Positions 1-64,000 of a stretch of 64,000 nucleotides of DNA are shown one piece after another. Under the pieces are notes generated by a model. It worked only from the letters and a program-made list of their open reading frames with translations, was not told the origin of the DNA and searched no databases. Positions within the stretch are counted from its first letter, which is position 1. Each line of letters starts with the position of its first letter. The stretch lies in assembly GCA_947561395.2 (NCBI GenBank), contig OX387184.1, forward strand, positions 22,593,687 to 22,657,686, read 5' to 3'. Made by a program: the position numbers and the translations under genes. The DNA comes from Buxus sempervirens. Taxonomy: Eukaryota > Streptophyta > Magnoliopsida > Buxales > Buxaceae.

Positions 1-230
1 ACCCAGATAACAATCATGTCAATAATTGCTTTACAGTGTTTTTAACATATATCATACTTTGTATAGAAAAAATCAATTTTTATTTATACAATTATTTTGT
101 CCATTTGATGTTGAAACTCCTTATAAAATTGATTTTTATGACCACATTTTACTGCAAATCTGTAATTTCTCTTTTTCTTGTTATATTCTATTGCTCATTA
201 TTCACGCGCAACGCGCGTGATCATTACTAG
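1..230 (+). mobile_element. Helitron 3' end (partial, runs in from left)
   Basis: The right end has all the hallmarks of a Helitron 3' terminus: a perfect hairpin (CACGCGC at 203-209, loop AAC, GCGCGTG at 213-219), a 7-base spacer, the terminal CTAG at 227-230, and a T at 231 from the AT target. The rest of 1-202 is AT-rich with no credible coding sequence, so only the non-coding tail lies in the window and the 5' TC end must be to the left. On the other side of the CTAG the sequence is LINE reverse transcriptase, so the Helitron inserted into the LINE. Rolling-circle elements leave no target duplication, so none is expected. Whether the element is autonomous cannot be told. Confidence 0.72.
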
Positions 231-665
231 TAGTAGGAACAAAAGCAGATTGCATTGGCGAATCTGGTTCACCAAAATCATGCAGCAAGGACGAATCTGG
301 TTCACCAAAATCTTGGCTATTATTTTATACTCAAAATTGCACAGGCTAATGGGACGAAAGTCTTCAATTTTTCTGGGGTGCTGAATTTTTGGGATTAACA
401 AAATGAGAGATATAATGACCTCAGGACTGACCACTTCCCAATAAGAGATATAAAATAAACCTTGGAAGCCATTTGAACCTGGGCTTCTGTAAGACCCCAT
501 ACTCCGCACTGTATTCCAAACCTCAAGAGGAGAAGGAATTGAGCCGATCAAGTTGTTTTGGATTTCCGTAATAGCATAGGAAAGGAGACCAGTGAGCTCA
601 AGTTTAGACCATAAGGGGTCTTGTCTATACATATCAGAGAAGTAATTTTCAACCAAACCTTCCAA
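231..665 (-). pseudogene. LINE ORF2, N-terminal part of reverse transcriptase
   Basis: Minus-strand translation shows the start of a plant L1 reverse transcriptase: SPGSNGF near 506, LIPKIQHPRKIEDFRPISL and then YKIIAKILVNQIRP at about 310-400. A second ILVNQIR follows because a 21-base segment is repeated at a 33-base spacing (259-279 and 292-312), which keeps frame at the repeat. Just beyond it the usual QSAFVP block is readable in another frame at about 232-255, and there the Helitron cuts in. The catalytic FADD motif is not in the window. This is a fragment of a dead element. Confidence 0.7.
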
Positions 666-1112
666 CTCCTTTTTGTCTGAAATCTCCTTGTTTTAAGCAT
701 TCTTGAGTGAGAAAATCTGATTCTTTTGTCTTCGGAACATTGTTGACCTGTAAAAGAAACTGGTATTTCTATCCCCTTCTTTAAGCCATGTGATTCAAGA
801 CTTCTAGAACCATAGAACTTCTTGTTGACTGAATACTTTAGCGTACTCACCTTGCAGGCAGTTTTCCTTATTTTGCAAAATCTCAAAAGGGTTGATAGCC
901 AAAGAACTCTGGACTTTTTGCAGCTGTCAGAGAATCTCAATTTTTCGATGTTGAATATTGCCAACGACCTCTTTATTCCATTGACATAGATCCCTTGCAA
1001 GATTTGAGAGTTTGGAACGTAGGGACACATGCTGGCCATTGTTGCAGTCGTTGAACCATGATTTTTTGATAGTCTCATAACATGAACTTTCTCTGATCCA
1101 AAATGCTTCAAA
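666..1112 (-). pseudogene. LINE ORF2, linker between endonuclease and RT
   Basis: This stretch lies between the endonuclease end (SDHCPLIL) and the RT start. It holds the degraded connector of ORF2: on the minus strand RFEAFWI-like residues follow the endonuclease near 1110, then remnants in shifting frames. No independent gene is seen; assignment rests on its position between two recognisable ORF2 domains. Confidence 0.5.
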
Positions 1113-1838
1113 TCAAAAGGGTCGGTGATGCCTCTTATTCTCATGAAGGAGATCCAGGATTAGAGGACAATGATCTGACACTATGATTGGTTGAGCATTA
1201 ACAATCGGATAAGGAAGGATTTGAAAGGCTTCTGAAGTTGCAAACACACGGTCAATCTTCTCTGATATTCGGCATTGCCCTTGTTGCCTATTACACCAAG
1301 TGCATTTTGGTCCCTTCATAGGAATCTCAACCAGGTTGCAGTTGTCAATCATATTCCGAAAATTATCCACCTAGTGGCGATTAAGTGGGAGGCCTCCTCT
1401 CTACTCTAAACTATTTAACATGGCATTGAAATCACCGAGTAAAAACCATGGTACCATCAAATTCCTTGAGGTATCTTCAATCTGATTCCATTGATCATGT
1501 TGAATCTCCATCTTTGAGCTTGCATGTACAAAAAAGGTAATCCACGTCAAACCTTTATAGGAGACTTGAAAAATAACCATCCAGTCAATGTGGGTTATAA
1601 TATTCAAAATTACACCACAATTCCATAGAAGAATAAATCCTTCTCTCTGATCAACCGAGGGAATAAAAAAATAATTCTTAAGATTCAAAAGGTTTGCCAC
1701 TTTCGTGGCCAGCTGATTTTGGGCAAAAGTCTCTGACAGGAGAATGATATCAGGCTTGTGAAACAAAAATTTGTCTTTAAGATGTTATTTAGTCATGCGT
1801 TGACCAATCCCATGACAATTCCAAAACACCGTCTTCAT
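1113..1838 (-). pseudogene. LINE ORF2, AP-type endonuclease domain
   Basis: The minus-strand ATG at 1838 opens MKTVFWNCHGIG, the usual N-terminus of plant L1 ORF2. Then come KPDIILLSET (catalytic Glu) near 1740-1765, WFLLGDFNAML (Asp) near 1410-1440, KIDRVFATSEAF near 1235-1270, and SDHCPLIL (catalytic His) near 1150. This endonuclease nicks target DNA at an AT-rich site to prime reverse transcription. All the key motifs are visible, but two stops (in the N-terminal leader and between GDFNA and the ID motif) break the frame. The start was chosen because NCHGIG sits at residues 7-12, as in family members. Confidence 0.75.
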
Positions 1839-1879
1839 TTCTTGCAATTCTCCGAGAACACCTGAAAAGGACGAGAGGG

Positions 1880-3322
1880 GGAGCAACAAGAATGCGAAAA
1901 CTTCCTTTTCTTTTATAAAATTGGAGAATCTTCCATGTCTGTTTGATCCGCCTCCATATCCTGAGCAATCCTTTGCTTACTTCCAGGATTTTTCTTTGCT
2001 TGCCGGGGATGCCGTCATGGCTATTTCTACTTCTAAACCACTGGGATTTCTGTTATGGACAATTGAGGAGAAACCGACAGATGCATATCCTTTGAATTCC
2101 TCGAGTCTTGTCACTCACTTGAGAATAAGGAAAAGATTTATGCCCATATTAAGAGATGTTTCGACCGGTTTACACTGAGCAGAGAAAGTGAAAGATGTAT
2201 CATCTCTTGAAACAGAAGCCCAGGGACTGGATGCATGATTTGAATCATGGTCCAAAATAAACTCCTTGGACGCTTCCTTAATAACAATAATCCTATTAGA
2301 GCTGAGTTTGGCTATTTCAGAACAATCCAGCCCATCAACACTTGAACTCCCCTGCCAAATCCACGAACCAAGCAAGTCTCGCACCGAGCCCGCAAGAACC
2401 TCCATACGAGAAGACCACAGAGGTAAGGTCCTTTCCTACCCCGATTCCTTGCATGAAACCAACTTCAGCACTTCCTCCTTTCTTTTCGATGGAAAAGATC
2501 GTCGGCGTCGGCGACAGCTCATTCTGTTCAGGCGAGAGTATCTGGGTGCATCCTTCATAGCCGGCATGCTCAACTTCGCACCAAGATGAATTTTTGCACA
2601 GCAATTTAGAGTATGTCCCAACAGGCCACATGAGAAGTAGAAATCTGGCAGGCCCTCGTGAGCAAAAGTGACCTATACTTTCTCAGCTCTCATGTCTTCC
2701 ACATAAATCCTTGCCAGAATCGGCTGGGAGAGGGGAAGAGACCATCTGATACATGCATTGTGGGAGTCGTCGGATGAAGGAAGTTCAGTTTCGAGAGATT
2801 TACCAAACTCATTACCAAGACAGGAAAGGATTTGGGCATATCAGAGTATTCTAGGGAGATTAAGAACCTGAGAACATAGAACCACCTCCAAGAAGGAAAA
2901 AGAGTCGGCCTCCTCAGCGTTATCAGTCTTCTCCAGAAGACATAAAGCTCTATTTAAAACCCAAGGACGGCCCTCTATTATAGCAGAGAGATCTTCACGG
3001 CACGCACAAGCAATCAAGAAACGGGACTGAGCAAGATAGCTAATGGAAACAATTTTGAAGGATTTCCAGACCCTCTCGGCAAAATTTTTAACCACAATGA
3101 GAGTAGGGGCAAAATCCATAGCTTCAAAAATGAGCAAATTGTTCCAGCTATCTCTAAGTCTGGTTTTTTCCACATCCATGAGGGAGAAAACCCTTTCTGG
3201 TCTAGTCAGGATGAGCAAATTATGAAGTCTAGACAAAAGCTCCTCTATAATCAAGAAAGGAAACCAAAACGGGACTCAGGATAAGGAAACCGGATCACAA
3301 CAGAAAACAGGGAAGGGATTAC
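1880..3322 (-). pseudogene. LINE ORF1, DUF4283-like domain plus CCHC knuckle
   Basis: The minus strand from about 3254 reads a DUF4283-type N-terminal domain with the typical RPWVLNRALCLLEK block near 2940-2970, about 90 residues after the probable start. Further on, at about 2585-2640, FYFSCGLLGHTLNCC matches the zinc knuckle that follows DUF4283 in plant LINE ORF1 proteins, with the first cysteine replaced. The C-terminal third is proline/serine-rich and broken. ORF1 binds LINE RNA in the cytoplasm. Frame changes between the domains mark it as a pseudogene. Confidence 0.62.
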
Positions 3323-3830
3323 TGTAACGCTCCAGATCCGGATTACGTAAACTAAACCGTAATTCATCACCGAAGGGTTACTTTATCACCCAAAATCACA
3401 AAATCGAAGTAAAGGAAACATGATTAAACAATTAAATACATAAACAGAGACAACTAAAACCCAACTCAAACTAAAATATCAAAGCTCTAAACTGAACTCA
3501 CCTGATTCCAACTCTTTCCCTCTGATATCGATCTTTCCAAGATCTGAAAACAAAACAAAACTGTCTGAGATACGAATATCTCAGTAAGTAGCACATGCAT
3601 GCTCATAAACATTTTTAACCGTTCTAAACCATGCTTCAGGTTAAACATATGCAACAGTAACAATAACACGAATAAACCGAATATTCCCACGATAATACAT
3701 CAATGGATACAAGATAACTAGAAATAATCCACATGTCAATCAAATCTGAGTATCAAATCATAAATCAACCAGTCATAGCAAGACTCATGAAGTAAAACTG
3801 TCTTTAATTAAGGTAATATCAATGTCCGCT

Positions 3831-4310
3831 ATGCCACCTCCGGGCTTAGATGCGAAGCCGAGTACACGATTATCGTCTTATTGCGAGAGAACCTAACCAC
3901 CACAAAGAAGGGTTGGCATGTACTATCCAGTCATAGTCTGAGTACACGATAAAATGAGGGATATCCGCAGCCTTCCGAGTACACAATAAGGCCTCACTGA
4001 ATACACGGTAGAACACGCTTGCGTGGACAAGGAATTACAACTAGCAAAGAGCAATCATTTCCACTACCTATCTCCTAAATGGATCCATATAGCGCTATGC
4101 CCACTAGGCTCTAAAATCAAAACCAACCATGAAAATATAGCTAACACAACTCGTTCCAATCTCAATTATATCATCCCGAGTACACGGGGCATCTCTGAAT
4201 ACACAGAAGCAACAACATCCCAAGTACATAGAACATCTCCGAGTACACGGAGCTAAAGTATCCAACCAAGTGCAGAAAATGGCAAACATTCCTCCAAGTA
4301 CATGGAGGGA
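3831..4310. repeat. Short tandem words (GAGTACACGG) inside LTR A1
   Basis: About ten irregularly spaced copies of GAGTACACGG and close variants (GAATACACGG, AAGTACATGG) lie here, for example near 3860, 3940, 3980, 4180, 4200 and 4245. The block is 0.5-1.0 kb from the LTR edge at 3323. The other three A copies have unrelated tandem words at the matching place. Confidence 0.6.
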
Positions 4311-5683
4311 TTATAAATAACCAATCGAAACCAAAAGTATTTAAGTTGAAAGCTATTCCTCTTAATTTCCACAAAATCCCCTTTAAAAGACAAAATTATG
4401 CAAAGGTGTCATTTTTCGATTAAACCGGTAATCTCAAATATTACAATCTGATTTCGATGTTGTAGATAAATTCAAACTTGTTTTGCTCATTTTAAGATTA
4501 AACCATTAACTTCCTATAAGGATTTTTCCTTAAGTTACTCTCGTCTAAAGTCAACCACAAATCCGGCTTATAAAACTATAATCTAGCTAAAGGAAATCCT
4601 AATTTCCCACCCTTACTATAATCTATATTAAAGGAAAATATTTCCTGCCTGTTTCTCCATGAAAAGAATCAGGAGATTGAGTTGCATCATCAATGCAAAT
4701 GTATAGAAGCACCTCAAGTGTACGCCATATGAAGGAATTTCAATTACTCTTGGCAACATGGGACATCTCATCACAGGAAGCTATTATCGAAAGATGCCTT
4801 ATACATAATCAAAATATTATTTCCGATATGGGCTAAAAAGGTATTCAATTCTGGAAAATTACAAAAAGACAGCAGCACACCCAACTAAGCTCCACCCAGT
4901 TAATACTAAGACACAAAAATAATTTCTGAACTGAGTCACAGAAAACTTCTCACCAGATTTCAAGTGATTCACTTTAACCAAAATGAATACTTGAGGACAA
5001 CAATAACTCTAGGATATTAGAAGAAAGAGTTGGTCTATCATCAGTTTGCCCCTTGTAGGGCCCTGCATCAACAAGACACAACAATCACCCAAGATCTATA
5101 AGATGATCCCTCCATGAGCTGGCAAAAAAATTTAAGGTAGTTATTAATTTTCTAAAACCCATGGAAGCCCCTTGCATGAACTATAACTTTCTCTTCTACT
5201 ATTGGTAAACTCTCACACAGAAAGAGAAAGGCCAATTGAAGCAGCCTTTCTTAATTTCCCTTTCTTGGACTTACTAATTTAGTCCCATTGGGTTTATTCG
5301 ACCTCAACCATCCAAGACTGTTCTCAGTCAATACTTGCATACCAACCGGGTGAAACAAACATACTGCTATGTGCAATAACCACCAATCTTCACAGCTCTA
5401 ATTCCAAACACAAACAAAGAGTTTAATATATTATTATTATTTTTTTGACATTCAACTTAAAATGATATTTAAAAACACCGATCAACCCAAAATTAACTCT
5501 GGTTTCAGTCGATTACCTGAGAACAGATGGCGTCGACTGATGCTTGAGTATAGGCTGGAAAATCAAGGAAGATTATCACACAGTCGATAAATCTTCTTTA
5601 GAGCCCCCAAAAAAAGATCGGCTACAGAGAGTTATTTGGGGATTTAGATTGAGAGAGAGAAAGAGATCGCCGCGAGTAACCAG
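4311..5683. other. Non-coding LTR A1 sequence
   Basis: The stretch between the tandem words and the Copia insertion is part of LTR A1. It is AT-rich with scattered short reading frames and no protein similarity that I recognise. The Copia target site ACCAG (5679-5683) lies at its right edge. Confidence 0.55.
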
Positions 5684-5997
5684 TGTTAGCACAAGTAGCT
5701 CCACATCAGCTCCAACTCATACACCATCTCAACATGCCACATCGGAAGCAATCTAGAAGTCTCTATAACATTCTGTAAACATTTTCTGTTATAACAAACA
5801 GTCCATGTGCCAGAATTCTATTAGCTGTAAAAAAAGCTTTCTGATATAACAAACATACCATGTGGCAGAATTCTATTAGCTTCTTACTTGTATATATTCA
5901 CTCTGTTCTCTTGTATTACTAAGACATAAGAAATGAAAATATCTTTTAGAACCTTTTTGTCGTCTCTTACTTTTCTGTCTTTTCTTAGCCTTTAACA
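5684..5997 (+). repeat. Copia 5' LTR
   Basis: 314 bases beginning TGTTAGCACAAG and ending CTTTAACA. It is about 55 bases longer than the 3' LTR because a short stretch around the CAGAATTCTATTAGC word is duplicated inside it. The LTR carries the promoter and polyadenylation signals of the element; TATATATTCAC near 5890 is a plausible TATA region. Confidence 0.9.
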
Positions 5998-6010
5998 TGG
6001 TATCGGAGCC
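5998..6010 (+). promoter_or_regulatory. Copia primer-binding site (tRNA-Met type)
   Basis: TGGTATCGGAGCC directly follows the 5' LTR. It matches the classic plant Copia site complementary to the 3' end of initiator tRNA-Met, with one difference from the usual TGGTATCAGAGC. Confidence 0.88.
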
Positions 6011-6047
6011 TCTATGACCTACGTCTTCCATCTTTAGTCCTTTCATC

Positions 6048-9000
6048 ATGTCTGAAATAGAAACCTCTCAAACACTCTCTTCATCTGCTACAAATTCTTA
6101 TGTGATTACTTCTTTACCTCATCTTGTAACTGTGAAGCTTAACTATGAAAATTATCTACAATAGAGAGCCCAAATGCTTCCTTATCTCAAGGGACAGAAA
6201 CTTTTTTGTTATATCGATGGGTCACTTCCATCACCTGATCCTTTTTTATCCGGATCTACTCAATCAAATCCCGATTTCACTCTTTGGTTGCAGCAAGATC
6301 AGTTGGTTCTGAGTGCTTTAATTTCTTCTTTATCTGAAATTTGATTGCTCAAGTTGTTGGTCTATCCACTTCTGGTTCTGTCTGGGATACTCTTGAAAAG
6401 TTGTTTGCAACAAAATCTCAAGCACGTATTGTGCATCTTCAATATCAACTGGCCACTTTAAAGAAGGGAGATGACTCTATTGCAGATTATTTTTGAAAAG
6501 AAAAATGAATTGTTGATACACTAGCAGCTACTGGTAAAGTCTTATCTCCTACGAAATTCTCCACATATCTTCTTGCTGGTTTGAGTTCAAATTATAATTC
6601 TCTTGTTACATCTCTCACTACTCGGTTGGATCCTTTATCACCTGAGGAAATTTTTGGGTATTTGTTAACTCATGAGGCAAGAATCAATCAATAGTTGGCC
6701 TCAATAGCTACTCCTACAATTTCTGCAAATGCGATTTCTCGACAGCAATCTTCTCGAGGTCGTGGGAACTCCTGGCATGGCAAAGGTGTTTTTCGTGGCT
6801 CATTCTCTCGTGGCAGAGGCAGAACTCAAGGCTTTCAGCTCATGTCCTCCACTGCTTCTTCACCAACTTGTCAAATTTGCAATCGTGTTGGCCACACTAC
6901 CATGACATGCTTTCATCAGTTCAATCAAGCTTATCAGCAGCCTCCTCCTCTGTCTCTTACTGCAAACTATAGTTCTTTACCAGCATCACCTTCTTACAGA
7001 TCTCAATCTGATTCTGTCTCCTCTTATTCTTCTACACCTTTATCATCATCTGAGTGGTATCCTGACACTGCCGCAACAAATCACTTCACTAATGACTTCT
7101 CTGCCTTGACTATTAATCCTTCGGAATATCATGGCACTGAACATGTTCGCATTGGAGATGGATCTGCCTTACCAATTCTACATACTAGGGATTCCACCTT
7201 ACCTTCTACTTCTGGAAATTTTCATTTACTTAATCTTCTTCATGTTCCTTCTCTTCATAAAAATTTAGTTTCTGTTAAACAATTTTGTGCTGATAATTAT
7301 ATATTTTTTGAATTTCACTCTTCTTTTTTTTTGTGTGAAGGACTCTCGCACCAAGGCCCTGCTTCTACAAGGTCCTGTTAAAGATGGTCTTTATGTTTTT
7401 CCAACTCAGCCACCATCACCACAAGCTCACATCGATGTGAAGAATTCTTTCAACACCTGGCATCATCGAATGGGACATCCAGCTTTTCGTATTGTTCAGC
7501 AAGTTCTCCACAATTTTCATCTGCCTGTCTCCACTTCCAAGCCCACTTCTCTTTGTTCTTCTCGTTGTCAAGCCAAATGTCAAGCTCTACCGCATCCCTC
7601 ATCCACCTCTAGATCATCTCGTCCTTTGGAGCTTTTGTTTGCTGATGTTTGGGGTCCTTCTCCAACTCTCTTAAGACAAGGCTACCATTACTACGTTTCC
7701 TTCTTAGATGATTTCAGTCGTTTTACTTGGTTATTTCCTCTTAAATGTAAATCTGATGTGTTACCTGTGTTTCCGTCTTTTAAATGTCATGTTGAAACAT
7801 CTCTTAATACCTCTATTAAATGCATTCAATCTGACTGGGTGGTGAATTTCGGTCTCTTAATTCGCTCTTAAGTTTTTTGGGTATACATCATCGTTTATCA
7901 TGTCCTTATGAACATCAACAGAATGGGGCTATTGAGCGTAAACATAAACACATTGTTGAAACTGGTTTGGCCCTCTTAACTCATTCTTCCTTACCCTTAC
8001 GTTTTTGGACTGATGCATTTTCCACCGCTGTTTTCTTAATCAACCGCATACCTACTCCCTTATTGAATCACATCTCACCATTTCAAGCCTTGTTTCACCG
8101 ACCACCTAATTACACTTTTCTGAAAGTATTTGGTTCAGCATGTTGGCCCAATCTCCGGCCTTATAATCGCACTAAATTGGAGCCCCGTTCTGTTGAGTGT
8201 GTCTTCTTGGGCTATAGTTCTCATCATCATGGCTACATCTGTTTTCACCCATCCATGGACCGGACTTACATCTCAAGTAATGTTTGGTTTGATGAAACCC
8301 GTTTTCCCTTTGCCCACCAACCCATCCATCACTCGTCCAGCCCAGTTTCTTTAGACCACCTAGCTTCATCTCTCTGTACTACATTGCCCTACCCTCTCCT
8401 CCAACCCATTCCTGCCACTTCTTCTTCTTCCCCAACTTCCTCTTCTTCTTCTTCTTCCTCTCTACCTCAATCTTCTTTGCCTTCTTCTCCTCTTCGTCAT
8501 CACATGGTCACTCGTTCCCGCACAAATTCTCTTCGTCCTATTACATTTCCTGATGGCTCAGTTCACTGTCCTCCTCGTGCTCATCTCACCCATGTTTCCT
8601 CTGTTCGTGATTCCCCTTCATCATACACCCAAGCCTCCAAATACTCTGATTGGCGTGATGCCATGGCCATTGAGTTTCATGCTCTTCTTCACAATAACAC
8701 TTGGACCCTTGTTCCTCCCAATTCCTCTCAAAATGTCCTTGGTTGCCGTTGGGTTTATCGCACCAAGTATTATGTCGATGGCACTCTTGAACGTCGAAAA
8801 GCCAAGCTTGTTGCCAAAGGGTTTCATCAGCTTGAAGGTCTTGACTATTTTGAAACCTTCAGTCCAGTCATCAAATCCACTACCATTCGGTTGGTTCTAT
8901 CAGTTGCTGTTCAACGTGGTTGGGCACTTCATCAATTGGATGTGCACAATGCCTTTCTCCATGGGGACCTTGCTGAAGCAGTGTATATGGTGCAACCTCC

Positions 9001-10165
9001 AGGTTTTGTTCATCCCTCTTTTCCTTCTTATGTTTGTAAACTAAATAAAGCTATCCATGGTTTGAAACAAGCCCCTAGGGAGTAGGGCCTGGTTTTCTCG
9101 TCTTAGTTCTTGGTTGCTTGACTTTGCTTTTATTGCCTCTAAGTCAGACTCTTCTTTGTTTGTCTATTCTCATAATTCTATTACTCTCTATTTTTTAGTT
9201 TATGTCAATGATATTCTTTTAACTGGTTCTAATTCTTCCTTTTTACAGTCCTTTATTACTTCTATTAGTGCTCAATTTCCAATTCGAAATTTGGGAAACC
9301 TTCATCATTTTTTAGGCATTGAGGTTCATTCCCCCCCCCCCCCCCCCCCCTCTACTGGTCTTCTCCTATCCCAAAAGCAATATATCGTTGATCTTCTCAA
9401 AAAGACCAATATGCTCAACTGTAAACTAGTTTCATCTCCAATGGCAACTTCGGCAAAATTAAGTGCATTTGATGGTTCTACTGTTGATGATCCTACCCTC
9501 TACAGAAGTGTTGTTGGCAGCCTTCAATATCTCTCTTTCACTAGACCGGATCTCTCCTTTGTTGTCAATCGTGTTTGTTAATTCATGCATGATCCAAGAG
9601 TTCCACACTGGCAAGCTATCAAACGCATCTTGCGTTATCTGCAGCATACATTAAACTTTGGTTTACTCATTCATAAATCTTCATCTTCCTCCTTGGCTGC
9701 TTTTTCGAATGCTGATTGGGCCGGCTATCCAGATGATCGTCATTCTACTGGTGGCTATTGTGTTTTCTTTGGTAACAATCTCATATCTTGGAGTTCTCGA
9801 AAACAGCCTACCATTGCACAGTCTAGTACTGAGGCGGAGTACAAGGCTTTAGCTAATGCCACTTGTGAATTACTATGGCTTCAGTCTCTTCTCAAAGAAC
9901 TAGGAATTTATCTTTCCACTGCTCCTATTTTATGGTGTGACAATCTAGGAGCTACATATGTGTCCTCTAATCCTGTTTTTTCACTCACACACTAAGCATG
10001 TGGCTATTGATTATCATTTTGTACAAGAAATAGTTGCTGCAAAAACATTACATGTTGCTTTTCTCTCTAGTAAAGATCAGCTTGCAAATATATTTACCAA
10101 GCCTCTTTCATCTGCACGTTTTCATCTTCTTCGATCAAGCCTCTCTGTTCATCCTTTCCAGCTTG
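6048..10165 (+). pseudogene. Copia gag-pol region (broken)
   Basis: Order along the plus strand: a GAG (UBN2-type) region at about 6050-6690; a CCHC zinc knuckle (CQICNRVGHTTMTC) near 6875-6915; a protease around WYPDTAATNHF near 7050; an integrase from the zinc-binding region near 7460 through the core (FADVWGP near 7640) to the C-terminal part near 8290; a serine-rich linker with a TTC run near 8420-8460; reverse transcriptase at about 8640-9580; and RNase H ([10 protein letters not shown] near 9825) to about 10100. GAG, PR, INT, RT, RH is the diagnostic Copia order. The region has several breaks and cannot make a full polyprotein. It is a fossil copy. Confidence 0.9.
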
Positions 10166-10168
10166 GCT

Positions 10169-10178
10169 CGAGGGGGGC
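10169..10178 (+). promoter_or_regulatory. Copia polypurine tract
   Basis: CGAGGGGGGC lies immediately before the 3' LTR, where plus-strand DNA synthesis is primed. Position and purine run fit the family. Confidence 0.8.
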
Positions 10179-10436
10179 TGTTAGCACAAGTAGCTCCACA
10201 TCAGCTCCAGCTCATACACCATCTCAACATGCCACATCAGAAGCAGTCTAGAAGAGTCTATACATTCTGTAAACATTTTCTGTTATAACAAACAATCCAT
10301 GTGCCAGAATTCTATTAGCTTCTTACCTGTATATATTCACTCTGTTCTCTTGTATTATTGAGACATAAGAAATGAAAATATCTTTTAGAACCTTTCTGTC
10401 GTCTCTTTCTTTTCCGTCTTTTCTTAGCCTTTAACA
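10179..10436 (+). repeat. Copia 3' LTR
   Basis: 258 bases, TGTTAGCAC...TTTAACA, matching the 5' LTR over its length apart from the stretch duplicated there. It is followed by the target duplication ACCAG at 10437-10441. Confidence 0.9.
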
Positions 10437-10918
10437 ACCAGCAACTAGGAATGTCGTTCGATAGTCGATGCTTAGCGCTAGTAAAGCTTGCCTGAATATA
10501 ACGAAGGATGCTCATGGTTAACAACAGTAGAGAAGAAACCATTAAAACCCAAAAACCTCCTTTTTCCCTTTCTCCTCTAACCCTCGAGTTCTCACTTCAA
10601 ATTATATAGAATTTTTAAATCAAACCACTTAAACCGTTAATTGAACCGAACCCAATAAAATAATTCCCTCCCTCAAGTAAAGTAACTTGATTTAAACCCA
10701 TTACAGCCAAACCAACTAAATCGGACTCTAACACTTAAGCTAGTTCACTTGAATGAACCAAATCACAAAAACCTAACCCTATCAATTTAACCAGCTTACT
10801 TAAAGCAAAGCCACCCAATTAAGCCTTTTCTTTAAAATTGGATTTAAGTAACCTCATTAAATCCTTTAATCCCCTAATTACCCTTAATTAAAATTTCTTA
10901 AAAATTCAGGGTTTTACA
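10437..10918 (-). other. Distal part of LTR A1
   Basis: This 0.48-kb remainder of LTR A1 lies beyond the Copia insertion and is the promoter-proximal end in the sense orientation. It is rich in AACC/TTAA words, has no coding sequence, and ends TTTTACA before the ATTAC duplication. Confidence 0.65.
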
Positions 10919-12559
10919 ATTACTCAGTGCATCACACAAAACATATGAAAACAGGGGAAGAAAGCACCACAAGGCAACAAACGACCAAGACAACCACAAC
11001 ACCAGATGGCCAAATGAAAGACAGAAACTAGAAAGCTGGGGACCCACAGAGGACAAACAAAGGCAATGACCCAAGGACGGTGATGTAAAACCCCGAATTT
11101 TTGAATATAGTAATATAATAAATAAACCTAAATATTGGATAATAAGTTAGATAAACCTAAAAAAAATTAAGGAATGAAGACTTAACCCAAGTATTGGAGG
11201 ATTAGCAATATGTTCCAAGTATGTATATATTATTAATTAAATACATGATAGTAATTACGAGTTATTGGGAATTGAAATAGTAATTAAATTAATTGGAAGA
11301 TTAATTATAGATTTGACCTTAATTAATAGTGATAGGAAAATTGAAGAATTAATTTAGAATAATTGGGAAAATAAGTTAAATATGAAGTTTGGGAAAGATA
11401 AGTATTAATCCAAGTGTGTATTATAACCAAGAATACTATAGATAATAAATTTGGAAATTTTGGAAGAAATCCAATGGGTAGATATGAAATTATCAAGAGA
11501 AGGGTATTTTGGTCAATTCCTAGTTAGCTAAATAATTAAATAATTATTAGGTTTAAGAAATTAAGTTAGACTTAAGTTGGGTTGATTTAAGTATAAATAG
11601 TGAAATTTATATCTTGATAAGTGAGGAAAGGGCATATTGGTGATTATAGTTAATTAGGAACCTTAAGTTGAGGGAAAAGAAGAGTTTTGGGGAGTTTTTA
11701 TAATATTTAAAAATAAGGGAAATAATTATCACGAAAATTAGGAAAAATAGAAGTTTCTCTTATTTAGTATTAAGAGGGAAGAATTAAAAGGAGTTGTGAA
11801 AGAATAGGAAAGCTTCTGAGTGAGATTAAGAAACCTAGTGGGATTAGTTAGAAAGTTCCCTAAACCTATTAAGACTTCTATTTTTGGTGAGCCTATAAAA
11901 TGGAGGCTTTAAGGAGGAATTAGGATTTCTTCTAATCAAATTATATAGAGGAAACAGAGGAGAAAAGAGGGCTCTAGCGTTTGAAGAATTTAGAGAAAAG
12001 AGGAGTTGCAGAGAAGTCCGACCAGCAAACTTTGAACGACAATCTACAGAGATCCAGCCGTTGGATCGGCCTTAAATTTAGAGGTGTTATTCATGACTGG
12101 TGGAACTTCAATCTGAACGGTGGAGATGGGTTCTGAGGTCCCTAGAGAGGTGCAATTAGTAGCAGAATTTCGGCTATACCTTGAGGAGAAGGGTTTTGCG
12201 TTTTGAGGCAAGTAGTAACACCCCATTTTGTTTAATCGTTGCATGGTTTTAGGTTTAATCAAATTGGTATGATTTGGAATTATTATATAATGCTTTGAGA
12301 TGCAAAATCATATATTTTATTTAGTATATTTTGTGGGTTTCAATGATCATAGATATAGTGGAAGAACACCATCAAGCATGCTTTTAAGTGTCAATTTTAT
12401 TGGGGTTTGATAAAGATTTATTGTAGATCTAGGTTTTGAAGTGTTTGGATTAATCTAGCATGTTTAGAAGTTGAGAATATATGATTTAAAAATGGTTTGA
12501 ATTCTTGGAATCATGTTTTAAAGAATTATAAGAGAAGAATTACAAAAATTGGATTTCCA

Positions 12560-12900
12560 AAATTTGCCGCAATTGGGCAAGCGCCTACACGATCGCCTGG
12601 GCGATCTAGACGAGTGTCTCGCCTGTGTATTATTTTAGAAATATTTTAGACAGGTCGCCCAACCAGATTGCCTGAGCGATGGGGTTGAGTGACTCTTAAA
12701 GAATTGTTTTTGAATAGGTCACCCAACCAAGTCGCCTGGGCGATGGTTGAGCGACTATTAAAGAACTTGTTTTTGGAAGGTCACCCAGGGGGATCGCCTA
12801 GGCACCCACCTGAGTGCCCGTTGAACTAAAATCTTTGTTGTAATTTGAACTACCGCCCACCTAGGTCTCCTAAGCGACAGGGGTGAGCGACCACCATAAA
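12560..12900. repeat. Palindromic GC words (GATCGCC/GGCGATC) in LTR A4
   Basis: In otherwise AT-rich DNA this block repeats short inverted words: GATCGCC TG GGCGATC near 12590, then GTCGCC...GGCGAT and GGTCACCCA variants at roughly 70-base spacing near 12650, 12715 and 12780, with a last one near 12850. Copies A2 (49856-50030) and A3 (61565-61710) hold a GC-rich block with different words in a comparable place. Confidence 0.6.
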
Positions 12901-13296
12901 ATCCTGATTTTTCACCGATTGACACACTGTTCCAAAATAAAATAATTTTTAAATGATTTTAAATGTCTGAATCAATTTATTTAGGGTGTTTACAACTTTT
13001 TTAAATGATTTTTGTATTTAAACCAAATTGAAGAATAATTTAGGTTTGTTTTGCAAATGGGTTCTTTGACTTGAAAATAAAATGGGATTTTGGGTTATTT
13101 AAAAATCTGATTTGATTTGATTTGGAAAATTATTACTCAGCAAAAGTATATTATAAAGTATCTTGATTTCAGAATTTTAGAAGAAACTTCACACCAGAAA
13201 TATAATGAGTATTGGCAAAAGGTTTTGGATTATCGATTGATCATGAACAAACTGTTTAATATATCAGATTTGGATTGTGAGATTTGTTTACTATTT

Positions 13297-13860
13297 GCGG
13301 ATGAGATATGTGACCACCTGCGGGTGAGATGTGACCTCCTATTGGAGGAAATGTAATCCAAATTGGATTGCATCCCGCAAGGGAGATATGTGACCACCTA
13401 CGGGTGAGATGTGACCTCCTGTTGGAGGAGATGTATTCCAGATTGGATTGCATCCCACAGGGGAGATATGTGACCACCTGTGGATGAGATGTGGCCTCCT
13501 GTTGGGAAAGATGTAATCCAGATTGGATTGCATCCCACAGGGGAGATATGTGACCACCTGCGAGCAAGATGTGACCTCCTGTTGGGGAAGATGTAATCCA
13601 GATTGGATTGCATCCCACAGGAGAGATATGTGACCACCTGTGGGTGAGATGTGACCTCTTGTTGGGGGAGATGTATTCCAGATTGGATTGCATCCCACAA
13701 GGGAGATATGTGACCGTCTGCAGGAGAGATGGGTTACCTCCTGTGGGGGAGTCCCACAGGGAAGATGTGTGTGTTACTACCTGTGGATGAGATGTGTTAA
13801 CTCCTGAGGGAGAGACCTCATGTGGGGAAGATGTGATTACTACGTGATTGCATCCTACAT
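13297..13860. repeat. 80-bp minisatellite in LTR A4
   Basis: About five near-perfect 80-base units followed by degenerate half units. The word GATTGGATTG recurs at 13441, 13521, 13601 and 13681, exactly 80 bases apart, and a variant lies 80 bases earlier. Each unit contains GGGAGATATGTGACCACCTG and a related GAGATGTGACCTCCTG, so the unit itself is an old 40-base duplication. The minus strand of the array lacks stops in all three frames. Confidence 0.9.
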
Positions 13861-14142
13861 GGGAGAATGTTACTATTGGATGTTGAGATTGATTACTAAT
13901 TATATATGATTGGTTTTCTTTTAAAAAGAAAAAGATTAATTGATTGATTTAGCCATGTTTTGAAAAGAAAGGTTTTTGAAAGAAATATTAAAATGACATG
14001 ATTAATATGATAAATTGTTTTGGGAAAAACTATTTGTATTAATTTGGGAAAAATTGTAGATTTGATTTATAAGACTTTGTCTTCTTGATTTAGCGATACT
14101 TGTTATATTGTTTTGCAACTCATGAAAGGTTTATAAAGGATA

Positions 14143-14163
14143 TGTATATATAGATAGATAGAT

Positions 14164-14195
<32 letters not shown>
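14143..14195. repeat. TA/GATA microsatellite
   Basis: A run of TATATA, then GATA repeats, then about 15 TA units, inside LTR A4. Confidence 0.9.
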
Positions 14196-14199
<4 letters not shown>

Positions 14200-14823
14200 T
14201 TTTCTTTCATGCATGTTGCTACTTATTGAGATTTTATATCTCATTCTTACTTTTAAATGTTTTGTTTCAGGTGATCTTGGAGAGGACGCCTTGGGTCAGT
14301 CTGATAGTGGGCTTGAAGTGTAGAATATCCAAAAGACAAGAGTAGGATATTGATATAGGTGTTTTATTTTCTTAGAATAATTGTAGATGATCTAGTAGAG
14401 TTTGAGAGTTAGTTAAATTGTAGTTGCCTTTCATTTGATTAATTGATGTAATAGTAAGATATAAATTCTAATGAATAATTTAAGCTTCCTAGCACTTTGA
14501 TAACTCTTAAATCTTTTAGTCTTATCTTTTGAGCTGATTGTGATATACTATAAGTTAATGCCTTGATCCGAGTCATAAAAAAAATGCCCTGATTCAGGGC
14601 GTTACAGGTGAGCCCAATAACCAAAGGATGATGAGATAAAACTCCGAGAACCAGACGGAAGCGGGAGGAGAGGAAGCAATGATTCACAGTACCGAAACTA
14701 TGAAAAGCCACTAAAACCACCTAGCTAGGATAAACCACAGCCAAATAGGGATGGCAAAACCAGATTGGGGAAGGTGAAAACTACCACAGACTTGTGCCCT
14801 GCACTAAAACCAACCCGTAAGCT

Positions 14824-14912
14824 AAAGGCTTTTATTCGAAATGATTTCTCCCACTACATCAAACTTTTCGATCTTGATGTAGTGGAAGAAATCACTTCGA
14901 ATAAAAGCCTTT
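14824..14912. repeat. 89-bp hairpin with 39-bp arms
   Basis: The left arm (14824-14862) and right arm (14874-14912) are inverse complements over 39 bases with two mismatches, around an 11-base loop. Both mismatches would be G-U tolerable in an RNA. It sits at the outer edge of the LINE leader. It could be a fold-back remnant of a small DNA element, an inverted duplication made at the LINE 5' junction, or a small-RNA precursor-like hairpin. No target duplication is evident at the arm ends (GCT left, GATG right). Confidence 0.85.
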
Positions 14913-15359
14913 GATGTCTCTTAAATCGGGTCCTACTTTATGGAAATACAATAGGTTTCAGCTATACCCATGTGTACGAACGCGTTTCCCCTGCTAAAAC
15001 TTGTCAGATGGGTGGCCATGCCAGGGCCTACATCAAACAAGCTTTAGTGGGTCAATTACTGCCCAAAAACAGGCCAAGCCATTCTGTCCCATCTGAGTTA
15101 TTTAATTATTAACTTATTAAACTAAAAACCGACAATTTTATTAAGAAAACAACAATAAAAAATTTAAAAAACCTTTTATTCATAATTTGTCTATATATAA
15201 ATTTTGCTATATTTTGTACAAAAAGTGGATTAAAAAAACAACTCTTATTTATAAGAATCATTACTTTGCATTAATACAAATTTAAAACTTTGTTAGTAGT
15301 ATGAAACTATGAATACACCCACTCATCTATCTTGAAATCAAAAGGAATAGCAAAATAAA
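14913..15359. other. Unassigned spacer
   Basis: About 450 bases with no coding sequence or repeat that I can recognise. The right half becomes strongly AT-rich. Confidence 0.5.
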
Positions 15360-15620
15360 ATTTAAGGGAACCCGTGTACCAAAGTTGGGGCAGCCCAGGG
15401 TGTTCAAGGACTTTCTTGGGCTCACTTAACCAAAATCTTGGTGTAGACTGAATTCGAATGGGTACTTATACCTTAAAAACTCAATAGATGTTAGATAGTG
15501 GCGACTCTTCAATAAACCTACAAAAATAAAAAATGAATCAAGAAACGCACTTAAATCAAAACGAACTGCGTCGGTCCGAGCCGGCCGGGTTGTGAAAAAT
15601 CAAGTGCACACACAAGGAAA
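15360..15620 (+). mobile_element. Diverged Tat-like LTR 3' fragment
   Basis: The order of words (AGGGTGTTCAAGGACTTTC, GGGCTCACTTAACC, AAATCTTGGTGTAGAC, then AGTGGCGACTCTTC, ending near AAGTGCACACA) follows the 3' part of the B LTRs at 30430-30634 and 42160-42364 with much divergence. It looks like an old relic of the same LTR lineage, without a partner. Confidence 0.5.
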
Positions 15621-15639
15621 TTTGGCTTCTTTCAGCAAC

Positions 15640-16010
15640 ATTTTGACAATTATTAACAAATAATTAATATATTAATATATCATATAGAAACATTATAATA
15701 ATATATTATTAAAATTATTTTAATTAAAATTTATTTTTTAAATTAAAAAACAAAATTTATTAATATATAATTATTATTATTATTATTATTATTATTTGGA
15801 TCATTATTGACAAATAAATAATATATTATATTTCTATAATATAAACATAATATTTATATTTATTAATAGTTAATATATTTAATAAACTATATACATATTT
15901 TTATAATTATTAATATATATTAATAATTATATTAATTGATAATATATATTAATTATTCATATATTATTTGATTAGTTATTAATATATTAACTTAAATGTC
16001 AAAACATTTA
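15640..16010. repeat. AT-rich tract with ATT microsatellite
   Basis: Almost pure A/T, including an ATT run at about 15768-15797 and many TTAATATAT words. No gene is seen. Confidence 0.85.
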
Positions 16011-16689
16011 GTTTGCTCTAATATTAATCAAGTATTGTGTAAATAAAATTAAAGAAGAGTTATTATGATCAGCCCATGATGTACACATTCTTGGTTTACT
16101 TGTAGAAAGCATTAATCTTAGTCTAGACACCCCAAAATTGAACAATTTTTTATAAATCTTGAAGGAGGGGAATATCTTATTGAAATTTTTAATTCTTAGC
16201 ATTGGATTTGACATCCTTCACCCATTTGAATCCAAAACCACAAAGGAAAAGGCCCAAATTCAATCTTTTGCGCAAAGTCAAACTTTTCCGGTTGAATTTT
16301 GTTGACTTTTGACCCCAAAAAATGAAATATTTTTTAAGGCAAGATTTCAAGATAACTTTTCCCGGTAATCAGGTTTTTAGCAATGTTATTGCATAAATAA
16401 ATTTTTTGACCCTTTAAATCTTAACAAATATCTTAGTATTAACATGTTGAATCTTTTTACCGGACCTGAAAAATCAAAATTTGGCCTTGAACTGGAAAGT
16501 TGACTTTTATTCATTTGGAATTTGGTTCTGGAACTATTTTTAATGGATTCAAATGGCGGGTGTTTTCTTATTTACATGTAATATCTTAACTAAATAAAGA
16601 TTAAAAAATACGATGACATTTACTTAAATGATATTACATGTAAATCAATATTGCTTGTGCAGGTAGGGGTCAAGGCTATACAAAGGTGT

Positions 16690-16825
16690 GCTACCCGCAC
16701 TTATATTGCAGTTTCGTTCTGTCCGCATATTGTTTGCAGACAAAGCTCGCCCGCACTGTAAGTGCGGTTTGGTCTTGTCCGCATATATAGTGCAGACTGA
16801 ACATGACCGCATTGTATATGCTGAC
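16690..16825. repeat. CCGCAC/GTGCGG palindromic block upstream of TATA (C1)
   Basis: Words of the type CCGCACTGTAAGTGCGG (perfect 7-base arms, near 16750) and TGTCCGCATAT recur four to five times in 135 bases, 200 bases upstream of the TATA box. The same block is at 25300-25445 in the 3' LTR, and inverse words (ATATGCGGACA) recur in the internal region at 23030-23145. Confidence 0.7.
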
Positions 16826-18815
16826 ATGTTCATTTTGTGCAGTTTCGCAAAGGCTCGGGATCTGAGCCTTATTTACCCTTTTTACCTCTCTCTAGGAGAC
16901 TTGATCTTCCTTATTTGCCCTCTGAATCCTTTGGATTCACTCCAACTCATGCCTTAAAATTGAGTTGGAAGAATCTAGAAGGAAACTATGGCCTACCCTT
17001 GTGACCTCCAATACCCTTGACTTTGTCTATAAATAGAGGATCTCTCCTCAAGCAAATGGCTGAGAATTGAAGCTTTAAGAGCTCTAGGAGAAGAAGGGAA
17101 CCCCTGCCTTTTTGCTTTCTCAAACCACCAAGTGAGTCTTTGCTCCTCTCTTTTCTTTTTAATATTAGAGTAGTCTCTCCTTCTACCTTTCTATACTGTA
17201 AGGCCTGGTTGTTCTTGAAACCCCAAACCTCATTCAAAGTACCTCAAGCACCCTCTCTAGCAGTAAAACGTGAAGAGAGAGCTAGGGGAGTGTTGGAATG
17301 GAACCCTAGGTATAGAACTTCTTGTGAATGATACACTTGCATATTTATGCTTATTTCTGTATGCTTGTTATTATTGTGAGTTTTGATTTCATTTTCTAGA
17401 GAGAATACAAGGATCCATGCTCTCTATAGCATTGGATTTCCATTCTCTCCTAAAGATCTGATTTACTACACAAACACACATATCACTTGATTTGGTGTAA
17501 AAATAGGCTTAGATCTTGGATTCACCATGTTCAATATGGTAGATCTGATATCAAAGGCCTTAGAGCAATCTCTTAGGACTTCATGAGTCGATTTCAATTG
17601 ATTTCATCTTCAAGAGAGGGCCGCTATGGTCTAATCTCTCCATTTGAAGCTTTTGTCTCAATTCGGGTATATAGGGCTCATCCTCTTCAATCAATGAGAG
17701 TTCTGAGCCGAATCCTTGCCCTAAATTCTTTTTGAGTGTTTTCCAACTCTTTTCAAATGATTTTAATTCAAATCATATGGATCACATGCACACACTCACT
17801 ATTTTAGCTTGGTTTTACTCAAAGTTTTCAAATCTGGATAAAACCTGTACCTTGACTTGGATCGTTCTTAACTTCATCATCCGGATGAATTTTTGAATGA
17901 TTCTAAAGACATATGATAGGTGGAGATGTCTTGTATAGTCATGTCAAATTTGATCAATTTATATGGAGCCGATTTTTTATACCATTTGATTAAAGTTTAT
18001 AGGTCAGTTCAGATCAGATTGCTGAACTTATCACTTTGATTTAGCACCAAAGGCTCATTTTAACTCTGATTGGAGTGATTTTGATTTCTGGGTTTTTTTT
18101 ATGATTCTATTCTTAAATCCAATTGGTTTCAAGAGTTTTCAATCTGATTTGACTCATGTGTGTTTGATTGACTCTAGACTGCTCTGTAACAGATTACATA
18201 GTCAATCTGTGATCCTCTAGACATGTTCTAGAGGGCACACACATCACAAATGGATGAAGTTTTGTATGGGACTTATCTCATGTGAAATATGGCATTTCAT
18301 ACTTCATTCATGTAAATTTTCAAGGATTTATATGGAACCAATCTCCACGAATAGGTTTTCAAAGTTGCATACTTGCCACTTTTACAGATTTAGAACAGTA
18401 GATTTGAACAAGTATTTCTCCTTTGATTTTAATCGGATTGGATTGAATTTTTTACTAAGTCTCCTAATTCATACCAGCTTTCAAATGGCTTTGGTTTCAT
18501 TCAATTTGAGTTTGAATCAAAGGATTTATGATTGATTGAAGTTTTCAAGCTCCTATAGCTTCATCTTCTATTGATTTCTCAAATTTTGTTTTAGCTTGCT
18601 TTTATCCGAGCTTTACTCTATTTGTTTTCTCAACCATGAAGTCCTAGAAGTGATACATCCATAGAGAGAGTCCAAGATCTATTGGACTACTCATATGGAA
18701 GAATCACACATGTGTTTGTCACTTTTCAAGCACTTTTGGAATGATTTTATTAGACGGCAATTATTTGAGCATGAACAGCATATGGCAACCACCTTGAGTG
18801 GATGAGTAGGGGTGC

Positions 18816-21203
18816 TGTGCGCACCTAAATTTGACCTAGATCGCACACCGGGCGCACCTTTCGTGCGTGCCTCGGGACATTCGGAGTCGCCACTGCCTGA
18901 GAGTGCAGGCAGACACGGTTTTGCCCTAACCGGGTCTAAGTCTGGTCTGCGGCTTATTAAAGATCTAGCTAAGTCCTCGGTTACAGTTCGGGGAAGTCCT
19001 AAAGACACCCCGATCCGCCCCGTCGATCTGACAGGTCCCTCGGGTCTCCCTGGTTTTTTGAGTCAAGCTCACCCTTCCTATACCAGCATGCTACCTTGTT
19101 GAGTCTGGCGGGGCCCTCTGAAGGTGTGGGTCCCTTTTTATTTGATTTTATCTTTTTATTGATTTAAGTGGAATGGGTCAGACCCGAGTCCCGTTGGAAG
19201 ACCCATGGGTTGTCATGGTTGGGCCTTGGGCCCAGTTAGGTTATTGGGTAACCCATTTGGTTATTTTATTAAGTTTTATTTATTACAATTTTAGTTTGGG
19301 CTTAGTGGGCCTGGAATGGGCCCATTAGCCAAAGTCCAGTGGCCTTGGCCTGTTTATTGAAAACAGGCCTGGTATGGGCCAGTCAAAAGTGGGCCAAAGG
19401 GGTCTTGATGGGCCCATATGGGCCCAAAGTCCAAAAATGGGCTTAATGATAGCCCAAATGGTTAAAGGGGGTGGTTCAAGCCGGCTTAGGCCGGATCAAG
19501 TCAAACCAGACCAAGAAATTACACTTTTTACATTATTTTTATGTCTGCCCGTGTTTTCTTTACGGTCCAACCTGACCGTGGATTGACTACGGTCTCTTCT
19601 ACCCGTGAATCAAACACGGTCCAGGCTGGACCGGCCTGGGTTTACGGACGCAACTCAGTTTGCCCGTTTGCTGCCGATTTCAATCTGGATCAATTCCGTG
19701 GCTTTTCTGGGTCTTCTGGTAATCTCCACCGAGCTTCTTCTTTCCTTCCAGGTTCCCCATTTCCTTCATTTGGCTTGTAAAGCCATTTCTTCTCTTTTCA
19801 CTTTCTTTGGGGTCATGATCTTCCTTCTTCTTGTGTTTGCTCAAGCAACCATGTCCATTGTTTAGGAGGGAAAAGGGGAGATTACAGGGTATCTCATATA
19901 TTGAAAGAAATTCAACATTGTAACCAAATTATATGGAGTATCATTCTTTTGGTAGCTTTGGTTATTTTCTCCTCTTTTCCATGGGAATGATTATTTTTAG
20001 ATCAAATGCTCATCACATACAGCAGCAAAAATGTGTTAGACATGACGTAATAATAAAACAAAAGGAAGTGATGAAGAAAAGAAAGGTGATTAAAAATTCT
20101 CTTAATTTAGTAAAGATACTTACAATGCAATGTCTAATTGATTATGATAATTCCTCCAAGTTCAAGTGAATTCGGCAGCGCTTCCGCGTCCCGTTGGATT
20201 TTTCAGGTTAAACTTGAAAGGGGTTTGACAGGAGATTGGGTTTAGGAGGAGGTTTTTGGAGGTTTAGGCATGATCTTGGGGAGGCAAGGGTATTTTGGAC
20301 ATTATGTTGGCTTGGGTAGGGTGGTGGCAACATGGGCAGAACTTGGCCGTGGGAAGCACCAAGAGGGAAAGGGGGAAGGCCAGAAGAGAGGGCTTGTTGA
20401 AATGAGGGGGGTGGCCTCTCTATTTATAGGCAAAATTTTCGTGCCCGTATTTGAAGTACGGGCATGCCTTGCCCGTACTTCAAGTACGGGCGTGCCTTGC
20501 CCGTACTTCAAGTACGGGCGAAAAACGAATATTTGCAATTATCGCAGATTCGGCCGTACGGGACGCGTGTCCCGCCGTACAGCGACGCGTGTTTCCTTCT
20601 AGAAGCGTGACCGTACTTTAAATACGGGCATGCCTTGCCCGTAATGCAAATACGGTCCAGCACGTTTTAAAAATGTTTGGATTTCAAATCTTTATTCAAT
20701 TTGGTTTTTTGCAAGATTTACATTCGATTTTATGATTATTTTATTATATAAACGAGATTCCTTTATTAAAATATTACTAAACACTCTTATCTTATTTATT
20801 TTATTGGTTTAGTCCACTTTTGCTGCTTTTTTGCCACATGGGCAGTTTTTCTGAAACTTCAAGTGCTCATAACTTCTTCGTCCGGTGTCTGATTTCAACA
20901 AACTTAGTGTCGTTGGAATCAGCTCGGAACCACCTATCCACTGGGATCAAGTTTGGCAGTTGAATTGGGGTCGAGCAAAAAGTCTTTTTGCTCCCCAAAA
21001 GTTTGACCAGCTCATATCTTTTTCATCTGGACTCCGATTCCAGCAAATTCAGTTGTGTTGGAATCGTGTCGAAATGCTCTTTTCAATGAGATGAAGTTTG
21101 ATGGCCAAATTCTCTTAAATCAAAAAGTCAATTTTTTTGACCCCCTCAGGGTTTGACTTTTCATTTTTTGCCATTTTAAGGGTGCAAAAATCAGGTGTCT
21201 ACA
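18816..21203 (-). mobile_element. Solo LTR 'B1' (Tat-like), inserted in LTR C1
   Basis: On the plus strand it starts TGTGCGCACC and ends GGTGTCTACA, flanked by GGTGC (18811-18815 and 21204-21208); sense is minus. Length is 2.39 kb. The sister LTR C2 shows the uninterrupted site (GAGTAGGGGTGTTTAACACC at about 26811), which confirms the boundaries. It carries GGAGTCGCCACTGCCTG and CTCGGTTACAG words shared by the other B LTRs, and a minus-strand TATA box at 20421-20430. No internal region is present. Confidence 0.85.
20440..20660. repeat. Tandem perfect palindromes upstream of TATA in LTR B1
   Basis: The 10-base arms GCCCGTACTT and AAGTACGGGC around one C make a perfect palindrome at 20471-20491 and again at 20499-20519 (28-base period), with partial copies on both sides. 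In the minus sense the block lies just upstream of the TATA box at 20421-20430. Related words (CCCGT...ACGG) form a second block at 19541-19650 in the same LTR. Confidence 0.88.
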
Positions 21204-21414
21204 GGTGCCTAACACCTTCCCCTACTCATAACCTAATCCCCTTACCTGATCTCTGGATTTAACCATGAATTAGAGCTACTTTAGCTTTAATTTTATTTTT
21301 TATGATCGTTTTGGTGTCCATTCACACCTTAAATTGAATGGTAGCGACTCCAACCCTTTGTAAACCCTGTGTGATGACGAGGAAGTCATTTAGGTGATCT
21401 TTCCATGTCTCACA

Positions 21415-24400
21415 ACTGGCGACTAGTGGATTTGAGCCATGATTTGAGTGTTTGTTCATGCTTTTTTCTTTTTATTGATTGCTTGCTGTTTTGTTTGTTT
21501 ATAATGAGCATGCTTGATGTGTTTAGATCTGGTCTTAGAGGATTAGAAAGCCATGAAGACAAAGCATGTGATGTATATATTTGGTTGTGTTTAGAACCAT
21601 GATAGGAGGCTTGTCATTGGCAAATCATGCTTAATTACTTTGATTTCATGTTAACATGTCTTGATTTGGATTTTAGTACCATGTGTTGATCATGAATGTG
21701 ATGAGCATGAGATCTGGAGATTTTATTAATGTTTTAAATGTTCCAAGCATGTTCTTCATGATTGATGGCCTTTTTGTTTAAGCATGATAACATGTTTGTA
21801 TGATATTTTGTGTAAACATATGATGATCATGAGCATGCTCAGGTACTTTACATTGCTTTGTTTTACTTGTGTATATGCTTCAAACGTGACTTCTATATCA
21901 TGCCTTGGTATGTGAATATGTATATGCATGGCTACGAAAAAAAGAGTGGCAAGGGATAGGGACGTTGTGAATGTGACCTATTATTTACAAATGCACTTAA
22001 GCACATTTTAAACCTCTTTGCACAACCACCTATTACCTATAGGAAGTTGAACCCGAATGTGTGTAGCTTAGTGCAACGAGATCGTTACTTCGGAAAGCAA
22101 AAGTGAAAACATTCACCTTAGAGCTTTGAGCTAATGATGTGATGACATTGTGGATCTTTTGATTCTGATCATACACTAGGCTTGAGACCTAAGTTTCCAC
22201 TAAGCCAAAACCCAAAACCCTACGCTTGAAGGTGGAGATACACTTTTTTTGGTTAAAGTAAACCAATTACGATGGGGAAATGGATTTGTAATTGAGGGAA
22301 GGCCGTTGTGCACGATTTACAGGGCCAAGGTATGATATGGATACCATATTGAAGCTAAACACAAGGTAACAAGGTAATTTCAGTTTTATTTTTTTTAGAA
22401 TTGCCTTCATACTTTGTAAATCAAACTCATGGTGTCCACATGTTTGGGATTTTATTTTCCCCAAAGAAATGGTGTACCCTAGGATTGGTGTAGCCTATAG
22501 GAAGAGTTTTAACTCTTCTTAGAAGTCATTCTACCCAAATCTATATAGGAGGCAACCCAAGGCCCAAAATTCATGCATATGGTGTCCAATTTTAAAGGGA
22601 GCACATGCTCTCTTTTTGGTATCAATGTTACTAATCCTCTTTTTGCAGGAAAATTGAAGGAAAATACATCAAAGTGGTGCTTGTACAGAAGGCATCATTT
22701 GTATTTAGTGTAGGAATTTTGTTTTTTCTTTTGAAAGCCCAAGAAGGCAAATTTGTAATTCTATTTCAGCCCTCGAAGGCAAATTTGTAATTTATTTATT
22801 TCTTTCATATGTTTATTCTCATTCAAGACATGGAGAATCATGTGTACATGTTTATTATATACTTCTTTGTTAATTCCATAAGGTTCATAGACATTCATGC
22901 ATTTTTTGCAATAATAAGTATCAAAGTCCAATTTGGGACAGTTTAGAAACCTCTCAATGGTGAACAATGTGTTTGGATGAGTAATCAAAGTAATAAAATC
23001 GATTGGAAAGCAAAAAGTTGAAATCTATCCGTAATCCACACTCAGTATGCGGATTTCACATGCCCGTAGTCATTATGCGGACAAAACCTGTCCACAAATT
23101 ATATGCGGGCAAAACTTATCTGCACTAAGTATTCGGATTTAAGGCTTAAAACATGTTCCAGCCAATTTTAACTAACAGGTTTGGTTCCTCTTAATCTGTA
23201 AATGATATAAACAGATAATAAGAACTTCAATAAGGATAAATGGCATTCAAATCCTTCTAAACTCATCCAAATCAAAGGGTTAAGCTCATGTTAGGTAATT
23301 TTCACCTAATTTGAACATTTAGCTTAACTTAAGGGTGCAAGTGATAAAATAAAAATCTGTTTAAATCAGAAACCAACTCACACACCTCAATTTTAGGGAT
23401 TGAACAGTGAAATCACACCAAGGTTTCAAAATATGTTCTAAACCTAACTCTTGAAGTGTAATTCAATTTGAGAATGTTGAAAAAGGAATTCAAATCATTC
23501 CATCTCCAAAGTTTGATAAGAACATTTCCATTCAAGAATCTTTCTTTAAGAAGAAGTTTGTAAACATAAAAGTATTTAAAACTTTTAAAAGACTTCTTTT
23601 AAGGAATAATTTGGTTATCAAACCATAGGTCTTTTGGGAACCTTGAAATCCCAAATCTCTAAGAATCCCAAATGGGTCACTTGGAAACCATGGAATTCCA
23701 AGCAAATAAAAACTCAAAAAAATAAAAATAAAAAGAAAGAAGAAAGATTTAAAATCAACTTCTTTAAAGCAACTTGAGTTCCTTTTTCAACTCAAAAGTT
23801 TTAAAGAAGGTTCAAAAATATCATAGGCCTCTGAAAGCCTTTGAATTTTAGATTTTCCTCAAAATTTCCGTAGGCCTCTGAAAGCCTTTGAATTTCAGAC
23901 TTCATAGGCCCTTGGAAGCCTGAGTAATTCCATTGAACTCTTCATAGGCACCTAAAAGCCATTGAATTTCAGAAGTTCAATTCATGGGACAACTGAAGGC
24001 CTTGAAACTTTATATTTCATGGGGCACCAGTAGCCTTTGAATTCCAAATTCTCATAAGCCTTACGGAAGCTTGAGTAATTCCCTAATCTCATAGGCCTTC
24101 TAAAGCCTTAATTTAGAAACCCATAGGACTATTGGAAGCCTGAAATTCCAGATTTTTCAATCTCCATAGGCATAAGGAAGCCTGCTAATTCCTTAACTCA
24201 TAGGACCACTGGAAGCCTGAAATTCCAGATTTTTCAAAACTTCATAGGCCCTTGGAAGCCTGCGTAAATCCAAGAAATCTTCATTGGCCTCTGAAAGCCT
24301 GCATAATTTCAGAAGGTTCTTGGAAACCTTGATTCCAAATTCATAGGCTCCTAAAATCCTGCATAATTTTAGGGGGCATTTGGAAGCCTTAATTCCAAGT

Positions 24401-24734
24401 CTTCATAGGCCTCTAGAAGCGTAAGTAATTCTAGAAACCTTTGCTTGGGCCGTCTAAAAGCCTCTAAATTTTAGACAAATCATTTTGGGCTGTCTAAAAG
24501 CCTCTGAATTTTAGACACTTTCATAAACCTCTAGAAGCTTGCGTGATTCTAGAACCCATTCATAGGACCTCTGAAAGCCTGAAATTTCAGAAATTACTTT
24601 TTAGGCCGTCAAAAAGCCTCTAGAAGCTTGCGTGATTTTAGAACCCACTCATAGGACCTCTGAAGGCCTGAAATTTCAAATTTTATCTCTTGGGCTGTCT
24701 ATAATTCTCTGAATTATAGACACTTACTCTTGGG
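21415..24734 (+). other. Element C internal region, non-coding
   Basis: It begins ACTGGCGACTAGTGGATTTGAGCC, in the place and style of a Tat-lineage primer site (TGGCGACT...), and ends at the 3' LTR. It contains no reading frame above about 75 codons and no retroelement domain. Contents in order: AT-rich leader (21.4-23.0 kb), a block of TGCGGAC/GTCCGCA words (23030-23145), AT-rich sequence, and an irregular tandem repeat (23820-24720). Confidence 0.6.
23820..24720. repeat. Irregular tandem repeat (CATAGGCCTCTGAAAGCCT)
   Basis: About twenty degenerate units of 35-50 bases, each with a CATAGGCC...AAGCCT...AATTTCAG core, run up to the 3' LTR of element C. Later units change to GGGCTGTCTAAAAGCCTC. 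The core is quasi-palindromic (AGGCCT/AAGCCT). It has no coding potential. Confidence 0.8.
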
Positions 24735-26885
24735 TGTAAACACCCCAAAATTGCACGATTATAAATCTTGAAGGAAAGAAATATTTTATTGGAATTTTCA
24801 ATTCTTAGCATTGGGTTTGAGATCCTTAACCCATTTGAATCCAAAACCACAAAGGAAAAGGCCCAAATTCAATCTTTTGTGCAAAGTCAAACTTTTCCGG
24901 TTGAATTTTGTTGACTTTTGACCCCAAAAAATGAAATATTTTTTAAGGCAAGATTTCAAGATAATTTTTCCCGGTAATCAGGTTTTTAGCAATGTTATTG
25001 CATAAATGAATTTTTTGAGCCTTTAAATCTTGACAAATACCTTAGTATTAACATTTTGAATCTTTTTACCAAACCTGAAAAACCAGAATTTAGCCTTGAA
25101 CTGAAAAGTTGATTTTTTATTCACTTGGAATTTGGGTGTGGAACTATTTTTAATGGATTCAAATAGGGAGGTGTTTGCTTATGTACATGTAATATCTTAA
25201 GTAAATGGAGATTAAAAAATACGAGGACATTTACTTAAATGATATTACATGTAAATAAGTATTGCCTGTGCAGGTAGGGGTCAAGGCTGTAAAAAGGTGT
25301 ACTGCCCGCACTTATATTGCGGTTTTGTTCTGTCCACATATTGTTTGCAAACGGAGCTTGCCCGAATTATAAGTGCGGTTTGGTCTTGTCTGCATATATA
25401 ATGCAGACTGAACATTACCGCATTGTATATGCAGACACGTTCGTTTTGCGCAGTTTCGCAAAGGCTCGGGATCTAAGCCTTATTTACCCTTTTTACCTCT
25501 CTCTGGGAGACTTGATCTGCCTTATTTGCCCTCCGAATCCTTTGGATTCACTCCAACTCATGCCTTAAAATTGAGTTGGAAGAATCTAGAAGGAAACTTT
25601 GGCCTACCCTTGTGACCTCCTATACCCTTGAATTTGCCTATAAATAAAGGGTCTCTCCTCGAGCAAATGGCTGAAAATTGAAGCTTGAAGAGCTCCTGGA
25701 GAATAAGGGAACCCTGCTTCAAGCAACCAAGGTATGTTTCTGCTCTCCTTTTTTTTTAATCATTGGATAGTCTCTTCTTCTATGTTTGTGTAGTGTAGAG
25801 ACCTGCGTGTGTTTGTAGCCCCAAACCTCTCTCTAAGTACCTTAAGCACCCTCTCTAGCCGTAAAACTTGAAGAGAGAGCTATGGGAAACGAGAACAAGA
25901 ATGGATCCTTAGGTTAGAACCCCTTTTGGTGATGATTCTTTTGGATGTCTTTTGATATTCTGTGTGTGGTTGTATTTTATGATCTTGTTTCAAATCTAGA
26001 GGAACCATACGGATCTATGCTATTCATAGCATTAGATCCCCATTTTCCTCCTAAAATGCTGATTTCTCACATCATTACACATCCCCACTGGATTTCTAGT
26101 TGAAATAGGCATAGATCTTAGATTTACCATGTTCAATATGGTAGATCTGAGATCAGGAGCCTTAAAATAATATCTTAGGGTTTTATGAAATGGTTTCAAA
26201 TGGCTTCAATCTTTTAGAGAGAACCTTATGGTCTAATCTCTATTATTTTGATGTTTTTTATCAACTTGGGTGGATTTGGCTTCCTCTCTCCGCTTAATGA
26301 GAGATCTAAGCCAAATCTATACCCTAAATGATCATGGGTTTGTTCTTCAACATATTTCGAGTGATCTCAATTCATATTGCATGGTCACTCTCTGTTTTTA
26401 TGGTTTTATAACAGTAGCTTTCAGCAAATATATTTTCTTTGGTTTTTGTCAGATTTGAGTGGAATTTCTACTGCATTTCCTACTTCATGAAAACCTTCCA
26501 ATGGCTTTGGTGTTAGTCGGCTCAGGTTTGGATAGGAAGACTTTTGATCGGTTGAGTTTTCAAATCTTTAAAAATGTAACCTTAAGTTGATTTTCCAAGT
26601 TTGGCTTTAAACTTATTTTTTGTTGAGTTTATTTTGATTTTTCATGAATCCCTAGAAGTGGTATATCTATATAGAGAGTCCAAAATTAATTGGACCACTC
26701 ACATGGAGAAACCATACATATTTTTGTCTTTTATAAGTACTTTTATTTGAATTTTGCTTGTAAGCAACTATTTAAAGCACGAACGGCATTTGGCAACCAC
26801 CTCGTGTGGATGAGTAGGGGTGTTTAACACCTTCCCCTATTCATAAATTAATCCCCTTACTTAGTCTCTGGATTTAACCATGAAT
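24735..26885 (+). repeat. Element C 3' LTR (incomplete)
   Basis: It starts TGTAAACACCCC and follows LTR C1 through the palindromic block (25300-25445), a TATA box (CCTATAAATA, 25637-25646), a leader and the GAGTAGGGGTG word, which is uninterrupted here. It stops at about 26885, before the end seen in C1, where a second copy of its own upstream sequence is joined on. Confidence 0.68.
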
Positions 26886-26998
26886 CAAGTTTGGCTTTAA
26901 ACTTATTTTTCGTTGAGTTTATTTTGATTTTTCATGAATCCCTAGAAGTGGTATATCTATATAGAGAGTCCAGAATTAATTGGACCACTCATATCCTT
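26886..26998 (+). repeat. Duplicated piece of LTR C at a chimeric junction
   Basis: These 113 bases (AAGTTTGGCTTTAAACTT...GGACCACTCATA) repeat 26605-26700 almost exactly. They are joined directly to the C LTR on the left and to a B LTR at TCCTTGCTGCG on the right, so two family boundaries meet here. Confidence 0.75.
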
Positions 26999-27413
26999 GC
27001 TGCGAAATCCCAAGAGAAACCAAAGTGGGGAGATCCCCCATTCCCTGAACCACTGTGGGCCCACATGACTATTGGAATACCCTGGAGAGAAGCCGAGCTA
27101 AATCCCAAGGCTATTTTGTCCTTTCTTGGTTTTTCGGGCCCAAACTGCATACTCAGAGCGGTTCAGGCGAAACTGCTCACAATTTACGGTTGTGCCTTCG
27201 GTCAGTTCCTAGAAACCCTTAAAAATTCATTTTTGGGACCCAGTTGGACCCAATCCAACCCATTTTGACTTGTCCCATCCCATTGGGCTTTTTTGGACTG
27301 TTCCAAGCCCATTTTGAGACTGTGGGCCCAACGGGCCCTCCAATGGAGCCCATATCAAACCCACATCATCTGGATAAAAATATAAAAATCAAATAAAAGA
27401 AGGGAATCCACAC

Positions 27414-30303
27414 TGTGCGCGCCTGTTTCCGGGTGTCGCACTGGGTAAAAATGGAATATTGGAGTCGCCACCGCCTGATGGGGTGCAGGCAGACACCTGG
27501 GTGCCTAGATTTTTCTATTAAGGCTCGGTCTGCGGCTTGAGATTCTAAGCTAGTTCTCGGTTACGGTCTGGGGAAGTCCGTAGACACCCCAGTCCACCCC
27601 GTCAGATGACGGGTTCCATAGGTTTCCCTGGTTTGAGTCAACTTTGGTCTCTACCCGGTTCCTAATCCAGCATGCATATTTGGTTAAGTCTAGCGGGACC
27701 GCCAATGTGGTGTGGGTCCCTTTACTTGATTTTATCTTTTTAGCTTTAAAATGAAGTGAGTCTAATTGGGTGGGCCCCGTTGGAGGACCCACGGATCCCT
27801 TGGTGGGCCAAGTGTGGTCCACATGTTCTCTTGGCAGGCCTTGGTCTAAGCCTGCGAGGCCCTTTGGGCTCAGGTCAGTTGAATTGATTTTACTTTGGGG
27901 TTCAAATTGAATTTAAGTGATTTTTATGCAAAGGTGGGCCGGTTTGGTTTGTGGGCCCATTGGGTGGCCGCACATGGTAGCCAGGTGATTTATTGGATTT
28001 GTCTTGCTTAAGTTTCCAAAATAGGCCAGGCCTTGGGCTTGGGGCCCTTCTACCTGGGCTCAGGCTTGAAAGCCCAAGACTTCCTGGGTTAGGGTTTTGA
28101 AACCCTAACCTTACTTGGTTTTGTGGGCTTAGTGGGCCCGAGAGGCCCTGCCCTTGGTCTCGGCCATACCATGCAATTCAAACATCGATTCACTAGCTGG
28201 ATCGGGTGGGCCGCATTAGGTTTGGCCCGCCCAGTTTAATCAATTAATTCTTCTTAGATTGTTTATTTGCAGGCTTCGGAGTTTGTTGGGCTTGGTGGGC
28301 CCCGTCGGAAGGCCCACGAGAAATCAAGTTGGACCGGGGGTCCAAGTCCCAAGTTGGGTTTCCGAGTGACCCGGAAACCTAATTGGTTCATTTTTGGTTC
28401 GGTTTGAAAAGGTCACCCACTTTCAGCAAAAATCACAGAAATCAACAAATCAAAGAAATACCCAAAAAATACAGGGGAGATCGGCTCACTTATTTGGGTC
28501 CAAGGGGAGGGACTTGGGGGCCCCTGTGGGCAGATCGAAGCGGAGCCCACGGGGTGAGGTCCCTCCCCGCACCAAGGAATGAGTTGGACGCGCGGCGAAC
28601 AACAGGGTTGGGGGTGTGGGGGGCAAAGCCCCGCACGGTACAGTAAAGGGTATTGCTGGGTTTTCAAAAAAACAAGCAATTTGGCATTTTAGGAGGGTGC
28701 GCTGACCTCAGGCGCTAGGCGCGAGGTCAGCACGAGCTAGGCAGAAGCGAAAATCAACAAAAAAGACACCCGCGCACGCACTCGGCACGCACTAGGTGAG
28801 AGCAACACGCACTCGGCGAGTGCGAAAAGCGCTGAGCGCGAGCCTCGTGCGAGCTCGGCGAGAGCAAAAGCGCTGAGCGTGAGCCTCACGCAAGCTCAGC
28901 GGACACCCTGACGAAACCCAATTCTCTGTTTTTTCTTTGAAACTCAGAGACTGGCTGGATTTCCAGTCTCTGTAACACCTCCCAGGTGTTCTTGGCCTCC
29001 CCAGGAGACCTTCAAACTCGATTCGAAGCTAATCTAGTCTACTCATACATCACGACTCAACTCTCTTCGCAATCGACCAAATCCGAAAACCGACAAAGTA
29101 ACGTGACTAATGGTGAAGGGAAAAGGGGGGTTTACATCGGGGTACATGAGAGGAGATGACCATGGGAACAGGCTCCCACCTTCGAATCAGACAAGCAATA
29201 ACAGCAAATAACTTGGTAACAGAAAACACCCTAGCATGCTTGAAATGGGCTTATTCTCATTTATATTGAACGAAAGTTTCAGGGGACATTACCTTGGGTT
29301 AACGAACCCTGGCAGGATGTGTTGAACCTCCTTGAGCACGAACGACTGCCATGCAGCACCTCTCCGCACCAACGGCGAGTCTTTCTCCTTTGGGTTTGAC
29401 GAGGAAGAAGAAGAAGAGAGCAACCGAGGGTCGACAGGGCTTCAAGTGATGTGGGATGGTTGTTTGTGGAGGCAAAGGGAGGTATACGGAGGGGGGTTTC
29501 GAACCAAGCAGAGTGGTGAAGAAGGGTTATCTGTAGGGAGAGCCAACACCAGAAAAAAGCGGAACCAGCACACCCGAAAAAAGCCGAACCCCTTCGTAAG
29601 AAGGGGGCTGTGGTATTTATAGAGGAGAAATCGGGGTATCCACCGAGCTTGCGCGAGCTGGCGCTGAGCGCTTTTCGCTCGACGCGAGTGACACAATCAT
29701 TGAAAAACAATTAATGCGGTCACGGATTTGTCTCAAAATCTGGAATTTAAGATATACTCCCTGGAGATTTTTGATTTAATCCGATACTCTTGGATTTTTA
29801 CAAATTTAATCCCTAGGATATTTTGAATGTTTTGACATTTATAGATTTGATCCCCGAGATATTTTCCTGTGCAACTCGCCACGTGTGCAGTTTGCTAGTT
29901 TTGCTGCTCGGAAACTTTGACAGCTCATATTTTCCCCATCCGAGCTCCGATCTGAGCAAACTCAGTTGCGTTAGAACCGTATCGGAGCTCTCTATCCAAT
30001 GACATGGGGTTAAGCACTTGGATCGGGGTTTAGCAGAAAGTCAACTTTCAGCTCCCCTCAAGTTTGACCGGCTCATATCTTCTTCATCCGGACCCCGATC
30101 TAAGCAAACTCAGTTGCGTTAGAATCGTGTCGGGATTTCCTAATAATTAGGAAGAAGTATGGCGATCAAATCGTACCTGATCAAAAAGTCAACTTTTGTC
30201 CCCCCGGGGTTTGACTTTTTGTCTCTTAGCACATTTTATGTTTTCTTTTTTCCTTTTTCTTTTTCTTTTTCTTTTTGGTTTGATCAAAATTTGGGTGCTT
30301 ACA
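27414..30303 (-). mobile_element. Solo LTR 'B2' (Tat-like)
   Basis: On the plus strand it starts TGTGCGCGCC and ends GGGTGCTTACA, with CACAC on both sides (27409-27413 and 30304-30308). At 2.89 kb it is longer than B1. The site is uninterrupted in LTR B4 at about 42029. A minus-strand TATA box lies at 29614-29622. GC-rich words (GCTGAGCGC, GCGAGCTCGGCGAG) cluster both upstream of it (29643-29692) and far downstream (28690-28910). Confidence 0.85.
28690..28910. repeat. GC-rich palindromic words (GCGCTGAGCGC) in LTR B2
   Basis: Repeated GCGCTGAGCGC/GAGCTCGGCGAG and GACCTCAGGCGC...GCGCGAGGTC words. The same GCTGAGCGC word is found again at 29660 on the other side of the TATA box of this LTR. 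Confidence 0.75.
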
Positions 30304-30636
30304 CACACCACTTTGGCATTCCCCACCTAAAATTGAAATAAGTGTGTATGCTAGCATAGAAGCACGGTGAGTTTAAAACCAAGTTGACTCAAACCAGGGA
30401 AACCAATGGGACCCGTCACTCGACGAGGCGGATCAGGGTGTCTACGGACTTCCCCGAACTGTAATTGAGCCCTTTCTCAAAATCTCAAGCCGCAAACCAA
30501 AGTAGGTATCCTTAGGGCATCCAGGTGTCTGCCTACACCCCATCGGGCAGTGGCGACTCCCTTTTCCCGTTTTACCACCTTAGGAGGCTCGCACATGCTT
30601 TTTCGTGCTCCCTCGCCGACGTGACGTGCGCACAGC

Positions 30637-30655
30637 TTGGAGACTCCGTTGGGGA
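30637..30655 (+). promoter_or_regulatory. Probable Tat-type primer-binding site
   Basis: TTGGAGACTCCGTTGGGGA begins two bases after the LTR end. Tat and Ogre relatives carry a TGGCGACTCCGTTGGGGAC-like site here; one base differs from that form. Confidence 0.65.
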
Positions 30656-33233
30656 CTGCTCAACCCAGTCAATCCCTGGTTAGGAAAAGAGTCAACTTGC
30701 CTAGTTTAGTGCACAGCACCAAACCACAGGCACACAGCATACACTCATCACACCGTGGATGTTTACTGCTTTTTATATAAACTACGTGGGGTGACGCGCA
30801 CGAGGGAGTCTGCGTGGATGAACCGACTTGAATGGATATGTGATTGGATTATGAATGCTCTTCTTAACCAAGCCCTAGACCTCTCTAGCAGCTATCTTTC
30901 TTCACCGTATAAACAACTTTTGGGATGATATTAGCCTCACGCACCTCTGGCTTGCCGAGGAAAAGTGAAGGTAAAACATCCCCCAGGGTTACTGGATCCC
31001 TATAGCACCACTGGTTTCGTGCCGTGGTACGCGAGGGGTCTTGGACCTAGCACAGACCCTTGTACGCGTTTGTCTCGGGCTGTGTACCCTTTTTCCCACC
31101 CAGTGTTCTGACACACTTTTGTGATGAATGTGATGTGAATGATGAAATAAGAAGATGAATAAAATCAATTTAAAATCTAAGAGTCCATCAGGGGCAGCAA
31201 CCCCCTACCCTCTTTACATCAAATTGAGTGGACCCTAGACTCTGGGCTATCTCAACCCTAAATTAGGAAGCCAACCTAACATTGATCAGGGGAACTAACC
31301 CAAATCCATGCATTGAGTCCTGTGAGCTATGGGCCACGACCCATTTGAGTCTGCAAGAAGCACACTAAGTCCGGATCAGTCCTCAAGTAGACGAAAGCTG
31401 GCCAGATCAGAAAAAGCAGATGAAAGCAGGTCGGATCAGAGCAGGGGCACAAAACCCTAGATCTAGGAATTTGGCTTACCCACCTTGAAGCAAATTTGTA
31501 TCCTTCTTTTTGGCTCCCAACAGCTTTAAGGATGAACCCTTTTGTAGATTTCTGTGAATATCATGTAATTTTCGCCCTCGATAGCAAGTTGTAATTTCTT
31601 TTTGGTCTGGCACCTGAGGTCAAAGGCAAACGAAAGAATAGATGAAAGAGAAGCTGACTTTGACTCGGATGTGCTTCCATACACACGTATGTCTAGGAGT
31701 CGTGCCCCACGAGGCACCAACCTTCTTAGGGCTATGCACACACCCTTTTGATATACTTTTCACATTCATTCTTGGATTCAGATTTTTTGAATGGTAATAT
31801 CATTGAATCTCGGCTTTGATTTTGTGTACGCATTTTCATGCATCAAGTGCACACACTTCAAGATCATCTGTATAAGCGTGTTTCATCAAATCATTTCTCA
31901 AAGGAAAAAGAGAAAGAGAACAAATGTTTTAATCCCCAAGATCAAAACTGCATCCGAATGTGCATCAAGTTTGCATCGGGGCTCAGAATGGCTCCAATTT
32001 CCTGGGCCTTAATCACCATTAGCCTAATTAGAAAAATTGTGAGATCAGTCAGCTATGACCCAGCCTCAAAACAATCAATCAAGAAAATCAAGGATAAGTC
32101 TGGTTCTCGCTGATGGCCATCTTAAATCAAAAGAGAGATCAAGTATATCAATTCCCAATCTTTAAATTTAGTAGAACCATTTTGTGTTTCTACTCCATGA
32201 AACCATTTTGTATTTCCCAAAATTTAGTGGGAGCCATTTCGTGTCCCTGCTGTTCCATGAAACCATTTTGTGTTTCCCAAAATCTTAGTCGAATCCATTT
32301 AGCGCTTCTGCTACTACATGAGATCATTTCGTATTTCCCAAAAATCTTAGTAGAAGCCATTTCGTGTTTCTGCTGCTTTAGGAAATCATTTTGTGTTTCC
32401 CAGAACCAAGTCAAAAATGAAATCAACTTTCGTAGTTTCCGAAACCAAATCAAAAGTAAATCAACTTTTGCAGTTTCCAGAAATCAACTCCTGTAATTTC
32501 ATGGAAATCAACTCTTGTAGTTTCCAAACCAGGGACTTTCCCCTCGCCTCTGAATGCCAAAATCTTAGTAGGAACCATTTCATGTTTCTGTTGCTCTGAA
32601 ACCATTTCATGTTTTCCAAATCTGGAACCATTTCACGTTCCCAAATCTGAAACCATTTTGTGTTTCCCAAATCTAGAACCATTTCGTGTTCCCAAATCTG
32701 GAACCATTTCGTGTTCTCAAATCTGAAACCATTTTTGTGTTTCCCAAATCTGGAACGATTTCGTGTTTCCCAAATCTAAAACCATTTCGTGTTTCCCAAA
32801 TATGGAACCATTTTGTGCTTCTGTTGTTCCAGGAAATCATTTCGTGTTTCCAAAATCTTAGTCGAAGCCATTTAGCGCTTCTCCGACTCCATGAAACCAT
32901 TTTGAGTTTCCCAAAAAGCCATTTTGTGCTTCTGCTACCCTAGAAACCATTTTGTGTTTCCCAAAATCTTAGTAAGAGCCATTTCATGCTTCTGCTACCC
33001 TGGAAATCAGTTTGAGTTTCCCAAGCCATTTTGTGCTAACCTGGAAATCATTTCGCGTTTCCCAAACCTTAAAAGCCATTTTGTGCTTCTGCTGATCTGG
33101 AAACCATTTCGCATTTCCCAAAATCTTAGTCAAAGCCATCTTTACTCCAGGGAACCATTTCGCATTCCCCAAAACCTAGTCAACTGGGACTCAATTCTCA
33201 AATTTTCTAGAAATCAAAACCTTCAGAAGTCAA
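30656..33233 (+). other. Leader of the gag-only element, repeat-rich and non-coding
   Basis: 2.6 kb between primer site and solo LTR B5. The left 1.5 kb is unique non-coding sequence. From about 32160 to 33180 it becomes a tandem repeat. Overlapping frames open on both strands here come from the repeat and do not resemble any protein. Confidence 0.6.
32160..33180. repeat. Degenerate tandem repeat (ACCATTTCGTGTTTCCC)
   Basis: More than twenty copies of the word ACCATTTCGTGTTTCCCAAA, each with a variable insert (TCTGGA, TCTTAGTAGAAG, TCTGCTGCTCC). Spacing is about 28 bases in the densest part (32620-32810) and up to 100 elsewhere. One more copy lies at 39870-39900, near the far end of the internal region. 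Confidence 0.85.
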
Positions 33234-35110
33234 TATAAGCACCCAAATTTTGATCAAACCAAAATATGCTAAGATAAATGGGAAATAATAAAAAATTGGA
33301 AGAGCATGATTCGTCCGAGTAGGTGGCTGAGTCGCCTCAGCCGTCAACTCAAGCCAAAAGGGGAGAGAAAAAGGCAAATCTAAAAGGTTGCTTTGCAACC
33401 GCATATGGTGTGCGGTTGATTTTTTCGGCCACCACCCTCGCAAGCCAATCAGAGCAAGCGGCGCCGAAAAGTCAACTGCACATACAGTACGGTTGCATGG
33501 CGCGTCAGACTACGTATAACCAATTTGTCCCCTAATCATTGCTGAAAAGACAGGGCCAAAACCGCACATACCCTGCGATTTAGACCAAACCGCACGGTAT
33601 GTGCGGTTACTATTCATTTTCGACCAAACCGCACTGAGTATGCGGTTTTGTCCCAGTGTTCTATAAATAGAAAATCCGAATAGTAGGTAAGGGTTGGCTT
33701 CTCTTGGCTGGCCTTAACCCTTTTCTCTCCTTCCTAGGTCCTCCAAAATCCTTCCTCCAAGTCCCTCCTTGCTCCCTAAACCCCTCAAGCATAATCCTAA
33801 GCCCAATCTACCCTAACTTTCTCTCATCTTCTTCACTCCCACTCAAGAAGGAAAGGGAGGAGTTGCTGCTACTGCTGGAGGAGGGCTGTCCAGCCACTGT
33901 TCGTGTCTCAAAAAGGGGGTCCTCACACCCCACACAAGGGTTTTAGCCCAAGGTATTGTTTCCTATCAATGTTTGTTTCACATACATGAAAATGAGTTGC
34001 TTTCAAGCATGTTTTAGATCTCTTGTATTTCTTGTTTGAAAGTTATTTTTCAACATGACAACCATGCGTCTTTGTCTCATTTCCTTCATATGAGATACCT
34101 CCCATGGTAAAGGGAGTACGGATGGTGTCAAGGGAGGAGGAGACCCCCTTCTGCGCATGCTCTTTAATGGTCTTTGGGGTCACCCCTTAATACTGATTTG
34201 CTCCATTCAAATGGGGGAAGGTGTTCCCCCTTGTGTATTCATCTAATGTACCCCATTTAACCCTTCTTTTTTCCCTTCTTAGTTAGATCAATTTATATGT
34301 ATGCATATGAATGGTTTGAATGGAGCGTGAAGGGCCGAGACTTTCTCCATTCGTAGAACACCAATAAAGTGAGATGCTTCAACTCGAAATGAGCATTTGA
34401 GCAATTTTCAGAAGGTTCCGGAGACCCACAGAAGTTCATAAAGATCCCTGAGAGGTAAACGAACACAGCCCACCTGGTATTTTCGGCGTTTCAGGTTTTT
34501 TGGGCCAAAACCGCATACACAGAGCTGTTCGGGTTAAACTACACAGAGTGTGTGGTTACGCTTAAACCGCACACTAGACCCAGAGAAGCCTCAAAACCCG
34601 ATTTCTGTGACCCGACCGACCCGATCCTAATTTAATCAAATTGAACTGTTTGGGTTTTGGGCCAATCCAAACTCTCTTTTGAGACTTGGGCCCACCTGAG
34701 CCTAACAAGGCATTGTGGGCTTTCCAACGGGGTCCACGTCAGACCAACATCACCTGAATAAAAAGATAAAATCAAATAAACCAAAAATGGAACCCGCACC
34801 ACCTTGGTGGCCCCCACCTGGACCAATAAAATGTGCATGCTAGCATAGAAGTAGTGTGAATTTAGAATTGAGTTGACTCGCAAAACAGGAAACCCAAGGG
34901 ACCCGTCAAACCGACAGGGCGGACCGGGATGTCTACGGACTTCCCCAGACCGTAACCGAGCCCTTTCTCAGAATCTCAGGCCGCAGACTAAAATAGACAT
35001 CCTTAGGGCATCCAGGTGTCTGCCTGCACCCCATCAGGCAGTGGCGACTCCTAACCCCCATTCTCCCCTCGCTTTCGCGCACGCCCTCGCACGGGCACGA
35101 CGTGCGCACA
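33234..35110 (+). mobile_element. Solo LTR 'B5' (Tat-like) nested in the gag-only element
   Basis: It starts TATAAGCACCC and ends GACGTGCGCACA, with GTCAA on both sides (33229-33233 and 35111-35115). It is the shortest B copy (1.88 kb). A TATA box (CTATAAATAG, 33661-33670) is preceded by AACCGCAC...GTGCGGTT words (33558-33650); the same words recur at 34510-34580. Confidence 0.83.
33558..33650. repeat. AACCGCAC/GTGCGGTT palindromes upstream of TATA in LTR B5
   Basis: Three inverted pairs in 90 bases, including CCGCAC GGTAT GTGCGG and AAACCGCA CTGAGTA TGCGGTTT, end 10 bases before the TATA box. Matching words appear about 900 bases downstream (34510-34580). Confidence 0.8.
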
Positions 35111-35595
35111 GTCAACTCTTGCAGTTTCTAGAGATCAAATCCAGGGACTCTTCCCTCACCTCCAAAGTGGCGGTTAAAAAGTGATCTTTTTCCCTTACCT
35201 CCGAAGTGGCGGTTAAAAGCAAACCATTGTTAGGGACTCTCCCCTTGTCGTGACAACAAAAAAAAAAGATCATTTTTTAGAATCCTTTCAAATGGAAATC
35301 AACTTTTCAAGTTTCCGCATTTCAATCAAACATAAAAATCAAAAAAAGATCATGAATAATCTGCACTGACATGCATTATATCTCAATATAACATGAATTC
35401 TTTGTACTGACTTGGCTCCTGTTTCATTTCCCCAGGTTTGAAGATTGCGCCTCGTAGCCCGTACCTTTTGCGCTCCAGAAGAAGACTGCAAATGGACCCT
35501 ACTAAAGGATGAGCACCACCTCCACTTCCACCCCAGGAGCAAGAGAAACTGGAAGACCATCCAGTGATCGCTAGTCTTAACCAGCAAAGGCCAAC
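35111..35595 (+). other. Leader just upstream of gag
   Basis: Continuation of the leader after B5, with AAATCAACTTTTGCAGTTTCC words like those at 32400-32530. It ends in the gag reading frame region. Confidence 0.5.
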
Positions 35596-37103
35596 ATGAC
35601 GGCCATGATGGCAGCAATGATGCAACAGATAGACAGAATCCAAGCACCACAACAACAGCTGCCAGTACCTCCACAACAGCAGCCAATACCTCCGCTGCAA
35701 CCACCGGTGCCACAACCACAGCAACCAGTTCCTCAACCACTGCCAATCCCTCCAGAAGAGCTACCACAAGATCCTTTGCAGCAAAACCCGCATTTGCCCG
35801 AGCAGCCAATCCCACAACCTCCGCCAGCTCAGCCAGTACAGCAGCTGCAGATTCCAGTGCCCCCTGCTATCCCACAGCAACAAGTAATGCTACAAGGAAT
35901 GGGGCACGAAGAAGAATAGTGATACCGAGCACAGGAAGCAGTGGGTGTCACAGCCCAGATGCAAGCCGATTTACAGGCCCTAAAGGAACAAATGCAGAAT
36001 GTGGATCGAGGTCCTGTGCCAAAAGAAGCCTCACTAGACAGACTGGGATTTTTTTCTAATTTGCAACTCCCGCCAAAATTCAAATGTCCAGACTTGGTGA
36101 AATTTGACGGAAGTGGCTGTCCACTGTCACATCTACGAGCGTATTATGGAGATATGTGCCAGTATGCATATGATGAAAGGATCATGATTCAATTCTTCCA
36201 ACGCTCGTTGACGGGGTCGGCACAGAAGTGGTTTGCTAATCTTGATAGGAGCCGAATCAGGACTTGGGATGACCTGGCAAGCACCTTCCCCGAGCATTTA
36301 AAATTTAACACTGAGGTCTTGCCCACTCGGATGGAATTGCAGAAAATGTCCAAGAAAAGTACTGAATCCATCCGTGAGTACGCTAAGAGGTGGCAGGAAA
36401 TGACTGCGATGGTTCAACCGCCCATGTTGGAAAAAGAGATGGTGACACTGTTCATCTCGACACTGGGGCAACCATACTATACACTACTACTAGGGTAGTT
36501 TGCTGCGAGTTTCGCAGACCTTGTTGTAGTGGCAGACAGAATAAAGGATGGAGTGAAATCTGGTAGGGTGGCAGGTTTTGCAACAGGGCCGACAATGCAG
36601 AGAAGGAACCCTAATGGTGGAAGGGGCATGGACAGAAAGAAAGAAGACAAGACCATCAACTACGTCCAGCCGAACAGGCCTTTCCACTTCCCAACACCAG
36701 ACAGGAAAGAAAACCAAAACAGTGGCCAGGGAGCACAGTTCACAGGACGGCCGAGGTGGACAAAAGAAGAATTTCAAGCAAGGTTGAACAGGGTGTTCAC
36801 ACCCCTGCCTTATTCATTGTCAGAATTACTGTCAACCCTATTGAAGAATGGGTATTTACAGAGAAAGCAGCCGGTCCAACAACCATCCAACGTCGTTCCT
36901 ACAACCCCAATGACTACTACGACTACCACATGGGAGCTCCTAGACACCATACCAACCGTTGCTGGGAATTGAAGCACGAAGTGCAAGATCTGATTGATAA
37001 CAAGTGCCTCTCAGTCGATCCTCCAGTATCGACCCCTCCTACGGCCACTGCCGCGAATCCTCTCCCTAACCACAATCAGGCGTCTTCAAGTGGCACCAGC
37101 TGA
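35596..37103 (+). pseudogene. gag of Tat-like Ty3/Gypsy relative (broken)
   Basis: The first part is rich in proline and glutamine (35.63-35.9 kb). It is followed by a Retrotrans_gag core (about 36050-36500) with KFDGSGCPLSHLRAYYGDMC, LTGSAQKWFANLDRSRIRTW and REYAKRWQEMTAMVQPPMLE, the signature layout of Ogre/Tat gag. The C-terminal part has the HHTNRCWELKHEVQDLID block near 36950-37000 that follows in this lineage. Gag forms the virus-like particle of the element. About two breaks are evident. No protease or pol follows. Confidence 0.85.
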
Positions 37104-40054
37104 ACAAGTTGGTAAAATTGCAGGGCAAAGAGCAATCCCGAAATCCAAAATCTTCACCAGGCACAGTTCCACTCTGAATCCGCCATGACCAGGATAAGTT
37201 GAACTCTACTTTTTGCACCAAACATCCTTGGTAGGAGTGATCTTTTTGTTAATATTTTAAATGCTTTTTACTTTTGTTCAAGTTCTTGTAAAAAAACCCT
37301 TTTTAAAGAAAATACAAAAAACAAAAAAAGAAGAAGATAACTTTTGAAAAAATGGCAAGTGCTGGTCAGTGATGACATCGCTCTGAGACCACACCTTTTT
37401 GGCAACGACCATGATCATGGAAAAATGCTGAGTTGCTCAAAGGTGTCTTCAGCCGGGTGCAACATACTGCTCTCATGAGAACCTTGACTGAGCCAAAGGC
37501 AAGCTTTTCCTGTTCATTGCCTTGAATTTTCCCAGCCTACCCCACACCTAGGCAAAGGAACCCTTAAGAGAAAAGAAAGGAAAAGAAAAAAGAGAGAGAA
37601 AGTGTCTCAACCAGCTAAGGGTCAAGGCCAGCTTTAACATCATGTTTCTAAGAAAGGATGAGAGGCCATCCTTCATACATCCTGAATTTTAAGAATTACT
37701 AGTCAAAACACTTTGGGCTTGATCGTGTTATTCAAACACCCGTGTTGTGTCTAGCCACCCCACACTGGGGCAAAGCTAAAGAAAAAAAGAAAACGAAATG
37801 GATAAATAGATTCTTGAATTAATCTGCATGAACATTTCAACCAAGTGGTCACAACTTCTGCAAAAGGATGAAAGGCCATCCTTGCTTATTTCCCCAGTCT
37901 TCAAAGTCATGTCTCTAGTCAAACCATTTGAGCCTAACTTTCTTTCTTCTAACCCACTGAGTCATGAGCCCTAAATTTGGTGCTGGGTAAAGAAGAGAAG
38001 ACAAGAATGAACAAAAACAAAGAAAAGGAAAAGAAAGCAGAAAACGCACTGGGACTTGCTAAGCAAAGCAAAAAGCCAAGATGACCCCAGAAGAAAGGAA
38101 AGGAAAAGCAAAAAAAAAATGCCAGAGGGAAAAGCAAAGGTCACAAAAGGCCTCAAAAAGGAAAATGAAAGAAAGCAAAAAGGTATTGGCAAAGCCCAAG
38201 CAATCAAGAAAAGGGTAGAACATGACTCGACCTATTTACAAGGGAACTTTGAGCCAAATTCCATTTCTTTCATAAGCTAAAAACCTCAGCCTTTGTTTCG
38301 TCCCATTAAAGAGTCCTTTCTGATTGCAAAAAAGGTGACAATGGAATTCATGCAAATCAATGATGAAGGAATCTAAAAAGAAGAATGAGCCTTGGAAAAA
38401 CACAAAGTAAAACCTAAAAATGAAAAAATAAGAATTTGAGCCTTATATCCCTTCATTTCTCAGATTTAAAAACCAAGCCAATGTTTCGTCCTAATATCAA
38501 GCCTCTCTAATCTATGGGACATGATGCACAAGAGTCAGCTAAAGACCCTCAAGCTGGGATAGGCACTAACCCAAAGGAAAAGAAAAAGGGAAGAGCCCTT
38601 TAGTTGCAAAAACATGAAACCGCCCTGAAAATTGGGTCAAGGTGAGAGAAACCAAAGCTGGGGAAGGGAGAACATCCTTTGAATTGCCCCTCAACTCTCA
38701 AACCTCTGCAAAGCCTCTGTTGGCACGAGTCAAGAATCTCATGGGAATGCGTGTCGAGCATGCCATCCCAAAACACTTCGGGTTACCAAGGCAATTCACC
38801 ATGGTCGCTGGTCTTGCCTTTTCTTTGAAAACCACTTGTACAGATTTTTGAAAAAAAAACTTTTGAAAAAATATTTCATGTCGGTCATGTGCACTTGCAC
38901 ACATAATAAGTCGTAAGTGCCTGCAGTTTGAACTTCAGATATCTCACTGCTCTGTGAGAATTTTGTAGACACAAGCAAGGCGAAAAAACCAGAAGAAGTC
39001 AAGAAGCACCTCGAAGCCAAGAGCAGAAGAAAGGCAAAACAAAGAAAAGCTGGGGCAGTGATACACTTGTAGGGAAATGGCGAAGACTTCCTTTGTCCCC
39101 CAAACAGATCCTTTTCCCCAACAGAATTTTCAAGAAACCCAAAGCTACATGTCAAGACCATGCCAAGTCTAAAAAAAGAGGCTGGTTTTGTGAAAAAAGA
39201 GACAAATGCAAGAAGGTTTCCACAGATCCCCAGCAAAAGCCCCCATAAGTGTAATCAACTCATACCCGACGTGAAGGGACTGAGCTGTGCATGAAAGTGA
39301 AAGGGTAGGGACTCCCACCAATCCCCTGTGGAATTACCTCAAGCTGGGAGGGCCCTACCTCATTGAAAAAGGGAACTGGCAGAAGCACTCTTCCCCCTAA
39401 GAAAGCCATGCAAAAGAAAGAAAGGAAGAACATGGCAAAACATGAAGAAGAAGACAAAGTGAAGAAGTGCTGGGCATATTGGCCCCATTTGTAAATTTTT
39501 GATTTCCCACTTTTGTAAATAGAATAGGACATGTGTGTACACTCCCTTGAGGCACCAAGCGCGTTGAGAGCACCTGCTCGCTAAGAGCATCTCCTCCTTC
39601 CTTCCTACAATTCCCTAACCAAACTCTCAAAAAAAAACTATCCTCAAAAGTCCTAAGACTGAAAAAGGGTAAAAGAAATCAAAATAGAAATCACCTAAAA
39701 GCTTTAATGGAACAAACAAGAGAAAAGAGCATTGTTGAGTATCTTGCATCAACGTCGAAACAGGCTAGCGAGCTTAAGTCGAACCCCATCTCTTTTTAAT
39801 TTGAACTAAAAAACAAGGAGTTGCTCCAGAAACCCAAAAAATAAAGGGTGAGCAAGCTTCAGAATCTAATGGAAACCATTTCGTGTTTCCACTACTTCGG
39901 AGATAACGCTTTGCGTCTCCAACCCCCTTTTTATGAAAAAAATCAGAAAGGACTAAGCTCGTCCATCATGTCAACAGAAATGCATGGCGCAAAAACGAGG
40001 TTCTTATTTTTCTTTGCCGTTAATCCCAAGGTGACTCCGGCAAAGAGGGACTGC
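37104..40054 (+). other. Non-coding 3' internal region where pol would lie
   Basis: 2.9 kb rich in A and G, with recurring GGATGAAAGGCCATCCTT and TTTCGTCC words and long purine runs (37560-37600, 37980-38230). I see no RT, RNase H or integrase motif on either strand. The ATTTCGTGTTTCC word of the leader repeat recurs at 39870-39900. The end, GGCAAAGAGGGAC, is a plausible polypurine tract before the 3' LTR. Confidence 0.6.
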
Positions 40055-42364
40055 TGTAAGCACCTCATTTTTGCACCCCTATTAAAAGGCAGAAAGAAAG
40101 AAAGCAAAATCCTAAAAGAAAGGCCAAAACCCTGAAAGGGGCAAAAGTTGACTTTTGATCAAGTGATAATTGACCACCTTGCTCTATCCCAGTGAATAGA
40201 GAATCCCGACACGGTTCCAACACAACTGAATTTGCTAGAATCGGAGCCCGGATGGAGAAGATATGAGCAAAATAGTCCCAAGGGCAAAGTTAAAATATCT
40301 TAATTGAACTAATTAAGATAAATGGGAAATAATAAAAATTGGAGAAGTCTAATTTTTCCGAGTGGGCGGCTGAGTTGCCTCAGCAGTCAACTCAACCAAA
40401 AAAGGGGAGAGAAAAATGGGTCTCTTTGCATGATGTTTGAAGATGTAGTCTCTAGCTGGTTTTAAGCAACTTTTCCATGGGATCTCCATGCCTTCACTAT
40501 CCATTTCGTAGCCTGGAAGTAGTCCAAAGGTAAGAGAGGAAGCACATTTATTTTCAAGGGAGAGTGAGAAGTTTCTAATGTACATCTTTAAACTTTTGCT
40601 GCTGTAGTTTGTGTATGGTTGGCTTCATTATTGAGGGAGCATGTTCCCCACAGTTAACTCATCTAATGTACCCTTGAAATAACCCCCCATTACCCTTATT
40701 GATTTTTCTCTTTTCTCAACTTTTTTCGTAATTTTTTTGGGTGTTCCTTTGCTGGTTGTGTCCTCTTCCCTTTGTGTGCCATGGTGGATGCATGCTTGGA
40801 TGTGCAGATTTGGGTATTTGGTGTGTGGCAAGGCATGCATGAGTTGTGGTGAGGTTTCTTTCCTTTATGTTTCTAGGATGTATATCTCCCCTGTACCTCC
40901 CTTCACCATGGAATCTGGAGCTACTGTGGGCGACAGCAGCACCCCCCCCCCCCCCCCCCCTCTTTGTATTTTATTGTCTTAATTTACAGCATGCTCCCTT
41001 ACCCCCTCACTTGGTTGCTGTCCAGGTCGTTAACATGCTGTTGATTCATTCATCAGCGTGTCATCTCTTTTGTTGAATGTGCATTAACATGTTCCCTTCC
41101 CTCTCTTTGCTTACTGTGCTGAGGTCTTAGCATGCCCCCTCACCTCGTAATCCCCTGGGTGATGACCTACAAGAGCTGCTGCAGGAGACAGCAGCAATCT
41201 TGTTCTCCTTTCTTACCACTTTACACCCAATAGAGCCATGCATGACTTTCCCTACATCCTTTTTGGGTTATGTCCATCCTTTGGCATGCCTTTGCATAGG
41301 GTTAGTAACATGTTACTTTCTGTATCTATTTGTTTGTTGTTTTGATAGTGTTAGCATGATCCCTTACCCCATGCCCTTTGCTGTCCTAGCATGAGCAAAC
41401 CTCATAACACTTCTGCCCCATGCATAGTGTGTGTGAAAGCATGTGTGTGCGTGTCTCAGACTAAAGCAGGTGTTAAGCCTTGAATTGAGGGATTCTTGTT
41501 GACTTTTAAGCTTGCTGGTTTGTGTGGATTAAACGACAAAACAAGGACTACTTGGTCCCTATTTAGCTGCTGTAGGTGGCTCAATGGAGAGGAGGCAATC
41601 TCCCCTGCTCCCCCTCATTTCCTTGCTGCGAAATCCCAAGTGAAACCAAAGTGGGGAGATCCCCCATTCCCTGAACCACTGTGGGCCCACACAGGGGCCC
41701 ACATGACTACTGGAATACCCTGGAGAGAAGCCGAGCTAAATCCCGAGGCCATTTTGGCCTTTCTTGGTTTTTCGGGCCCAAACCGCATACTTAGAGCGGT
41801 TCAAGTGAAACCGCTCACAATCTGCGGCTGTGCCTTCGGTCAGTTCCTAGAAACCCTTAAAAATCCATTTTTGGGACCTAGTTGGACCCAATCCAACCCA
41901 TTTTGACTTGTCCCAACCCATTGGGCTTTTTTGGACTGTTCCAAGCCCATTTTGAAACTGTGGGCCCAACATGCCCATATCAGACCCACATCATCCGGAT
42001 AAGAAGATAAAAATCAAATAAAAGAAGGGAATCCACACCACTTTGGCATTCCCCACCTAAACTTGAAATAAGTGTGTATGCTAGCATAGAAGCAGGGTGA
42101 GTTTAAAACCAAATTGACTCAAACTAGGGAAACCAATGGGACCTGTCACTCGACGAGGCGGATCAGGGTGTCTACGGACTTCCCGAAACCGTAATCGAGC
42201 CCTTTCTCAAAATCTCAAGCCGCAGACCAAAGTAGGTATCCTTAGAGCATCCAGGTATCTGCCTGCACCCCATCGGGCAGTAGCGACTCCCTTTTCCCGT
42301 TTTACCGCCTTATGAGGCTCGCACGCGCTTTTTCATGCTCCCTCGCCGGCGTGACATGCGCACA
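40055..42364 (+). repeat. 3' LTR 'B4' of the gag-only element
   Basis: It starts TGTAAGCACCTC and ends GACATGCGCACA (2.31 kb). The 3' third matches B3 and B5, with AACCGC words (41783-41835) and CATCGGGCAGTAGCGACTCCC near the end. It includes a C run at 40941-40960. Bases on its two sides do not match each other, which fits an LTR of a longer element rather than a solo LTR. Confidence 0.75.
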
Positions 42365-42533
42365 ACCATCTCGAATGAAACCTCGAAACCCCGAAGCATC
42401 TTCTGGTTGAACGAAGCACTATCCAGTGAAATCTCAAAACCCATGGTTTTGCTTGTGTTTTTTGTGGAAGGAAAGGGCTGTAAAGGGTTTTGACGAAGCT
42501 CATCAGCCAAATGTTTGCATTGGTAGCTATTTT

Positions 42534-42605
42534 GGATGAATCTCCTCAAGGTATGAACCTATTGTGGCTAATCGTTTTTCTATTTATCACCGATTTTCCC
42601 TAATC
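42534..42605 (+). repeat. Left terminal inverted repeat of the MULE
   Basis: GAATCTCC...TATGAACC...CTAATCG...TTTTCCCTAATC pairs with the inverse of 58830-58900 (GAATCACT, TATGAACC, CTAATTG, TTTCCCCTAATC). About 49 of 70 positions agree by eye, ungapped. Similarity fades outward. Confidence 0.6.
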
Positions 42606-43496
42606 GGTTTTCCTCAAAACAATTCATTGGAATCGCCTGAAGCTCATCACTTTATTGATTGATTTGTTCGACTAGAAGCCGACTAATTGGACAATGAACA
42701 CATTGTTCATCCTATAAATCGAGTAGAAGTCAATTAATTGGTTAATGAACCTATTGTTCAATGTTATTTGGTGTGTTTTTCATAATGCTGTGTTTAGTAT
42801 AAAGATGTTTGTGGGTAGCATGTTGACTCTTAAGACTCTTAATGGGTAAGAGAGATGATGTCGAAGTTTTAAAAAAATTAAATACATTTGTTTAAAATGT
42901 ATGAGTTAGAAGGCATAACAAGGCTACTTTAGCTGACGAAACCCTAGAAATTTGAAATATTAAACTATATGTCATTGAAGAGTCTATAGCATAAGTCACT
43001 GAAAGTGAAATTTTAGAGAAATATAATTGTAGGGTTATTTAACCAATATCATGGCTAGGTAATTTAGGCTTTATCTAACAATGAAATGGTCAAGTTGATC
43101 ACTGTAAAATATGATTGTAATAGTTTCATTAATGGGTTAATGAACCTATTGTTCAATATTATTTGGCGTGTTTTTCATAATGCTGAAATTTTTATAAAAA
43201 GTTTCAGTGCTTTGAATGTTTTACTCAACCTGGCTATTTTATCTATTATTAATGCAATGTTGCTCTATTCCGAAAATTGAGGAAAAAAATTTTTGAAATT
43301 GGTGAATGAAGTGTAGGTAAGCCTCAAGGAAGACGGACATGTCCAACACACATGGCAAGTGAAGGAAATAATAGAAGCACGAATGGATTGCCTGTCAATC
43401 TATCTTGGGTGAGAGAAAGCACAAAGTAGTGTGGTGGTTAACTAGTATTCTATGTTCACACTTGAATCTAATTTTAACACTTGATTATTGATACAG
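42606..43496. other. Non-coding MULE sequence upstream of the ULP1 exons
   Basis: AT-rich and without a recognisable coding exon. GAACCTATTGTTCAATGTTATTTGG at 42747 recurs in nearly the same form at 43141, so the stretch holds an internal duplication about 400 bases apart. Confidence 0.5.
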
Positions 43497-45324
43497 ATAT
43501 TACAGGAGCAAATGGACCGGATGGCGGCTGCTGCTCAGGAGATGCAATGTCATTGCATGGAATTGAAGTTGTACCTCCAAAGACGTGGAGACACACCAAC
43601 CCATGGTGAATAGCCGGATTCAGCCCATGATTGGTGTCCATCCCATGAGTTGAGACGATCACCACCACCAGTTGAAGCCGTTGCTGATGAGGAAGGGTCA
43701 CCAGTGCAAGTTGCTCATAACATCGTGTCACCAGAACCGAAGGTTGTTTCTCCAAGTAAATTCAAGCGAATGATTAAGAAACCCAAAATTTTGTGTTCTC
43801 CGTTCGTTGTCCAACACAAATTCCCTCCGTTGAAGCCTGATGAAAAGCAGGTTGTCGAATATATATATGAATTGCGTGCAATGAAGTAAGTAATTCTTTA
43901 TATATATTGTTTCTTTCATAACATGAAGTTAATGTGTGGAGATGTTTATATTTGTGTGCTAGATCTACGGAAAACACAATTAGTTTTCCCTCGATGTATT
44001 GTTTCAATTGTGACATGAATTTGTCATTGTGTAGCTTGGTTGTTGTGGATTATATTGGAATGCATGTTACAGTGGAAGAGATACGTTGCTTGGCAGATGG
44101 ATGTTGGGTTGACAGCATGGTATGTTAGTTTTATCTCGTTGTATAGCTAGTTAATTCCACAATCATATTAACGGTTATATCTATTATGTGTCATGTAATA
44201 TAGGTAATAGCAGCATATGCTATCTGCCTTATCAACCGACAAGGTTTACATTCATCAGGAGTCACAAAGCATTATTGTTCTCCCGTTGTCACTGTAAGCA
44301 TATTTGACTCTTCTAGCTTGCATTAAATTTGTGTAATAAGTTATGCATGTTTGTAATTCTATTGTAAATCATAAGATATAATCATAAACATCAAAGAGGA
44401 GATTAAGATTGATACGATGTATAAGAAATACTTCTCTCTGAAAACAATTGGGTTTCTCCTCCGTGAATGTGAAATGGTAAATTAACTATGTTTTTTATGG
44501 AAATAAATTTGCATGTTGTCTTATAATGTTCTTCTCTCAGTAATTTTTGCAAGTTCTTCCAATCACATATTTAGATTGGGCTTCTCCTCCTAATTAATAG
44601 TTAATGTTTTATATAGATTTTTCTACTAGTATGCTAAAGGAACCATTGGTTCCTTGAAGTTCTAAATGTGAAAGGAAAAAGATTTGAATTTTTGGACTCG
44701 GATAGTAGTTCAAGACAAGGTTTGCAAGGGGAGGCGGTCAATAAACTTGTAGGTTTGCCTTTCCATTGTTAATTTGTAATTTAAATTTGCTAAGCATCCT
44801 TCTGTGTTGTCGTAGAAGTGTTCGCCTTAGATGATAGTGCAAGAGATTTTAATTTGGCAGGAAAACTTTTTTGAGGACTTATTTGAAACATTTGTCCACG
44901 GAAGACCGCTTGGGATTCCATCATGGGATAGGGAGTATGCATCAGTGCCTCATCAAAAGAACGGGTAAGATACTGTCTTTGTGGATGATTGGTGTTCTGC
45001 ATTGTTCTAATACGTTTATGTTTTGTTTACCCCAAACTTGTGATGTAGGTTTGATTGTGGTGTTTTTGTGTTGAAGTTTATGGAGTTTTGGGATGAGCAT
45101 GTGCTAAACCCTCAATTTGGACAGGCATGCTTTCTTTTTCCAGAACTTAATAACATCATATGCATTTATTATCTTATAGATGATTGTTTGATACTAAGTT
45201 AATGTCATTACTTGTTATGAAGCATGATAATATCCCATAATTTAGGAAAAAGGTGATGGCCAATTTGGTGTTGGATCCAACTAACAGGTTAAAGGATAAG
45301 GTGTTGCATCGTCGGATTGGTTGA
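43497..45324 (+). pseudogene. ULP1 (C48) cysteine protease, C-terminal half, multi-exon
   Basis: Exons separated by GT-AG introns: 43497-43885 (coiled-coil start QEQMDRMAAAAQEMQ, then KPDEKQVVEYIYELRA), 44033-44119 (MHVTVEEIRCLADGCW), 44205-44291 (VIAAYAICLINRQG), about 44390-44476, about 44640-44760 (HWFLEVLNVKGKRFEFLDSDS), about 44850-44960 (ENFFEDLFETFVHG), 45048-45123 (FDCGVFVLKFMEFWDEH) and 45246-45324 (ending LHRRIG, stop). The catalytic His (HWFL), Asp (LDSD) and Cys (DCGVF) are all present. ULP1 enzymes cut SUMO from proteins; MULE-borne copies have no known host task. An in-frame TAG near 43611 and missing upstream exons mark it as partial. Confidence 0.78.
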
Positions 45325-45347
45325 TGCTTGGAGAAGACACTTCCATG

Positions 45348-45520
45348 TTTGGGGTTGTATAGTATTTTGTATTCATAGGAACATGAACTACTTTACAATG
45401 TTTTGGTGTTTTCTTTTTTTGGAGTGATGTGATGTTTGGGGTTGTATAGTTTTTTTTATTCATAAGAATACCAACTACTTATAATGTTTTGGTGTTTTCA
45501 TTTTTGGGAGTGATGTGAAC
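45348..45520. repeat. Tandem 86-bp duplication after the ULP1 stop
   Basis: TTTGGGGTTGTATAG at 45348 and at 45434 begin two units sharing ATGTTTTGGTGTTTTC and GGGAGTGATGTGA. It lies in the probable 3' untranslated part of the ULP1 gene. Confidence 0.75.
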
Positions 45521-45599
45521 TTCATGTACTTAGAAAGTTTTGGTGTTTATATATGTCTTGTTGAAAGTGCCTTTACAGTTTAAAGCATGATGTAGCAAG

Positions 45600-47170
45600 T
45601 AATGAAGGAATTGTATTAATCGCTGAAAAAACGATTAACCTGTTATTATTTTGATTAACCGCAGGACAAATGTAGATCAATCGATAATAAGTCCGATTAC
45701 CGGTAGGATCATCGATTCATCGATCAAAATGCTCTAGATGACCATTAGACGGGTATCACAAATTTCCGATTAATCAAATAATATTACGACCTATCGTAAT
45801 TAAATCGATTAATCGGTCACTCATCGTCGCCATCCTCAATATCCCCGCACATCAACGTTCTACTAATCGCATATTATCACGATCAATCGTTTGTAAATTG
45901 GTTAATCGGAATTCAGCTTGCCTATCCCTGGGGTACCGGTATGAACAGCTTTCGATTAATCGCATAAGTCCCCATTAATCACATGTTTTCCGACTAATCG
46001 CAATTGCATCCGATTACTCACATGGTGCCACAATTTTCGATTAAGCATTGGCATTTGTGATAGACATTTCCGATTAATCGACGAATTTTATTGAAATCGA
46101 ATTCTTCATCAAAGAGTTAAAAAGAGATTAACCGTTCATGGGATAAAATTTCATGAATCGGTGGATACATTTAATGTTCATGGGATACAATTACATATTT
46201 CAGGGGATACTGATTATTAATCGTTGGAAATTCACGAAGCATAAGATGGTATCCCACGATTACTACACTTATATCCAGCCCATAATTGGAGAGACAATTT
46301 CGATTCATCAATGGAATAAATTTAGATTAACGCCTTTTAGGGGATACAATTTTATGAATCGGTGGATACATTTTATATTCGTGGGATACAATTACATATT
46401 TTAGGGGATACTTATAATTAATCGTTGGAAATTCACAAAGCATAAGATGGTATCCCAAAATTACTACACTTATATCCGGCCCGTAATTGGGGAGACAATT
46501 TTGATTCATCAATGGAATAAATTTTGATTAGCGCCTTTTAAAGGATACAATTTCATGAATTGGTGAATACATTTTATATTCATGGGATACGATTACATAT
46601 TTCAAGGGATACTAATTATTCATCGTTGCCTAATCACGAAGCATACGATGGTCTCCCACGATAACCACAATTATATCCACCACGTAATTGAGGATATCTT
46701 ATTAGCATCGAGGATACAAATATTTCTTTGTAGGTTACTCTTTAGGCAATCAAAGGATACTTATAGAGGTTCGTGGGAACAACCTGAAGAAAGGGATGAT
46801 ATCCTACGATTAATCAAAGAAGGATATAATTACATCATCATCGGATACATTTCAAATACGATTGATCGCCAATATTTGTGATAAATTGGAGGAAGAGAGA
46901 ATGACCTATGAACTTGATCGATCATATATTGATTAATCGTAACGATGACGATAAACTACATGGGGCAGTTTGAAATTCAATGATCAGCAACTTATCGTTT
47001 AATCGTATATTTCACGGTTGTGTATGTTTGTTATTTAACTCTTTGTTGATCGTAAGTTAGTAGATTAACCGTAAAATTATCGATTTGTCACTTAAACAAC
47101 CGATGAATCGAGTAATTTTGTCGATTAATCGAAAGTGGCAAAACAAAGCGACGCTTTTGCGCGCGCATAT
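45600..47170. repeat. Left CGATTAATCG-rich array with 201-bp tandem units
   Basis: Dozens of CGATTAATCG, GATTAACCG and CGACTAATCG words in 1.5 kb. Part of it (about 46130-46740) is a tandem repeat with a 201-base period: ATAAGATGGTATCCC at 46241, 46442 and 46643 (variant), with GGGATACAATT(A)CAT words. No frame is conserved across units, so I read it as cis-acting DNA. Its mirror array is at 51480-52830. Confidence 0.8.
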
Positions 47171-47574
47171 CTTCCAACTGACGTGACGCTTCGATTAACT
47201 CTCTAAATATATTTCGCTGCATGTAACAAGGTCACCATCTTCCTCATTTGTCATCCTCTCCACCACAACCCTAGGGTTTACTGCGTCCACTTCATCTTGG
47301 GAGATAGCATCGATCGTGGAAGGTCTTCTTCTGGTAAGAGTATCTAAGATTTCACACCTTCTTTGCTACATTTCATTTCCGATTAACTAACGATTCATGT
47401 ACACTGTTTGTTTGGTTTGTTTTTTAGGGTTTTGATCTTCTTGCATGCGCCTCTCTCATTTGTGTTTCCTTCCTTGAATGCTTGGATGATTTGGTCTGTA
47501 ATGGGGTTGTGTCTTCCATTTTTGTTCTCGTCTGTGCCTTTCGTTCCTCTCTGACTTCTTTGCTTAAAGCCATC
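47171..47574 (+). promoter_or_regulatory. Promoter and leader of the transposon-protein gene
   Basis: After the array comes CTAAATATATTTCG (possible TATA, 47202-47215). A perfect double telo-box AACCCTAGGGTTT sits at 47267-47279, and the leader appears spliced (donor CTG|GTAAGAG near 47333, acceptor TTTTTAG near 47427). Telo-boxes are common in promoters of plant genes active in dividing cells. The assignment is by motif and position. Confidence 0.5.
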
Positions 47575-48417
47575 ATGCCCAAACGCAAAACCTTAGGTCG
47601 TAAGGCTAAGAAGGCAAGGACACCTACCCCATCTCCTCCCCCTCCGTCTAGGTCAAACTATGACCCTTCTGATACTGAGCAACCTGGAGGGCCTTCAATT
47701 TTGCCTTCATTGTCTCCAAAACATGCACCATCCGCTGCCCTTGGGGGTGTGGGGAACGCATCCAACGATCATTGGTCGTTGAGAAAGCTGTGCTCAAAAA
47801 CCAAATTTCGAAGTATGGTTTGGAACCACTTCTTAAGAAAATTGGATGGGAGGGTCTTCTGGATTGGGGTGGTGATGCAAACAGGTCCGTCGTGTGTCAT
47901 CTTTATGAGAATGCACATGTTACAACTCCTCCCCATGAACCAAATCCTGCATTTGCAGTTGATATAAATGGTAAAGCTGTCGTTGTCACCCCTAAGCGCA
48001 TCAGTGAGTTGATGCACATCCCGCGTAATAAAGTGCACACATTTGATCCCCCCATCCAGTCAGACCTTGTGGAGGCACGCGTTGCCTTTGCGGGAATGAC
48101 GCCGAGTGGCACAGAGCCACCCTTACTGCTGGTAGTATGATCCCAAAGTATAGGATTCTCCACCACATCTTCACATTTAATGTGCACTCGAGGCGTGGTA
48201 ATAAGTATGACATGACTCCTGCCATGGTGATGCTTCTGTATCGAGTTGTTCAGGGCATTAGGATGTGTTTGCCAACGTTGATTTGCAAACACATTTGTCA
48301 GTTCATCCTGTCTGCCAATAAAAGTAAAGCAACATCCAATCCTAGATCTCTTCCTTTCACTTATCTAATGACCCAACTTTCCAAAGAACATGGACTCTAA
48401 GGTCCAGTTGAATCTAC

Positions 48418-50828
48418 TGTAACGCCCCAGATCCGAGTTACGTAGAAAAACCATAACTCATCTCCAGAGGTTAGTATGTAACACAAGATCGCAATATCAG
48501 AGTGAAGGAAAAACATGAATACACCAATAACTATATAATAGAGTGCGCTAAAATAACCTTAAAGTGGAATAAAACTCACTTGACCAAGAACTACCCGTAA
48601 GTATTGTCCTCTCCAAGAGCAGCTGAAAACAAAACAAAAACAAATGGAATGAGATACGAATATCCCAGTGAGCAGCACATGCATGCACAAATACATTTAG
48701 TTCAGTTCTAAAATATGCCATGGTTACAAAGCATATACAGTGACGATAACACATATAACTCGAGTAATCCGACAACATTCCAATCGATAAAACGCAGAAA
48801 TCCATAATAAAACCCAATTAGTAACATCGGTATCAAATCTTGAATATAGCCATGAGATCAATATAACCAAGTAACTATACATCGATGAAATCATCATTTC
48901 AAATAACCCAAGGTTTCGAAAAACTAGAGTGTTTATCATGGGCCACTCCGCACCAATAGAGTATTTTATCATGGGCTACTCTACACCAATAGACTAGCGA
49001 ATAAAACATATTACATCAAAATAAACCAAAAACCAACATTGGTCAATGTCATGTAGTTGCTTTGGTTAATTGACATGCCAAGGCGACATCCACTCCTCCA
49101 TGTACACAGTTCCGGCCTACTCAGGGTTTCGGGCACTCTGAAATGACGGCCTACTTAGGGTTTCGTCATCCAATGCCGACCTACTCATTAGGTTTCGGCA
49201 TTGACAACCAGGCCTACTCAGGGTTTCTGGCTGCTCTACACCAGCAGTGGCAACACTCAAGGCCATGCAATTACACCAACGAATCAATAACATCACATTA
49301 CTAAGCTTAGACTCTGGATCCAGGACAAGCTAAACAAGAACAGGAACACAATTTCAAACTCACAACTGACACCAACTACTATCATCATCATGTATAACCC
49401 AAAACAATTTCATCACAGTTACTCCGAACATGCATAATATCTCACGAAAACCCAATAGGTGCTCTGACCCACAAACACAAGTCCATTGACAATAAAATCT
49501 CCATTACTCACACAAAACAATATTCGTAAAACCAACTTAACACTTTGATAGAAAACACTTAAACTCAAATTAAACATATTCACAGCTAGAAACAATGTTA
49601 AATCATAAATAAGATTGAAACACTAAACGAGGGTATCAAGAATAGAAATTTCATTACCTACTGTACTTTGAATATCACTTTTGGGAACTTATAAATCCCA
49701 CCAAAAATTGACTCAATGATCTTCAGGAGTTTGGAACAATGAAGAATGTCTCTAACCACCTAAACAGACTTTTGGAGAAAAGGGGTAAACATTAAAGTGC
49801 CAAAAATAGTCTCAGATAGGTCAGTCGCAAGACCCTGAAAAATTTTGAGGGTGCGCTGACCTCTATCGCTTGGCGCCAAGTCGGCGGACCCACGATTTTT
49901 GGTTCGCGCTGAGCTCGACTCGTTGGTGTGAGGTCAACGCCAACTCAATGGACCTACCCTGCTCCTATGCGCTAAGCTGCCGCTGGGTAAGGAGGTCGAC
50001 GGCAGCTCGGCGGACACACTCTACGATTTGTGACTCTCTGTTAACACCAAAACTCCATGACTGACCAAATTTTAGACCTCTATAACAATTTTCCCATGCA
50101 ACTACCACCCTCAATAAACGATTAGACACGATTTGAAATTAATCTAACATACTTCATATCACGACTCTAAAACCCACCCAAAATCCACGTTTGGAGACTA
50201 TGTTTTGCCGAAACCATGCTTCACGACTAAACTTAGAGATCAAAATCAAAACACAAGTTAAAACGATGCTACTCACCTCTTATATGCTCAAATCCTTGCA
50301 CTGCAACTCCTATCACCGAAGGTGCAAAGAACGATCTCCACCCACGCTCTTCTCTGCTCGCCAGATGATCTTTGAACTGAACACTCGCCGATCAACAAGA
50401 AACCCACGCATTTCTCTTCTCCTCAAAGCCCTAGCAATACAGCTGCCAAAACCTTCGAGTTCAAAGTATACAAAAACCTACGACCGAAATACCTTATAGT
50501 ACTTATACTTCACTTGATGATTCGCTGCCTGCTCGCCTACACATACCCATACATGCGCAGTCTCCCAGCAGTTTGATCTAATGAAACTATTCTCTACATA
50601 ATCACCCACATATTAAATTATTTTATTTTAAAACCACTGAATTCAACCAAAGAAAACTCAGCTAACCGATTTGTCATTTTTTTTATAATTTCTCCTATAT
50701 TATTTTTCGTTTAAGTATTTTGCTCTAAATAATTCCCTTTTCTCTATTTCTAAGATTTTCCATTAATTAAACTAATTCACAACAAAATCTAATAATTTTT
50801 AATGTTATTAAAAATTCGGGATTTTACA
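48418..50828 (-). mobile_element. Solo LTR 'A2'
   Basis: It begins TGTAACGCCCCAGATCC and ends CGGGATTTTACA, flanked by TCTAC (48413-48417 and 50829-50833). At 2.41 kb it is the shortest A copy; sense is minus. At 49085-49240 it has its own tandem words (GGCCTACTCAGGGTTTCGG), and at 49856-50030 a GC-rich block (GCGCTGA, GTCGGCGGAC, GCTCGGCGGAC). No coding region. Confidence 0.82.
49085..49240. repeat. Tandem words (CCTACTCAGGGTTTCGG) in LTR A2
   Basis: Four to five copies of CCTACT(C/T)AGGGTTTC with short spacers, in the place where A1, A3 and A4 carry different tandem words. Confidence 0.7.
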
Positions 50829-51253
50829 TCTACTGTCCATTGCTTCATCAGTGTATGGACCCCAGGATATCATCAAGCTCTCAGACAGAACATGATGCAA
50901 GTACAACACCAGATGGGGCCCAGCTACCATCTACATCATCCATACCAGATCCTCAACGTGCACACCGCGACAGGCGTCGAGACCCCAATCATCTGCATGG
51001 AGAAGCGTCGACTTCATGACCATAAGCTAAAGAATTTGCAGTTTTCAAGGAGGAGGTCATACAAGAGCTTGGAGGATTGAAGCGACTAGTGAAGCGGGTG
51101 TTGCGGGTGGTGAGCCACATTTATACTTGCCAGAGTAAACAAGAGCCATCACTACCACCTTTGCCAGAGTCAAATGCAGATGATGATGCAGGTGCTGGTG
51201 TAGGTGCAGATGTGGGCGCCGGTGCAAGTGCAACACCAGAGGAGGCTGTGTAG

Positions 51254-51479
51254 TTCATGTCAGTGAAGATGTGGGAGATGTTGTTTTTTTGGTTAACTTG
51301 ACTTGTTTAATTCAGAACTTGACTTTTTTTAACTTTATGAACTTGACTTTTTAACTTTGTTAACTTTATGACTTTTTTGTATGTTCCCGTACGTAAGCAA
51401 TATAATGTGGTATGTTTTAATGAGAATATTTTTGCACTATCAAATGGATCTTTTGTTTATGTTGGTATCTCTATTTATA
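51254..51479 (+). other. 3' part downstream of the transposon-protein stop
   Basis: A short T-rich stretch with repeated AACTTGACTTTTT words between the stop and the right array; a likely 3' untranslated region. Confidence 0.45.
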
Positions 51480-52830
51480 GTTGGAGATTTGTCCATTTGA
51501 AATGTTTACGATTAAGACATTGATGGATCGGAATATACTTTGATTTATCAGTACATGAATCGGAATTTGAACGATAAAGGATCGCGAGTCAAAATTACTA
51601 ATTCGATTCATCGGAAAATGATCTCAATTGATCGTTGAAAGATCGATTAATCGCTAAATTATCGATTTAAGAAACAAAGCGCGTCCTTCAGTCTCTTCTC
51701 CATGCAGGGTTAACCCTTGACTAATTGATTAACGACGATGATCCAATTTGGCCACTGCATGGACATATTCACGATTAATCGAAATGATTAACGATGAATC
51801 AAAGTCATGCAGATGAATCGAGAAATTGCCGATACGAAATACAGAGTGACCTTTTTGTGGGGTTTATGCAAGATTAACTACCGATTAATCGAATTGCACC
51901 AATTAACCACTGGGTACCAATCGATGATTATCGATTAATCGTAAGTCATATCCGACTAACCACTATATTTAGATTAATCGATAATTGGCAATTCAAATTA
52001 CAGACTGTCGTTTGCTGAGGCAAATTGCAGGATTAAGCGTCGATTAATCGAGCCTTGCCGATGAAAGATTGGGGGAATAGCAATCGATAATAACCGATTA
52101 ATCGTAACGAATGACCAACTAACCATTAATGTTTGATGCATCGACGAAGTGCCGATTCAAGTTACAGAGTGTCCATTTTCTTAGACAAATTGCAAGATTA
52201 AGGATCAATTAATCAATAATTGTCGTTGAAGGACTGGGCGAATAGCAACCGATGATAACCGATTAATCGTAACGAATGACCGACTAACCATGAATTTCTG
52301 ATTAATCGATGAAGTGTCATTTCAAATTACAGAGTGTCGTTTTTCTGAGACAAATTTCAGGATTAAGGCCCGATTAATCGAGAATTGCTGATGCACAACT
52401 GAGCGCATAGCAATCGATGATAACCGATTAATCGTAATGAATGAACAACTAACCATGAATTTTTTATTAATCGAAGAAGTGCCGATTCAAATTCCAGCGT
52501 GTCGTTTTTCTGAGACAAATTTCAGGATTAAGACCTGATTAATCAAGAATTGCCGATGCACAACTGGGCGCATAGCAATCAATGATAACCGATTAATCTT
52601 TTATTGTTCACGATTAATCATTGATTTGACGATGCATCTAGATTTTGTCGATTAGATGGACGTTGGTTTTTTTGCTGTGGTGCGTTACAGGAGTAACATT
52701 CGACTAATCAAAATGTGCCGGTTAACCACATCGTGCATTGCTTAAGATGACTTCGGGTTAATCATAACAAAATGTTAGATTAACCACTATTTTTATGAGT
52801 AATCTATTAATTAACGATCGCAAATTTTTA
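51480..52830. repeat. Right CGATTAATCG-rich array with 165-bp tandem units
   Basis: The word CGATTAATCG in the context GATAACCGATTAATCGTAA lies at 51932, 52095, 52260, 52425 and 52590 (last copy degenerate), giving a 163-165-base period over five units. Each unit holds three to four CGATTAATCG-type words, plus a conserved CAAATTACAGAGTGTCGTTTT segment. Units differ in sequence from the 201-base units of the left array but share the palindrome. Confidence 0.88.
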
Positions 52831-52989
52831 GTCCCTTCGTCGGAGGTCTATGAATTTTGAGTTTATGTTGCTGACCCCAACTGTTTGGCTAAGGCATTGT
52901 CGGATTGATTCAAGTATTTGAGTGTTAGAATGAGAAAAAATAATATCAATTTCTTTATTGTTTTGAATGTGCTATCTGGCAAAAAACAT

Positions 52990-55059
52990 TGTTAACCAGA
53001 CATACATCACTTGCTTTTGCATGTTAGCCTCTCCAATTATCAATTACAAACTGTCACCAATGTAATAACATCTCAGTCACCTATATCTTTATTAGCTCTA
53101 CTATTGCAGCTTCGATATGCATCTCTTACAATAATGATGGCTATCCGATATGCATCATTCATTATCTGTAACTCTTTCCGCATGTACACCAACTGACCAA
53201 CCACGTCCTGACAATGGGAGAATGATAGAGTTGCTTACATTATAGGGTCAATAATAGCACTGTAATGAATGGAAATTGTCGATAAATGGTTAGACGATGT
53301 ATGAACAATATCTTACAAGGTCAATAATAGGAAATTCATACTTCAGATCTTCAGGGGTCACTGGAACATCCTCCTTTAACCGTTCCGGTGTGGACTACAC
53401 AATAGAAAATAAATAAACACAACATGCCAAAGTCGTTTTAAGTCAAAAATTGTGAAGAGGGGAGCGGAGACTATTCCATACTTGTGCTTTTGATGGAAAT
53501 TCGCTTCTGCATGCAGAACTTCCAAAACCGGCGTCAAACATCAATGCCTCCAAATTTACCTACAAAACACATCCACCAATTTATTCACCTTGCTGTATAA
53601 TGCATCAACTTGAGCAAGCATATACAATGTAAAGTAAAGTAAACTCGTCCGAGGCCGAATCCATCGGCTTTCTTCTCAACGGTTTCCCGTGCCTTCGAAC
53701 GCTCTTTTGTCCAAACCAACAAATGTGGCAATCGTCTATTGAGGTTCAGCGGGCCATGAAGAACACACTCATAATATAAAAACTGGAAAAGATGAATGCA
53801 AGCAATGGAACCATCGTCATGGATATGTGTTTGTATATTCAGAAAATAACGTCATGGATGCAAAAGTAACATGAATACTTCGAATTGAGAGTTCTCACCT
53901 ACAAAAACAAAATGCAACCACCTATGCATTGCTTCTTCTTCAACTGAACTACTTTGATTTCTTGGATAAGGTAGTGAAGAACAAACTCTGCCCAATTTAG
54001 GGAAGGCAAGCTATGTACATCTACCACCGTGTGTAATAAACTCATACTAGCACAAAGGTTCGCATTTGGACACAAAAGACAACCCAGAGCGAATAAAACA
54101 AACGCCCGTATAAAATCAGGGCTAGACTCAGGGGTAGCTAACCTAGACTGCAACTCTGTAAGGGGAATATCGTGCTTCTCATTCTTAAACAAACTACGGA
54201 CCTCCTCTACTCTATCATCTGGTCCAGAAGTGTTGACTGGCTATCCTTCATGACTAATCCCCAATATGGCGCTGACATCTACACTAGAAATAGGAATGGA
54301 GTACTCTCTAATTTGTAGGCAACAATTGCATACATCGACTTGATTAACAAGCCAAATACATAAATCTCACTTAAGGGACCTGTTGTGAAGATAAAGGAGG
54401 GACCCAAAACCAATGGCTTCTACCACCGAACGCTATTTTGGTGTAAACCCGTTGCAACACTCCACGAATCGCAGTGGAGAGCATCGAGTGATCATACATA
54501 ACTGCAATATCACGTGTACTAATTACGTACCCAAAAAAAACAATAACTTATATATGCTTGGTTGTATGACCAATCGTAATTGGAAGCATGGTAAAGTGGC
54601 ACAACATACCGGATTAGCTTTCTTTTTCGGTGCTTCAGACCGAGATGTTTTCCATTCAGCTGCGTGTAGGGCAGCTCGCTCATGATATGGCCGCCTCACT
54701 TCTGCATCCATATCCCGCCACATTGCTACGACACTGTCATTAACCTACAAACAAATTATACAATGGCATGAACCACGTGTCAAATCTGTTTGCAACTAAT
54801 TGGGAAAAATACCTTCTTTAGGATGTACTCCACTCTTTTCGCAATTTTTAATGTACTCAGACCTACATGGGATACAAGAAAATAAATCCATCAAATACAA
54901 TCATTATTACAGCAACTGTTTATGATAAATCTATCAAACACATGCAACAAATATCATGATTCCTTACTTGAATATAACCCAAGGGTTTTGAGGTCTTTTT
55001 GCCTTCAATATTGAGGTAGAAGCTGCTCCAAGATCGTGAGTAGGTGCATTTTCGTCCAT
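52990..55059 (-). pseudogene. ULP-type MULE gene, N-terminal half with HMG-box-like start
   Basis: Minus-strand ATG at 55059. Exons 55059-54968 (MDENAPTHDLG...KAKRPQNPWVIFK), 54862-54813 (EYIKNCEKSGVHPKE) and 54744-54610 (DSVVAMWRDMDAEVRRPYHE...) with GT-AG introns together look like a MATA-type HMG box: RPQNPWVIFK, then W, PY and A at the usual spacing. One base at the second junction does not fit a simple splice. Downstream are LVNQVDVCNCCLQIREYSI...ILGI near 54270-54350, FVLFALGCLLCP near 54090, QFLYYECVLHG...PHLLVWTKERSKARE near 53700-53780, NLEALMFDAGFG near 53540 and QLVYMRKELQIM near 53190. This is the N-terminal region found before ULP1 domains in such genes. The ULP1 half does not follow on this strand. 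Confidence 0.66.
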
Positions 55060-55509
55060 CACTACCACTACTTCTTCCCTTGCTAACAAAGATACAACAT
55101 TTGTTTATGCTAAAGCATGTGCAAGAACACACATAGTAATCAATTAACCGCATTTCACAGAAAGGTTCTAATATTACAACAACACATCGTCAAATAAAAT
55201 AATGATAAGGAAGTAATAATAAATAAAAATTAGCATTGTCCTCCAACCAGATATCAATTAACCACAACAAATCCTCCCCACTATCTCCAAACCAACAATC
55301 ATTGATCCGCAGTTTTCAACGATGTAACTGTTTGCCTTCCGCTTTGCTTACTTTAAAGGGTTGGAACGCATCTACACACAGCTTGAACCTGCAAAAATTG
55401 TTATTAATAACAAAGCTTACTTACTACAAGTAACTTGGATAGACAGAATTAGATTCACATCGTACAAAATAACAGTGGCTACCTCTATGATAACTGCATC
55501 CAAGACAAA
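55060..55509. other. Spacer between the HMG/ULP gene and mudrA
   Basis: AT-rich, non-coding. Both genes are on the minus strand, so this is downstream of mudrA and upstream of the HMG/ULP gene; its promoter would lie here. No clear TATA box can be singled out. Confidence 0.5.
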
Positions 55510-55512
55510 GCT

Positions 55513-57691
55513 CTAGATTGAGGCCCTGCATGTAGCTTGGTTGTGTCCTGTCTCATTGCAATGGGAACAGTGGACTAGCCACTTGTTTTGGAATTGAGAC
55601 TCTATGCGCTTCTGCCGAGGCCGCCCAGGTCGTCGCTTTGTTTTAGGGGGCAGCATGCTTGTTGGTGTTTCACATGAGTCAGCAAGAGATATCGCATCAA
55701 TATCCGCAACATTAGGTATGTCATGTGTTGGTACACTATGCATCAACTCTACATATATCAGCTCTTAAGTACACTTGCGATAACACTGCTCCACATACTC
55801 ATATAAATTTAGTGATTTCTTCTGCAAAACAACACATGCATGTTCACAAGGTATGCCGGACATTTGCCATCGCTTGCATGTACACTCACATCTCAAGATA
55901 TCCACAGTAATGTTTCTATCACATGGCCTGACTTCATATTCATGTTCATCACATTACATTACAGACAACCCCACTCCTCGTGCTATATTCTCTTCAATTT
56001 TCTTCGCAATGCGACCACAAATAGGTGTCTCCCATGTGCTGATCTCGTTCTTCTTTCTTACCAACATCTTAGTTAACTTAACCCTATATGCATCAATGAA
56101 TCTTAAGATAGGATATTTCCTCTCCTCCAACATCCAAGCATTAAAGGACTCAGCTACATTTGAATATAGCTTATCCCAACGCTTCTTAGGAAACAATGAA
56201 TTCGTCCAATGTTGAGGACCATTTTGCTCCACCCAATGAAACATTTCATGTGAATATGATTGCAATACATCCATCGCCATATCAAAATCCTCTGGAAGCC
56301 AAGCATAAGCTATATCATCCAATAATCCCAAAGCCACCTTCTTCGCTCTACCTAGATGAAATTGATTAATGAATTTGCTGAAATTTTCTTTCACATGCCG
56401 ATAACAATGAGCATGATTTTGAAACCCAAATGTGCTACCCACAGCATTGATAATACTTTAATGCCTATCACTCACAATCACAACATCGACTCGACCTCCA
56501 ATTGCAAACTTGACCCATTCGAGGAACCACAGCCAATCCTCATTATTCTCAGCAGTCACAATTACATAAGCTATCGGGTACATACCATCATTAGCATCAA
56601 GAGTTGTAGCAGACAATAACGTTCCTTGCTATGGTCCGCTAAGGTGGGTCCCGTCAATGAAAATTAAAGGTCTACATCCCACTGCAAACCCTCTCAACGA
56701 ACAAGAGTATGCAATGAACAACTACTTAAACTTCCCGTCATCATTCGATGTACACCAAGCCAACATCCCTGGATTAGACTCCATCAAGCGTTGACACATC
56801 CATGGAATAAGTTCGTATGAGTTCTCCACATTTCCATCTATCTTCCTCTTCACTTTCTCCTTGCTCTTCCAACATTGCTGGTATGTTAAATTCATTGCAT
56901 GATCATTATGAAAGTCCTTGGAAATTTGTCATGGCAAGTAATTCGGTGTCTCTCTTACTGTTTTCTCAATAACACCAGCTATCCACTTCAACAGAACATG
57001 TGGCAGAGATATATTCCCGACTATTTTTCTTGAACACATAACGGAATCTGTTGCCAATGGCATGCTTGTAGACAACTTGCCTAAATTCATCAGCACTCCT
57101 AAAAACCTGACCATCACCAATAATTTGTGATTGCCACATGCTAGACACAAGTGGGCCCCTATTGTGTTCAACACAACTCCCAACAACTGTAGGCTCCCGA
57201 TCAACAAATGTACCCGCAATTGGTTCAAGCAACGGTTCAATACTTATTAAATTAGTTGTCCAAAAAAATAAAATAGTTTAAGTATTAAAACACTAGTGTG
57301 ATAACAAACACTACGACTTTGTAAGTCAAGTATGTGATAATCACCTTCTGGAAGACTGAACCCTTTGCGATTGCCCTTCACCGTCAAATAAGTACACATT
57401 CACAGAATGTTCATTGTGGGAGATAATGTTAAGTAACCCCGCTTGACCAGTAAGTGGAAGTGAAGCACTCTTATCATACATAAGAGAGTACTTCATAGCC
57501 AAACCCACTGAAGATATCCCAAATAAACTACAGACATCACGTACAAATTGATCATACTGTATATTACCACTTATATTGAAACCAACTAAACGACCCCCCT
57601 GATATGATATAGACTTATCTTGCTCTATAACTATCTCTCCACCTATATGCAAGTAGCAAAACAACGACTTCTCCGAGGGTGGTTGAGCCAT
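55513..57691 (-). pseudogene. mudrA: mudrA-type MULE transposase (degenerate)
   Basis: ATG at 57691 (MAQPPSEKSLFCYLHIGGEI); exon 1 ends at 57345 with a GT donor and exon 2 begins at 57242. Order: PB1-like N-terminus; MuDR DNA-binding domain (VFRSADEFRQVVYKHAIGNRF near 57050-57110); DDE core with FIDGTHLSG (Asp near 56656), IVSDRH (Asp near 56464), HCYRH near 56400 and NVAESFNAW (Glu near 56150); SWIM zinc finger CECTCKRWQMSGIPCEHAC near 55830-55890; and a C-terminal RRPGRPRQKRIES hook with the knuckle CSHCNETGHNQATC, ending at 55513. It binds the terminal repeats and cuts and pastes the element. At least four in-frame stops make it inactive. Confidence 0.88.
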
Positions 57692-58829
57692 ACTGCACTC
57701 CACACAACATGTTAACAAGGTGAACAAATGCATGATTAATATAAACTAGTTGAAATAACAACTTAGGCTATCAATTATCTACCCACATAAACCTATATCA
57801 TGAGCACCTTAATCAACTTCGATAAGGCACTGAACATGTAAACCCAATAGTAAAGAGAGGAAAATACATTAATAAATAACTCTACATTTAAATCAAATAA
57901 CCTATGAAGCTCTGGAAATGTGTTATATCCAGAGTAATAAAATTAATGGCAAATGCAACAAAATAAAACACCTTATTTTGCTGTGACACAATATCATGAG
58001 GTCTTTTTCAATTACACACTTGACTTTGAAAGAAGCTTTTCAAGATAAAGCCTGTTAGTAGGGCACATAATGAAATTGTAGATTTACCTTCCATCTTCAC
58101 ATCAGCTAGGGTGACAATGAGAAAAAATAGGAATGCAGAAGTTTGACACAGTGAGAAGAAACAATAATTTTTTTCTAAGCAATGATTCAAGAAGAACTCT
58201 AATCCTTCATATTTGACAATGATGTATATTGCCAAAACACAAAACATTCTGAAAAATTCATCAAGACACAGGTAGTAGCTTATAAATATCCATGAAATTC
58301 AGAAATTTCACCACAATTTCATGATCATCCCTATGCCCAAGATCCTTGGAAATGTCCTAAAACTCTAAGCTCTACAATTTTTTTCCTACATTCTTTTCAT
58401 TCTTAATGCATAACTTGCATTGGAATTTTACACCTATAGATATTTTCCATTGATCAAATTGCGTTCAAATTCTTATGCTAGAACATAATTTCCTCGGTGT
58501 TTCTCCTTTTTGAAGAAATGTTATTTCCAGAGTAACAAAAATAGTGGCAAAATGCAGCAAAATAAAACACCTCTCTTATAACAATATAGATAAAATAGGG
58601 GTGTTGACTAAACCATTCAAGGGACTGAAATTTTTGAAATTACAAGAGCAATACAAACAGCATATTGAAAATTGAGATGATTGCTCATAATTCTATTAAT
58701 CGAACTATTGTGCAACCCCCATTTCATAGGCATCGATTCTAAGACTAAATCGAAAGTAAGCCAAATGTTCTTCGTCACTTACACATGGTGTAGGAAAACC
58801 AAATAAATCCATCACTCACGGATTAGGGG
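57692..58829. other. MULE subterminal non-coding region upstream of mudrA
   Basis: AT-rich sequence between the transposase start and the right terminal repeat; it would hold the mudrA promoter. A 60-base segment is repeated (57914-57973 and 58515-58573). I see no gene. Confidence 0.55.
57914..58573. repeat. Direct repeat of about 60 bases, 600 bases apart
   Basis: GAAATGTG(T)TAT(A/T)TCCAGAGTAA...GGCAAA(A)TGCA(A/G)CAAAATAAAACACCT occurs at 57914-57973 and 58515-58573 with about 85% identity. Confidence 0.75.
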
Positions 58830-58900
58830 AAAAACGTTTAAAAAAGGATTACAATTAGGGAAAATCGGTTCATAACTTCAAGTGATTCCTCCACGAAAGG
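58830..58900 (-). repeat. Right terminal inverted repeat of the MULE
   Basis: Inverse partner of 42534-42605. Beyond it, to about 59200, the outer part of the repeat probably continues (GC-richer sequence, then GGGCAAAATGGTC near 59175, a word typical of plant MULE ends), but the left side lacks a clear match. Confidence 0.58.
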
Positions 58901-59200
58901 AATGTCCTGCAACTAACCTCTGTCAACTCGATCTACGGTCGTTTACTTCTGCGCTCGACAGCAGCAAGGGGCAAACAATCACTCGATCATCCGTGAGATG
59001 GTAGAGATGAGAGGGGTTACAATGCCGTTCAAACCCTCTCAATCGCAACCACCTATGGTCGATACCACCGCCGGGATGATGGGTCGCCGTCACTGAGGGA
59101 AGCCTTCATCGTTCGTCATTTCCTTTGACGCTTAATCATTTTTTGATGACGATAGGGTGTAATCGAACGAAGAGGTAAGGGCAAAATGGTCTGTTCACAA

Positions 59201-59614
59201 GATCCATTATCCTATTTTTGTTGGCATGTTGTTGTTTGGTCAGCAGGTACGATGTCGTTGCCATTACATGCATTTTTCATGCTGTTCTACAGGAAAATAT
59301 GGAAAAAAAGAATCGAAAATTTTTTTAAAGTTACAAAAGTCAAAACATTATAAAATCTATATATTTATTAATTTTTTATGCTTTTTTAGTTTTATACTTT
59401 ATGTTAAAATCTAAACCCATTTAGTTGTTGTATCTAGTCTTCCAAAAATATAAAATTATGATGGTTAGATTAAGATCCTTCCATGATTCTTTCCTTAATA
59501 CATCTTAATATGAGGTGATTAATTTATCTATGGTATGGGTAACTTATGGTGTCAAGAGCCTGCATAGTTCCTGGAGCTTTAAAGACTGACTTGTACTTAT
59601 CGTTTAAAACTGAC
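59201..59614. other. Unassigned AT-rich spacer
   Basis: No gene or element recognised. GAGCTTTAAAGACTGA near 59574 recurs at 63156, so the DNA on either side of the MITE cluster holds a dispersed duplicate. Confidence 0.5.
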
Positions 59615-59624
59615 TTAATTATGA

Positions 59625-60047
59625 GCTCGTTTCTTCTGTTACAAATTCTCTATGCCAAGCGTGTTACACTAGTAAGAGCCTAACACGTGTCCAAAAAAAT
59701 GGGGTCCATCTATATTGATGCAACATTTTTGTTACACAATTTTTTTATCCGCATATACCAATTATTCATCAGATTAGTACCTATTTTTTTTATCAAATGT
59801 ACTAGCGTATTCATCATTGCATACCAGCTTGATGCAACTTTTTTGTACTATCTTCCCCTTAGATGCCAATTATTTATCACATATGTACTTTTTTTTCATC
59901 AAATATACTAGCATATTCATCGTTGCATACGCAATGTTTTTATTACACAATCTTTAGTAGTGTGGGCCCCATTTCTCTGGGCACGTGTTAGAATCTTATG
60001 AGTGTCACGCTTGGCATAGAGAATAGGTAACAAAAGAATCCACTCCG
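59625..60047. mobile_element. Mutator-type MITE with long inverted ends
   Basis: About 423 bases. The ends are inverse complements over about 90 bases with scattered mismatches: CTCTATGCCAAGCGTG...CTAACACGTG...AAATGGGG(T/C)CC on the left (59648-59710) and its inverse on the right (59958-60025). Flanking TTAATTATGA (59615-59624) and TTAATTATAA (60048-60057) give a 9- to 10-base duplication, the size left by Mutator elements. There is no coding sequence. The middle holds a partial direct repeat of TATACTAGC(A/G)TATTCATC words. Confidence 0.78.
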
Positions 60048-60242
60048 TTAATTATAATGGGAGAGATGGTCCTGACTTAGCACCACTGGCGGAACCAGTG
60101 TATAGCTAGGGGGGCAATTGGCCCCCCTAAATTTTATTTTTTAATTAAAAATATATATAAATTTTATATGTTTTATTTAAAATTTATGTTTTGCCCCATC
60201 TAAAATTCAAGGTTTGTCCCCTCAACTCATTGAAATTTCTAT

Positions 60243-62957
60243 TGTAACGCCCCAGAACCGGGTTACGTAGTAAAAACCGTAACTCGTTCCCCAAGGGTTA
60301 CTTTTATACACAGGATCGCTATATCAGAGTAAGGAGAACATGAAATGGCAATAACATAATCAGAATCAACTAAAATTTTCCCCAACTCACCTAAACCAAG
60401 CATAAACCCGCCTGTATCGTCCTCTCTGAGATCTGAAAACAAAACAAAACAGTGAGATACAACTATCTCAGCAAGTAGCAATGCATGCCTAAAATATAGT
60501 TGTAACAGTACTAAAACATGTACGATTAAAAATACACAACGATTAACCACGGTAATCCATCTAATCTCGGAAATACATCGTCAATCACATTCGGAAAATC
60601 TTATGTATTGGGACTCGTGAAGTTTGTCTATTTTGTGTGGCTAAGCACTAGTGTTCCAAACAATCCAGTCGAAATACTGCAACAGCTCAAACAACCAATT
60701 CATCGCCCTCATGGCGGAAATACCCGTGTGACCTCACCCTCATGGTGGAAACGGAGTTGCTGCAGCACTTCCCTCATGGAAGGCCTCTCCATCATGGAGG
60801 AAACGCATGAAGGAACCCTAGACTTAAATCCAAACAAAATATACAAAATTCACTACAACTCGACTGTGGATCCACACTAAGTCTCGCCCTAGTACTTTGG
60901 CAAAAAAATGTCGTATGCCGTGTAAGATTATCATAAAACATACCTTTAGTAAAAGAAACCAACATATATAGTTAAGAATACCAAATTCAATTTCAAATAC
61001 ACACTAAAAGCATCCAACAGTAAAAGTGTATAAAAATTGGCACAATCGGTAAAAGTCTATATCTTTCCTCAAAAGAATTCAACGATATGTCAAGAAACCA
61101 TTTCTCTTACTTTTCGGGTCAAAATAGAATTTAGGTTATTTCAAAAATATGATAAACAAAATTTATATGAGTCAACAAGAGCCTTAAGTTCATATCCATG
61201 GACAATTCGATAATCTCCTTTGATTTACCACACTTATTTTCAAATCCACATTTGATAACCAGGTCTTAAAAATAATAGAAGTCATAACAGAGACCAATAG
61301 TTTGATATAAAAATCAGAAACACCACCTCAAAGCACTAACAAATTTTCTCAACCTCTATTCTGGCATTTACCACTGTTACACTCAATTTATTTCCAATTT
61401 CTGAATTATTCTCTAAGGCAAATTCATAATTTACTTCACCAAAAATCTACCTATGTTTACTGGAATGCTAAACATCTTTAATCCAATCATTTAAACCTGT
61501 TTTAGATGTTAAAAATAAGTTCATATAAGAAAAATTACAACAACCGCACTTCTGTTAATATTTTGATCTGGTGCTAACCTATTTGAGGTGGGAACCAGGT
61601 CCATTAGGTTGGCACCAGGTCCAAGCACTAGGCGGCAGTGTTATTTTGGGTCTGGTGCTAACCTCTTTGAGGTTGGCGCCAGGTCCATTAGGTTGGCACC
61701 AGGCTATTTCTCTCTTCGCCATTTCTTCCAACTTGCGGAAATTTCATATTCTTCAATTCCAACCCAAAACCTTCCATCCGAAATGGGTCTCACATAATAA
61801 AAATCATCTAACTGACCATCTATAATTGCTTTAAAGTTATTCTAACCAGACTTCATTAGAGCAAAAAGATTAAACGCCAAAAATAAAACCTGAATATGGT
61901 ATTTCATTTAATCAAATTCTACAGATCTATATGTTCATAAAACTACATGAAATCATGAAATTATTGTAGATGCTACTTGCTGTTCCATCCTCCAAATTTG
62001 CGGCAGGTTCTAGTTCTTCATTTCTGAACCAAATGCTTCCATTCTAAACACGTCTAACATGATTAACACCCTCTAAATAACATCTCTAAACTAACTAGAA
62101 TTTAATCTAATGAAGAATAATAACACTCAGAGATTGGACGTCCAAACATGAACAGAACCTGGCATTTGTTACAGTCAAATCTAATTTCTACATGGTCACA
62201 AACACAACAAAAAAACATGATATTTTGAAAGGCTACTTACCTCTTGTTTGATGGAGTTCGACTTCTACAAGAACAGCAGTGAAACCCGATGTTTCCCACT
62301 ACCAGAAATCCTCACAAACTGGTTTACAAATCTGGGTTTTTCTTTTGAACGAATTCCACTCTCTAATCTGAATAGGACGCCCACTCTCCAACAGCACCAA
62401 TGTTTCTTCTTTCTTCTCCAACAGCAATCCTCTCCACTCACCTCAACTCCCAAATCTAATTTGCATCCCTTTTTCCTTCTCTAACGGTGGAGTTTATTGC
62501 ATCCGTTTTGCCTTCTCTAATTCGCAAAGGCTACGACCAGCAAAAACCCATACGTTAAAAAAACTGTTTGTCTTCAAATTTTTATCAAGTGTAGTGCCCT
62601 ACCACTATATCACCTACACCAACAGCCTATCATCCCTTAATAATTTATTTAGCCACTTAAATGCAATATCAACACCATCTAAATAGCTAACAAAAATTAT
62701 TAATTAAAACTTATTAAATACTGAAATTATATCCTAACTTTACTTACTTAAATCTATTTAATTCATCTTACATTTTCTATTTAAATATTACAATTATAAT
62801 ATAAGAATCATTCACTTTAATTCACCTAAGCTGACCTTTCTGAAATTCCTAACTTGTCCTTGCGACACAACTACTTGAATTATCCCTCATTATTTATTTT
62901 TAATAATATTAACAAATTCCTTATATTAGGCTAATAAAAAAAATCCGGGGTCTTACA
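60243..62957 (-). mobile_element. Solo LTR 'A3'
   Basis: It begins TGTAACGCCCCAGAACC and ends GGGGTCTTACA, flanked by TCTAT (60238-60242 and 62958-62962), inside the hAT MITE. Length is 2.72 kb, sense minus. Its tandem words are CCCTCATGG(C/T)GGAAA (60705-60800). Its GC-rich block is at 61565-61710, with GGTTGGCACCAGG and GGTCTGGTGCTAACCTC repeated two to three times. No coding region. Confidence 0.84.
61565..61710. repeat. GGTGCTAACC/GGTTGGCACC words in LTR A3
   Basis: Two 100-base-spaced copies of CTGGTGCTAACCT...TTGAGGT(T)GG...CCAGGTCCATTAGGTTGGCACCAGG. GGTGCTAACC and GGTTGGCACC are near-inverse words, so the block is palindrome-rich like those of A2 and A4. Confidence 0.75.
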
Positions 62958-62998
62958 TCTATATTTCATGAGAACCCCTCTAAAATTTCTGGTTTGCG

Positions 62999-63024
62999 CC
63001 CCCCCCCCCCCCCCCCCCCCCCCC
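62999..63024. repeat. Poly-C tract
   Basis: A run of about 25 C after GCG in the hAT MITE. Similar C runs are at 9331-9350 (Copia) and 40941-40960 (LTR B4). Length may be uncertain in the assembly. Confidence 0.85.
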
Positions 63025-63120
63025 AACTCATTGAAATTTCTATATTTCATGAGAAGTGTTAATTGAAAAAAAATTTTGCCCCCTCAGATTTGGAGTCCTG
63101 GTTCCGCCACTGCTTAGCAC

Positions 63121-64000
63121 AATCTTTCAAAACTTGAGGTAGAGAGAGATGGTCCTGAGCTTTAAAGACTGAATTAATTATACCTTTAGAAACTTAAATT
63201 GGTAGAGAGAGAGAGAGGGATTCTTTTGGAGGTTGGGAGCTGACCATGAGCCCATTTCGTGCTACGAGACCCATTTAAGGTCGTGAGGATTGACGGCTAG
63301 GATTGAAACTCACAAAATTACATATCCATGTAAATAGGAATGGCAAAAAAAAATGAAGACATAGTCGGCTTGAAAGGTGTTTCTTTTTCGAAATGGAGCA
63401 TCCCACGGTTAATGTTTTTCATGTTTTATGTAGAGCCTACTTAGAAAAAAAAAAATTACAAACCCTACCATGCAGGCCACTAATGGTTTCAAGTTTCTTC
63501 TTGTTGTAAATATTAGGCTTGAAATGGTCTACCACTAATCTTGATTGTAAATTCCTATTGGCATTTCATCGAATTCCTCAATCACAAATCTTGACCTGAT
63601 GATACACTCTTCTTGTGCAGCTCTCATTTTCGAGCTATGATTTGGGGTTATGGTTATCAATTATTACTATCCATCATGGTTCATATTTTCTGTATGTCTA
63701 ATGTTATATTTGTTGTAAGGTTCTCTTTTTGTATGCAATAGACTAGCTTTGGCTTTTGATAAAAAAAAAAAAGATAAAAATAAAAACAAATGATCTGCCA
63801 TGTCATCTTGTGGCACTCTATCACCTAGGTGAGATGCTAACACGTTTTTTTAAATTTTTTTTAATGTGAAATATCAACATATCACGGCCAGTTTTTTTTC
63901 AAATTTTTTTAATGTGAAAGCTTTTTTATATATTAAAAAAAAAACAACCAACTGCCATGAGGCGCTGGCTACGGCATCGTTTGCTGCACGATGATGTAGC
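63121..64000. other. Unassigned sequence with a possible retroposon tail
   Basis: No gene recognised. GTTCTCTTTTTGTATGCAATAGACTAGCTTTGGCTTTTGATAA followed by an A run (63760-63771) looks like the 3' end of a LINE or a processed transcript, but no coding part or duplication supports it. A CACCTAGGTG palindrome sits at 63821-63830. Confidence 0.4.

Follow-up and report, generated by a model that had tools for sequence, protein, structure and literature searches.

Genes and structure of the element

The window, the whole 64-kb stretch of the 676-Mb Buxus sempervirens genome analyzed here, contains two arrays rich in a 10-bp palindrome, CGATTAATCG. These arrays sit in a truncated Mutator-like element (MULE) of ca. 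17 kb, a setting absent from the preliminary description of this DNA. The remnant is of the MuDR type (positions 42387 to 59200, no strand assigned) and carries a MuDR transposase, a plant-mobile-domain (PMD) gene, an Ulp1-like gene, and a Transposase_32 (T32) pseudogene, in blocks collinear with those of an apparently full-length copy, with the middle inverted. The outermost TIR sequence was not found at either side of the window element, and when the ends of the full-length copy were aligned, similarity to the window began at position 285 of one (at 42387) and position 138 of the other (at 59200). Inside these limits lies an inner inverted repeat, with its left arm at 42533 to 42608 (plus strand) and its right arm at 58818 to 58893 (minus strand), matching at 74% over 77 columns.

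The Ulp1-protease-like gene spans 43500 to 45330 on the plus strand (outer limits approximate). Its two examined exons (44858 to 44965 and 45050 to 45121), when joined in a query with one wrong residue, matched PF02902 with an E value of 2.4e-6; the exact exon at 45050 to 45121 alone gave 0.017, below the cut-off. Genome-wide, 40 DNA copies of this gene were scored among 147 candidates. The PMD-like gene (53500 to 54760, minus strand, limits approximate; exon 53899 to 54240 tested) had a weak PMD match (E value of 0.036) and is 88% identical to the protein of the full-length copy; the latter shares 44% identity with a sister protein that matches PF10536 (E value of 8.9e-11). The MuDR-type transposase gene, mudrA (55513 to 57745, minus strand), has several broken frames and a DBD_Tnp_Mut domain (PF03108, E value of 3.6e-7); among the 150 of 451 candidates scored, at least 56 genome matches, counting itself, reached 87% or higher. 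In two other genome searches, 150 of 573 and 40 of 141 candidates were scored.

Between the arrays lies a T32 (PF20167) pseudogene (47575 to 51253, plus strand), assigned to clade A. A gene at 47.6 to 51.2 kb had been described earlier as encoding a transposon protein with a basic N-terminus, which reads MPKRK; it is a pseudogene, broken by frameshifts and interrupted by a solo LTR. The LTR (48418 to 50828, no strand assigned) is flanked by the TSD TCTAC at 48413 to 48417 and 50829 to 50833 and is missing from the T32 homologue in the full-length copy. The two halves of the window pseudogene matched PF20167 with E values of 0.0014 and 1.6e-10 (19 and 41.6 bits), both below the cut-off; the T32 of the full-length copy reached 7.8e-19 (68.7 bits against a cut-off of 45). 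Among 11 long T32 frames, the median pairwise dN/dS was 0.83 overall, with values of 0.96 for the T32 domain, 1.19 for the N-terminus, and 0.52 for the C-terminal part. Homology of T32 to PMD or DUF1985 was unsupported (T32 against the PMD profile, probability 0.95%, E value of 0.058). The T32 block underwent a single inversion, and this form then spread; recurrent flipping was discarded, since the tree needs one change only.

The apparently full-length copy has 165-bp TIRs (99.4%) and a 9-bp TSD (TTTAAAATT), and a second copy of the element has nine A as TSD. In the former, the transposase matched PF03108 with an E value of 1.1e-14, and the Ulp1 region is in reverse orientation to it. This copy holds 18 palindromes, none of them in the TIRs: 15 are internal (7358 to 12103), one is 586 bp away from one terminus, and two are 686 and 826 bp away from the opposite terminus. 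Sites lie upstream of three genes (mudrA, T32, and Ulp1-like), and array sites are also found 3' of genes. Several copies have palindrome pairs on either side, at distances that, read by eye, fit the copy ends. L045, a derivative with no T32 found, retains 14 palindromes together with 26 + 7 copies of the hexamer GGATAC, a second word of the arrays.

Palindromes and spaced words

The left palindrome array (45606 to 47131, no strand assigned) has exact CGATTAATCG sites at 45806, 45953, 46071, and 47122, plus variants, and includes 201-bp tandem units (46140 to 46694, plus strand; 2.8 copies by TRF) in which most neighboring GGATAC words are 20 or 22 bp apart. The right array (51575 to 52800, no strand assigned) has nine exact sites, with starts from 51644 to 52425, and 165-bp units at 51918 to 52598 (4.1 copies by TRF). 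Palindrome-like sites also occur outside both tandem repeats. When units of 165, 199, and 133 bp from another copy of the element were compared, the palindrome was part of every cross-unit match with an E value of <0.01, the longest being 24 bp. The preliminary description had claimed that two different tandem repeats have one palindrome in common and that this word is rare elsewhere in the window, and both claims were borne out. The count against shuffled sequence that it had proposed gave 13 exact copies, all starting between 45806 and 52425, against a mean of 0.02 and a maximum of 1 in 100 shuffles, and positions 1 to 45599 hold no exact or one-mismatch site. Genome-wide, we counted 2484 copies of CGATTAATCG and 238 of the reversed word. 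The palindrome was not found in the literature searched.

The second word, GGATAC, is a short one that mostly keeps one orientation (32 against 8 in the full-length copy) and recurs ca. 21 bp apart, or two DNA turns. CGATTAATCG is without this spacing and is also found near both element ends; a helical-turn spacing of palindromes was rejected (vector strength of 0.28 at 10.5 bp and 0.56 at 11 bp for 21 pairs ≤300 bp apart).

Retention was measured in pairs at 70 to 97% identity with at least 400 columns. In those at 70 to 88%, the palindrome was kept at a rate of 0.467 versus 0.187 for other 10-mers with two CpGs, and CpGs inside palindromes at 0.842 versus 0.66 outside. Palindromes were present in 25 of 29 and 23 of 25 loci, and their retention did not stand out from that of the other words frequent in the arrays (rank 54 of 73 upstream and 8 of 10 downstream). 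The preliminary description had asked whether array units diverge while the palindrome is kept; the word persists across units of 201, 165, 133, and 91 bp.

Comparison of MULE families

We compared four MULE families of this one genome, F1 (that of the window) to F4, the last represented by a single 4.5-kb stretch. Each has a short word spaced ca. 21 to 22 bp apart (GGATAC, ACTCGAG, GGTACC, and GGATAC), and triples of these words are abundant genome-wide: 3138 versus 72 in the control for GGATAC, 1727 versus 39 for ACTCGAG, and 4242 versus 14, per strand, for GGTACC. PMD and Ulp1-like sequences are present in all four families, with the array between them in the window's family and otherwise placed in F3. 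An own T32 is found in F1 and F3, and the same two families add dense 10-bp palindromes, 15 of one word in F1 and 20, 12, and 8 of three words in F3. The F3 palindromes are made of TG, CA, and GTAC runs and could be simple-repeat-like. No 10-bp palindrome exceeded the largest shuffle in F2 or F4, and neither T32 nor CGATTAATCG was found in their fetched stretches (16 kb for F2, whose transposase is of the MuDR class as in F1). F4 has a PMD protein 62% identical and spaced GGATAC in common, without CGATTAATCG. Since spaced-word arrays are present in families in which T32 was not found, arrays as such need no T32, and T32 as their sole requirement was rejected.

The T32 proteins of these MULEs form clades A and B, 44% identical; unlike the loci that best match the Pfam profile, they share a C-terminal segment and adjoin arrays. 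Clade A is 20 to 21% identical to four aligned Pfam-best loci. The T32 of L054, an F5 copy in which 9.5 kb showed no spaced-word array, was rejected as an element gene and is read as an insertion because its conserved positions align with those of Pfam-best, Athila-like loci. Another candidate distant T32, L048 (55%), proved to be a split-frame clade-A copy.

The palindrome was present in all 30 of the clade-A T32 loci fetched and in none of six Pfam-best loci, all six of which were without any repeated palindrome. Within the listed spans of C1 and C3, for which the list of palindrome pairs is complete, 9 of 11 clade-A T32 genes had a pair within 16 kb, and 10 of 19 palindrome-pair clusters had no clade-A T32 within that distance. 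No pair lay within 16 kb of PMD genes on C1 (0/4 in F4, 0/2 in F5, and 0/6 in F2, omitting one partial F4-like hit at C1:52486657). As a co-location control, none of 40 lower-identity T32 hits, including two damaged clade-A copies at 55% (L048 and L049), had a mudrA of at least 87% within 16 kb; their source search scored 150 of 273 candidates. The proposal that the palindrome is the site of an element-encoded protein, possibly that of the gene between the arrays, is partly supported: the word tracks T32 in 30 of 30 loci and is absent from the F2 and F4 stretches, but 10 clusters are without T32 and the window gene is broken.

Relation to known systems

VANDAL elements are MuDR-class MULEs, and DUF1985 is the VANC domain. 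Sasaki et al., writing on the co-evolution of antisilencing systems, reportedly make a point on helical periodicity. The VANDAL-type reading offered earlier is in keeping with the MuDR transposase, the Ulp1-like and PMD genes, the 9-bp TSD, and the dense family-specific words, but DUF1985 gave three genome matches, none above the cut-off (150 of 205 candidates scored), and the F3 PMD-like protein matched it below the cut-off (E value of 4.3e-5). In Arabidopsis, VANDALs with VANC anti-silencing proteins have dense short motifs in noncoding tandem repeats, with family-specific words such as YAGTATTAY and AGTTGTCC/AGTTGTAC (PMC5735166, PMC10398659). The Buxus element shares with them its MuDR class, its dense family-specific motifs in noncoding tandem repeats, and the gain and loss of repeat units. 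Their motifs are mostly in one orientation, as is GGATAC here (32 against 8), the palindrome having none. It differs in having a palindrome beside the spaced word, different words, and TIRs, and its anti-silencing activity is putative.

In Kaonashi/KIU MULEs (PMC13317346, PMC2528002), the Ulp1 region is likewise reverse to the transposase; unlike those non-TIR elements of Arabidopsis, the Buxus copy has T32, PMD as a gene of its own, and 165-bp TIRs. PMD-carrying MULEs, for which the authors speculate on anti-silencing (PMC5418596), also have PMD adjoining the transposase, as a fusion instead of a separate gene, and the accessible text does not mention arrays. The T32 domain has been placed in an Athila element (PMC11728184), so that the MULE T32 has its Pfam domain in common with Athila ORF1-like genes.

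Candidate readers of the arrays

Taken together, the analysis leads us to suggest tentatively, as a reading slightly more apt to fail than to hold, that the arrays serve a self-protecting MULE as noncoding cis targets, in which the PMD/Ulp1 side would read the spaced word and T32 the palindrome. An element-encoded protein would bind the arrays and release both the element and derivatives of it that lack genes from silencing, as VANC and KIU do in Arabidopsis. The probable reader of the spaced word is the PMD or Ulp1 gene product, present in each of the four families, and that of the palindrome is the T32 protein, which would plausibly bind as a dimer via the conserved C-terminal segment.

It is rather doubtful that one PMD/Ulp1 (KIU/VANC-like) protein reads all words, with T32 a captured passenger between the arrays. 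Such a reader is suggested by the presence of PMD and Ulp1-like sequences in four of four families, two of which have their own T32, by the weak DUF1985 matches of the F3 and L057 PMD-like proteins, and by Ulp1-carrying VANC genes, described as anti-silencing factors (PMC13317346); however, F4, with its similar PMD protein and no T32 found, has GGATAC without CGATTAATCG, and the dense palindromes are in T32-bearing families.

Neutral minisatellites, their word spread without function via slippage, gene conversion, and common descent, are improbable: the near-neutral dN/dS of recent T32 copies and the retention of palindromes no more than other repeated words would fit them, but the same word occurs in units of four lengths, palindrome CpGs are better kept, evenly spaced words recur in four families, and words are kept in L045. 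We hold it equally improbable that the palindromes are subterminal transposase sites, multiplied inward, for excision or transposome assembly, despite the three sites 586 to 826 bp from the ends and the pairs, seen by eye, on both sides of several copies, since the TIRs have none, 15 of 18 sites are internal, and none were found in the 16 kb of F2, whose transposase is likewise MuDR-class. Least probable is a host transcription-factor site driving T32 and other element promoters, given that words differ among families of one host and that some array sites are 3' of genes, even with sites upstream of three genes in the full-length copy.

Within the two-reader interpretation, the sequences could further mean, a doubtful extension, that MULE-captured T32 is a second class of palindrome-reading anti-silencing factor, beside a PMD/Ulp1 (VANC-like) reader of a helically spaced word, with an own palindrome per T32 lineage (CGATTAATCG; TGTGTACACA/CATGTACATG) and the module present in MULEs with different transposases. 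If true, this would hint at the role of T32 genes in Athila-type retrotransposons. As there are two words and as many candidate readers, and as families occur naturally with one word or with both, the assignment of readers is cheaply and sharply testable. If T32 does not read the palindrome, the spaced word would extend VANC/KIU-like systems to a genome without a DUF1985 match above the cut-off; if it does, a large plant protein family hitherto labeled just "putative plant transposon protein" would gain a function.

Palindrome-bearing arrays of a Mutator-like element

The 10-bp palindrome CGATTAATCG was found 13 times in the window, always within 45806-52434, against an expectation of 0.02 from dinucleotide-preserving shuffles. 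Both this rarity elsewhere in the window and the presence, around the gene, of two tandem repeats differing in unit length (201-bp units, 2.8 copies, and 165-bp units, 4.1 copies) bear out the preliminary description, whose palindrome-bearing arrays are confirmed. The whole genome (676.5 Mb, with the window on contig C4) has 2,484 occurrences versus 238 of the reversed control word, and clusters at 8.818-8.826 Mb and 8.575-8.577 Mb of contig C1 accounted for 16 and 14 of the first 50 matches listed.

The arrays belong to a Mutator-like element (MULE), of which an apparently full-length copy, E1 (C1:8817298-8833075, 15,778 bp), has 165-bp TIRs with 99.4% identity and the TSD TTTAAAATT; the TSD of a second copy of the family is nine A. 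Between the TIRs lie, in order, the MuDR-type transposase gene (mudrA), a plant-mobile-domain (PMD) gene, a 165-bp array, a 199-bp array, a Transposase_32 (T32) gene with a 445-codon open frame (PF20167, E value of 7.8e-19), a 133-bp array, and an Ulp1-like gene in reverse. Its 18 palindromes are located at element positions 686 and 826, at 15 sites in 7358-12103, and at 15192, and half-site words occupy bins that avoid both the T32 frame and the transposase.

In the window, the MuDR-type transposase (DBD_Tnp_Mut, E value of 3.6e-7) and a PMD-like gene are to the right of the arrays on the minus strand, and Ulp1-like protease exons to their left on the plus strand. Two joined exons matched Peptidase_C48 with an E value of 2.4e-6, using an approximate query (typed by eye, one residue wrong), and the exact exon 45050-45121 by itself gave 0.017. 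For the gene flanked by the arrays, the PF20167 match falls into two halves in different frames (E values of 0.0014 and 1.6e-10), and a solo LTR at 48418-50828, bordered by TCTAC at each end, interrupts the gene. A full product of the gene singled out in the preliminary description is therefore impossible here. The outermost TIR sequence had no match on either side of the window copy. LTR stretches resembling the solo LTR also appear at 3320-3690 and 60238-60520. Other repeats in the window are a minisatellite at 13303-13870 (80-bp unit, 5.6 copies), 28-bp units at 20442-20520 whose consensus TGCCCGTACTTCAAGTACGGGCGTGCCT contains a hairpin (similar CCGTGCCCGTATATAAATACGGGCACG units occur at 7023-7092 of locus L048), and a degenerate long array at 32164-33121 with units like AACCATTTCGTGTTTCC.

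T32 copies and the company they keep

A genome search with the T32 protein, in which 150 of 273 candidates were scored, gave 56 close copies including the window (clade A, 69 to 100% identity), most others being at 38 to 45%. Within 16 kb of the clade A genes there was a close mudrA (≥87%) in 47/56, a close PMD gene (≥76%) in 50/56, and both in 46/56, versus none of 40 more distant matches, two of which were later recognized as damaged clade A copies. All 30 clade A loci examined (L005 to L034, window included; T32 match plus 1.5 kb on either side) had one or more exact palindromes, and six or more sites when one mismatch was allowed. The six genomic loci scoring best against PF20167 lacked CGATTAATCG and any repeated 10-bp palindrome; four of them aligned to the E1 T32 at 20 to 21% identity and are probably Athila-type genes, by analogy with PMC11728184.

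Orientation of the T32 block varies. Relative to mudrA it was the same in 39 copies and opposite, as in the window, in 8; viewed from the 165-bp array (40 scored loci), it was 27 one way and 10 the other, with the Ulp1-like gene, where listed, on a constant side and strand in 31/31. The breakpoints are inside the arrays and coincide in the window and L047. When 33 T32 sequences were placed in a tree, all 23 E1-like copies grouped together (support 97/88) and window-like copies were basal, the deepest being L049, whose order is that of the window judging from the adjacency of its arrays. This fits a single inversion from the window order to the majority order.

Retention of the palindrome and a second, evenly spaced word

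The palindrome persists where units differ: every match with an E value of <0.01 among the three unit types of E1 (165, 199, and 133 bp) spans CGATTAATCG, and L049 (DNA ca. 70% identical) has it in a 91-bp array. In pairwise alignments of the 30 clade A loci, upstream retention of exact palindromes versus other two-CpG 10-mers was 0.575 versus 0.35 (pairs 70 to 97% identical) and 0.467 versus 0.187 (pairs 70 to 88% identical), and in the latter pairs CpG retention was 0.842 inside and 0.66 outside palindromes. The downstream contrast was smaller (0.658 versus 0.481). Counted by locus, palindromes were better kept in 25/29 upstream and 23/25 downstream, but they ranked 54th of 73 upstream words with at least 30 sites and 8th of 10 downstream. 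The palindrome thus outlasts comparable CpG-rich sequence, not other repeated array words.

Several of the better kept or commonest upstream words contain GGATAC, its complement, or parts of either. Of the GGATAC words in E1, 32 point one way and 8 the other, and neighbors are usually separated by 22 or 20 bp, equal to two turns of the helix (vector strength of 0.87 at 10.5 bp, versus just 0.28 for the palindromes). Triples so spaced numbered 1,424 + 1,714 in the genome versus 29 + 43 for the reversed pattern. Spaced arrays at C1:1671681, 5534987, 7309953, and 12747200, away from listed PMD, mudrA, and T32 matches (compared by eye), are possibly gene-less relatives.

Comparison of MULE families

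The window/E1 family (F1) was compared with three others. F2 (L044 plus L053, and L055) has mudrA, PMD, and an Ulp1 match; no T32 was found in these loci. Between PMD and Ulp1 it carries ACTCGAG, mostly 21 to 22 bp apart (genomic triples, 1,066 + 661 versus 19 + 20). Apparent host gene fragments, identified by eye as sugar-transporter-like, bZIP-like, and ABC-transporter-like, were seen in F2 (L044 6023-6430 and L053 2103-2519). F3 (C4:12269421-12290190, ca. 20.8 kb), with inverted ends and the candidate TSD AGCTTCGTG, encodes a FAR1-type MULE transposase, a PMD-like protein, a T32 44% identical to that of E1 (clade B), an Athila-like T32 frame (L060 6931-8265, minus strand, 445 amino acids, PF20167 E value of 6.2e-21, proline-rich repeat), and a weak Ulp1 match (E value of 8e-5). 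Its array is not between PMD and Ulp1 but lies between the clade B T32 and the Ulp1/Athila-like side, with GGTACC mostly 20 to 23 bp apart (genomic triples, 4,242 versus 14 per strand) plus TGTGTACACA, CATGTACATG, and GTACATGTAC; a second copy on C15 has the identical word set. F4 (L062, 4.5 kb) has a PMD gene 62% identical, Ulp1, and a GGATAC array between them, with no T32 match and no CGATTAATCG; its corresponding 2.7 kb had no DNA match at an E value of 1e-3 to the 6.3-kb block of E1 from the PMD-side to the Ulp1-side match. In the array-bearing noncoding stretch, F1 has one 10-bp palindrome 15 times and F3 three (20, 12, and 8 times), and none in F2 or F4 exceeded the largest count of 20 shuffles (2).

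In the spans listed on C1, the PMD genes examined had, at no more than 16 kb, their own family's GGATAC array in F4 (2/2), F1 (1/1), and F5, a further PMD-gene family (1/1), and an ACTCGAG array in F2 (4/4). Palindrome pairs were near PMD genes in F1 (4/5), never in F4 (0/4), F5 (0/2), or F2 (0/6), nor near clade B T32 genes (0/12). Among 19 palindrome-pair clusters on C1 and C3, 9 had a clade A T32 within 16 kb and 10 did not. One of the latter, L045 (C1:8572001-8580500), is a derivative element without a T32 match, in which two inverted 3.28-kb arms, 98.5% identical, enclose six palindromes at 199-bp intervals (the locus has 14 in total). L056 is an internal deletion that lost most of T32 and retained 14 palindromes.

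Possible readers of the arrays

In VANDAL MULEs, silencing is lifted by VANC proteins, which bind to short motifs of noncoding tandem repeats (PMC5735166, PMC10398659); some VANC genes (KIU) carry Ulp1 (PMC13317346), and an anti-silencing role has been proposed for PMD captured by MULEs (PMC5418596). The overall plan here is alike, and the palindrome arrays belong to a VANC/KIU-like MULE, but the DUF1985 gene of VANDAL/VANC is not matched: the genome gave three DUF1985 matches, none over the cut-off, and the F3 PMD-like protein a weak one (E value of 4.3e-5).

There is little sign of constraint on T32 apart from its C terminus. Median pairwise dN/dS among 11 long frames was 0.83 overall, 1.19 for the N terminus, 0.96 for the T32 domain, and 0.52 for the C-terminal part; slight constraint is expected because the copies are recent. 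A C-terminal segment retained in clades A and B (GGLKRLVKRVLRVVSHIYTC/GGLKKLVKKAVKIVTHLFTC) might serve in dimerization.

The comparison supports, short of proof, a link between T32 and the palindrome. Judging from four families in one genome, T32 would be the reader of the palindrome, and the spaced word would be read by a protein found in all four, the PMD or the Ulp1-gene product. The arrays would then be targets for anti-silencing proteins encoded by the element itself.
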